Of a stretch of 64,000 nt of DNA, positions 1 to 64,000 are shown piece after piece. Under the pieces are notes generated by a model. The model ran no database searches, was not told where the DNA came from, and was given only the letters and a program-made list of their open reading frames with translations. The stretch is from Pagrus major (taxonomy: Eukaryota > Chordata > Actinopteri > Spariformes > Sparidae): assembly GCF_040436345.1 (NCBI RefSeq), contig NC_133219.1:23534709-23598708 (forward strand), given 5' to 3'. The translations under genes and the position numbers were made by a program. The stretch's first letter is position 1. Every line of letters begins with the position of its first letter.

Positions 1-2342
1 TCAAACTTTTTCCAAGACTGGAATCGCAATCAGCCGTGACTTTACTCCTGCAGCTCACCTCTGTTATATTTGTAATGACTTTATTCGATGTTTTATTTTG
101 TCTTGTTTTTGGTATCTCCTTTACATCATTATTGGCCTCACTTCACATAATCTTGTAATTATTTTCATTGGTTTGTCTGTGTCATGTGTGTATTTACAGC
201 TTTGTGAAATAAAAAAATTACAAGTTAGAAAAAAAGAAAACGAATAGGAGAATTAATACAACGATAAATGAATACAGAGGCAAATTAAATAAGAACAATC
301 CATTTACTTCAGATTTTAGAAATGTATTAATGCCCACATTTATTTATTTATTATATAATTTTTGGTTAATTTAATCACATATATTTGTTTCTTTCTTTAT
401 TTTTTATTTTGGCTGTTTTAGTCCTCCATAGACATGACCTCTGTGACTTTACTGTTAACTACTGCCCTGTTTGTGGGTTTAGGCAGTGGTTGTCTGCACA
501 ACATGAACACATAATGATGGACCTGTAAGGGTATGTGTGGTCGAGTGGGTTAAATAAACCCCATATCGATCTAAAATATTTGCCAAAGCACCAGGGGTTG
601 TATAATTACATGTAACTGATAGAACAAACAACCGTTTATGCATCAGAGAGAAGATTCTGGACCTGTGCAACCCCTCAGAAGTGCCTCTCTCCCTGAGCTC
701 ACTCAGTAGCTGCCCACTACAAACATGTGTTGCACCAGACCTCTCAGTGTAAGTATTCATTAGTTGTTTTAGCCTCCAGTCATTTTCCACTTGGTTCCCA
801 AAGCTGGATCACATTATGCCACAGAGAATTCCCGTGCCAGAAATGCGGAGACCCACTTTGATAAAAGATTGCTGCCCCTATTTTCTGTTATTGCTGTTTC
901 CCCCCCCCCCATGCCAGTGTCTTGGAGGGAGTTCAAACATTCACAAGTCTCAGGAATGCACAAGATGACAAATGAACAGGATTGTGTTGAGGAGGGGGGG
1001 GATCACGCACATACTCATCACCACATATTTTGAATGCTAAAAAGTGTAGTTTTAAGTTTTATCTAAATGATTTATTGGCTGCATCATTAGGTAACAGAGC
1101 GCGATTAAAGACAAATCAAAGAGACATACAGTGTGACTGTATGTGGTCTAATATCACACCAGAGACTAAATTAACCTTCCTGTTGTGTATTCTTTCTTGT
1201 AACTTTAGAAAGCGAAATATAAAGGAAGAGCCTCTAAATCATTTCAGTTAAAGTCATTCATAAATTTACCCCTATACCCCTCAGCTGAACTTCCTAATCT
1301 CACTTCTAATGGTAACATCTAAAGGTTTGTCCTCAGGCCACGGCTGTGAATCCGGCCTCAGAAGTGCAACAGCCACACCGTGTTGCACAATTACTTGAGA
1401 GAGCAGAGAAAATGTAAGAGACAGTCATGAAACAGTATTCCATATGTTGCCCTGACCGTCATGGTGGGATGTACTGCAGCAGTATAAATCATTTTTCACG
1501 GTGATTCCTTAAATGACTATTACAGGACAATATACTATCGCCTCAAGGAAATGCTCTCCTGTGTGGATTCCCATAGCTTAGATTTAGACTTTTCTTTTTT
1601 GGGGGGATGAATTTGGGAGTCCGTCTCTCACCGTCCCGTCTTCATCTCCCCTCCCAATTTTTCATGCCTTTGCTGAGATGTTCAGAGAGGCGGGATAAGA
1701 GAACATGAGGTCCGGAAGCCTGTGGTGTTAATGTTCTCCCCGTGGTCTTTTGATCCGGCATCAGGGCAGCTGCCATTGATTAGTGTGTTTGTAGATGATT
1801 ACTGAGGGAAGTGGGTGGTCAGACTCAGGTCATATCACTCCCTCTCTCTCATTCGCATTTCTGCATCCACACACACACACACACTTCCAAGAACCCTCCA
1901 GAAACCTATCGGCACCGGTGATGCAGACCAAGCTGTTGCCATATTTTTGCTTGTATTATCAGCAGGTGCTTTAGCAGCTGTCTTTACTATCCAAGCCCTG
2001 CTGCAATCGAGGAATGTTGCAGCTTCTCAGTAATGGGGTGATATTAGGAAATGATGTCACCATCTACAGGCCGTGCAATGGGAGGGCCCATTTTGTTGTG
2101 GTCTGTCTGTCTGTATGTTTCCCGTTTGTTTGGGAACCAATCATTAGTGGAATGGTTGCCACATGGAATATCTGGCGAGGCATTAATAGTTGCCTTTTGT
2201 CCCTTCCTACCTCAGAGAGCCCGATAAGAATAGACTCACCATGACTTGAACGCTCACTGGGGTTTTTCTCACCAGTCGCAAGAAAGATTTTTTGGTGTAT
2301 GGAGGAAGCAAGACGACCGCATTGCAGAGGAGAAAATGGTAT
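1..2342. other. Intergenic / distal 3' flank of fgf10b, no gene seen
   Basis: AT-rich non-coding DNA. The open frames here are short, lack splice context and match nothing I recognise. A short CA run lies near 1870. The stretch around 1730-2040 is less AT-rich and more complex than its surroundings, and includes a TCF/LEF-like CTTTTGATC, so it could be a conserved non-coding element, but that cannot be judged without alignment. Confidence 0.5.
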
Positions 2343-2348
2343 TTTATT
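2343..2348 (-). terminator. Candidate polyadenylation signal of the fgf10-type gene
   Basis: AATAAA on the minus strand, about 635 bases beyond the stop codon at 2983. It is the first canonical hexamer I noticed downstream on that strand. The 3' UTR length is inferred, and variant hexamers closer to the stop could be used instead. Confidence 0.3.
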
Positions 2349-2982
2349 TTTCACATAATAGAGTTCCTATAAAAAGCAAAGAATGCAAAGGAATGCTTGC
2401 CTTGTAAGTGTTCCCCTCCAGTTAAATATTTCACAAAATAAATAAATCATTACAATACAGTCAAAACACAGTGGTTAAGTATCAAACATTTGCTTTAAAT
2501 GTGTTGTATCTTCTATTAATGAATGCTTTTGTGATAAACCGACCGATCGTTTCCCTCATCTTTTCCAATTTCTATCCCTCCCCTTTACGTCGCAGATTAT
2601 CTGGTGTCTCTCAGGAGAATACGGATTATAAATAACATCTCGAGATATTTCTGCATCTAGCTAGGACAGTATCTTCTGTGTTGTCCACATTACACACATA
2701 CTCTAGTTGCAAACTGTTTGGCACAGAAAAAAAAAACCAACAACGGATAAATATTGCATCCCGTGCCACGGAAAACACAGATATCATCTCCTCCCACCAA
2801 ATAAAGTACATGATCTCAGTCAGAATCAGGAGCAGTGACCATATTTTTTGTGTAACAGTGTTAGTGCCTTGTTTCCAATTGAGAGATTTCTCAGTGAATG
2901 TCTTTGTTTTACAGCTTTTTCAGTATTGAAAACCTCTCTGTCCAGTGCTGCGTGTCCTCCCTCTCCAGTCCAGCTCTCCACT

Positions 2983-5900
2983 TCACACCACAATTGGAAG
3001 GAAGTGGGTGGCTGTGTTCTTCCTGCGGGTTTTCTTCCCTCTCAGCGGCTTCCCGTGGACGTTCAGACCCACAAACATCTGCCGCTTCTTGTTCTTCCAC
3101 TCCGCTGATGCGTATGTGTTGTAGCCGTTCTCCTCGATGCGCTCCTTCAGGGTGCAGTCGACACCAAACTCTCTCTGGAAAAACAGTAGGTATCATGTTT
3201 CAGTGTTACAACCCCGGCATGTGAGGTTAAGGCAAAACACAGATCATTTTCTTGTGCAAACCCATTGTGGTTGCACATAGTGCCTTGTTTATTTACTACT
3301 CCTTAATCCACATTGCGTGGTTTGCTTTGTGTGCCTGTGCAGGAACTAGTGTGCACTTTGAAAATGGCAGAGTTCTCCCGGAGGTTCATGTGTGTGCACA
3401 GAATCGACTCAGCAGTTAGAGAAGTAAAGATAAGGACAGGTCTTTGATAAGGACAGAAGAATCTAACTCTATCTCTGTCTGTGGAGCATCCAGATTGACC
3501 CCTGACCCGGATACTAACCGCTCCGTACAGCTCTCCCTTCCTGCTGATAGCCAGATAGAAGTTGCTGTTCAGCCCTTTGATGGCGACCACTCCCACGTCC
3601 ACCGATGTGATTTCCAGAATACCTGAGGATTCAGCGAAAAATACGGTTATATCAACATGTGTCAGCATTTAGATGTCGCCTGTGGAAGTGGAATGATTTT
3701 TCAAGTATGTGTTTCTTCACAGTTTGTGCTGAACAGACAGAGAAAAACAACTTTTTAAGTTTTTTTCTGTAGACAGAGGAAGTAAAGGAGATAAAATGTT
3801 TTCCTTGTTAGATAAGAGTATAGAAAGATTTGTCGTCCTGCAGCAATCGGACTTGAGAGGACAAATCCATACATTCTTACAGCCAGTAACTAATGCATAA
3901 CAACATATTGCATGCACATTTTCGGGGCTTTTACACATGGGAACACACAGCGTGGTAATTCTATGTAAGGTCACGTTTATTCTTTGAGCACATTCATCAT
4001 TTCAGTGATATTATAAAGTTGCTTTACAGCCTACACCTGTGTAACAGATTCCAGCTGCGCAGCCCATTTAGTTTGAAAATTAATGGGTGGATACCGCAGA
4101 GATTCTCAGGTTGTTTATGTTCTGTTTGGTATTTGGATTTCCAAGTCCCTATACAAGTAATTCAGGTTTCTCGTAGGCTATTAGAGGAGCTAATTTATAC
4201 CCCAGTTAACAAGAGGCATGCTTTTGCCGCAGACAGCTGTGGTTATTTGTGTGGTCTCAGTATCAGAGGTCAGAGAGATATAACTTCCTAATGTGTCCTT
4301 TGACCACAGAACCCACTTGTCTCAACTTATTCTGGTGTGTGTGTGTGTGTGTGTGCGTGTGTGTGTGTGTGAGTGAACCTCCCCTGGTTCTCATGGCATG
4401 TTTGATTTCATGCCTCCCTCCCCGACTTCCTTTCCCCACTTCCTGTGAGCTGTCGTTATTTTATCCCGATAAGCACACATATGTGTCCGCGCGCACACAC
4501 ACACATTCAGACGCACACTTCAGCGTGGGGGTGTGAACACCAGAGAGTCGACGACATCCTTTGATCAGGTCAGCAGCCCCTCCTCTGTCTCTGGACTGTT
4601 TGTGTGGCAGCCTGCTCCCCTGTCAGACCCACTCTCCGGTGGCTGGGGGGCCTCTGAGGCTGCCAGCCTCGTACATGAGTGGACAGTGGAGGATGCAGGT
4701 GTGCCCCCCAAAGAACAATCCCTCTCTTAAAAAATACAGCGGCTTCTCTCCTCGTCCGTGAGGTCTTGACTGTATCAGTTTCTAGTTCAAACAGTGGCAC
4801 CTCGGGGCAGTGAGGTCTGAAGCGGCAAGGCGGTGGTGGGGACTGTGACACAACGGCCATTGAAGATCTGAGAGGAGCTGGTTTCTCTATGGGATCGGGT
4901 GTCGGGTATGGAGTGAGAATGTAAGACAATCTATGGCAGTCTCTGGCTGCTCTGTAAACATGGGAGGGATGAAAGGAAGGAGAACAGAGGAGGACAGAGG
5001 AGCCATGACAGTGAGACTGGGGGTGGAGTGAGGATTAGTAAGGCTGTAATGATCACTGATCAAAGTCAGCCACCGGAGGCAGGGGCGAGACAGGTTGTAT
5101 ATACACACACGCACACACACACTAATGCACTTGGATACACACACATGGTTAATATTGCAGCAGGTGACTGTGCACTTGCACACTCGACCTGGCTGTGAAA
5201 CTAGAAAATCTCATTCACTGTTCTCTGCTCATTCTCTGTGGAGAGTCATGAATTTATGGGAAAATGCCATAAGAGAAATCACGCTCTTCATAAATCTTCA
5301 CCCAGATTACAACATTAAGCCCTAAATGTGGCAACGATGCTTTGTGTGGGGTAAATTTCACAAACCACACGTGTAAAACGTAGCCTAAGAGCACCCGCCA
5401 GCTTCAGCTGTTTACGTGGGGCAGACAGCAGTTTTTCTTTTGCATGCTGGTTGCTTTTTCCTAATGTGTGGCTTATTTGATACGCTCTGTTTGGAGTTAC
5501 AACAGTAAATGGTGCGTTGGTTGTGGAATGGAGGCACACAATGCCAGTGAGAATTAAAAGGCGGTTTTTCCACAGTGGGATGCCAAAAACCATGTGCTTC
5601 ACAGCTTGTATTGTTATTCTTTCTCACTCTTACTTTGCTCCATATTTTTAAATGAATGCACAAAATGCTCTTGGAACAGATAAAGTAGAAATATGGGTTT
5701 TGATTGGTGCCATTCCCGTGCAGAAAAATGGTGCGGAGTGAGGCGTAAATCAGGATATATAGTAATAACACTTGATAAGGACCACACTGAGTGTATTTAC
5801 ACAGAAGGGATATCCATCCTCTTCCCCACCTCCAAGAAAAGCTATATATCTTTCTCCATAAGAGCACCATCTGTTTTTACCCCCACGCATAAGGTCACTG

Positions 5901-7324
5901 CTTTGATTAAAGGAGATGAATGTGCACAAAGACACACACTTACACACACACATTCACATATACTACATGCGCACAATTCTTGAGCTATGTCCAGAAGCAT
6001 CTTGCACACATGGTCTGGCCCCTACAGCACAGAAACGTAACTGGTGGCCCGACACAAACACACAATCTTGACAGGCTCACCCCATCACAGCCGTGGATGA
6101 TTAACTAAAACTCTCAGCTTTTGCTCAAGTCTTATTCAGCAATATTTCACAGGTCAACCAGAGCAGCTTGTCGTCGATGAATTTAGGAGACCTCAGCTGT
6201 GAATCGTAGATAGTTTAATTACACACTCAGGCCATGCAGATAGCTACTTAGCTGACTTTAACATAATCTCCCTCCCTTTCTCCCTGCCTCTCTGTAACCT
6301 CAGCACAGGCTCCCAGCGGGTTGGAAAGCCATGTGGGACAGTTTTGCGCTGGCATCCCCATAAATCTGTGGGAGGCTGGATACTGGCTCTTTAACAGACA
6401 GTGAGTCGGGTCCTCGCAGGGCCACAGGCAGCACCCAAAACCAAAGCCTCCACATCCCCACACACCTCTAAGACAAAGAATGATAAAGATATGAGTTCAT
6501 CTGAATGCAGTGTGTCTTCTGGTTCAGGAAAATGCAAGCCGTGCTCAACTCATTGAAAAAAAACTTGATATTTTGTCACTTCAAGGGACCTGCGAGGGTC
6601 TACAAAGGACGTCAGCCCTGGGATCATGTCTAGCCCCAGGGGCCAGAGCAAAGACTGAAGCTGCTGTTGTGTAGTATCCTTTACCGTGAGAACCTGATAC
6701 GAGGGCACATAATCCACACACAGTGTCCCTAGACCCCCTCAGGATACAGCTTTTTGATGGCACCACCATTGATACTGAAGACGCACTGCTTTGATGTGGC
6801 CACAATGATGTTCAGCCATGTCATTCATGAACTTGTACCTCTCTAGAGAGTCCCCCGTGCTCCCTTTCACCTCTCTCCCCGATGCGCAATCTGCACTAAC
6901 TCAAACGGACTTCTGAAAAAGGCAACACGCTCCTGAAAAATGAGGAGTTGTGGGTCAATAAAAAGAAACGACAGAGGGGTAAATCATCTTCCAAACATAC
7001 ATAAAGTCTAGGGTGAATTCACACACCGCTGTTATGATAAACTGAGTCAGACTTCCTCACGCCACTCCAGTTTTACAACTTAAAAGAAACCACCAACAAA
7101 AGCGGCAGTAAAGCCATCACGGTGTAATACGGTCAGTAAATAAAGTTGCCTCTGTCATGACCTTGTCAAAACAAACATCTCCCCTGATATTCTGCCTGCC
7201 CATGCCATTTCCCCTAAGTCACTTTGATTGAATGTGTGGTTTAGCTCTCCCAAGAGGAACATTAAAAGGTTCCATATACACTCGCTGGGAGAAAAAGAGC
7301 ATGTGAGAAGGAGAGCGATGGATG

Positions 7325-7361
<37 letters not shown>

Positions 7362-8759
7362 TAAGCGAGCACATGTGTCCTCGGCGGCTGCTATATGATC
7401 ACACACCCACTGGAGCATGTGAGTGCCCGCTGGCTGATAGGCACACACACGTAGCTCGGTGGGAATGCTGGGAGAGACTAATGAGAATGCTATTTAACTG
7501 ACTGATATGCCGAAACATACAACATGTAATCACTTTAAAGACGTGTTTCTCTGAGTGAGCACGTCAAACTGCTTTAAACAAATGTCTGATCTGTGACTGA
7601 GGGTATGTAATTTGCTCGACGCTGGCTGGCAGGCGGGCAATCTGAGTGGGAGAGTGAGAGAGACACACAGAGAGGCCGAGAGAGCCTAAAAGCATCAATG
7701 AGGCTGACAACCGTATCGTCCACCCCTCCCCAAAGCCCTGTTTCTTCTGTGCTTGTTATCAGCGCTGTTTACCCTGGGCTGTGAAGACTGCCTGATAATG
7801 GCCGGGTTATCTGGCCCTGCTCCTTTTTAAGCCATCTGAGAGCTACCATCATTGTGCTGAGTGTTTGGACAGGAGAGATATCAGTGGGACGTCTGGTTTA
7901 AAACAAAAAGACGACTCTGAACAGGGATCGTTTCACACAAACTTCCAGCCAATGGGCGGGCATGCAGCCTCTTGAAATGAACGTAAAACAATGATTTTTA
8001 TTTATATTCAATGTTTTTTTAACTAAGTTATATAGCCAATTTATATATAATATTATATATATAATTTGTGTTGGTGCTTTCTAACAATTTTGGGGTTGGA
8101 CAAGATTTTTTTCTAAAAGAATGCACACCTGATTTCTTAAAGCTGCTTTTTGTTATGTGTAAAACATTAATGCCTCAAAGTCCAAAAAGGTCAGAGCTCA
8201 AAAGACTTGTTTTTACACACATTGGTAATTTTGACCCCCCCTCCCCCAGAGATTCCCGCTCTTTTATCTACCTCTGTATATTAGTGAGTTACTTACTGAG
8301 GGGGTCATCCTTGCTCTTGGTTCCATTGACCTTTCCATTCCTATCGATTCTTAGGAAAAACTTCTGGAAAGAGAACAGCTTCCTCCTCCGTATGTCCCCT
8401 TGGAGATGATTGTAGCTGCGCACATGCCTACCCTGCGGTCCCCCTGCAGTCCGACCCAGGGGGCCCCCGGTGGCCCTGGGCCTAGAGACGAGCTCAGTTT
8501 CAGAAATGTTCAGTGGAGCCCTGAGAGTTCGTGGGTTGGCGAGCCTCAGTCTGTCTCTGCGGAGCTGATGGCAAGCCGCCCCGGGTAGTGAGAAGGAGTA
8601 AACCAGCAGGGCAACCAGGAGAGGCAAAGTCAGGGAGGGAAGCAGTGTTGATGACCTTCGTCTGGAGCTGGTCCCAGAACTAGAACGAGCCCCTAACCCA
8701 GCCCTGGAGCAGGACGAGGCAGAGGCAGCCTTACTCCCTCCAGCAGCCCATCTGATCAT
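2983..8759 (-). CDS. fgf10b: Fibroblast growth factor 10-type ligand (likely fgf10b)
   Basis: Secreted FGF7/10/22-subfamily ligand; FGF10 acts from mesenchyme on epithelial FGFR2b. Three exons: 8759-8297, 3622-3519, 3174-2983, giving 252 aa. The middle exon is 104 bases, the length conserved in FGF genes, and the junction S|ILEITSV matches FGF10. Residues 110-122 ([13 protein letters not shown]) and the later [13 protein letters not shown] and [13 protein letters not shown] are diagnostic of FGF10; FGF22 is a weaker fit. A hydrophobic signal-like segment spans residues 39-62, preceded by about 38 Ser/Arg/Ala-rich residues, longer than in human FGF10 (208 aa total). NIS at 84-86 is a possible glycosylation site. 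The only ATG before the signal segment is at 8759. Assignment to the b paralogue is inferred from linkage to adamts12 and the divergent N-terminus; it could be the single or a-type copy. Confidence 0.9.
4334..4371. repeat. (GT)n microsatellite in fgf10b intron 1
   Basis: About 19 GT units with one GC interruption, inside the 4.7 kb first intron. It produces a spurious Val/Cys frame. Confidence 0.95.
7331..7357. repeat. (TG)n microsatellite in fgf10b intron 1
   Basis: An uninterrupted run of about 13 TG units within the first intron. Confidence 0.95.
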
Positions 8760-9815
8760 GGTAGTGTGCTGTGTGGAGGACTAGAGGCAGCCTCAGAGCC
8801 TGGGACATGCTGCTGGGGGCGAGGAGAGGCTGGGAGGGCAGGGAGGGGAGCCCTCCACAGTCCAGACTGATCGATACGGTCCTGCTGTAGAGTCCAGATG
8901 ATTTAGCACCTGTATGAAACTGTTGGATTTCCCTCTGAATTATTCTTGATTGTTCAACAGGTCCCTGTGTTTCACGCTGATATTCCACTGAGGTCACTTC
9001 TCCACTGTGGAAATGTTTTAGGCTGATGATCAGAAAGTCTGCAGGCTGTTTTGGAAAATATATAAAGTCTGGATGAACCAAGATTACGTAAAAAACCAGT
9101 ACACTAATTACTGCGTGTGTTTTCCAGTAACAAACCTGTTTTTCCAGTCTTTTCCTTCCGTTTCCAATTCTTTCTAAATTGTTTGTGAAATTTTGACTAT
9201 TATTCTTGGCTGCTCCAGTGGAGCCCTTGTATTTCCAGGCAGTTGCTCAATTGAAAAAAAAAAAAAGAGAAGGCAGAAAAAAGTCCACAAATTAAAAGTT
9301 CACTGGTAACCAGGTAGAAAATTCTCCATGTGTGAAACTCCTTAGCTCCAAAAGAAACGGTGCACTACACAATCTACCTGTCCGATAGCTGCTACACTCC
9401 ACATGTGCAGGAAAGCATTTTCAGTTCTCACTCTGAGGAGGAGCAGCAGGACTCAAGACTTAAAGAGGAACGTCGGTCAGTCCAGGCGCATGTCAGATAA
9501 TCCATCTGTCTTGTGTTGCCCCGCTCGCCTCGCTCTCTCCTCTTTCTCTCTCTACCCCCAAATGACTCCACCTTCATGCAGCATCAAGGTAACGGTCCGG
9601 GGAGGTCTCTCTCTCCGTCTGAGGGTTGAGTCAGAGCTGTTCTCTCTGCCTCCTCTCTGTTCGCTCCTTGATATGAGGATTCCTGGTGTGACCTCCTCAC
9701 CTGATCACAGAAAATGACTGTGTGTTGTGTGTAGCTGTGTAACTCTGTTAGTTATTTGATCCCTCCCTCCCTCACTCAACTTCCCCTCTCACATATGGGA
9801 GCAAGTACTGCTCTG

Positions 9816-9867
9816 CATGTGTGTGTGTGTTTATGTGTGTGTGTGTGTGTGTGTGCGTGTGTGTGCC
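9816..9867. repeat. Imperfect (TG)n microsatellite
   Basis: TG repeats interrupted by TTTATG and GC, upstream of fgf10b. Confidence 0.9.
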
Positions 9868-11151
9868 TACATTCAAGCAAATATGAGAGTGGGTGATAGC
9901 AGGGTTTATCTGAGTAGATGCAGCAGGGCAGGAAGAAGCAGTCTGGTGGTATTGGATCAGTCCCTGCGGCTGCAGATTGTGCTGATGATTGCTTTATTGG
10001 TTAATCAAAGAGTGCTCTTGCTTCTTCTGTGCACGGCTGCAGCATGTCATGGTCATTTTTGTTATCCTGTACAAACATGTGCCTGTATGGCGGAGCGTGA
10101 AAGGGGAAAAGTGACACAAATTGAAATGCACCCACTTGTTACTCATTAGGATGTGATAATCCTGACACGTGGCCATCCTTCTCTATCTCTCATCATATTA
10201 AGTTACTGTTGCCGGTTCCAGTCTGGATGCAGGCTTATCGCGGCCATCTTGCTAAGGCCTCTCTCTTTCCCTCTTTATCGTAGTACGTTATCTCTCCCGC
10301 AGCGCTGTAATGCAATGAAGCTCTCCAGTTTCACTCGCCAGACCTCCGCCTTCCTCTGTGACTCAGGTGTCTGAGTGGCCCTCGGCCAATGAGACTCTCT
10401 TTTACGAACCATGCATCATTTGCTCCTCAAGGCAAGGCAGGCCACAGGATGGACGATGTCTTAGCGGACTAGACAGCAATGTACAGTATGTGCAGTGAAT
10501 GTGCAGTGAATGTGCAAAGTATTAGGGATGGTCAGTGTTCTCACGAGGTGAATAAACACTTTATCTTTTATTGATTTTATTGATTTTCAACACTGATTCC
10601 ACACGAGGAGTTGGGAACATTTCTGAGTTTCGAGACAGTTCAGACATGGATCGTGCAAAGAGGGCTGCAACCTTAATACCAGTATTACCTTTTCAGGCTT
10701 ATTAAGATGTTAACAATGATCAAGGACCATAGAGTGACATTATTAACAATCCACTTTGAAAACCTCTTATCTATCTCCCTGATCTTTGTGTCTTTAATGT
10801 CCGGGTCTGTCCTGCTCTCTGCTTTCCTTCCCTTAAGTCCTAGTTTTTAGTGCCTGCTTTAATGTCTGTCAACGATCTACGACCAGAGCAGCGGTCTGGT
10901 CTTAACTCTGGTCTTGGCATGGCTTTATCTGTGGATATAAACAAAGCAATCTTATCAGCGCTTCCTTTGTGGTGTCCCTTCCCACTGTGATAACCTGAAT
11001 CAGTGCAGAGGAAACAGAACTGGGCCAGAAGCCAGCCTCATTTACATTGATTATTGTTGCAGCAATAACAGTGGAGTCATGGTTTGTCTAGATTTACTTA
11101 AAATGGTCACCACCTTTCCTTAATGGTAAAGGTTTTTGCCTTCTACTTCTT

Positions 11152-11174
11152 TTTATATATATATATATATATAT
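11152..11174. repeat. (AT)n microsatellite
   Basis: About ten AT units in AT-rich intergenic DNA. Confidence 0.9.
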
Positions 11175-11403
11175 TGTGGTCCAGGTTTCCCTTATTAATT
11201 TAACATATATACAGTCGTGTGTTTGAACACAATGGTACCAAATGTACACATTTTAAGCAATTTAGTCTGATGGAGTAATTGTATTTTATTTCTCTTTTTT
11301 TTTAAATAATTTGTCCAATTTCTAGTTGACTTTTACTTTTAACAGAAGAAAATCCATGAAAATAAAAAAAAAATTGAATAATAGATGTAAATAATAATAG
11401 GCG

Positions 11404-12003
11404 AAATACTTTATGTAAAATTTCAGTTGTGTGAAAATGTATAAAAATCTGGAACTCACCTGTGAAGAAGCACATTTCATGTAATTTCATGTGCCATGTT
11501 TAGTTTCCACATGTGGAAATTCTAATTCACGTGGAAATTTGCATTCATGTGAAAAAAAGCCATTCACTTGTGTGTCCAGTTCACATGTGACATATTGTTA
11601 AAATTTCACGTGATTTCACGTGCAATGTTTTGTTTTCTACATGTGGAAATTCTAATCTTCATGTGAAAAAGGCCAGTCACATATGTAATACACATGTGAA
11701 AATGTAAATTTCAAATGTGGGTAACTCTTTATATATATATTAAAAAAGCCAATCACTTGTGAAAATATCCAGTTCACATGTGACATTAATTTGTTTTCAC
11801 TTGTTAAAATTTTGGTTCACATTTTAAAAGAGCCAAAATGATAAAGTATAATTGCCATGTGTGGAAATTTCAATCCACATGTGAAAAACCTGTGAAATTT
11901 TCCCATTCACATCTGATATTACAGTATTTTCTTTTCTCATGTAAAATTTGACTTAATACAGTAGCCAATCACATTTGAAAATATTAAATTCACATGTGAA
12001 ACT
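11404..12003. repeat. Degenerate cluster of CACATGTG-type palindromic units
   Basis: Over about 600 bases, short blocks built around CACATGTG, CATGTGGAAATT, CACATGTGAAAA and CACGTG recur every 20 to 60 bases in both orientations, separated by T-rich or A-rich spacers. Many have the form 'ttcacatgtga' or 'catgtggaaat'. The units are too diverged for a clean tandem period. They read as an old minisatellite or decayed palindrome-rich element. The motif is also an extended E-box, but I infer no regulatory function from that alone. Confidence 0.7.
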
Positions 12004-12090
12004 GTGATTTTTTTTTACATGTTAAACGGCAAATTTCCCATATTTTGTGACAGGTGGACATTTTGTATGACATTATGTACATTATTTCAG

Positions 12091-12213
12091 TGTACTCTTT
12101 GCTCCCTGGACGATGATATCCTAAAGCTGTATCGTTTCTATAAGCAGTATGAGCTAGAATACCGTGACGGTCCTCAACTGACAGCTCAGAGCAATGTGTT
12201 GTACTCAGTTTAA
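12091..12213 (+). other. Isolated exon-like open frame, unrecognised
   Basis: A good 3' splice acceptor (ATTATTTCAG) precedes 40 sense codons ending in TAA. The peptide is unusually protein-like, rich in D, L, Y, K and E (for example DDDILKLYRFYKQYELEYRDG, positions 12109-12171, split here only for reference). No partner exon was found nearby on the plus strand, and the open frame also runs upstream to 12004. It may be a remnant of a transposon or pseudogene, or chance. Confidence 0.2.
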
Positions 12214-15200
12214 TACATCAGGATTCTATTTGAAATGATTTCAAATTGAAGGCATATGTACAGTTCTCAGATCAGAGTCTAAAACTGCAGACATACCCTG
12301 AGTTCTTAGTGTTCTCTCCACTAAGACAGTAATGTCCTCCGTAGGTGCCTCAGAGGGATGTAGGCCTGCAATGATGCCGACAGACTCACAAGATTTGCAG
12401 GATTTCTTCAGAAGCCAAGAAGCAAATTCTTTGTAAACGCAACTGTGCCAGTGTTTTTTTGTCTAAACGCAATATAAGTGAGATTTGCAGGGTCTGGAGA
12501 TGGTCTCATCTCCCTCCCTGCTGCACAGCTTTAGCATTTAGTGTATCTTTATAGATCTATCTCCCTGAATTGCATTTCAAAGTTCAGAACAATAGGCAAT
12601 AGAGCAGACAAATGTGCTTCTGATCCCTCCCTACAGGCTGTGGCTCTAGCTGGGCTCTTACGCGATTCTCAAAAACAAAAACATAATTATAATAAAGGCA
12701 ATGAAAAGTCTAATACCGGAAATTTATACACGTCAGCGAAGATTTGATTTCACACAGTGCCGATTGCCAAAAAGAAAAATGAATCAAGGCGAAACACGTG
12801 GAAAGATTCCTTTTATTCCTTTTAGGGTGTAATGTCAGTGAGTTTAGCAATTGTCTTGGCCAAACTAGTAAAAGCTTCAAGTGTTCTTACAGTAGGATGT
12901 TACAGTGCGGATTTTAACTCAGTATTTATGTGATCACATTTGCATTTTTTACTTGGGTCCCGTTCAAACATAGGAAGAAGGTAGGAACGAGGTGGAGCAT
13001 GCCTGTCAATCATCTGGTGAACAGTGCTAAATTTGATACTAAAAAAAAGGTAAACTCCTGTCTGCAAAAATAACTTTTTAAAAGAATAAACTTTTCTGGT
13101 AGCTAAACTGCTTACGAAACCCACCTGTACTAATATTGTTTTTAATTATTAATTGCTTCAATTTTATGCATTTCTAAAATGGTGTGTCCATGTGTGACCC
13201 TTCTCTGAAATTCTTATTTGTATTTTTAAAGCTTTTTGTGTGCACCAGTGAGGCCCCTTGTAATCCAGATTATTAAAGCCATAATAGAAAAAAAGTTTAT
13301 TTACTTATTGTCAAGGTTGTTAAGAACAAAATAAATGTTTTTGTCAAATTAGTAGTGGTAAGTTATCCCCTTTTGAGGGCATACATTATTCGTTGATTTA
13401 TTAAAGAACTGAACTGTTTCCCTCTGTTGACGAAGTTTGAGGTTCTTTGGGGGCATTACATGACTTCCTGTAAAGCCATGATGGCATCGTTGCTCATGCA
13501 AACTAGGCTGTTAGATCTTTTTAAACTATTGCTGCCCGCCAGCATAAAATGCATCACTTCCTGTGTGTCATGATTTTATTTCCTTGATAAAGGCCTGTAT
13601 GAGCCCAAATGTTTAAAGTCTCCCTGAAGTCCAAAATGTGTTTCTCTTGTTGTTCCTCCAGTCTAATGAGCTTCACCGTGTAAAAAGATATACGTGTAGA
13701 GTTTGACACTAGAGGGCTGTTTTCAAAATTTTCTGAAAATACGATTTAAATAGGCAGGTCAACGAGCATGATTTGTCACAGTGATATTTTAAAAGACAAT
13801 TATGGCCCAATTTTTAATGACAGAGAAGGAGTACATGTTCCATTTTAAGGATTTTAATGTGGTAATTACACTTTTTTCTGCAAAAACCATGTCAGACACT
13901 CATTTGTGAATTTTTATGTCAGCCTAAATACATGTGTGGAGGGGATCTTTGAGGTAGCAAGTACATTTCTTGCTTCCATGGACTGGGATTGAGTTGAATC
14001 AGTCGATAAACTAACCAAACTTATTTAGATGAAAATGTCAGATTATTACTAAAATTTTGCATTTAGTCTAAAAAATAAAAAGAGCAGAGTTTTTGTTTTT
14101 TTTATGTGAATTTCTCTTGTAAGTGGAAGTGAATCCATAACCAACTGTGTGGTTGTGGTATTGCCTAATCCTGCTCCTTGTTGCAGCAGGTGGATCTGAG
14201 CACCATGCAATCTGTTGTTCTGTGCTCAACGTACTGCATCACATTAGCAAGTTGGACTGTGGAAATTCACCTTATTCATGTCATGTGTCTCTGATTTTGC
14301 TCGGCCTTGTGAGCATATCAGCCCCCTCCCTTTTGGAACACTATCATTAGGCAGATGTTTTGCGATGAAAAGCACCTCACTCCGAGTCACTTAAACTCAA
14401 ATCCATATGTGGTCTATGAGGGAGTTGAACGCACGACTCACAAACAACCAAACTGACCTATGGGAACCATGTGTGTGTCTGTCTGCATTCCCTGGGGCCC
14501 GCTCTGTGTGTGCTGGGTCAGAGGAGGCCGAGGCTTTAATAAAGGAACAGGCCTGGTACAGGGATGCCAGTCTGACTGCCTGGGGACAATGCAACCTGAT
14601 GGGGTCCAGATGAGAGCCACCAGACTGGACTTCTTCCTCCAAACTAACAGCCAGTCGGTGCACAGATTACACTGCCTTCTTCCTCGAGCCTTTAACTGGG
14701 TTTACTGTGGGATTTGAGGGGTAAGCTGCCAGATTAAAGGAACATTTTCCTTTAATGGTACTTTTCATAGATCACAGGATGATGTGTTACCTCATGTTTA
14801 ACTTCGCTCGCTTCATACCGGAGGCCTCTCTTTTTCTGTTAGTCACCAAATGTAAATATTTAATGTGTTCCTGGCCGTTGTGTTTGGGGGTGTCTGGTAA
14901 CCTACAAGATGAGGTTGCTGTTTCCTGCTTTACGGTGATCAATAGATGTTTGTCATGTTATCTTCCATGTCCTGACCAGGCGCTTACATCATCCTCCTCT
15001 GCTGAGTGTCAGTTTCAGCAGGGCAGAGGAATTTACTTACAGGTCAGACACTGGATCAGCTGATCGCCACTCAACTGTCCTCTGTCTTTGTTGGGGCAAC
15101 TTGAGGTGACAATTTACTAGAATGAGTGTAAAGACAGGCAATGTGGCGATAATTGAACCTTGAAATTTAATTTAAGGTATTTAATTTGCTTGATTAATTA

Positions 15201-15305
15201 ATTATTGTTTTACAGAAATTATTATCATGATATATATTGAAATCAAAATATGTAATATGATATAGATATATGATTGAATAAACATAGAATACCAATTTCA
15301 CACAT
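12214..15305. other. Intergenic, no gene seen
   Basis: AT-rich non-coding DNA between fgf10b and adamts12. No convincing exons or RNA genes. The block at about 14440-14700 is GC-richer with open frames on both strands, but none has splice sites or a recognisable product. Confidence 0.5.
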
Positions 15306-15583
15306 TAAACTGCATGTAATTTTAAAAAATTGCCTCCAGTGATGTTACTCAGTGGCTAAGTTGCATTGTGGGTAATGCACCAGACTTTGAAAATACAATA
15401 CAGTACACAATACACAAATACAGAAACTGAAATACAGAAATACTACAGAACCAGAGATATTGCCTTTTTTATTCCATGCATTCTTCTTCCTTTTCATAAC
15501 CTGGCGCCTACATTACCCACAATGCAACTTAGCCACTGAGTGACATCACTGGAGGCAATTTATCAGATTACATGCAGCTTCCT
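15306..15583. repeat. Long palindrome: about 73-base inverted arms around a 133-base centre
   Basis: The left arm (15306-15377) and the reverse complement of the right arm (15511-15583) match almost throughout. The core of the match, from TGCCTCCAGTGATG through GCATTGTGGGTAATG, is interrupted by only one mismatch. The centre is AT-rich with CA/TA-type runs. The structure fits a foldback or miniature inverted-repeat transposable element. The arm contains ACTACAATTCCC-like GCATTGTGGGTAAT, a form also bound by ZNF143-type factors, but I would not infer promoter activity. Confidence 0.85.
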
Positions 15584-17313
15584 CTGGAGCCACAAAAGGC
15601 TTCATACTATTTCTGTTTCACATATGCAGTAGTACTCCCTAAGACCTGTAAACACACTTTCACGTGTAAAATTGGTGGAATTACCCTTTAAAGATGTAGC
15701 CTACCACAGACTGTAATGAAACTAGATTTGATTATATATGTCTTACTTGCCCACAAATTAACATTTTACATTGTCTTCAATAGTCAGATTTTTACTGAAC
15801 TGTCTCCTACATTTTCTCGTGCACCACAAAAATCTGCTGGTTGGATTTTCTTTAAAGTCCGAAGTCCTGAGGACATTTTAGTCAGAAATAACTAACCAGA
15901 CACTCACAGCAGCATCAACAGAATACACACCTGAAAGCTAGACAGTTATGTCACATCATCTGCCCATCAGGCTTGCACAAACCATTATTGTAATAAGTCC
16001 TACAGCTTTGGAGCCAACATCTGTTTGCTACTGTTGGCCGTGTGCACAGAATGTCTGGAAAATCTACAAATAATGAAGTAAATACTCGACTATTGAATCC
16101 AAAACCGCAATTGTTTGGCTTTAGAACACTTGCATTGTGCTACACAAGCTGTTAAGAGTAATTTTACGGCTTTTTTTTGCCCCTCTGAGAGAACAACCAG
16201 TCAACAGCCACCATGTTGTTTTGAAAACAGCTGAAATTGAGCTGTGCCAGGTAAGTCACTGTTAGTACACTGATGTCAACACTTTAGTGATTTTATGACC
16301 AGCAACCAGCATTATTTCTGACATTGTATAGTAAATAAATAAATATTACCTATGTGGAGTCAGAAGTTGAGATGTTCTTATATATAATTTTTAAATTATT
16401 TTCAGACATTTCCTGATTTTAAGATCAATCACCTCTTTCCGTTGTGCAACACCAAACACAATGACATAACCGAATGAGAGATGTGGTTAGGTAATACAAC
16501 TGGACGGTGTTTGCTTCGTCAGTGATAACACACAAACACACACACACACACACACACACTGCTGGTTTTTAGGACATGGCGCTCCACATTGACCCAGTAT
16601 TGTGTTACTCCTTCCATTACTGCTGACTAACTCTTGGTCTCTGGCTTGAGTGATAGCAGCAGGGTGCATGGAGTGGGCCAGCTTCCGTCCGTGTCAAGTT
16701 TTCTGGCACAGAGGAGCCTGAGAAATCTGGGCCAGCTGAACCCGATCCTCGAAACAGAGCCTGGTGCCGCTGGTTCTGGTGTTACACATGAGGCAGCATC
16801 TGGCACTCTCAGGCGAGAATGACCTTGTTGACACAAAAGGTCGTAAAGCAGAAGACCATGATGTAATGAAGGGTATGGTATGCCAGGCTAGATGAGGTGT
16901 TAAGACTCTTATCTACACTGAAATTACTGTGGTATTCCAGCAATGTTATGGCTTTTATTTACAATAAAAAACCCATAAATAATGGATTTAAAAAAAAAAC
17001 AGACTAGCCTAGATGCATCACACCACCAACACATTAAAAACATTCAAAGAAAGTTTTATTACATGTCTCAGTTACAAAGCAGTTTTGTCACAATCATCTT
17101 TTATCGTCACATTTATTGACGAGGACTTGAAGTACAAATCAGTCAAGGTGATGACAATTGTAATACCTGTACAACATCATACAAACAAAGCGGCCATCTT
17201 TAGAGGGACCTGAGAGGGATGACCTGCAACGCCTCTTTCTCATTGGTCAATGTCACACCAGAGGAGGAGCACCACAGGTTAGACTGCAGAACTGTACTGG
17301 TTCTGCAGCTGAT
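15584..17313. other. Intergenic, no gene seen
   Basis: Non-coding DNA with one CA microsatellite (16528-16560). Overlapping open frames at 16627-16836 on both strands have no splice context and are probably chance. Confidence 0.5.
16528..16560. repeat. (CA)n microsatellite
   Basis: About 15 CA units with one AA interruption. Confidence 0.95.
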
Positions 17314-17317
17314 TTAA

Positions 17318-17805
17318 AGGAGACATATTATGCTAATTTTCAGGTTCATCATTTTATTCTGGGTTACTACTACAATAGGTTTACATGCTCTAATGCTCAA
17401 AAAACACATTAATTTCTCATACTGTCCAGTTCTGTAGCACTGTAACCCCCTCTGTCTAAAACGCTCTGTGTTAGCCCTTGTCTCTTTAAGGCCCCTCCTC
17501 CCAAATACCCAGTCTCCTCTGATTGGTCAGCTCTCACATGCCTGAACCAGCACCAATAATAAAAACAGAGCAGCTGTGCTAAATCAATTTGGACATGGCA
17601 AATTAGCTGCTAGGCATAAATAATGCAAATATGTGACATGTTGACGTAGTGTGATGTCACAAAGTCATAGAACTAAAGGCCTACTGACGAGGCGTTTCAG
17701 AGGAGAGAGGGGCTTCTGTTGGTGCGGACTTTAACCTTTTTAACTTTCAAGATCTGTTACATGCACATGAACCAAAAACACTCAAAAAAGCACAATAGGT
17801 CTCCT
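17318..17805. mobile_element. TTAA-flanked miniature inverted-repeat element, full-length copy
   Basis: The element begins AGGAGACATATTATGC and ends with GCACAATAGGTCTCCT, an imperfect inverted pair, and is bracketed on both sides by TTAA (17314-17317 and 17806-17809). A TTAA target duplication is the hallmark of piggyBac-type transposition. It is 488 bases long with no coding capacity, so it is non-autonomous. Related sequence occurs at 20985-21290, 45042-45340 and, more diverged, 57738-58175. Confidence 0.8.
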
Positions 17806-18566
17806 TTAATTATCAATGACAGTTCTAACAAAAATGACTAAAGCAGGAGCTTGTACCCAGAATAATGTAAACACACAGTGCCAGCTCTGAGAACAAAAAC
17901 ACAAATAAAACAGAAAAATATAAGAGTAAAAAAAATACACAGAGAGTGTCATTACTATCAACAATTTAATAAAGAGGTCACAAAAAAATGTATTTACATT
18001 CTGTTTTTACCAGTTCACTTTGAAATAAAAATATAACTGGTCACTTGACTGTTGTGAGTCATCAGCACCTCGATTATGAAAGCACCTTTAACCCAGAGAG
18101 ATATGTACTGTCTGTCGTTTTAACTGAATAAAGAGGGTGAATACTGAACCTTGTGTTATAATAGCTCTTGAAATTTTGCAACTTTGTATTTGTGCTTCTT
18201 GGTTAATTTCTTAGGAGTAATTATACATTTTTTAAATGTTTTTTGTTAAATAAATTTGACTGAATTATTGTACTCTGCACCAGTTAAATCACATTCATTT
18301 TATGGCAGATTTTGCACGCTTTCCTTACGCATTACTAAATTCACCAAAATTTTCAATACCAAAAATATTTTAATTGTAATAAACATTTCTGCTCGATGAA
18401 CAGCGAATACTTGTAATGCTCCCAATGTGTATTCATCATTCAGTGTTTTGGCTTGTTCTCTAACTCATTTTTCTAACTTCATGGTTCCTAAAATTTAATC
18501 CTATACATTTTTAAAAACCCTAAAAAGTTAAAAGAAAAATCATAACATCATCTAAGTCGACCCAGG

Positions 18567-18572
18567 TTTATT
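18567..18572 (-). terminator. Polyadenylation signal of adamts12
   Basis: AATAAA on the minus strand, about 155 bases after the adamts12 stop codon. The position fits a short 3' UTR, which is inferred. Confidence 0.55.
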
Positions 18573-18724
18573 TGTGCTGATAAGATGTGCTTGTTGTGGC
18601 ACTTTGGTTTGGACGTGTCAGTCTGTGGATGGTGTGGCTTGAGGCCAGTATTGCATGAGGATACAGTAAGTATTACTGTAGTTGGAATGTGTCCATTGTA
18701 ATATCTGTGGCTGTGTGACCCTGG

Positions 18725-20295
18725 CTATGAGCCACAGGTGACACAACACTGTCTTTGGACCGACCTGAGAGAGCAGCGACCCAACAGCTTTAGCTTGTCA
18801 CAGAAGCGAGAGGACATTGTGTTCTTCCTGCAAACTGGACCTGCATGAGAAAGAATAGCCAAATTATTAAAATAGTAAAACCTTAAGAAGAAATAGATAC
18901 CATGATAGACTGTAGTTGCTGCAGATGGACTGAGCTTTGCATACAAACCTGCGTTGGTCTTGCATTCCTGCATATTGCACTTCCTGAGTGTTTCTGGTTT
19001 GGAAATCTTCTCACAGAGGCTGTTTGGCATTACAGCCAAATCCTGCTCACTTGCACAGTAGACTTCACGTTGCTGCTGACCCGCACCGCAAGTCACAGAG
19101 CACTGCAAAGTCACACACAAACAGAGTAATAATTCAGTCTATGATTATCACAACTGTCAGCCTAATCAATTTTGCAAACAAAAAACACAATCATCGTCGC
19201 TAATAAATCTCTGACTGACCTGCTCCCAGTCATCTGCCTTCCATTGCGTGCAGGGCTTTAGACTGCACGGCTCTGTGCTGTTTGGCCTCAGTGCGGTGCT
19301 ACAGCGATGAGGTGCGGGGCAGTACACCAGCCGCTCCCTGATGCCTTCACCACAGCTGCCAGAGCACTGAGGAAAACACACGGATTCAAGGGAGGTATCT
19401 GCTTTTCACTGAGACTGGAACAAAATCTGACCTCCCTACGTTTGGATCTGTATAATATGGGACATGACTGCGACAATATTCATAAATTTGGGAGTTGGGT
19501 GTGACTACACAGGTGATTTATCAGTTGCTGCTGTAATATAGTGGAGGCCAAAATGCAACCGAACAGCAATAATTGTGGTGAAAATGATTACAAGGAAATG
19601 GGATGAAATTCACAAGAATATGTTTTGTAAACACAGTAAAGGCACAGTTCCCCTAAATGATATAAACACAGGTAGGCAAATTTGTGAGGACTGTCTGCAT
19701 GGTTAGATGCCACTTCAGGTAAGACAGAAAATAAACATGTATATTTACGTAAACATATATGATACAAGTGTAATAAATAGAGATTTGATGTGTATAATGC
19801 TCCTACCGGTCCCCATGGTGATATACTCCAGGTCATGCAGGGCTTGTGGGGGCAGGTCAAAGTGCTGAGGGGTCTGCTGGCCACAGCTTGACAGTGGAAA
19901 GGTCTGAGGGGACGTTTACTCTGAGAATCGACACACTGCACATCGCGGTACCGCCTCCCCACCACCCCACAGGTATCTGGACACTGTGGAGATTATCACA
20001 GTGCAATAAATGGCTCAGAAATACATGACACGCATGAACTACAAACAGAAACAAACCAATTTAATCATCCAGCAGATTACGTATTACGTAAATTAACGAG
20101 TAATCACCTTCAGGGGAGTGGAGGAAATCTAACGTTACTCACCTTGCTCCAGCTGCCAGTTTGCCAGGTGGCACAGGGCTGCAGGTGACATGTGCGTGCA
20201 GGCTCAGGTCTCTTCATGCTGGCACAGTCGTCATCATTCTGGGAGCTGCACGCGACTGTTCGCCATATTGCTCCAATACCACATGTTGTTGAACA
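18725..20295 (-). CDS. adamts12: adamts12 exons 20-24: TSR5-TSR8 and PLAC domain
   Basis: Exons: 20295-20143, 19983-19807, 19366-19220, 19102-18949, 18840-18725. Each of the C-terminal thrombospondin repeats is cut at the same place, just before the first cysteine (…W..W..|C S/P…C G), with phase-0 introns, so TSR-sized exons line up as a repeated module. The starts after each junction are [24 protein letters not shown] and CSVTCGAG. The final exon is the PLAC domain ([20 protein letters not shown], then QCCVTCGS) followed by TAG at 18725. Confidence 0.94.
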
Positions 20296-23200
20296 CTGAG
20301 GATGGACAGGGGTATTTTCTCATTAAAACTCAGCTTTGGTTTAAGTGTGTACTTGGGTGACAAACTGATTATTCTGACACACAACAACCAGAAATTTGCA
20401 AAGGTTTTGCATGTTGGAGCCTGATGAAAGCAACTTCTGCAGCCATTTCTTAAACCACATGATGCAGTTACAGACAAAACAGCTGACTTTTTTATTGAAG
20501 AAATTATTAAATTTATATGATGAAATGACTTATATATAGGCTACTGATACTTCCCACCCAAATTTGCTCACTGTTGTCTTCAGTGTTTCCTGTTAACATA
20601 ATGCTTTTTGGCAACTCTGACCAAAACCTGAATATTGAAGCTTCATTCATCTTTCAGTCGTTTTGAGCCCTCACCAGCAAACAGGGCCGCAGCTAACGAT
20701 TATTTTTACTGTCGATTAATCAATCCATTATTTTCTTGATTTACTGATTAGTTGTTTGGTAAATGCAATGTCACAAAAAACTTAAAAAATGTCCATCAAC
20801 CCAAACGTGATGTCCTCAATGTCTTGTTTTGTCTGAAGACTTTCAGCTGATTGTCATAGAGGGATTAAGAAACCAGAAAATGTTCACATTTAAAAGGCTG
20901 GACTCACAGACTTGTAAAAAAAAAAAAAACTCAAACTGATTAATCAATTATTAAAAGAGTTGAGGATTACTTTAACAGCTGACAACTTTTGTTTTATTTT
21001 ACTAGGATAGGTTTGCATGCTTTAGTGCTCAAAAAACACATCAGTTTTCTCGTACTGTCCAGTGATCCCCATCTGTCTGAAACACCCTGTTTTAGTTCCT
21101 GTCTCTTTAAGGCCCCCTTTCCCGAATACCCGGTGTCATTTGATTGGTCAGCTCATGCACGCCTGAGCCAGCACCGCCAACAACAACACAGCAGCTGTGC
21201 TTAAATCAGGTTGTAGGTGCCAAACCAGCAGATAGGCATAAATGATGCAAATGTGAGACATGGTGACGTAGTGTGAATTAAAGGCGGGACTACTTTAGAA
21301 GGCATTACATTTTTCACAGTGATTATTTACAGTAAGATTATTTTTCATGTCTGTGCAGGTCAATTTTCAAAGCTTTCATTTTTATAGTTGTCATAGCATG
21401 CCTGGAGGGAAGGAAAACAATCTTCAGAAGTTATGGTATTCCTTGGAAAAAAGCCAGCATTAATGTCAAGTATGCAATTAAAGGCCTAAAACATGCATGT
21501 TTATTGGTATGGTGCTTTAGGGAGCAGGATGTCTGTACTCACCTCGCTCCAGTTTCCTACAACCCAGAATATATCCATGCTGACGGGCTCTCTGGCCATC
21601 ACATTGCTTTGGTCACTGGGGCTTTCTGTTTGCTGCTTTTGGCCCTTGGACCAGGAGGAGGGTTTTTTAGCACGAGAGACAGAACTGTTTTTCTTAGGTG
21701 TCACAGCAGCGGACTTCTTCAGTTTCATAATCTTCACTGTGGGTGTTGCTGCGGTGGTGAATGGTTTTCTCCCAGTTGTGGAAGGAGCTCGTGTTGTGTG
21801 GAAGCCAGCTGTCGATGGCAATGAACGGTCTCTGTACATGGGAGTGGTGAGGGGAACCCTGTGCGTCCAGTGGCTGTACGGGTTGATACGAGGGGTGGTG
21901 CGGGGGTAGGTGAAGGGATAGCGGTGAGTCGTCTTTGCCCATGTTTCAGTGCTGGTGTGTGGGGTGGAGTAGGTGGTGGCTTCTTTGGTTGTGTGTACGG
22001 TAGGTGGACTTGTTTGTAGAGTGGGTGTGATTAGTGTATTTGGTGTTGGTGTGGTCGATTTAAGCGGATTTTTGTGTGATGTAGATGTGGTAACATCCAG
22101 GTCAATAATCCCCTCCTCCTCCGTCGCCCTCTCCTCAACAACATAATCATATCCTGGAGTATACATCACCACATTTGGCGTACTTCCCTCCTCTCCCTCC
22201 TCCCTCTCTTCTACTTTTTCCGTTTCCACGCCAGTTGCTTTTCTGTCCTTGGCTTTAGATGTGAAACCTTTCCCTCTCTTATCCTCGTTTTCCCTCACTT
22301 TAACATCAAACTCATGATCGTCTGTATCTATGATTTCAGGGATTGTGGTTTTAGGGGTTGAGAGGGATGTGGTGGTCGGGATGAAAGCAGTTGTAGTTTC
22401 CTTGGTGGTCGTTTCCTTCCTCACAGTGATGGCTGCTGTGGGTGCAGCTGTGGTCGTGGTGCTCGTGGGTGCCCAGGTACCAGGATGCTTGGTGGGGTGG
22501 CTCTTAGGTGGGAAGATGCGGCGGTATTTAGGAGGAGGCCCGGGCCGTCTACGAAGACTTGAGTTCGGGCAGCTCTGTAGGCCACACAGCGATCTGGACC
22601 GAGGTTTGGTTGAGAGGTCGCAGGTCTTCTTGGGTGCCAGAGCACACGTGACTGTGCGTGAGCGGACACCTCCTCCACATGTGACTGGGCACTGCAAAGA
22701 TGAAAGAACACAAATGACTCATTAATTTAGAAAAGGTGGAAAAGCCCAAAGATTGATTAAAGCTACAGCAAAAGAGTACAATAAAAAAAGGACCTCCTCC
22801 CAGTTGCTGACAGCCCACTCCTGTCCACAGGGTATGTCTCTGTTGCATGGCACAATAGGTTTGGGTTTAAGGAGATGCTTGCACTCGACAGGATGGAGCA
22901 CCCTCTCCTCCCCTGACACTGTGCGAACACAGAGCACGGTTCGCTTCCGTACCCCCTCTGAGCCACAGGTGGATGTACACTGCTGCCAGCCACCTACCCA
23001 CCACCTGAGGAAGAGGGAATGAACAGGAAGAGAAATTGAAGCGAGAGATTGCTGATATAAGTGATTTGACTGCATCCCGAACAGAAATGTGGTAAGGAAA
23101 ATGGTAAGTGGACAATGTTCTCATCTTTATCTAACAATAAAGAGGGCTGGGTATGGTTTGAAAATGTCTGATATATTGCCAATATGTTTCCTGAGTTATG

Positions 23201-26200
23201 GTACTGAAACACGTTTTCCATTAACCAGATGAAAGGTGGCCAAACTTCTGAATTATACTTTAAAATAATATTAAGGTTATATGCAGTCAGGACACAAGAA
23301 CGTTTCCAATCTAAAATACTAAAACTGGTCAAATTAAAATCAGGAACTATGTGATCAAAGAATAAGAAAATAAGATTATAATTCTGACCAGGCCATTGAC
23401 ACAGACAATATGTTGGCCAAGCACATTTTGGTTCCATACCCAGCCCTGAAGATGAAGCAATTAGTTTCATCAGCTACATTTTTCCTGTTTATCATTACAA
23501 TGAAACCCAGGGGCCCATGGCGAGAGTGCAGTATCACTCTTGCAAAAAAAAAAAGGAAGATTAGGCAGTGAAACGAGTCCCTAACTAAAACCACAGTTCA
23601 GTGTGTTTTGACAGTACTGACAGTTAAAGAGCATTAGAGAGTAAGGACCTTGCGGGACAGTCAACAGTTTTGCATTTCCGGTGTCTGTCTTCTGGACGGC
23701 TCTCTGGGTCGCACAAAGACTCATCCACTACACCCACGTCCATCTCGAAACACCGCACAGGCTGGTGCTGCTCACCTAAAACAGCCCGCAAGTCAGAGAG
23801 AAGATGGCCAGGTCATTACTCAAATGTCATTGAAATCCTCCCCAACGAAGATATTTTCTTGTCAAGTCACTGAATGGTTTAGGCCCCAGAATACATCTCT
23901 GACATTCAGGTCAGCTCATACAGCCCAGAGGCCAAACTACACATGGTGAAGTAGTATTTAACTGCTATGCTGCATGCAACTGGAATAAACTGAACAAAAG
24001 ATCTTAGATTTGCACCAAATGTAGACATTTTTGGTCATTTGTTTTCTTTTACATATACTTCATATATAGATATTTATTTTGCTTTCATTAATATCAGGTG
24101 AACTGAATTGCCCCGTGTATAAAATGTGCTTTGCTGCTAAACGCAACACCAACCTAAGCCGCAGGTGGTGCTGCAGTCCGTCCACGCCCCGTGTCTCCAC
24201 TTGTAAAGGGGTTCGATGACCTCATTTCCTGTCTCTTTGGTCTTCTTGATGGTGTACTCGTACTTTATACCTGGGTTCTTCTCCTGAAACAGCAACTGGA
24301 TAGGCAACCAAATGAATTGTTATGAAGAGTATCATTTTAAGACTTTCTAGACAACAACATGAAATATATTTAAAACATATATACCATATTATAAACACGT
24401 ATTTTTCACATTTTTATTAATTTGATTAGTATCTGGTGTTTCTGAACCATCCTGGGAAAACAATTGCTTACAGACATCTTCTCCTTCACCCAGAAACGTA
24501 CATTCTGTCATGGAAAACATACAAAGTTTGAATGCTCTGATTGGTTTACTATCCTTAAAGTTAGTCCCTTTTTTCTCTCCCCGACTCATTAAAATCACTC
24601 TACATAGACACTGGGAGAAACACTATATTCATCTCAGAAACTAAAACATTTAAAAAATTGTGAAAATGATACATGAAACCCCTGTAGATGGATATCCTAC
24701 CTGCAGCATGAGTGGCTGTCTGGTGGGTCCAGGAGCGGTGAGGTTCTCTATGTTCCCGCTGCGTTCGTAAAAGAACGTAGTCCCACCGGCCTCGTACTCC
24801 CCGTTCCACTGGATGATGTAGTTGCCGTTGAGGAAGTACTCCTCCGTCGCCTCGCTCCTCAGAGCCAGGAAGTTACCTGCCTCCTCCACTTCCTGCACCA
24901 GGATGTCCCGCGCCCCCTCAGGTATCACCCCCACGTCCGTGTACCCTGGGAGAGTCGGGAGGGGAGTCAGAGTCACAGCGAGGTAATGGATGGCCCACCA
25001 TGGCTGCTGCCACACTCACATCCAGACTACCAGACAGTCTCTCTCTGATCTTTAATAGAGGGTGGGCTCAGTCTGTGGGGGTGGTTGGCATGTGCGTGTG
25101 TGTGAGTGTACGTGTGCGTATTCGGCGTGGGGGGCACTGCCCTGTCTCTGTTTTTTATTGTGTTTGGATGGGGTAGGGGGGGGTCGCTGGATGGGGGAGG
25201 ACGAAAGCAGCTATGAGTAGGTCTCTGGAGTTTAATGATGTTTGTGGGAAGGTGTGTGTGTGTGTGTTTGTGCAAAAATGGGGGAGGTTTGCCCTTGGTC
25301 TAAGCCTTTTGAAGTCTTACACATCTGGGCTGGTTATCTGGAAAGGATGCTGTGCGGGGCAAACACACACACACAGACAGAGAGCGAACAAGAGAGGGGG
25401 AAGAAGGAGGGATGTTTTTATTGTTTTAGAGCCTCTTTCTCTATTAATCTGTCTTTGCCGCGTGTTTTTCCTGCATGAGTTATAAATCTCAGTGCGCAAA
25501 GACGTGCGTCTCTTTAGACGAAGGCAAACACGAGCCTGCAGACACACACACATCACACCAGCCAAGTACAGCAGGACAAACAGCTGCACAGTGTGGACAA
25601 GAAGGCTGCCATGACAACAAAGAAACAACACAATGGCGTAATGCAAATGAACTGTCCTGAAATGACTTACCGCCCGTAGTCATAAATTTGAATTCTGCAC
25701 TTTTTCACACTCTTCTCGCGGGTACATCAAAGCTTTCCCTCATTAATAGGTTGTCTGTTTTGTGTTACTTAAATGTTATGCTTGTATGATTTCTTATGTC
25801 TAGATTATTCAATTTGTTTCCAGCTGCTCCAACATGCCACGTGTTGGACTCACCAAAGCCTTCTCCTGCATCAAACGACTTATAGATCTTCTCACAGCTC
25901 GTGCCATCGCCCAAACACACTCCACAGCGATCCTCCACTGCGTTTGAGTCGATGCCATAGTCACAGCCCACCTCCTACAGACAAAATACACACACACATA
26001 CATATAAAAACACAACCACAGACACATTACAGAGTTAAATGAGATAAGAAGCCAATTATTTATAATTTATTCTAAAAGAGATTAAGATTACTTTTTCCCA
26101 GAACCCAAAGTGACATGTTTAAATTGCTTCCTTTGTCAACCAACAATCCAAAACCCAAACCCAAAGACTCTTCATTTACTATCATACATAACAAAAAAAG

Positions 26201-29200
26201 CAGCAAATCCTTATATTTAAGAGACTAGAACAGGCACATATTTGACATTTCTGCTTAAAAACTCACTGAAATGATTGATCGACTATCAAAACAATTGCAA
26301 ATAATTTTCTTTGGATCGTTGCAGCTCTGGTTACACTGCAGCTTGTCTCATACATCTTTGCTGCTCCACAATAACCCCTCAGTCTCTTTTAGTCTCTTAC
26401 CCAGCCACACTACCTTGCACACTCCGTTGACGCAGATGTTCCTGGACTTGTTGTTCATGAAGCACGCTGTCCCGTCCGTCACAGTGTCGAGCATCTTCTC
26501 CGAAAAGTACTCGCTGACTGGTCGGCAGTGTAGCTCACAGGGATGTACTAAAGATGGTTGAAGATAGTGAAAAAACAAGTGTTTCATTTAGTTTCATTCC
26601 CATGAAATGCTGAGCAGGAGCCCAGTTAACTGTTAATAAGTGCTGGTAAACTGGTTGTGCACTTTAAAAGGTGCAATGTGTGAGAATTGGCCACTTGTTG
26701 AATTCATACTCAAAGCAAATAAGGAGCAGAGTAACTGCTAACTGCCTCTAACTGCCGCTGCTTTGAGCTAGTTAGCTCAATTAGATGTGCAGCTAGCGGT
26801 CCGGACTGGGAGCTGTGTTGGGGTTTACATCAATGGGACGGGCTGGGGCTAGCCAGTTAGCATGCTAACTTCTCTGCACCACAATAAATAGACGCCATAA
26901 TGTCAAAACTGTTCACTTCACATTCTGTCATTCTGATTTTATCTAAGAAAAACTGACTAATCCATAATAATGGCATGTTATTTAATTTCTTTTCTATTCT
27001 TCATACTTGCTTTGTATCATATTGTTTTGTTCTTCTTGATACAGAACTGTTTCAATTTGTATTTTTGTAGATTAAATTAGGGCTGCACGATATGGAAAAA
27101 AAAAAGCGATTATTTTGACAGAAATTACGATTGTAATATGATTCATAATTAGTGGGAAAAATTAATGTTCCCATCCCAGTTTAAATTTCACTGAAAAAAC
27201 TACTAATATCATGATGGTGTGATATTTGTTGGGGTTTGTATCTGGAGAACAACATCTGTACGCTCGGGCATCTCTACTGCACAACAGCATTTCATATAAT
27301 GCTGTTTTTCCACACATTTTAGCTTTATCAAAACATTGCCGCTTCTGAGATTTGGATTGCACATTTGTCCATATTGGGATTTCAATAATGCTTCAATTAA
27401 CTGTGCAGTCATAGTTGAAATGCTGAGAAGGACTCCAGAAAGACTTGCAACCACTCTGAGGATGCTAATGGGGTCCCATTATGACTGCATGTGCCCATTT
27501 GTTGTCTTTATGCACATGCTTATACACTGTGTAACTGTCTACCTCAGTATGTATGAGTGTATGTGAGTAGCGAGTGAATATGAATGTATATTTTTCCATC
27601 CTTTCTTTGTTTAAATTTTGTTTTCTTATGACAATGAAGCCTGTGAATCCTAAAGATCAAAGATTAGAGCCCGACTATCTAGGATGGATGATTATGACGC
27701 ATACTTTTCATTGATGACAAGACATTTTTGGAACTCTTTTAGTTCAAACAAACCAAAATCACCTAATGAGCACAATGTAAAAGATCCTGAATTGTATTAA
27801 TACATTGTATGCCCCTGCTAAAGTGCAGTAGCTGCATCAATGAGGGCTTTCCAATGTAAATGCTGCCCCCTGTTGCGCAACATGCAAAATCGCAACTTCA
27901 GATTTTCTGTGATATGAAAAGGGGAAGTGCATAAAAGGGTTTCTAACACGTGTGTCTATCTGTAGTTATTGTATATTTGAGGCTTTGACTACGTACATGG
28001 GTTAGCCACAGGAATCCACGTGTAGAGCTCATTGTGATAGGGCACAGTGTCAAATTCACTGCACAGCATCTCTCGAAAGGTTGGTGTATTCTTCTGACAG
28101 GGTTTTGTGTTACACGTCCGATACCGCTTCCTCTCCCCTGTGCAGTACTTGCCCCCAAACTCTGGTCTGTGGAGAAACAGTGGCATGCTTTGAATCAACC
28201 ATGTGATCAGTTTCAGGATGTCATCTGCTGTGGAAAAACATGCCAATGAACTGCAAAGAAGGTTTCATTAAAAAGTCTTACTTAGGGTTGTTACATTCCC
28301 TCTCTGCAGACTGAACTCCAGTTCCGCAGGTCCTGGAGCAGTGAGACCAGGTGCTCCACTGCCCCCAGCCTCCGTTCACCGTCTCTGGGAGCTTACCCAC
28401 AATCACACACTCTCCTGAGATGCACCACTGAAGGAGAAAATTGATGTAAGATTACTCATATAAACACCAGTAATATGACACATTTAACATTCAAGGCTCC
28501 TCATGTCTGTAGAGATAACCATCTCAATCCCCAGGCTAATGAAATCCATACCACAACGAGACAAAGCAGCTGTCGCCACCCACCTTCTCTGGTCCACAGC
28601 GAGTGCCGTCTATAGGCGAGTCCAGTTTGGAGCGACAGGAGCCGTTCACTGAACACCAAAGAATCTGGCAAACGTTCTGAAAGAAAGACGTAATCCAATG
28701 AGAAAAGGCCTACTTTCTAAAAGATTTCTGATGTTCAGGTGGACAATACTCACATCAACTTCGTGGCAGAATGTAGCGTTCGGGCCATACTGGAGCTGGC
28801 ACTGGTGGTGTGTGGTGTAGCGCACACCGAGGCGAGCAAGTGGGGTGGTCAGATCCCTCTTGGATGGACGGTCGTCCAGGCAGAAACCCCAGCCGCGACT
28901 AAGACAGACACACAAAGATGTGATGGTGAATGTGTGACCTTTTGATAAAGAGAAAAGAGAAGGGTGGTGGAAAGAGAGAAACGAAAAGAGAAAACTTGAA
29001 AGGCCAACAGAATAAGACTTCAGCAGGGAGGAGCTTGTTTGAGATAAATCCTTGCTTGTGGCTACGAGCACGCTTTGAACATTTAGCAACATTTTCACCT
29101 TCTCCTTCACTTCGCAGTCTCCTTGTCGAGGATGAAATTAAAAAGAGTGCTGGGAAAACATCAGAATCTGAGAAATGACTTGCTAATTGTTGACTCACAG

Positions 29201-32200
29201 GTCGAAGTTCAACAAAAATGTACTCTGACCTCTGACTGCACGAGCTTAAAGGTTCATAAAGGAATCACAGAAGTCAATAGAAATAGAAAATAATGAGCAA
29301 AGAAAACAGGGTGTGACCGCTCTCTAACGCTCCTTTAGGCTCTTCTTGCTGTTTTTGCTGGAATTTTTTGGCTTCAAACGAATTATGCTCGTTCAGCATG
29401 TTTTCATGTCTTTGTTGCTCTTTTAAAGACTCTGTCCGTCATGGTTTGCTTCTCATTAATGTTTGTATAACTTGTTCCAACATACACCGCACCCACTGCG
29501 TTTTTTGGATCATTTTCACCACCTCCATTCAAATCTACACCAGCATCCATCAAAAATCACTGTGGTTTGAAATTATTCCCATTTTCACCATCATTTCACA
29601 ACCCCAGCAACCCACGCAGTTTGCAGTCAACTCGAGCATTCACCACCAAGGAAAAAATAGCGTTAAAGCTGAGTGAATCATTTAATCATTTAATGAGCAG
29701 AAGGTACTAATTCATTCTTACTCCAGGAAGCGTGTGATGTATTCCTTGGAGCAGGAGGACCAAGTGAGAGGCGAGCTGTCGTACATCAGCTGTCTGGACA
29801 TGATGAACGGGTGCCTCCCCTCCAGCTCACAGTCGTTCCCCTGGCCGTCGTGATGGATCCCGAAGCTGTGTTCAAACACGACCAACACGACCAATTATGG
29901 TATTATCATTTCACAAAGAACTGTTTCACAAGAGCACATGGTCTTCAGGTCTGCTCATGATGAAGTGCTCTTGGATCAACAAAAAAGCTGATTGTGCCTC
30001 TGGACAAACAACTTGTGAATTTCAGCAGAGTTCAACAGCGATGTGTCCCACTTCTGTTGTACAGACAAGTAATACATTTGCTTTCGAATCTGAATTGGTT
30101 GAACTTTGATGAATTTGTACACGTTTTACATTGATTCCTTTTAGTACAATGCAGTGAGCTACATTAATTTCTTGTCCAAACAGGATACTGCCAAGATTTG
30201 TACAAAATTTATACAGTATATTAGTAATACGACTGTATATAGTGTGGGTTTGGTCTCAGCTCAGGGGTTTAGGAAAATAACTTTACTGATTTGCCTGTTT
30301 TTCTTTACTCATTCATCTATCTGAGCCATATGCCTCCTGGCTCTTTCAAACGTAACTCAAAGTTGAGTCTGAACCAACTTTTTCAATATATTTTCGGAAA
30401 CTGGACACTGAAGCTACAACTAAACAAAACGTATAGAAGTAGAAAAATGAGTCTTAAGCAGTGGTGGAATGTAACTAAGTACATTTACTCGTGAACTTGT
30501 ACTTTACTAAGTTTTTTTCTTATCACGCCATTAACTTTTGGTTTCATGTAACTAAATGATGTACACCTACACCACATCACTCCTCTCAGGTATCAGTCTT
30601 TTTTATGTCTGGTTACAAGATACAAGTGATTATTGGCATGCAAACAATTCACTAATGGGCTGGTGAGCCAATGGAGATTTAATTACACAACTGTATATTC
30701 CTCTATAGTAACTGATCACACACACGCACAGACCTGTGGCCCATCTCATGAGCGACGGTGAAGGCGACAGGTAGTCCTGAATCCTCATTGATGTTGCAGC
30801 TGCGGTGTGGTTGACACATCCCAGACAGATGAGACAGACCGAGGGTCTCACAGGGCTGGTTCATTCCAGCACAGATGTCTTTTCTGGGGAGAAAACACAG
30901 GCAATTGTATGTACATGACACCATAAGATAGCCTAGAGTATACAATTTATCCATTTCATTTGAGTTATGTAATGAAATTGCTGCCAAATTCATGTGTGGG
31001 TCACTTGCCTGGTGATCAACACAGCCACGTCATGATGAGCTGGGTGTGTGTCGCTCTGGGGGTTGAGGTTTTTCTGCCAAGCACAGAAACTGGCCAGAGT
31101 GGTGTCTGCGTGGTGAACGATCTTCAACCCTTTCTGCAACAAACAGCAGAATTAGACACATCGCTCACATTTTTGGCATCATTTGGATTTTTTACAGCTT
31201 CAGATTAGCTTGGGGAGTTTTCATCAACTTCAGTGTGAGCTCAAGGCCACAATGGACAAAACTAGTTTGCCTTTTGACTCTCCCACTTTACTTCACCTCC
31301 ACTGCATGCTCGCTTCTTGTTCCAACTGCAATATATGTTTTCCCAATGCTAAAATCACATCAATGTTTCTTGAGAAAACTCTGTTGTTACCTCCTCTCCC
31401 TGTAGTAGAATGAGGCGAACCAAGATGACGTGGATGGCATTCCCAATACTGGCATCATGAAAGATCCCAGCCACCTGTCGACACAGAAGTCATTCACTAC
31501 TCGAAGTGTTTTAAAACATCTGTGCAGAAACTTTGAGAGCAAACAAAACGAGTAAAGTCAACTCTTAACTCCTCACCATGTTCATGATGGTGAAGATGTA
31601 GGACTCCACATTATCGCTGCCGTGGTACTCGATGAGTTTGGAGTCAGCCACCACCATGGTCTCCACCCAGCGCTCTCTGCTGACTGAGCGCTGTGACCGG
31701 GACTGAGGCTGATCCTCCCCCATCTGCTGCTCCCTCTCCCATTCCTCCCTCTCCCCCTCCACCTGGACAGAGTCGCTGAGAGCATCTACAGCACGGACAA
31801 TGGAAGAAATCACACTACACTTGTGGCTTATCCTCGCTTGACACAGAATACTCACTTGAGTACACTTACACAAACATCTGCAGTACTGTACACATACATT
31901 CAGATACACACCTTGAACTCCACAGGGGCTGGGTGTTTCTCTGGACTCTGTGCTACGTTTTGTTCTGTGATTTTCTGGAGTAACTCTTGGATAGACAACG
32001 TGGGGCTCTGGAGTCTCTGCAGGATCATCAGGAGACTTCTGGACAGGTTCAATGAAATAGTGTCCTTCTGGCAGGGAGAAGAAGCCTCTCTGAGGAAATG
32101 AGAAATGAGAAACAGATGAATATGCATTGAGTAGAAATGATTGAGTTTTATCGATCAGTCCAAATCCTGGACTCTTTGGTCGCCATCTAACTAAAATCAC

Positions 32201-35200
32201 ATTTGAAAATTCACACAATTTTAAATGATATCAGGTTTCTGATCAGGGCATAGCACCGTATCCGCCACTCTGAAAGTCATTGATGATATCGAAGAGGCCA
32301 TGGACAACACACTCACTTGTGTGACTCTGTTTATAGACCTTTCAAGTAGATCCTGAGATCTGTGCTTAGAAGAAGTCTTTGAGAGTATGGGTTAGGAGCC
32401 TACTCGTCTGGCCTTTTTTTTAAGTGCCCTTAAATGTTGTACCAGCTGCTGTAGTTGCTTGTGAAGTTTGGGGACTTGCCATTCAAACACCCGTTTGCAG
32501 TGAGTGTCCATGTTTTTTAGAGCAAATGCACTGGATTGAAAGTTGGAATACCGACTCAGAAATTCCAACTTCCGACTTGCAATGGAACGCACCAATACTA
32601 TTTACAGGTTTGCCTCACCGTCCACCTCATCCAAACTCGACATCCTGTATCACTCAGCCCAAAGGTATTCTATTCCTGACTAATTCTAGCTTTTGGACCC
32701 ATCACTGTACTTTATACAACATGTGGGGATGATCATCCCTCACTTTGCGTAGGCTACAACATTGGTACATCTTAATCTACAAGGTTATTTTAGGCAAATT
32801 TCCTTCTTATCCTAGTTATCATAGTTAAATAAAGGTTATATAAACACAGGCAAATTTGAAAAATAGGACAAATCTACCCTGTCTCAATTATGAGGGAGAA
32901 GGCGTTCTGCTCAGTCTCAGCTCCAAATTGTAATCAAGATTAAAAAGATTATCTTTTTAGCCCAAATTCTTGCCTAATGCAGATTTAAGTCTCTTTTGTG
33001 ATGTCGTGCATTCTTAGACTGTGACTAACAGTAACGAGCATGCTTTTGTGTTATAGTTTCAATGATTCCTGCACTTCAAAGGTGAGAGGTTGGACTTTCT
33101 CTTGAAAAGCCTGCTGAAAAGGTCACTCCTCCATAATTTCCATCGTTAGTCAACAGATCTTAATATGAGCCTTCCTCCTCCCCTGGGGCACATTCTCTGT
33201 CGGCTGCAGCAGCAATACAGAGACTTTTCACTAAGTATGCCATGCATGTTCTTACTGGTGCAGACTATTTACTGGCTGATCGGTGAGATTTCCCAGTGAA
33301 CGCACACACAGAACCACGCCTCCACACACAAACACATGAAACATGCATGCAAACACACAAAAGAGGCTTCTGTCAAATCTCCTTCTAAACACACACATTA
33401 TGAATGTTCCACCTCCAGCTCGCTGTTTGCAAGTTCTATTCATTGAGGCGATTGTGTGTGTGTGTAAAACGTGTGTGTCTGTGTGTGTGGGTTTTATGTC
33501 AAGCTGAGTCCAAACAAGCCCAGACTGTTCTGGGATGAACCCTCCCTCTCCCCCTAAACCAACTTGCAGAAGACACAAAGAGAGCAGGATGCGTGATTCT
33601 TTCTGGAGCTAAATGGAAAAAGTGCAGCTGAGTAAAAATAATCTCAACCTGTTTTTCTTTTACTTCAGCAGTAATTTTTACATGTTAAATTGTCAATGCA
33701 CATGATTTAACACATCCAGGATTACACAAACAATTGACAAAAAATCCCTTCACATGCCCCTGTAATGCATACTCGCCAACTCTCCCGATTTTTACACTGT
33801 GCACCTCATCCTCCTCAGTGAGTAAGAGATGGACAGACAGATGAAGAAGAGAAAGAAATACTCAAGCAAATTTCAGACTTCCTGGAAAGAAGACTTCCCA
33901 TTTCTTGCAAAAAGTTGTAAAAGAAAATTGCCGATTTTTCCATAAATCATCAGGGGTCACACGGATGTCAATCACCGTAGGCTGACAAACATGAGTTGCA
34001 AGATTTAAAAGTCAAATAAAAATAATTTAACATAAAAATTCTGCAGTATTTTTTTTTTTTAGTGTCATTCTGTAAAACTCGCCAGGATGCAGGAAACTCA
34101 AAGATCCCTGCTTTCATTTCAAAACTCCTCCCTATTTCTGAGGTCTCAGTGTTGGCCTCTTCTGCTCTATTGAGTCAAACAAGTCCAACACGAAGAATTC
34201 TCAGAAGATGATTCCTGCGTCTGATTCTTGGCTCTCTTCTCTGTGTTTGAGCAGCAGATGTAAAAAATTAGGCCATGCAGCGCTTACAGTTTGGCCAGTT
34301 GTGGTTCCAAGGGTCTACCCTGCTGTTTGCTGCAGTTACGCACTGTTCAGCTTTCTGGGTCATCCCCACAAGTTTTACATGTGGTTCTTGAGACATGTGT
34401 TTCAACCACACTCACTGAGTATCCCATTTCTCCACTCAGGGAGTTCAGAAAGTACAAATCCAGAAGAGTGCTCCACTTGGAGAGACTACATTACTCCACC
34501 TGTTACACTAAACCTTGTAAAATAAGATGAAGCGTGCAAAATCTGGTCTCTGTAGGACACAGCTAACCTCCTCAGGCTTGCTTTTTCCCATGTAAAGAGC
34601 AACAATAATGTTGCAAATGATAAACAAAAATCCTCTGTATATGTTTGTTTTGGTTAACTGAGATTAAACAAAGCATTGAGAAAGGGTTTTTTTCAGTGAC
34701 TCAGAGCATGGCCTTGAGCCAGGGGTCCCTGAGCTGTGGTGGACTCATCCACAAAGCATGCAGGCTGATACAGTATGTCTACGGTCAGCTGGGAAAGCTT
34801 CCCAGAGGCCCTGTGCAGAGAACACTCAGCTGATTTCACTGTTGCTCCGTGTCTCATCCTGCATGATTATCACTCAACATGATTGAGATTTGTCTTTGCA
34901 TTTGCATCATCTCACTGCATTACACTTATGATGCACATAAAGGTGAAGCTTTAGGCGGATTCTTTGCTATTCTCTGTTATCGTGCCTCCTTGTCATCTCA
35001 TATGTTTTCCCAAACATTAAACTTCCAAGCGAGTCCTAGCAGAAAAAAAAGCAGGTGGCGGAGATCAACCAAGAAGGAATGCTACAGAGAGGCCCATCCA
35101 AACATCCAGACCATTGCTCTGCATGATCTGTATTATCTGAATACCAAATGCAGTCCCACTGTGCAACGCAGTCTGCAAGGCTTCGCTTGTAGAGTGTGGT

Positions 35201-38200
35201 TATGGTGTTACTTGTGATCCTTAAATTACCGTGCACAGGTCCTGTGTGATGTCTGTGCTCAACAAACAAAGACAACTTGAAAGGATCGCAGCTAGGACTT
35301 TGTTTTCTGCTCAAACAAAAGTAAAGGATTATTCTGGAGCAGTTTTTGCTCTAATGGCAGCTGAATCAGCCTCACACTTGAGTTCACTTTGCACTTTCGC
35401 CACCTCCTGCCCTCCTCCTCTCTATTAATCCCCCTCCTCTGACCTAGAGGAAGCATGTTCGGGCGTGAGGTGCCAGAGCCAGGGGAGGTTACCATAACAC
35501 AGGTCTGTGTTCTAAATACATCGGCCATGTGGAACTGCTTTACTTCTGTTTCCTGCTTCTGTGGGTTTTGTAGTGCCGGCCAACTGGGTCTGGAATAAAG
35601 TCTGTGCTGTTACGCAGCCTGTGGCCTCAGCGGTGATTAGTGGGACACAAGGAGAGGTGGGGGCGGATGGTGCTCATTACTGCAATATGATTAATCACGA
35701 CAATTTTCCACCAAACAAACTTGCATTTATTCTTAGACAACTGTTTTCCCGATAATTACAGGTTTCACTACACTGACTTATCCTCGGGTATTTTTTTTTT
35801 CACTTCACAGGATAATTCTGCCTGTGAGCTAATTTCTTCCTCAGAGGTCAAAGACATTATCATTCTTCATCTGCATAGTGCGAAGAAACATGCATTTAAG
35901 TGAGGAAAATGCTGATATAATGGGTCTGAACTTGCATGTTCTTGCTTTGTGTCGTGCCTCGGGGATTAAGAGAAAAATCCACTGAGAAATCTTTGGCTTT
36001 TCTTCAACAGAAGGTTTTCCCACAGAAACAAAAAAACAACAGTGACAGCAACCTCCATCTAATTACTCTGGACATCATGGTTTCACATGTTCAGAAGATA
36101 GTAAAGGTGAAGGGTGATCTGAACGCTGTGAAGCCATAAACACCTGAGTAAATATGGCCCACTGCAGCATGGCTCGAATTCATAGTAGAGTTTATGTTGT
36201 AGCTTTCAAGGCATCCTGCTCTGTTGCCTGTTCTGTGTCAGGATCCCTTTACTTTGCCCACCACATAACAGATCAGGTTGTAGAAACCACCTAACCTGAC
36301 TACAACTACAGTACAGCGCAGGGCAGGAGTCGGACACATCTATTTTCTAATGAATCACCAGCTGATTTGCTTGACCAACAAAGGCTTGAGCAATTTAACT
36401 CTCAAAAACCTAGACCCTACCCTATTTTAGCAGTTAGCATCAAGCGCCACATATAATTTATTATTTAATCAGGAGAACCTTAAGTTTCAGTCTGGCTCGT
36501 TTAACGTCCCAGATTTACATTTGCTTTGTCATTGCCCGTCAGCCCAGAGGAAGAAACTACTTGGGTTTCCTCGACAAATCAATGCTGCAGAATGTGATGG
36601 AGTAATCACGTTCACTATGAAGCCCCTGAACGCTCAAACAAGACATGTACAATATCACTGAAAAGCCAAAAATCTCTGCATCACGAGTGCTTTTAAAAGC
36701 ATACGAATGGGATTTTAGAACAATACGTTTTAAAAAAATAAGTCAGCCGGCTGTCTAGTTATTTGAGCGTTTGTGCGACTGCTGACATAAACATCAGATG
36801 TGGATGATTGTCACTCGTGGGGATCAATCTTTAACGGCAAGTTTTTGAGGAATAATAATTTCAGTAAAAGCTGAATCGGTTGTTTATAGACAGAAATGTC
36901 ATAGTCAACAGCCGACAAACTGAGGAGTTCGTACAAGATGTTCAATTATCCTGATGCATGTTTTGTTTTATGTTTTATGTATCGTTGTCCTTGCTTGTGT
37001 TGAGATTATTGTATGTGGTTTGGGTAAAAAGTCTGAAAAATCAGACTTTCAAAATGCAATAAGAAATAGGCCTTCCCATGTTGTCGTGTTTATAAACTAT
37101 AACTGTTCATTGATAGAGTTTACAGAAAGTGTGCTTTATCGTGATATGTATGGTTATCTGGATATGAAGGGACCTACATCGGGACACAAGATGTTGGTCG
37201 TATCGCACAGCCCAAAAAAATCTCTAGTTCTGGCCTGGGAAAATGTGTTGCCTTTCTTTTTTTCTGATGTAAATGTAAACTGATTATCTTTTGGGAATTT
37301 TCGACTATTTGTCACACAAAAAAACAAACAATTTAAAGACGTCTCAACGGGCTCTTTCTGATGGGAAATCACAACAACAAATTCAAACGGATTACACAAC
37401 ACTACTGACAACAGTTTGCATCACATAATAGGGAACTGCTGTTAGAAAACTGCCTTCCTAATATATATAAGGAAGTTTGATGGGTCTTAGTCATTTTTAG
37501 ATTTCTTCGCTTTGTTCTTGTGTTGCCCGTTTGTTTATAGCCTGTCTTGTGCTATATTAAAAAGGATGACTTTGATGAATTTATATGTTGAAGCAGTCCA
37601 TCGCTATATCTGTCTCCTGAGGCTGAATGACCTCCACAGCAGCTGGCAGGGTTTCCCCTCCCACATCTGTCTGGCTGAGTCTTGCTGTTTCGTGGTCTCT
37701 CTGTGGTTTTAACTGCTATAAACCTTCTTCCACAGCACAGAAAATCAGTGTAATATATCAGAGCGGTTTCCCCGGTAGGGCTGGAGAGAAGGGGAGAAAC
37801 TGGAGCAATCGGGGCTGCGGAAAAAACTCCTGTTAATGCGTCGGGTTGTAGATAATTAGAATCTACAGCACATGACACACTTTTCAAATGAGCTGCATTT
37901 ACAAGACTTGGCAGGAAGAGGCAGTGCAACCCACACAAACATAACAGAGGGGCAGGAGGCAAGACCCTGCAGGAGAGGCATTCCTGCTGTGACACAATCA
38001 AACACGAACACGGAAACATTCTTCAAGACTAAAACTGACACATCACATCATTTCAGAGCCGGGAAGTTCCACATCCTTTTCCTATTAAACTGCTTTAAAT
38101 ATTGGCGTAAATCGAATGAATCAGTGAACCATGAGGAGTGTATTTAGTATATTATTCGGTGAATAAAGGCCAATGCAATATCAACACCATACATTTCTCC

Positions 38201-39570
38201 AGACATGTTCATATGGTGCATATCTCTTGTCGCAGCTAAAATATTTCATCTGTTGAGCTGCTTGTCTTTCTGCCGTCCAGCTGCCGTCTCTCCTTTGTAG
38301 TTTTACGTATTTGATTAGAAACACTGCAGCTGAAGCTCAAAAAAAGCTCAACACAAAGTATGGCTCTATTTCCTGTCTCTCCATATGTCAAACCTTTTCG
38401 TCCAGCCTACAAAAATGTGCCAAAACCTATCACTGAAACTCTCTGTCAGCGCAGAACAAAGTCACACTTGCACGTCCACAGCTTGAGGGCTGCACAGAGG
38501 TTCTGCAGGATGAGGCGGTGAGGTGAATGAATGAACGAGTGAGGCTGAAAGTACAGAGGGAAACATCTGAGAGACAAAGAAGACCGAAAGGATCTCATGG
38601 CTGGCCGAGAGGCAGCAGACGTCAGCGGGTCTGCAGCACAGTCGTTCTGCAAATAGTGTCAGGAAGCCTTTGAAGGGCAAGCTAACACACAGGGCACTGT
38701 CAGATAGAAAGGTTTGCTTAACAGCCAATGACTGCCTGCACCACATACCAGCTTCCCCAGAGTGATGCCCCCCTTTCACCTTCCTGCCAAAAGCAACTAG
38801 ATTTCTCAAAGATATGACCCTCAGTGTGGATTTATGGAGGAGGATGCTGCATAAAAAGCTCTGAACATGAATGAAAGAGAGGTTTAAATTGGCTTTCTCG
38901 CCCTGTGAGACAAGATGATTCCCTACCAGTCCTCTGCAGGTGCTGATGGCAGCCGTTCCTCGCACATCGGATGCTTCCACGGTGCCAAGGAGGTGGCAGG
39001 AGTTCCCCTCGGAGAGGCGATGCTCTGTGCTGTTGGCGCTGCCGTTCCTCCTCTCCAGGATGTAGTCACTTGAGACCAGGTGATTGTTTGCAGTTAGATT
39101 GAACGTTAAAGCGCGACCCTTGTAGTTGACCTTGTAGTAAACCTGTCCCTCCACACCAAGGGGTCGCAGGTCACGCCTGACTCGCCCACCCTTGAAGTGG
39201 TGAGACACTGAGTGGGAGATGAAGTCTCCATCAGCGGTGGTTTTCACTGGGTGGACAATGGACAGGTCTGACTGGGACAACCGACCTGCAGAATCAAATA
39301 CAACACAGACACAGACACATGCATAGAACAGATTTTTTGAGTTTCCTGCATATTGGTTCTGATATGCACTTCAGTGCACAAACTTTTCCCACTCATGCAT
39401 TCACTTCAAGCATGCACACAAACGCTGCTTGTATAAACTGCACCACACTGACCTTGATCTGCAAATAGGGAGAGGAGTCTGCCGGAGTCTGAGAGCTCTT
39501 CGTGGCCGGCTGCCAGAATTAAAACAAAGTGTAGCAGCAGAAGAACCGGGCACTCCTGCGAACATCGCAT
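18725..39570 (-). CDS. adamts12: ADAMTS12 metalloprotease, complete, 24 coding exons
   Basis: Secreted zinc metalloprotease of the ADAMTS7/12 branch, which cleaves matrix proteins such as COMP. The reconstructed protein is 1598 aa (human about 1594), and the 24 exon lengths sum to 4797 bases, exactly divisible by three, with every junction in phase. The start at 39570 opens a signal peptide ([20 protein letters not shown]). ADAMTS12 rather than ADAMTS7 is favoured by close similarity in the protease (RKDICAG...[11 protein letters not shown]), Cys-rich and PLAC regions, and by linkage with an fgf10 gene, as on human 5p. No frameshift or stop interrupts it. Intron 2 (32090-38926) is the longest, about 6.8 kb; intron 6 uses a GC donor. 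Exon coordinates are given in the four block entries. The gene is divergent from gpat3, about 4.5 kb away. Confidence 0.95.
20681..20975 (+). repeat. Diverged interspersed repeat of the 'GGCTGCAACTAACGATTATT' type
   Basis: Starts GGCCGCAGCTAACGATTATT, includes CGATTAATCAATC, TGTCTTGTTTTGTC, and TCATAGAGGGATTAAGAAACC, and ends TTGAGGATTA. This is a layout I know as a very common short non-autonomous DNA element in fish genomes, probably hAT-related. Lies in adamts12 intron 19. A second copy is at 26105-26333. Confidence 0.6.
20985..21290 (+). mobile_element. Truncated copy of the TTAA-flanked miniature element
   Basis: Parallel to 17360-17700 over most of its length: TTTGCATGCTTTAGTGCTCA, CTGTCTCTTTAAGGCCCC, GATTGGTCAGCTC, GCCTGAGCCAGCACC, GCAGCTGTGCTTAAATCA, AGGCATAAATGATGCAAATG and GGTGACGTAGTGTGA all have counterparts there. 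Both terminal inverted repeats are missing. In adamts12 intron 19. Confidence 0.75.
21543..23775 (-). CDS. adamts12: adamts12 exons 17-19: TSR2-TSR4 and mucin-like segment
   Basis: Exons: 23775-23649, 23004-22794, 22691-21543. TSR3 starts [17 protein letters not shown]4 spans the exon 18/19 junction ([16 protein letters not shown]). Exon 19 is 1149 bases and encodes about 300 residues that are extremely rich in Thr, Ser and Pro with no cysteines, the mucin-like domain unique to ADAMTS7 and ADAMTS12, which in mammals is heavily O-glycosylated. Its sequence is poorly conserved, but an acidic/basic patch near the middle ([15 protein letters not shown]) stands out. It closes with WVVGNWSE, the start of TSR5. 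The sense strand is the minus strand; a long open frame on the plus strand here is a shadow. Confidence 0.94.
23840..23990 (+). mobile_element. Degenerate non-LTR retrotransposon fragment
   Basis: In adamts12 intron 16/17 territory. Broken-frame translation gives fragments such as [14 protein letters not shown] and ACNWNKLN, which resemble the C-terminal end of fish LINE reverse transcriptase frames (ALNGLAPEYISDLL-like). It is short and disabled by stops and frameshifts. Confidence 0.4.
24154..28898 (-). CDS. adamts12: adamts12 exons 9-16: disintegrin-like, TSR1, Cys-rich, spacer
   Basis: Exons: 28898-28754, 28676-28584, 28427-28282, 28166-27997, 26547-26414, 25974-25854, 24945-24701, 24295-24154. 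The order is: disintegrin-like region ([19 protein letters not shown] and the following Cys motif), TSR1 ([19 protein letters not shown]), Cys-rich domain ([36 protein letters not shown]), then the cysteine-free spacer ([40 protein letters not shown]). The last exon runs into TSR2 ([14 protein letters not shown]). Exon 12 to 13 is joined through a split codon giving NPLHPCEL. These regions set substrate and matrix binding in the family. Confidence 0.94.
26105..26333 (+). repeat. Second copy of the 'GGCTGCAACTAACG' repeat type, 3' part
   Basis: Contains TTCCTTTGTCAACCAACAATCC, GCAGCAAATCC, ACTGAAATGATTGATCGAC and GGATCGTTGCAGCTC, the typical right half of the element family at 20681-20975. In adamts12 intron 13. 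Confidence 0.55.
26669..26872 (+). repeat. Interspersed repeat, copy 1 of a pair with 40486-40716
   Basis: GCAATGTGTGAGAATTGGCC, TTGAATTCATACTC, GAGCTAGTTAGCTC, GGACTGGGAGCT, GGGGCTAGCCAGTTAGCATG all recur, in reverse complement and in the same order, at 40486-40716. So this is a dispersed repeat family, here in adamts12 intron 12. Confidence 0.75.
27079..27200 (+). repeat. Repeat end of the 'AGGGCTGCACGATATGG' type
   Basis: AGGGCTGCACGATATGG followed by an A tract and GCGATTATTTTGACAG is the characteristic start of a DNA element common in fish. The far end may be near 27880-27900 (AAAATCGCAACTTCAGAT). In adamts12 intron 12. Confidence 0.45.
29722..39570 (-). CDS. adamts12: adamts12 exons 1-8: signal peptide, prodomain, catalytic domain
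   Basis: Exons: 39570-39453, 39285-38927, 32089-31912, 31785-31577, 31474-31391, 31133-31009, 30883-30734, 29865-29722. The prodomain has two basic cleavage-type sites, RTKR at residues 201-204 and RSQR at 248-251; the second lies where mature ADAMTS12 starts ([10 protein letters not shown]). A cysteine in PCGVQ (residue 215) is a candidate cysteine switch. The zinc site HEMGHSFGIHH occupies residues 403-413, with ligands H403, H407 and H413 and the catalytic E404, and is split between exons 7 and 8. The Met-turn (FIMSRQ) follows. The protease therefore looks active. The donor of exon 6 is AG|GCAAGT. Confidence 0.95.
32090..38926 (-). other. adamts12 intron 2, large, no extra gene seen
   Basis: A 6.8 kb intron between prodomain exons. 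It contains short CA/GT runs near 33450, and a repeat-like segment near 37130-37217 (TATCGTGATATG, GATGTTGGTCGTATCGCACAG) of a kind widespread in fish. Scattered open frames have no splice support. No conserved element can be called without comparison. Confidence 0.5.
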
Positions 39571-39871
39571 ATTTCATGTAACCAAACTCACAGCGCTGCA
39601 GAAGAGTCCTGGGCACCGGGCTTCCAGTGGCGTTAGAGGCGACCACTTGGCTCCTGCGCTGCACTCTGTCATGTCATGGACAAGCTGAGAAGTCTGCCCT
39701 CACGAAGGGAAACATGCACCGAGCAGCACTGGGAGCCAGTTCATGGTTTGAAGAGAGGGGAGAAAGCTCCGGCTCTGTGTGGAGGAAGGGAAGGAGGGGA
39801 GGGAGGAGTTGATCTCTGCTTACTTTCCTTGCGAGGAGCGATCGAGGGGGAGAAGGAGTCAGGATCGCTGC

Positions 39872-39897
39872 TGAGGAGGAGGAGGAGGAGGAGGAAA
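39872..39897. repeat. (GGA)n short tandem repeat
   Basis: Eight GGA units, about 300 bases upstream of the adamts12 start codon. Gives a spurious poly-Leu frame on the opposite strand. Confidence 0.9.
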
Positions 39898-40485
39898 GAG
39901 GAAGCCTCGTTGAGCAGCCGTCCTGTGTCGAGACTTGTCATTACATCCTGCACCATCACAAGACAATGTTCTGCCTCGAGCAAATCATGGGGATCATTTG
40001 GGATGAAACTTTATGGATGCGAGGAGGGATTTACAGCATTGTTGCACAGCTGTGACACTCCCAACAATCACAGCTGGTATTTATATTATTTAGTCTATTG
40101 GATTGACAGATGAGGAATCACCAGCCATTATGATAATTGATATCATTAAAGTATTTTTCATGCAAAAAATGGCAGGAAACACGGGCGGACTCAGGATGTT
40201 TTAGGGGCAGGGGCGGAAAAATAAAAAAAGGGCACCAGCATGCAGAAAGCTGTGATCAGTGATGGGTAACTTTACTTTCAAAGTTACTCATTATGTTACA
40301 AGATTCATGCTGTCCTCTCTTGGGTTAGACAATTAAAGACATCACCTTCAACATTTTTCACTATTTTCTGACAAATCAAATAATCTATCTTGCATGATGT
40401 GTAAGAAATATGAAATCATATATTTCAAATGATAAAAAACTGTTCTTAGATGTTATGATTGTGTTGCAGAGATATCTACTGAAGT

Positions 40486-40716
40486 TAGCATGCCAACAGC
40501 TAGCCCCGATCCGTCCTGGTCCAACATTCCTGTGCTAGTGGTGTAAACAACAACACTCCTCTGGTGCTCCGAGCTCCCAGTCTGGACCACTAAACTCACG
40601 GCTAATCGAGCTAACTAGCTAACGGCAGCTACAGTTAGTGGTTTCTCTGGCGATATACTGCCCTCTGTTTGTTCTGAGTATGAATTCAATAGGTGGCCAA
40701 TTCTTACATATCTAAA
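40486..40716 (-). repeat. Interspersed repeat, copy 2, inverted relative to 26669-26872
   Basis: Read on the minus strand it follows the same order of blocks as the intronic copy (GTAAGAATTGGCCACC, TTGAATTCATACTC, AGCTAGTTAGCTC, CTGGGAGCTC, GGGGCTAGC, GCATGCTAACTTC). Roughly 75-80 per cent alike by eye. Confidence 0.75.
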
Positions 40717-42794
40717 AAGATAGTAATCATTAGTCACAGCCCTACAAACATGAACTTCCTCAGTCCTTATGTAGCTATGACTAAAATTGTATATTTTATG
40801 GCAGCTGTATCAGCTTCATGATAAAACTAAATACCTGTCACTTAAAAATCTACACTTGATGAATGAAAGTACTGCTGTGTAGCAGAATGAGTCAGCCTCA
40901 GCAAACATACAGTTATGTAATTGTATATAAACTGATATCTGACCTAGTCATACCTTTTAGTGCTCTGTGGCCAAATATAGAAGGCACAGGGTTGAACAGT
41001 TGAGGAAAAGCCTCCTGTTAAATATGTGCATTGGTTATTTTTTGCATGCTGTTCTGTTTGTGACATTTTTGCAGAAGAGAAGGCCTAAACGTCAAACAAT
41101 AGACACACCCTGTGCAAACTCATCCATTCTTCACTTTTATTTAAGTCCATGGGACAAATATTTGTTCATTCCATATTGCGGCTGCAGCTTTTGCACAATG
41201 ATTTCTATATGGACACGCTCTAATTCTGCATTTCTGCCAACAGAGTTGTATCAGCCAGAATTTAGATTCTTTCAGACTGGACGTTAAGAATTCCTCTGTA
41301 GAAGTAGACCCGCGAAAAAATCCCCAAGAGATGTTTTCTGAAGTTTAAAGTGCACTGTTGAATAGCGCTCTGTGTGACATTATTTATGATTTCCACATAA
41401 CATTTAAAGACCCTGTGAACTATACTGTAATGTACCGTGTGTTAAAGGCTTGTCTGAGGCGTGTCCTCTGAGGGCCCCTCTCAGTAAATACTGCTGTTGT
41501 TCAGTTGACTAATATTTATCCCCGGAGCAGATTTATGTGTGACTAAATGGAGACCTGACACATTCCCTCCTGCTTTGTCTCCGTCCATGGGAGACACAGA
41601 GGCAGAGTAAATCTATCTATCTAGATCCAAATATAATATTGAAAGAGTTATTTTTGAAACAAAGCATTTTGAAGTCCATATAAGACCGCTGGATAATGAG
41701 GTAGTGGCTTTTAACCAGGAAACATTTGGTAGATTTTCTCTTAGAAATCTCTTTAGGGAGACGCTAATTTTGGAAAGTTGAGTGCCTCGCTAAAAATAAC
41801 ATAAACCACTGATAGCACACAGTGCAACACAGATATATGACTAATGGGCCATACTGGGGTGTTTCCCCCAACATGACCCAGTAAAACCAGCATGCTACAC
41901 GAGCAGTGAGCTCTTTGTGTTGAGGCACCGAGATTAAAAACCAGCTATTTTTGAACAAATGAGCACTGCCTCACTGGAGGTAACACACCCTGACATTAAA
42001 GGACAGATAGTGTGTTGTTGGTTTGTGTTTTGCTGCACATGAAATGTCTACCTGGACTGGGCATTTTCCTTATTTATTAACAATTTTATTGCTCAGTTTC
42101 ATCTTTGCCACGTATCCATGACTGTGGTCCAGAAAACTCTCTGGATTAGGTTCAATCCCGGAACGAATCGCCCTCTTATCACTCCCAGAGACATTACCCA
42201 AACTGACCCCCTGAAGTCCCCAGTTACAGTAATGTGCAACAGACTGTGAAATGTCTGAACCTGGAAAATAATCAGGACCTTTTGTGAGTCCAAGGTGGGA
42301 GAGAGAGGTTTTCACACCGAGGGACTGTGGCCACATTCCTCATAAAGGCTTCTCTTTGTTGTGGTGAGTAACATTTCTGACAGGTTTGGGGCATTTTATG
42401 ACGGCAGTATAACTGTTTCCTAAAATGTATCAAATTTCAGGTCAGGATTTTAGTGTTTTAGCAGCTTTGTTAGTGGTTGCTGCTCTCAAAGGACGAGAGA
42501 AACTGAAAGATTATTATATGACAACAACAAAAAACGATTAACTAAATAAATGAAATGCTTGATGCTCCAGTGTACATGAAGGTGACCAGAGTTATATTTT
42601 GTCTTGTTTGTTTGTTTTAAATTTTCAGTGCAGAAATAGTTTTATTTTTTTCTACCAAAAACATCTTATTACAGGGTCCACTTACTTTGTAGAGCTTTAG
42701 AGTACAGTGTAATGCAATCCAACACAACTGCTCTGACATAAAATCTACTTTAATGATGCCTAAAGTTTAAGTTGACACTGTCTTCAAGCTGTTA

Positions 42795-42996
42795 ATTCAA
42801 TTATATGCCTTAGCATTGAAGTCATAGAAAGTGTGAGTTTTGTACTGGACTGCATAATATTCAGAGGTGTTTCTAACATTGTGACCCTTCATGAATGAGG
42901 ACAAAAACGTAAGAAACCCCTCTGAATATACTGTAATGCAGTCCAGTACAACACTTACAACAACTATGACCTCAATGCTAAGGCATATAATTGAAT
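42795..42996. repeat. Palindromic element with about 80-base arms
   Basis: The left arm, 42795-42874, and the reverse complement of 42912-42996 share ATTCAATTATATGCCTTAGC, TTGTACTGGACTGCAT, and ATTCAGAGG..TTTCT with small indels. The loop is about 37 bases. It looks like a foldback or miniature inverted-repeat element; the stem would form a long hairpin if transcribed. Confidence 0.8.
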
Positions 42997-43261
42997 CAAA
43001 ACCTCTGTAATCATAATAAGGATAACTTTACTCACTTATCAGAACAAATACAAAGTGCGTCACAGAGAAAACAATGATTTAACAACAAAATGAGTGATAA
43101 GTGAGGGATGAGGGCAAAAGATCAGGATATGCTGTCAGATAAAAATGTGTTTTTGGAAAGGACTTTGAAAACAAAAGGCTTTGACTCACAGAGCCGTGTG
43201 TCCTCATGTCCCCTTAGTTTTCAGCACAGACTCTAGAGGACAGAGCGCCACTGCCCGAGGA

Positions 43262-43715
43262 TCTCAAAGGTTCATTAAAGGATGAAAAGGTCTAAAATAT
43301 AAACAGATGCCAGGTCATTAAGAGCCTTAAAGGTAATCAATAAGACCTAAAACAAACAGGGAGCCAATTTAAAGAGGCTAAAACAGGTGTGAGATGATTA
43401 TTATTATTATCTTACCTCACGTTAAAAGCCTAGCAGCTGATTTCTGTCCAGTCTGAAGTTGTATCAGGACAAGAGAAGAGGCTGGTTTAACAAACAAGGC
43501 GTTTGATAAAAGCATGAACCACAGCTTCTTCATCTCTGAAATTCAAATTCAATTCAAATTCAATCTTTGTGATGTCTTGCTCAAAACAGAAGGTGCTCAT
43601 TAAATAGATGCCACAGATTTTGATATGTTGTGACAGTAGATGTGTTTGTTTTGTGATCTGCTGGCGTCGAATAACAAGGATTTCTGTTTTCTGACAATTG
43701 ATTAAGCTCAAGGAA
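43262..43715 (+). mobile_element. Degraded retroelement tail of a common fish type
   Basis: The series GCCAGGTCATTAAGAGCC, TTAAAGGTAATCAATAAGACC, GGGAGCCAATTTAAAGAGGC, AACAGGTGTGAGATGAT and GATAAAAGCATGAACCACAG resembles the decayed 3' part of a non-LTR element often seen in fish genomes. All reading frames are broken. Family assignment is from memory of the pattern, not from a search. Confidence 0.45.
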
Positions 43716-43899
43716 ATTTAACAACCTCTAGTTATTTTATAGTATATAATATATTTTATGGCATGAGCAGTTTAATGACATCATATTAGATAGCACAGGT
43801 GTGTACCTGATGAAGGAGCAGGTGAGTGTTCAGCCCGCACTTCCCTCTCTGTCCGCAGGAGGCGCTGTTGTGCTCCGTGAACTTTGTTCCAGTGGTGGA

Positions 43900-43980
43900 T
43901 GGGCGTGTTTGCTCTCTGAGCTCCGTCCTTTGAGTCGAGTTACTCCTCAGGAAGGAAGGACATGGACTTAAGTTTGACAG
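43900..43980 (+). other. gpat3: Likely non-coding first exon of gpat3 (start unknown)
   Basis: TTTGACAG|GTAAGATG at 43980/43981 is a strong splice donor with no coding frame, and a strong acceptor (GTGTCTCACACAG) ends at 44300, 127 bases before the gpat3 ATG. Together they suggest an untranslated first exon spliced to the exon carrying the start. The 5' limit is not visible; 43900 is arbitrary. Confidence 0.45.
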
Positions 43981-44427
43981 GTAAGATGAGCCCGTGTAAC
44001 TCGAAAACAAAGCCGCTGGTAGTTGTAGAAAGCAGAAACAATGCAGTGTTGTACGCAGTCTTCTTGTCTAAGTATAGAGGAGCTCTGACATAGTTAGGTC
44101 ATTTAAGGATGTGTTTATATTGGCAGGATTACAGGTGATAGTGATCGTCGGTGTTAATGTGCGTGTGTTTCTCCGAAGCGTGCTGTGACCTGCTGAAGCT
44201 TCACTCCTGATTAAATTAACTGGAGTGTTTATTTTGCTCACATTGTCATTGTGCTTGTTGATGACCTTCATGTGCTGACAGCTGATTGTGTCTCACACAG
44301 GATGGATCTACTTTGGTGAGAGTAGTGATACCTGACAAGTTAGACACCTTGCCCCCACATTACAGGACTGCACTGCATCTGAGCCACAGGGCTGTTCTGG
44401 CACATATTAGGGCATACAGTGGAGAAG

Positions 44428-46702
44428 ATGGAGGACTTCTGGGAAGGAGCCCTCTGGACGATGAAGATCTGGCTGTACATGATCATCGGCCTCATCATGA
44501 TCCCAGCCATGTTTGGCTTCTCACTGGGCATCTCTGAGACCTACATGACCATCCTGGTCAAAACCTTAGAGGTACTGTTGTTTTATAGTTATGTTCCTGG
44601 CAGATTAAGACTGGTCAGTATATCAATATATCGTTATCTTGATATCAGACAATATATTAGATTTTAGTGATGTCGTAAGTCTTTTCCTGGTTTTTAAAGG
44701 CTGAATTACTGAATTACATTAAAGTGATGTAATTTTCTGAACTGACCACACCCCTGGTGTTCCACTTCCTTACACTTGCCGTTACCCACTTAGTCATCAT
44801 ATCCACATTACTGATTATTTATCAAAAATCTGATTGTGGTAATATTTTTTGAAAGTACCAATAGTCATGCTTACAATATTGCCGCAATATCAATATTAAG
44901 GTATTTGGTCAAAAATATTGTGATATTTGATGTTGTTGCCTGGTCCTAACATTTATAAAGTGCTTTTGAGGAGATTTCAAAATATATAGATACATATTGT
45001 GTATCGTGATATAGCCACAGAATATCGCATTATTAATTTAAAGGAGACCTATTATGCTTTTATTTTTTCCCCTTTCCGTCAGTGTGTTATAATGGTTCTT
45101 GTGCATATAGAAGATCTTGAAAGTTAAAAAAAAAGTCTGCACCAACAGAAGCTCCTCTCTCCTACAGAAAACACTGCTCCTGAAACGCCTCATCATTAGT
45201 CCCGCCTTTAATTCTGTGACTTTGTGACATCACACTACATCACCATGTCACACATTTGCATAACTTGTGCCTAGCAGCTTGTATGGCATGTAAGAAGAAG
45301 ATAAGATTATCAACATGAAAAAGAGCATAATATGTCTCCTTTAAGCCAATATAGCCCAACCCAAATGAGGATATTGTCATCCACTGGCCCGCATAAGACG
45401 TGGCCATTAATGTCTCCTGTCTGTCCTCCGGCAGTGGGCCACTCTGAAGATCCAGAAGGCACATGCTGATGAGCGAACACTCAAAGCCTCGCCATCTAAT
45501 GGTGAGTGGAAAAATACGTATTTGGAAGGATGTTCAAGATAGATAGATAGATAGATAGATCTGCATTTGATAAGGGCACTCTTCTTGAGAAAAACGGTTG
45601 TCATATCCTCTGTTGTGAAAGATGGGGCTTTGCCGACAGATATATGTTGTGCTGCAATACTGGATTTCATAAGACAGTTTACGACAAGTCTCGACAAGCA
45701 TGTTGCAATGATATCGCCCAGATCTGAGAGTCATTTATTTACCAGTGCAGATCAGAATGCCTTTTTGTTTCTGCATTTATTATTAAATGATAACCCTGTG
45801 ACCCTGAATGGCAGGTTAAATTGTTTTATTTTGGGACTGCAGGACTGTCTCTGTCTGGCACCGTGACTCTGTTAACTTGAGAACTTTCACAACAAGGTGA
45901 AGTTGCTTTGGGAACACCGCCTATCTCACAGGACGCAATTGCTCTTTATCAGTCACAGAGCTGCACAGGGTGGTATCCCCCTGCTGTAACGCATGAAGAC
46001 ATTAGCTATGTCAGCAAGATGTGGCCTCTGCAAGGTCCAAAGTGTGTCACTGTTACATTTTTAAATCTGGATGATGAATAGAAGAAGTGAAAGTGTTTCA
46101 CGAAGAGAGATAAAGCGGACATTGCTCTAAAAGTTTTGACTCGATATTAAATCCAGATTTTGGACTTTGTTCACTGGGTTATCAGATAATGTTGAGTGTG
46201 AGCTGAGGTCAACTCTTAATTGTTCTGAGACCTGTTAGACAGTGCAGCCTTACTGTGAACAGCTCACTTCACTTCTTATTATGTATTTCAGGTCAAAAAG
46301 TGAAAGGTCATGTGTGGTGATGAGAAACTTCTAACTATCTCATCTCTCCTGTGGACTCCTAGTGTATCAGAGCCAGTATTTCGTGTTCAAATGATCTTGT
46401 TTTGCCAAATGACACATGTTGTACATTCCTAGATGAAGCAGATTTGCTGTGGAGGATATTATGCTTTAATTTATCTTAATCATTTATGTTATTTTTACAT
46501 AATTCTTGCTAAGTACAGAATGTAACGTCCTTCCAAGAAACACATTCCTGATCCTGAATAAACTTTGATTTTTTTTTTCTTCTGTTGACTCAAACCATTT
46601 CGTCCTCTGCCACTATCAACACAATCTTAGAAGATACAGAGAGGCTGATTTATCTTCAAGATTACTATGCAGATAATGATTCCTATCAGATGATTGACTT
46701 TG

Positions 46703-46789
<87 letters not shown>

Positions 46790-49700
46790 GGTCTCATCCA
46801 GAGGGAAGATGGCTCTATGGAGAAAGAGTTCGAGGAACTTAGACGCAGTCGCCCCAAACCACCTGTAGGTGGTGATTTTACCCTCAGTGACTGTTTCTAT
46901 TTCAGCCGGAGAGGAATTGAGAGCATCATAGAGGATGAGGTACATTTCAACTTAATTAGCAAGAACACGATGAGTTATGTAAATGGTGAGAAGTGATTTG
47001 TAATCCCTGCTTTTGCATTTCAGATTTTTAACGTCATTCATTTGTGAATTTAGGTGACCCAGCGGTTCACGTCAGAGGAGCTGGTGTCCTGGAACTTATT
47101 GACTCGCACCAACAATGATTTCCAGTACATCAGTCTGAGACTGACGCTGGTCTACAGCCTCGGCATCTTTGTGAGATACTGCATCCTCGCCCCTCTCAGG
47201 TGCATGAATACTGAATAGAGACTGATTCAGTAGTTCAGTATGTGTATGACATTTTATTCCTTCTGTTTGAAAATGAAAGACTAAACGTGTTCCTCTCTCT
47301 CCAGGATAACACTGGCCTGCATTGGTCTCACCTGGTTGGTCATAGGAACATCCGCAGTCGGATTACTTCCAAACTGGCGGTGACTACAAACTATAACCAT
47401 TCCAATTGATAATAGTCGTATTCCGTTTTTAACTTTTGTTCCCTTTGAAACGTTTCCCTCCTCATCTGTGCTTGTGTTTGTGTTTTTAGGATGAAGTTCT
47501 GGCTCAGTGAGTGGGTCCATGTGATGTGCTACAGGATCTGTGCTCGAGGACTCTCTGCCACCATCCGCTATCACAACAGGTGAGTGAGCCTCCTCAGCAT
47601 GTAACCTTCTAACAATAATACCTTCTGATACTGACTTCATGTCCTTACCTCGCAACAACAGGGAGAATAAACCCAAAAAAGGAGGAATTTGTGTCGCTAA
47701 TCACACCTCTCCTATCGACATTGTGATTCTCTGCAACGATGGGTGTTATGCTATGGTACAACTTATTTTATTTGACATTTACACAAATTTATATCACTTT
47801 CATGCCGAATCATAATTACCATAATTGCCTAAATGTGTTTGTCAGGTGGGTCAGGTTCATGGAGGTCTGATGGGAGTCATCCAGAGAGCCATGGTGAGGT
47901 CCTGTCCTCACGTCTGGTTCGAGAGAGCAGAGATGAAAGATCGCCACCTGGTGACCAAAAGGTGCGTTTTCTGCTCCTCCACTCCAGCACGTCTTGTCAG
48001 GCTTGTCTTTGCACGTCTTTCTCGCCTGTATATCCTCTCTGTGGCTGCTCTGGCATTAAGAGAGGTTGGCATTTTCCTGGCAGTGAAGTCTTCTAGAGTT
48101 TCTGCATCTGCTCTTATCCAAACAAGAACAGTTATGTTTTGGAGAGTCGCTACTGAGAAGTGACTCACACAGTTTGGATTCCAGTACCTCATATAATAAT
48201 ATCACATCTTCACCCCAGACGCTCGTTCCCAGATGTTTGATGTATTGTCCAAATGTGGAAAAAAACTCTTCAAAGGTTTAATATGTAGATATTTATGCAG
48301 CCAGGAAATGGTTTTCATTACCTCTTTGTGCTGCTTCCAGGTTGAAGGATCATGTGAATGACAAGACAAAGCTTCCCATATTGATATTTCCAGAGGGTGA
48401 GTGTGAGCTTGTCGAGAGATAGAGTTACTTGATGTTTGTCTTTGTATGATCAAAGATAGGACGCAGTGAGTGTTGTTGTTTTAGCTCAGTGCCTGGTGGC
48501 AGTCTGACCCCTGAGCTGTGACAAATGAGCAGCTACTTTATGTGGGTTTGGACAGAGCTCACACAACTCTGTCCCCTTTAATCTCCTGATGTCTGGTTTT
48601 CACAGGAACCTGTGTCAACAACACATCTGTCATGATGTTTAAAAAGGGAAGTTTTGAAATCGGAGCAACTATATACCCAGTAGCCATTAAGGTACATCAG
48701 TCCTTTCAGTCAATCGAGCTCCATCCCTGGCTTACATATTTCAAAGAACAGTTCCTCACTTACACTGAATGTCTGTGGGTTGTTTTTTTCTTGTTTACGT
48801 TTCTTAGTATGACCCAAAGTTTGGAGATGCTTTCTGGAACAGCTCCAAGTACAGCATGGTCAGTTACCTGCTGAGGATGATGACGAGCTGGGCCCTCGTC
48901 TGCAATGTCTGGTACCTGCCAGCCATGCACCAACAGGTGAGTAAGACATGAGCTGAACCGTGTGCATAAGGTCCAGCCCCCTCCCTTCCTCCAGTTTATG
49001 TATAGTACACACACAGACACACATCACGGTGGGCTGAGTTTGCTTTCTATTCAAAAACGGCAGGAGGGAGAAGATGCTGTCCAGTTTGCCAACAGAGTGA
49101 AGTCAGCCATCGCTCACCAGGGAGGCCTGCTAGATCTCCAGTGGTAAGATCTTTACTTTCTTCAATTGATTGTTTTTTAATTGTTCTGGAGTATTTTACT
49201 TTACTTGTTCTGGCAGGAACTGACATGATCCAGGCTTAAAGGGACAGTTCCGCAAAATAAACATTTTCCCTCTCCCCGTAGTGCTATTTATCCATCTTGA
49301 TTGTTGATGTGAGTGAGATTAGAGAGTTTTAGAGATGTCTGCCTTCTCTGGATTATAATGGAGCTAGATGGCACTCTGCTTGGGGTGCTCAAAGTGCCAA
49401 AAAATGTGTCTTTCTAGAAATCATGACCCGGTTGCTCAAGATCATCCACAGACCTTGCTGTAAACACTTTTGTATAGGAACTATTTTCATTCTACCAAAC
49501 TACATCGTATCACCGAGCAGAAGGAAGTACAGTGTGCATCTATTCATGAATAGAAGACTAGCTAACTGAGCTAGCTAATGTTTAAACTCAGCCAAGAAGG
49601 ATGCCAATGATGTTAACATCCTGCGCTGTCACGAACCTCTTCTGGAAAGAGACACTGCTGTTGAAATGAGACTCAAGATTTTGGGTTGAACTGTTCTTTT

Positions 49701-50072
49701 AATCTGTGATTCAGAAACCAACCCATAATGCACATTCATATACAGTAATTGTATCATTATATCACAGCTGGTGAGTGAGAATCTTTCCATGGTTTCCAAA
49801 GATACGATTCTCCACAGAGGCACATGCAGTCCCTTAACTCAACGTCAGACATGAAAAACACCAAGACAACGTTTCAGCTTGCATGGATATGTATTGACAT
49901 TGAAGAGTGAAATAATTAGAACCACTCTCAGTTTGTCCCGTCTCCACCTGTCTGTCTCTGCAGGGATGGAGGCCTGAAGAGAGCCAAGGTGAAGGAGTCG
50001 TTTAAAGAGCAGCAGCAGAAGCAGTACAGCAGCATGGTGGTGGGAGACGACAGCAGCAGCAACAGTGACTGA
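44428..50072 (+). CDS. gpat3: Glycerol-3-phosphate acyltransferase 3 (GPAT3/AGPAT9)
   Basis: ER membrane enzyme that transfers an acyl chain to sn-glycerol-3-phosphate, making lysophosphatidic acid, the first step of triglyceride and phospholipid synthesis. Thirteen coding exons: 44428-44571, 45435-45501, 46791-46939, 47054-47199, 47305-47379, 47490-47579, 47662-47755, 47846-47961, 48341-48396, 48606-48691, 48808-48936, 49064-49143, 49964-50072; total 1341 bases, 446 aa (human GPAT3 434). The acyltransferase motif NHTSPID has H238 and D243 (HX4D), and FPEGT is at 310-314. Hydrophobic spans lie near residues 12-34 and 150-190. The N-terminus (FSLGISETYMTILVKTLEWAT) fits GPAT3 better than GPAT4. 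A GTG nine bases upstream is in frame, but ATG 44428 (GAAGATGG) is the natural start. Intron 2 ends in an 80-base TG repeat directly at the acceptor; introns 1 and 12 carry TTAA-flanked elements. Confidence 0.95.
45042..45340. mobile_element. TTAA-flanked miniature element in gpat3 intron 1
   Basis: Begins AGGAGACCTATTATGC and ends GCATAATATGTCTCCT, with TTAA on both sides (45038-45041, 45341-45344). A 299-base relative of the element at 17318-17805, in reverse order internally (for example GCGCCTCATC/GACATCACACTACATCACCATGTC reads as the complement of the other copy's TGACGTAGTGTGATGTC region). Confidence 0.8.
45537..45560. repeat. (AGAT)n tetranucleotide repeat
   Basis: Six AGAT units just downstream of gpat3 exon 2, in intron 2. 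Confidence 0.95.
46707..46787. repeat. (TG)40 microsatellite abutting a gpat3 splice acceptor
   Basis: About 40 uninterrupted TG units followed only by TTAG and then the first base of gpat3 exon 3 (46791). The normal pyrimidine tract is replaced by the repeat. It is the longest microsatellite in the window and likely length-polymorphic. Confidence 0.97.
49240..49698. mobile_element. TTAA-flanked miniature element of a second family, gpat3 intron 12
   Basis: Starts AGGGACAGTTC and ends GAACTGTTCTT, with TTAA at 49236-49239 and 49699-49702. It is 459 bases with no coding capacity, and its interior is unlike the 17318 family, so it is a distinct TTAA-targeting element. Confidence 0.7.
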
Positions 50073-50423
50073 GATCCTCACCCAGCATGCTGTACAGATC
50101 CCTGTTTTTGGAGAATGTACACAGGAAACAGGCCACTCTCCTCTAGTATGTTCCCATTAGCTGGATACTTTCAGGGAGTACTGCCAAGTGGACTTAAACA
50201 CAATGTGAAACCTTAGGTACAGCTAAGAGGAGGAGATTCTCAGTGATTCACAGCAAACACAAGTGCAATATGAACTTTATGAGAAGCTGAGCTGAGCTCT
50301 CTGTTTTAACCGCTGCTGAAGATACCGTAGCTACTGTTTTGATTGAATGATAATGCTGAGATAATGCTCTGAATGAAATGTGTGATCGCAGACAAACCAC
50401 TGGATCCATGAATGTCTCTACTC

Positions 50424-50880
50424 CAGGGGTATCTGACATCGCCGTGTTGGTGTTGTTCCTAGAACATCACACTTCATGTTGCTCCAGGACCATCCTCTCA
50501 AATTATGAAAATCCATATCTGGAGCAAGCCGCCATGGCTGAATGTGTTAGGTGTAGGACTCTCACTCAGGAGACGGGTTTGCATCACATTTGAAACATAT
50601 CTTTATACTGTTCACTTATAATTTTACACTAAGTTCATTTATTATTTTCCACTTCTTTTCAGTTTTCTGTCACTGGTTGGTTAGGTTTAGGAAAACATGG
50701 TTTGGGTTCAAATAGACACTTTCACCAAGTTGAACAAATGTTAGAAAGGATAACTTTACTTCATTTCTTTTTCCCGGATTACAAAACATGACTGGTCCGT
50801 TGCAATGATGGTCCAGGAGCAACATTAGTAATGACAGTCCAGGAAAAACACCAACACGGCGATATCAGACAGAGCCCCTA
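50424..50880. mobile_element. Inverted-repeat element inside the gpat3 3' UTR
   Basis: Arms at 50424-50495 and 50806-50880 are reverse complements of each other, including the near-perfect block ATCGCCGTGTTGGTGTT and TGTTGCTCC.GGACCATC. The 310-base interior is unrelated. It lies after the gpat3 stop (50072) and before the probable poly(A) signal (50928), so it is probably transcribed and can fold into a stem of about 70 base pairs. Confidence 0.75.
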
Positions 50881-50927
50881 CTCTCACAGTCAGTTGACTC
50901 ATTCATGTGCTGTTCATTGTTTTTTTA

Positions 50928-50933
50928 AATAAA
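50928..50933 (+). terminator. Polyadenylation signal of gpat3
   Basis: AATAAA after a T tract, about 855 bases beyond the stop. It is followed by a T-rich stretch (ATTTTGTTTAC). It is the first canonical plus-strand hexamer I noticed in the 3' region. Confidence 0.55.
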
Positions 50934-51036
50934 ATTTTGTTTACAATTTTAACGCCAACAGTGTGATGATTCAATACCAAAAAGAACCTGGAGGTAGATG
51001 TACTATTTTATAACATGAAATGGCATATATTTTAAT

Positions 51037-51921
51037 AGGGGTGGGAATCAGAGGTTAACTCACGATACATTACTAGTACGATATGTTGCTCATGAGATGG
51101 CATCACGACATGGCGATTCTGTGAAACTTGTTACAAGAAGATCATCTAACAATACGTCACGTCGTTTGTGTGTAACTGAAGAAGAAATATACCGCCTAAA
51201 AGGCAAAAAGCAGCAATTATGTGTTAATTTACTGCATTGTGGTGTCTTTTTCACAGAATTTGAAATGGACAAAAAAAGAGTCTTAGCTTAGTGTCTTAAA
51301 CACACACTGAGTGCAACTTGTCCATTTAAAAAAGCCATAAACAGGCACAAGCCCAAACTGCTAGAAATAACAGCAGCTTTGGAGTTAAAATGTTTAAAGG
51401 AAGGACACAACTATGGCTCACTACCATTGTTTCAATCTGTGTAGATTAAAAATCCCCCCAGGCTTTAATGAAACCCCTGAAAACTCATCTCTGTTCCTCA
51501 AAATTACATATTTGGAAGATTTTTCCATGAAAAAAAGCCCTTCTTGGGTCCAAAATGGCTTCGACGTAACTCTACTACCATGGCTCATTAAGTATTCAAT
51601 GATCTAGTGATATGCAAATCAGCCAGACTCTTGCTCCGCCCTGATCCACAGCAGCTCGATGTACCTGCTCACTCACACACCTTTGACTCTGTCACCAAAC
51701 TCCTTTTTCCCTGTTTTACCAGCTCTGTCTGTCTTTTACAATGGGAAATTGTAATTCTGGAGTTCTTCAGTCATTTAGTCAAGTCAAACTGACAGGTGAA
51801 TCTGTTAGGAGTGCCTGCATGCTTTGTTAAAAAGATCGATACTTGGCACCAGTGTATCAATAATGTATTGTAAGAGGAAGGGATATGATATATTGTGGTA
51901 TCATTATTTCATCCCACCCCC
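51037..51921. mobile_element. Decayed DNA element with GGGGTGGGAA-type ends
   Basis: The left end AGGGGTGGGAATCA with CACGATACATTA and the right end AATAATGTATTG..TTTCATCCCACCCCCT form a loose inverted pair about 880 bases apart. This end sequence is common among fish hAT-like elements. No transposase frame remains. It fills most of the gap between gpat3 and the small gene at 52.3 kb. Confidence 0.5.
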
Positions 51922-52317
51922 TATTATTTAATATGTTTGATGGATTCAAAGAGAGAAATACTGAGATATTCATGATTTAAGTATTTAAATATTTGTTTTA
52001 TATATTTAGATTTTGCAGTGTTACACTGCAACATAATTAACACTGATAAGCACCTATGAAACACAGTTTCCAGTCAGGAGACAACCAGTTTGAACAATCT
52101 TAGATTATTGAATTTAACACTGATAGACATTTAGCTTTGTTTTCAAGAAAGGAAACTTTTTGCAAACTGTCTTTAGTAATCCTTGACCCCTCGCTATTTT
52201 TTCACACAAAGGTAAAGCATGGACACAAGAGACCCAAAGGTTTGGCACTTAAATAATGCATGAGAAGGTTGAGTGTGAAAGCCCAGTTCATTCATGTCCA
52301 CATGAGATGTGACGGCC

Positions 52318-53716
52318 TTAAAGGATGACACACAGCGGAGACTTTTTAGATCTCTCTCCACCAGATGGTTTTCCTGCAGTCGGACCCTCACTGCCGCCAT
52401 TTTCCTCCGGGTTCCCCTCTTTGGTCCCTTAAAAGCAAATTAAAGACAGACTTCACTCACTGTGACTGTGTGAATGTTGATGCTGTTGCTTTGTTTCAAA
52501 TTGTCAGCGTCCTCACCATCATTCTCCTGATCAGTCAGATCTGTGTTGTCCTGCGTACTCTGTGTAAAAACAAACATCACTTAATCACATGAACGACATC
52601 TGTCACATCAGCACATTGTGTCTGACAGCCTCGAAACCAATCAGTTATGATGGCAGCACTTACCTGCAACAAGTTAGTTTTGTTTTTCTTTCTCTGTTCC
52701 AGATATCTGCAAAAATCATCAACAATGCAAAGAAGTTTACATGCAATTGCCAAGAAACTCAGCTGAGTCTGGTTTATCTACAATGATGACAGCCAGTGTG
52801 TGTGTCGCAGCTTTCCTTGAAATGTGACTTCCTGTCTCTTTTAGTGAACTGGCCAGGAGAGACTAATGGTCCAGTCAAATATTTATGAGCCTGATTAGTG
52901 CCTCACATCTGTGTCTCCCTCTGCACAGTTCAAATGACAAACAGGTTGCAGCTGATTCAGACGCTGAGCTGCTTTTATCTCTCAGCAATAAAAGCCAATA
53001 AAGCTGCTCTGCAGCAAATCCTCTGTTTGTATTCTGTTAGTTTCTACATTCAAAACAGCCATGGCTGTAACAATCTGTCATCACACAATGTCTTGTGTTT
53101 CTTCAAGGCTATGATTTTAAAGTTGTGTTAGTTTCCTTTACTTATGCGTAGCCATTATTTAATTTTATTTGATTATGCTGGAAAACTGGTGAATGACTGG
53201 TCTTCTCGATAACAGGGATAAACAAACACAATTATAGATTGGGCCTTTAACAACAGCTTTTATTTAATCGTTAAAATCAACATGATAAAACCAAACTATT
53301 ATGAACTTTCTTAAGATGTGGAATTTCCTACACTGCCATCCTGTAATGTGCTTTGAATGTAAAGTACACAGTAAATTCTCTGTGTACTGAAAATTCACAG
53401 CACTACTGATGCAAAATGAATCTATTACATTTAAAATACTGGTTACATTTGAGTACACGTGTGCAGTAATCTAACCCACCGTTGCAGATAAGAGTCATGG
53501 TTCCTGTTGGCAGGTTTGGTCTTCTTCTTCAGTCCATCTGGTGTCCACGTTGTGCTTGTATCTACTCCTACATCCACCCTGCCTGCAGCTCCAGATGCAA
53601 TAGGCATTTCTGCCAGGAGGACTACAGATTTCAGAAATCAAACATAAACTCACAGTCATTTGGATGCAACTTGCAGAGTTTCACAAACTCCTCCTCGAAC
53701 TCCTGTTGTTGACTGG
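52318..53716 (-). CDS. Unrecognised small gene with C-terminal CaaX motif (5' end unresolved)
   Basis: Not recognised. Five exons on the minus strand join in perfect phase: 53716-53654, 53621-53480, 52706-52664, 52559-52517, 52427-52318 (63, 142, 43, 43, 110 bases), each with canonical AG and GT borders. They encode at least 132 residues: an acidic start (QQQEFEEEFVKLCKLHPND), a middle with TSTTWTPDGLKKKTKPANRN and a helical basic stretch (YLQRYLEQRKKNKTNLLQ), a low-complexity Gly/Glu/Ser tail, and the end SKKSPLCVIL then TAA. CVIL is a CaaX box, Leu-ended, predicting geranylgeranylation, with a basic stretch before it, so membrane attachment is inferred. The first exon is missing: an ATG in strong context (GCCATGG, 53775) lies in a different frame from the first exon shown, and that exon has its own good acceptor. 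It could be a real gene with an unseen first exon, or one with an assembly indel. It sits between gpat3 and myl7. Confidence 0.6.
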
Positions 53717-53964
53717 CTGTGTGAGCAGGAAAATGTGGCCGTGGAGTTTATGGAGGTGTTTGTTGTTGTATCCATGGCAACAGTCTCTCAAAAGAATTGA
53801 ACAGCACTGAGGCCTCTGTGAACGGGAACCACTGACGTCCTCTTTATTTATCTGTAAAATGTTTAGAAATAGTCACATGTGCCTTCACATGTAGTCCAGG
53901 GAAAATCTCGGATCACAAAATCTTTTACCAACCAAGAAGAAACTACTTTGTATTAGTTATCTTA

Positions 53965-54090
53965 AGCCGCGTTTCCATTGCAGGAACTTCACTCAGAGAC
54001 TACGAACCTTAGCCCAGCGCGTTTCCACCACAGGGACCAGGGTCTTAAGTAAGTTCTGGGAACATTAATTGTACCCTCAAAAAGTCCCTG
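53965..54090. repeat. Repeat fragment of the 'GCGTTTCCATTGCAGG' type
   Basis: GCGTTTCCATTGCAGGAAC and, 65 bases later, GCGTTTCCACCACAGGGACC, with AAGTTCTGGGAAC, resemble a widespread fish DNA element. No gene is visible in the rest of 53776-54640 apart from possible 5' sequence of the small gene. Confidence 0.5.
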
Positions 54091-54648
54091 TTCAGGTGGG
54101 GTTTGCAGAACTCAACATTGTTGATTGGTAAAGTGCTCACAGCATTTTTATTTCAGCCACCATTTCTTTTCTCAAATCTGCTGCTGCAAACCAGTTATTT
54201 GTTTGTTCATTGTGCTTGTGCCATCAGCATGGAGTTACAAATGAAGGCGTATGGCAGATGGGCTGATGCCATCATTGTTGTATAGATGTGTGCAAAAATC
54301 ACCAGAATAAAAGTACGCTAAATATGCAGAAAGATTAAAATTACAGTAGGAAAAGAATTAGTACTATAACAATTATTTGTAAGCTTAAAATGACCAGTTA
54401 GTTTATCAAACTCTGCTATTCTCTCCTTTCCTTTACATTAAATTACTAAAGTTACACATTTCTTGGTGAGTTACGTTAAACTTAATTAAACAATCAAGGA
54501 TACGTCATTTTCCTGTGTGTGATGTTCATATTTTTTTATTTTGGCAACACAGCCATGGTAAGGAGTTTTTAGTCTTATTCTATATGCAGCATTGCTGAAC
54601 AAAATGAGCATTTGAAATCAACGAAGAAACTTTCGAGGAGCCCAATAC

Positions 54649-54654
54649 TTTATT
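54649..54654 (-). terminator. Polyadenylation signal of myl7
   Basis: AATAAA on the minus strand (GGAATAAAG), about 155 bases after the myl7 stop. The spacing suits a compact 3' UTR. Confidence 0.6.
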
Positions 54655-54805
54655 CCTAACAGCATACAAACAAATGAGCCGATTTTTCATACCATTAGAA
54701 TTGCAGCAGATAGTCATTCATGTTGTTGGATGAAAACCAGCCTGTTTAAATACAGCTATCATAATGTTCAGATGACCTGACGACACTGTAGGATTACAGT
54801 CCTTG

Positions 54806-56595
54806 TTAGGATTCCTCCTTCTCATCTCCGTGTGTGATGATGTAGCAGAGCGACTTGTAGTCGATGTTGCCAGTCGGGTCAATGGGAGCGACAGCGAAGG
54901 CCTGATCCACCTGGAGGTTTATAAAATGACTGGTGAAAATAATCATTTTAAAGAATAGCTCGAGAGTCTGTAACTATAAAAATAGAATAGACAAACCTCC
55001 TCTGCTGTGAATTTATCAGCCTGGTTCATCAGTAGTCGTCTAAACCTGGATAAACATGACAAGAGGAAGTGTAAGAGGAGAGGAAAAAATTAAATACTGT
55101 AATTTCACAGTGAATAGAGCTAACATGAATGCTAAGTAATAAAACTGATCTTACTCATCCTTGTTCACAAAGCCAGTCGCATTGGGGTCAAAAAGCTTGA
55201 AAGCAGCAAGTATGGTTTCTTCAGGGTCAGTACCTGGAGGGAAACAAAGCATCACAGAGCATCTCCTGAAAGTTCATCAAAGAAAATTTAAAGATTCATT
55301 AGCTCATGATTTGATCTGAAAGGCTCTCACCATTCAGTTTCTCCCCAAATAGACTCAGGAACACGGTGAAGTTGATGGGACCCTTCCCCTCATTCAACAT
55401 CTCGTCCAGCTCCTCATCTTTGACGTTAAGCTTCCCTGGTACACACACACACATCAACATCATGGTCATCATCTATAGAGCATTTAAACAGATTAAACAG
55501 ATTAAAATGTAAAAGTAAAGAAAATACCCAGCTGTCCATAGGTCTCCTTCAGGTCCTGTTTTTTGATAACACCATCTCTGTCTTGGTCAATGCAGCCAAA
55601 AGCCTGTAGGCACAAACAATAATAATGACAAACAACTAAATCAAAATAGAAATAGACAGAGTAAGACAATAGATAAAATAGAAAATAGACACCTTTTTCA
55701 ATCGTTTAAACTTCTTTCTTTTGCATTACATGTTTTTACAAATGCAGGCTGATTATTATTCACTTTGATAGAAATGCTGAAAATGAGGTATTTTACTATG
55801 CACAGCTCACAATAATAATGTTTTCCTTGACCAAATGTAAGAATATGTTGAATTGCATTTAAGCCTTTTCTTTTTTCTCACTGACTAACAAGATTAGCAA
55901 GGGTTAAAAGATATGTTAATTTATTTTAGTGTAATATTTGCATTGTATAATCTGTACATCAAAATTGTATTTATTACATCAAAAAAGAGAATTCTCCATC
56001 ATTCACTATTGTTGTAAATTAAAGAGAGTATTGTTGCATTTATCATTTATTGTCATTTTAAGAGCCGTTTTTTAAATAAATGTATGCTTTTCATCCGTTC
56101 AGTTTGTGTATACGGTCACATCAACCATTCCTATACTGGTTAAGTTAACGAATGAAGGTAAATTGAATATTTCTCTTCCTTTTCATTTTACAATCAAAAC
56201 CGACAGATTCCTATGGAAATTTCCTACAAGAAAAAAGAGAAAGAAAAAGAGTCTTGTCCAGGCCGGAGAAGACACACTACTGCTGTACCTCTTTGAACTC
56301 CTGTATCTGGGACTGCTCGAACATGGAGAAGACATTGGAGCAAGCCTTCTGTCCTCCCCTCTGTCTCTTATTGGAGGCCTTCTTACTTGCCTGAGAAGAT
56401 GTACGCAAATACACTCAGTTTACACACTTACATTTTCTTTACTGCAGACTGTCAGTCAGAAGTGTACAAATCGCACAAAATACACAATAACCTAATTACA
56501 ACACATTAATAGATTCCAAAATTGTCTGTTTTTTCATTTTATGTCACCGCTGACTTAAAGTATTAAAAACCTGAAAACGCTGACTGACTTACCAT
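54806..56595 (-). CDS. myl7: Cardiac (atrial) myosin regulatory light chain 2
   Basis: Binds the neck of cardiac myosin heavy chain and tunes contraction; in fish myl7 (cmlc2) is expressed throughout the embryonic heart. Seven coding exons: 56595-56593, 56390-56289, 55603-55528, 55435-55331, 55233-55155, 55045-54997, 54910-54806; 519 bases, 172 aa, the usual length. Exon 1 contributes only the ATG. Near the N-terminus [19 protein letters not shown] carries the phosphorylatable Ser (residue 19). The first EF-hand loop [12 protein letters not shown] (41-52) keeps its Ca/Mg ligands; later EF-hand regions are degenerate ([12 protein letters not shown]), as normal in this family. The end, [10 protein letters not shown], is Myl7-like; MYL2 differs. 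The gck gene lies just upstream in the same direction, as in human. Confidence 0.95.
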
Positions 56596-56646
56596 GTCTG
56601 AGTGATCGTACGTGGACTCCCAGCCGAGGTGTGATGCTGGGGTGGG

Positions 56647-56688
56647 TTTTATGTACGGCCAATCTTATCTCCTGCCCTCCTATAATAG
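56647..56688 (-). promoter_or_regulatory. Compact cardiac promoter elements of myl7
   Basis: Read on the minus strand towards the ATG: CTATTATAGG (one mismatch from an SRF CArG box), AGATAAG (GATA factor site), ATTGG (inverted CCAAT), then CATAAAA (TATA-like) about 52 bases before the start codon. GATA and SRF-type sites are typical of cardiac myosin promoters, and short upstream regions of fish myl7 are known to be enough for heart expression. The site assignments come from motif reading only. Confidence 0.55.
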
Positions 56689-56699
56689 CCTGCGGTGGG

Positions 56700-57737
56700 C
56701 AGCACAGTCCCTTACATGGCCAAGGCTGTTCTCTGTGTGTCAGCGAAGGGACCTGATAAGAGGTGAAGCAGCCAGGATTCCTCTGGGCTGGAAAATAGAG
56801 ATATGAGGAGCAGAGAGGGAGAGAGGAGACAGGGCAAAGTGACCTCTGACATTTGACAGTCACTCGACCAAATAAAGTTTCTCCTCAGAGGTCAAATTTA
56901 GCTCAAAATGAATGTGTTATGTGCACTATTATAAAGATTTCAGTAACAGCATTGTGTGACGCTACACAGCAGGCCTTAAGCCTGATTTCTTATAAATATA
57001 ATAACTACCTGTTGCATATGAGATGATATAGGGACTAAATACTTTATGTAGTTCACTAGTTCTCTGATGGTTTCTATTTTCATATCATACCTTTCTCATT
57101 CTTAGTGCTATGACTGTGGACAAATAAATCAGCTGATATATTATCTAGGACAAACTGAATCGAGTAGAAATGTCACTTCTCTTCAGACTTATTAATATTA
57201 TTTTGGACAGCTTACAGTACATTGGTTGTGGCTAAATATTTTTTTCATTGGCTAAATAATGAGGCCATGGACCAAAATCACATGCTGAACAAAGAATCTA
57301 TCATTTCCAGCTACACCATGGTTTCCTTCCTCACAAGAGGCTTGACATTGTTGATGTGTAACTCCATAACCAGCATGTACATGGATTATATCTGTGAGAA
57401 CAGATTCATTTATACATCGTTGTTCTGGGTCCATTTTCAAGTGTGTTATAATAATAAAAGCACTTAAATCTTGTGAAATTATTGTTGCATTTACAGGAAA
57501 GAAGATTTTTATATTCAGGCTTGGTAGCTTTCACTCCTTTAATGTAATATTAAGAGGACAATTACACCTATATCACTTTGATTTTGTCGTTGTGTTCAAA
57601 GTGTTTTACATTGCTTGATAATGAGTATTGTTTTAATGTGGTAAGTATATTACATTACTTTAAAATTAAAATTGTTTTAATGTGTTTTAATGACAAATCA
57701 TACTTGTCAATCTAAAAAATATTATAACATTACTTTA
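56700..57737. other. Intergenic between myl7 and gck, no gene seen
   Basis: AT-rich. The part nearest 56700-56860 could hold further myl7 regulatory sites: it includes AAGGGACC and a CCTTACATGGC stretch resembling a CArG box. The rest shows nothing I can name. Confidence 0.45.
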
Positions 57738-58175
57738 AAGTACAGTGGTTCAGTTCAGTGTTAAGGTGCCTACTAGCAAATGTTTACATGCTTTAATGTT
57801 CAAAACACAAACTCTGTTACTGCAGCTTCTCTACTCTGATTGCATTGTTTAAGTGCCTGTCTCTTGCCCAAAAATCTGATTGGTCAGCTCTCACTCGCCG
57901 GAGCAGACACCACCCACTGTGTTTCTGCCTCAGCTCTATGGGTGTTTTTTCAACCCGGGCCATGCTGGGGGCTTGGCTGAGGGCAGTGACTGTACAGTTG
58001 TGACATCACAACCTTACACAAGTCTTGACAGCTCGTTTGAAGGCACTGTTTCACAGGGCTGTGTGCATTTGAGCGTTTGGTTACTTGCACAGTATTTATT
58101 TAGCAAATAGGCTGGTTTAATAATAACAAAAAAACAAACAAACAAGAGAATCTCATTTTTTACAATATAGGACCT
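57738..58175. mobile_element. Diverged relative of the TTAA-flanked miniature element
   Basis: It follows the 17318 copy in outline: GTTTACATGCTTTAATG, CCTGTCTCTTG, TCTGATTGGTCAGCTCTCAC, GTGACATCACAA and an end TACAATATAGGACCT next to TTAA (58176-58179). The left end is weak (TTAAAGTAC near 57734). It lies just downstream of gck. Confidence 0.5.
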
Positions 58176-58188
58176 TTAATTAAGCAGT

Positions 58189-58194
58189 TTTATT
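58189..58194 (-). terminator. Candidate polyadenylation signal of gck
   Basis: AATAAA on the minus strand, about 550 bases after the stop. It sits immediately beside the end of a miniature transposon. Other weaker hexamers may be used. Confidence 0.35.
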
Positions 58195-58742
58195 TACAGT
58201 TAAGCTTATTTACCTCCATCACATTTCATCACACACTTATGCAAAACTATAACCTACTGGCTAACACACATATGGTTGTAAATGTAAAATTTAAATATAC
58301 AATACCAGAGAAATATTTCATCGCTCACAAACAGAAATTACAACACAACAAAAGCAGTGAGAATGATGTAGTTTACAACAGCATTTACAAAATCAATCCA
58401 ATGTGATGTACATCAACCAGTTTGCACTGGTATTATAACGCACTGTCATCAATAATACATCAGCCATTCTTTAAATGGCCCAGTCCGTCACAGTAAACCA
58501 ATTCAAACCAGTTCAGACACACTGACATTGCTACAAGTTGGTCTAATTCTACCAAATACAGTAGAATAATAATAATACAAGTTGTTTGCTGCTTTCTTTT
58601 CTGTACATCTTCCAGTGACGAGTATCCACTTAGCTGACACTCATCCCACAGAGCCTGAAAAGGCCAGAGCTGCCGACTGCGGATGACACGTCACCAATGT
58701 TCTCAAACTTAATGTTCAGGCTTGCTCATTGCACAGCTCCCT

Positions 58743-62400
<3,658 letters not shown>

Positions 62401-62520
62401 CTTCGCAGGTTTAACTAAATGAGCCTCAGTGTGTGTTTCTAGGTGTGTGGTGAGTGTGTGTCCAGACTGTGTGTGTGCAGAGTCAGTCAAGTGTGAATAG
62501 CCCTGAATGAGAACCTCAGC

Positions 62521-62530
62521 TGTTTTTATG
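62521..62530 (-). promoter_or_regulatory. TATA-like box of gck
   Basis: GCATAAAAACA on the minus strand about 120 bases upstream of the gck ATG, which leaves room for a short 5' UTR. It is the only good TATA-like match in this region on the minus strand. Confidence 0.4.
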
Positions 62531-62634
62531 CTCAGGTGAAGTGGGCTGGCCATGCCGCACGCAAATGCCCACTCCCCTTCCCCGATCTCACCCCATCTGG
62601 TGATCGGGGGTTCGGACACCCACACCCACGCACA

Positions 62635-62638
<4 letters not shown>

Positions 62639-62686
<48 letters not shown>
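62639..62686. repeat. (CA)24 microsatellite upstream of gck
   Basis: An uninterrupted CA run (GT on the gck strand) about 240-285 bases upstream of the gck ATG and about 110 bases upstream of the TATA-like box. Confidence 0.97.
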
Positions 62687-62688
<2 letters not shown>

Positions 62689-62689
62689 G

Positions 62690-64000
62690 AACACCCAGAG
62701 CCCAAAATCTACCTGACCTATTTTCTGCAAAGTAAGAATTACATTTTAAGGACAGTTGATTTTTATTGCAGGGAGCAAAATGTACAGATATGTATGTGGA
62801 TGGATTTATATAATCTGAATATATATATATTCATATATTTAATTTATTTGTTTATGAGGCTCTGTCATGATTGAATAAACAGTTTTTGTAGTCTTTAGTT
62901 GAACATTTACAAAAGAACAATAGAAAGATTATTAACTAAGAGATGCTGATTAGTCCAATGCATGTCTTACTTATTCACAATAAATCACAGTTTGAACTAT
63001 AGGTTTTATGGATCCTCTGTTATCATGGTGAGATTTTAAATGGTTTTACAAATGTTGATAATTAAGTCTACTGTATATTTTCTAATCTCATTTTGATTTT
63101 GTGATATATTTTTGATATGTTTCCAGTACTCTGTTGGGCCTTTTTGTCTGCAATTCAATTTAATTGCTCTCTAGCACTTGAAAAATAGACTTTTCAGCCC
63201 AGTGAGGTTTTCCTTTTTTTTTGGAGTTTACATGAACAAAAAATTCAAAATCACATCTCACAATAATCACCTTGATTTTCAGTTACTGTGAGGGTTTAAA
63301 AATCTCAGCTGGCCTGTTAACCTGGCAAAAAAAGAGTTCAGATACATTCGGTAAATTATTTTTTGCTCTCATGTGGCAAGGTTTGACCTGTGACCTAAAG
63401 CTCACCCACCTGAGAGTTTACAACCTCCAACATCACAAATCAAATTAATGTGAACATGAACCACATGATCTGAACTTTTTTTATTGCAGAAGAGCAACAT
63501 GCAAGGCCACAGGGTTGCTCAATGAGGGAGCTTCAGAGGACTGAGAGATTTACGCATATATTTGTTTTATTACTAACTCGCTAAAATTAGAAACATGTCT
63601 CTAAAATTAGCCCCAGTGAGGGATGAATGACCTCTAAAACTAATAATAGTGTGGTACAGGTGAAGGCCTCCTGTGCTTATCAGCCCCAGTAGTTTACCTG
63701 ACCAGAGGTCAGAGCTTTTCTTAGCTCTGACCTCTGGCTGTGAGGTAACTGTGACCCTCTGTAAACCCAGAGAAGTGCACTGACCTAAAGAAACATTTAT
63801 GTGTTAAGCAGCATCAAATATACCTCTTAAATGTTGAAGTATGTAGTTTTGGGGAGGAGTTTTTATGAGAATATAAAAATCTTTAAGTTGATTTTCATGA
63901 TTGAATGAACTGAATAAACAAATTGTCCTCCAGACTGTTTTACTTGCAGGATCCTTCTAAGTCACCACCTCTCAAGCTTCAAACAGTGTTTTGGGGACCT
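62690..64000. other. Upstream flank of gck, no gene seen
   Basis: AT-rich non-coding DNA; no exon with splice sites or recognised product. It presumably contains further gck regulatory sequence. A short inverted pair around 63704-63735 (CAGAGGTCAGAGCT / AGCTCTGACCTCTG) forms a local hairpin. Confidence 0.5.

Follow-up and report, generated by a model that had tools for sequence, protein, structure and literature searches.

In the standard CaaX pathway, Rce1 removes -VIL from a CVIL end and Icmt methylates the cysteine. CVIL has the canonical CaaL form and is the C-terminal ending of MIEN1, and complexin-3/4 and the paralemmins are small lipid-anchored adaptors of vertebrates. In excerpts of the respective papers, CVIL is given as a canonical geranylgeranylated sequence, that of yeast Rho5 (PMC11304957) and as the CAAX motif of human UBL3 (PMC10511055), and geranylgeranyltransferase-I is named for MIEN1 (PMC6738349). 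An excerpt on the substrates of geranylgeranyltransferase-I (GGTase-I, GGT1) further states that serine or lysine is favoured near the cysteine, with more lysines at positions -1 to -7, and that farnesyltransferase, too, accepts CVIL in vitro (PMC1175975).

The locus described here lies in a window of 64,000 nucleotides from Pagrus major (the whole stretch of DNA that was analysed, C5:23534709-23598708; positions below are those of the window), in which the original prediction had drawn five minus-strand exons ending in CVIL. Judging from its sequence signals, it is probably a real small protein-coding gene on the minus strand, located between a GPAT acyltransferase gene and myl7/gck, whose product would be mostly disordered and geranylgeranyl-anchored. 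The candidate consists of an in-phase open chain of four spliced 3' exons terminated by CVIL, upstream of which we infer at least one further 5' exon carrying a start codon.

Setting and exon chain of the candidate

The following neighbours were found in the window, their names beyond the Pfam domain (gck, myl7, GPAT3/4 type, ADAMTS 7/12 type and FGF10-like, as well as the PAIP1-like gene mentioned below) being presumed:

62400-58743, minus strand: gck, with Pfam hexokinase
56595-54806, minus strand: myl7, with EF hands
ending at 50072, plus strand: GPAT3/4-type acyltransferase gene (gpat), with its Pfam domain
18725-32643, minus strand: 7/12-type ADAMTS gene, recovered as several partial predictions, with the Pfam domains Reprolysin, TSP_1 and spacer
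2983-8759, minus strand: FGF10-like gene, with Pfam FGF (E 3.6e-44)

Flanked by gpat and myl7, the candidate is convergent with gpat and follows myl7 downstream on the same strand. Elsewhere, the ADAMTS gene contains a long Thr/Ser/Pro-rich stretch near 22691-22095, and the flanking locus L019 contains a PAIP1-like gene. The features of the candidate itself are as follows:

53654-53716, minus strand: provisional upstream exon, 2 nt + SQQQEFEEEFVKLCKLHPND + 1 nt; acceptor 53716, donor 53654
53583-53653, minus strand: replacement intron of 71 nt, acceptor 53582, in place of the originally drawn 53653-53622
53605-53607, minus strand: alternative start codon of a 107-aa model (MPIASGAAGRVDV...CVIL) picked by the complete-gene finder
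53480-53582, minus strand: coding exon, C-RVDVGVDTSTTWTPDGLKKKTKPANRNHDSYLQR; most likely begins at acceptor 53582, or reaches up to ATG 53607 should no coding exon precede it
52664-52706, minus strand: coding exon, YLEQRKKNKTNLLQ
52517-52559, minus strand: coding exon, STQDNTDLTDQEND
52318-52427, minus strand: terminal coding exon, ending ...GGERSKKSPLCVIL-TAA
52321-52332, minus strand: CVIL codons, read directly; putative CaaL prenylation signal
51927-51932, minus strand: ATTAAA, the first poly(A)-signal-like hexamer 3' of the stop; a hexamer match only

As originally predicted, each of the four introns (last/first exon bases 53654/53621, 53480/52706, 52664/52559 and 52517/52427) is bounded by GT...AG, and the joined exons, read directly, run for 132 codons without a stop and reach CVIL-TAA after ...GGERSKKSPL. 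Introns 2-4 (773, 104 and 89 nt) are of normal size, above the bound of ~75 nt; intron 1 measures 32 nt, and the five-exon structure as drawn is unsupported.

The chain was scored with a gene finder whose splice matrices started from general vertebrate frequencies and were refined on 14 gck/myl7 junctions; its codon scores were derived from gck, myl7 and gpat (963 codons). The finder reproduces the hand-derived structures of gck and myl7 and returns gpat as two chains (3 + 11 exons), these same genes being its training data. Splice sites were ranked among the 232 GT and 251 AG sites of the minus strand in 54800-51000 (3.8 kb): the donors of the chain rank 1 (52664, 11.7 bits), 3 (52517, 9.5 bits), 4 (53480, 7.6 bits) and 13 (53654, 5.9 bits) of 232, and its acceptors rank 2 (53716, 9.2 bits), 3 (52559, 8.2 bits), 6 (52706, 7.1 bits), 9 (53582, 6.7 bits) and 13 (52427, 5.4 bits) of 251. 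Three of these five acceptors (53582, 52706 and 52427) are lower than all 14 gck/myl7 acceptors (7.3-14.7 bits). Coding scores were +9.1 bits for exon 52427-52318, +5.9 bits for 52559-52517 and -2.1 bits for 52706-52664, while exon 53716-53654 scored +2.3 bits in the chain frame and about -14 and -18 bits in the remaining frames. Exons 53582-53480, 52706-52664, 52559-52517 and 52427-52318 form the firmer part of the structure, and exon 53716-53654 is provisional. The GC3 of the candidate is 0.51, versus 0.62-0.65 in myl7 and gck.

First junction and start codon

The originally drawn intron 1 (53653-53622, 32 nt) was rejected: it falls below the vertebrate lower bound, its acceptor is weak and the gene finder never picked it. 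In particular, acceptor 53621 scores 1.8 bits, as compared with 7.3-14.7 bits for the 14 gck/myl7 intron acceptors (which also trained the matrix), and the excerpt of a survey places the vast majority of vertebrate introns above 75 bp, likely the lower bound (PMC9438311). Acceptor 53582 has the same phase as 53621 and yields the junction peptide HPND-C-RVDV; the resulting intron of 71 nt is slightly short of the usual ~75-nt lower bound.

The robustness of this junction was assessed under 20 settings (five intron minima x four codon weights). Acceptor 53621 was chosen under none of the 20, and the exon starting at 53582 was used in all 15 settings with the CVIL frame, i.e., all those with a codon weight above 0; under a codon weight of 0 (5 of 20 settings), the best chain lies in another frame and terminates before CVIL. 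When introns shorter than 72 nt were forbidden, the chain began at 53582 and the EFEEEF exon was lost, which lowered the score by 0.5 bits at weight 1. We infer that the true first junction is 53654/53582, with a 71-nt intron, or that the first coding exon begins at ATG 53607. Because the originally drawn intron spans only 32 nt and acceptor 53621 is weak, FLLAEMPIASGAAG is probably outside the protein, unless translation begins at ATG 53607. About 14 residues of the peptide first proposed are probably intronic, and the corrected junction matters for primer design and for searches for relatives.

The joined translation of the chain using the 71-nt intron contains no methionine. No convincing first exon was found in 58700-53780, where the ATG exons that match the phase of acceptor 53716 are weak, apart from those overlapping myl7 exons. 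Three candidates for a first exon did not convince: 54717-54693 is in phase, but position -3 of its ATG is a T and it lies ~90 nt beyond the myl7 stop; 54163-54141, in phase 2, would depend on acceptor 53712, which is weak; and the ORF of 39 codons that opens at ATG 53775 ends 2 nt before the provisional exon's last base. This ORF (53656-53775, minus strand, MDTTTNTSINSTATFSCSHSQSTTGVRGG...) shares sequence with the provisional exon and reads it in a different frame; its first 24 codons score -7.3 bits. The complete gene from ATG 53607 scores only 4.9 bits, within the range of predictions taken as spurious on both strands. The alternatives for the start are: i) ATG 53607, giving 107 aa; ii) an unrecognised first exon; or iii) a start that has been lost.

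CVIL end and predicted product

CVIL-TAA at 52332-52318 has the CaaL form of GGTase-I substrates. The preceding SGGERSKKSPL-C also resembles the linker described in the excerpt of PMC1175975 when compared by eye: it is hydrophilic, spans at most 11 residues and has lysines within -1 to -7. Direct reading (...GGERSKKSPL-CVIL-TAA) bore out the basic Ser-Lys-Lys-Ser patch noted ahead of the CVIL end. For the small membrane-anchored protein that had been proposed, the CVIL end and a linker fitting GGT1 substrates (as characterised in that excerpt) hold, whereas the acidic start EFEEEF rests on the provisional exon.

By chance, C[AVILM][AVILM]L occurs right before a stop at 16 of 27,331 stops (window plus 20 loci), and three CaaL ends, the candidate included, precede stops on the minus strand of the window. 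The CaaL end is independent support for the gene, though it may also have been what drew the original prediction to the locus.

GGTase-I would geranylgeranylate the CVIL cysteine of the cytosolic protein, after which Rce1 would cut off -VIL and Icmt would methylate the cysteine; the lipid together with the basic RSKKS patch would produce a peripheral membrane protein. In its predicted body, a stretch that is basic and may be helical (YLQRYLEQRKKNKTNLLQ) precedes a linker that is rich in Gly/Glu/Asn and probably disordered, and a product built in this way would serve as a small, largely hydrophilic adaptor tethered to the membrane, not as an enzyme.

Chance, homology and rival explanations

Among chains with three or more introns in 54800-51500, the CVIL chain scored best, at 7.4 bits, while the antisense strand gave -8.3. 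This score was reached by none of 100 order-1 shuffles and none of 300 order-2 shuffles (shuffle maximum 0.6). Moreover, of 14 further pieces taken locally from the window (both strands of 7 intervals, some overlapping), 11 scored 0.9 or less, and the three that exceeded the candidate all overlap gpat. On the other hand, among 108 pieces taken from 18 further 10-kb loci of the genome, 11 matched or exceeded the chain score; the window's six flanking loci (L014-L019) do not enter this count, nor an 84-piece count, and with them included and the later C8 loci excluded, 23 of 120 pieces reached the score. Among the 11 high-scoring control pieces, four hold a Pfam domain above cut-off (FAK FERM, SAM, oxysterol-binding and laminin G) and seven do not; two of the 11 control chains contain a stop codon split by a junction, which the gene finder ignores. 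Since that many genome pieces score as high, and only 4 of 11 with a Pfam domain, the chain score alone has a substantial false-positive rate, and sequence signals are no proof of a gene. The earlier assertion that chance agreement of phase is unlikely was too strong, because the splice sites were freely chosen: the chain beats 300/300 order-2 shuffles, yet real pieces of the genome match it.

Searches for relatives agreed with the earlier view that no family could be matched: Pfam profiles gave nothing beyond a chance match (12.5-12.8 bits, E 0.12-0.15) and the PDB gave no significant match (best E 0.25). Absence from Pfam and PDB is weak evidence for an orphan. No relative was found in viral and prokaryote contigs, and Rfam over 50000-57000 returned nothing at E 0.1 or better. 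Searched against its own genome (785.9 Mb, 25 contigs), the candidate DNA matched only itself and is therefore not a dispersed repeat, at the sensitivity of a same-genome DNA search. With the originally drawn chain as query, the own genome returned its own exons and five weak matches (E 0.45-10). The one at C8 21.08 Mb (E 0.45) was judged chance, the surrounding 40 kb having been read; local tblastn of these 40 kb with gck, myl7, gpat and the corrected chain gave a single 14-residue chain match (E 0.73). Those on C4 and C15 (E 0.6 and 2) contain stops in their frames and were likewise judged chance, and the remaining two were on C12 (E 4.4) and C22 (E 10). Literature searches on gck/myl7 neighbours and on CVIL, geranylgeranyl and zebrafish yielded nothing, nor did one on uncharacterised prenylated teleost proteins among the matches listed.

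A chance chain, in which non-coding DNA happens to offer plausible splice sites and a fortuitous CVIL ahead of a stop, is somewhat unlikely. It would fit the 11 of 108 same-genome pieces that score as high (7 of the 11 without a Pfam domain above cut-off), a start codon and a homologue not found in the searches made, the weak codon signal of exon 52706-52664 (-2.1 bits) and the fact that three of five acceptors score lower than any of the 14 known ones; possible selection by the original prediction, with three CaaL ends on the minus strand of the window, points the same way. However, the score was reached by none of the 300 and 100 shuffles, three of the top four donors (of 232) fall into one phase-consistent chain, and the 11 local pieces outside gpat score 0.9 at most. 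Splice sites that outdo the codon signal, together with the lack of a convincing ATG exon, could also mean a spliced lncRNA with real splice sites and no translated product, or a decaying gene whose start exon has been lost; we consider this very improbable, as the frame stays open over the junctions, the two 3'-most exons score +5.9 and +9.1 bits as coding sequence and the C terminus looks functional.

The reading preferred here, a real small protein-coding gene, is compatible with a further one that concerns its name and not its reality, namely that the chain represents the 3' portion of a vertebrate gene family already known and annotated elsewhere. This is quite possible, if short of probable: the searches were confined to Pfam, PDB, the collections of prokaryotes and viruses, and the own genome, and Pfam misses many short disordered vertebrate proteins, but what Pfam gave was only the chance match at 12.5-12.8 bits (E 0.12-0.15). 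Under the preferred reading, the candidate would be a CaaX-type protein, a known kind for which no family was found, and a name or locus number for it may exist in fish proteomes. That it instead belongs to a fish-specific family of short, intrinsically disordered, geranylgeranylated adaptors, encoded between gpat and the cardiac gene myl7, appears quite unlikely; such a family would have escaped annotation because every exon is ~140 nt or shorter. If real, the candidate would be an unnamed small lipid-anchored protein beside the well-studied myl7 and gck and an example of short-exon genes escaping annotation, with the broad picture unchanged.

Compared with complexin-3/4 or the paralemmins, the candidate is alike in general layout only, with no sequence match in Pfam or PDB. 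Unlike the CVIL proteins UBL3, Rho5 and MIEN1, it has no ubiquitin-like, thioredoxin-like or GTPase domain in the Pfam and PDB searches; on the other hand, it has in common with UBL3, yeast Rho5 and MIEN1 the C-terminal CVIL and, ahead of the cysteine, a flexible hydrophilic linker containing K/S.
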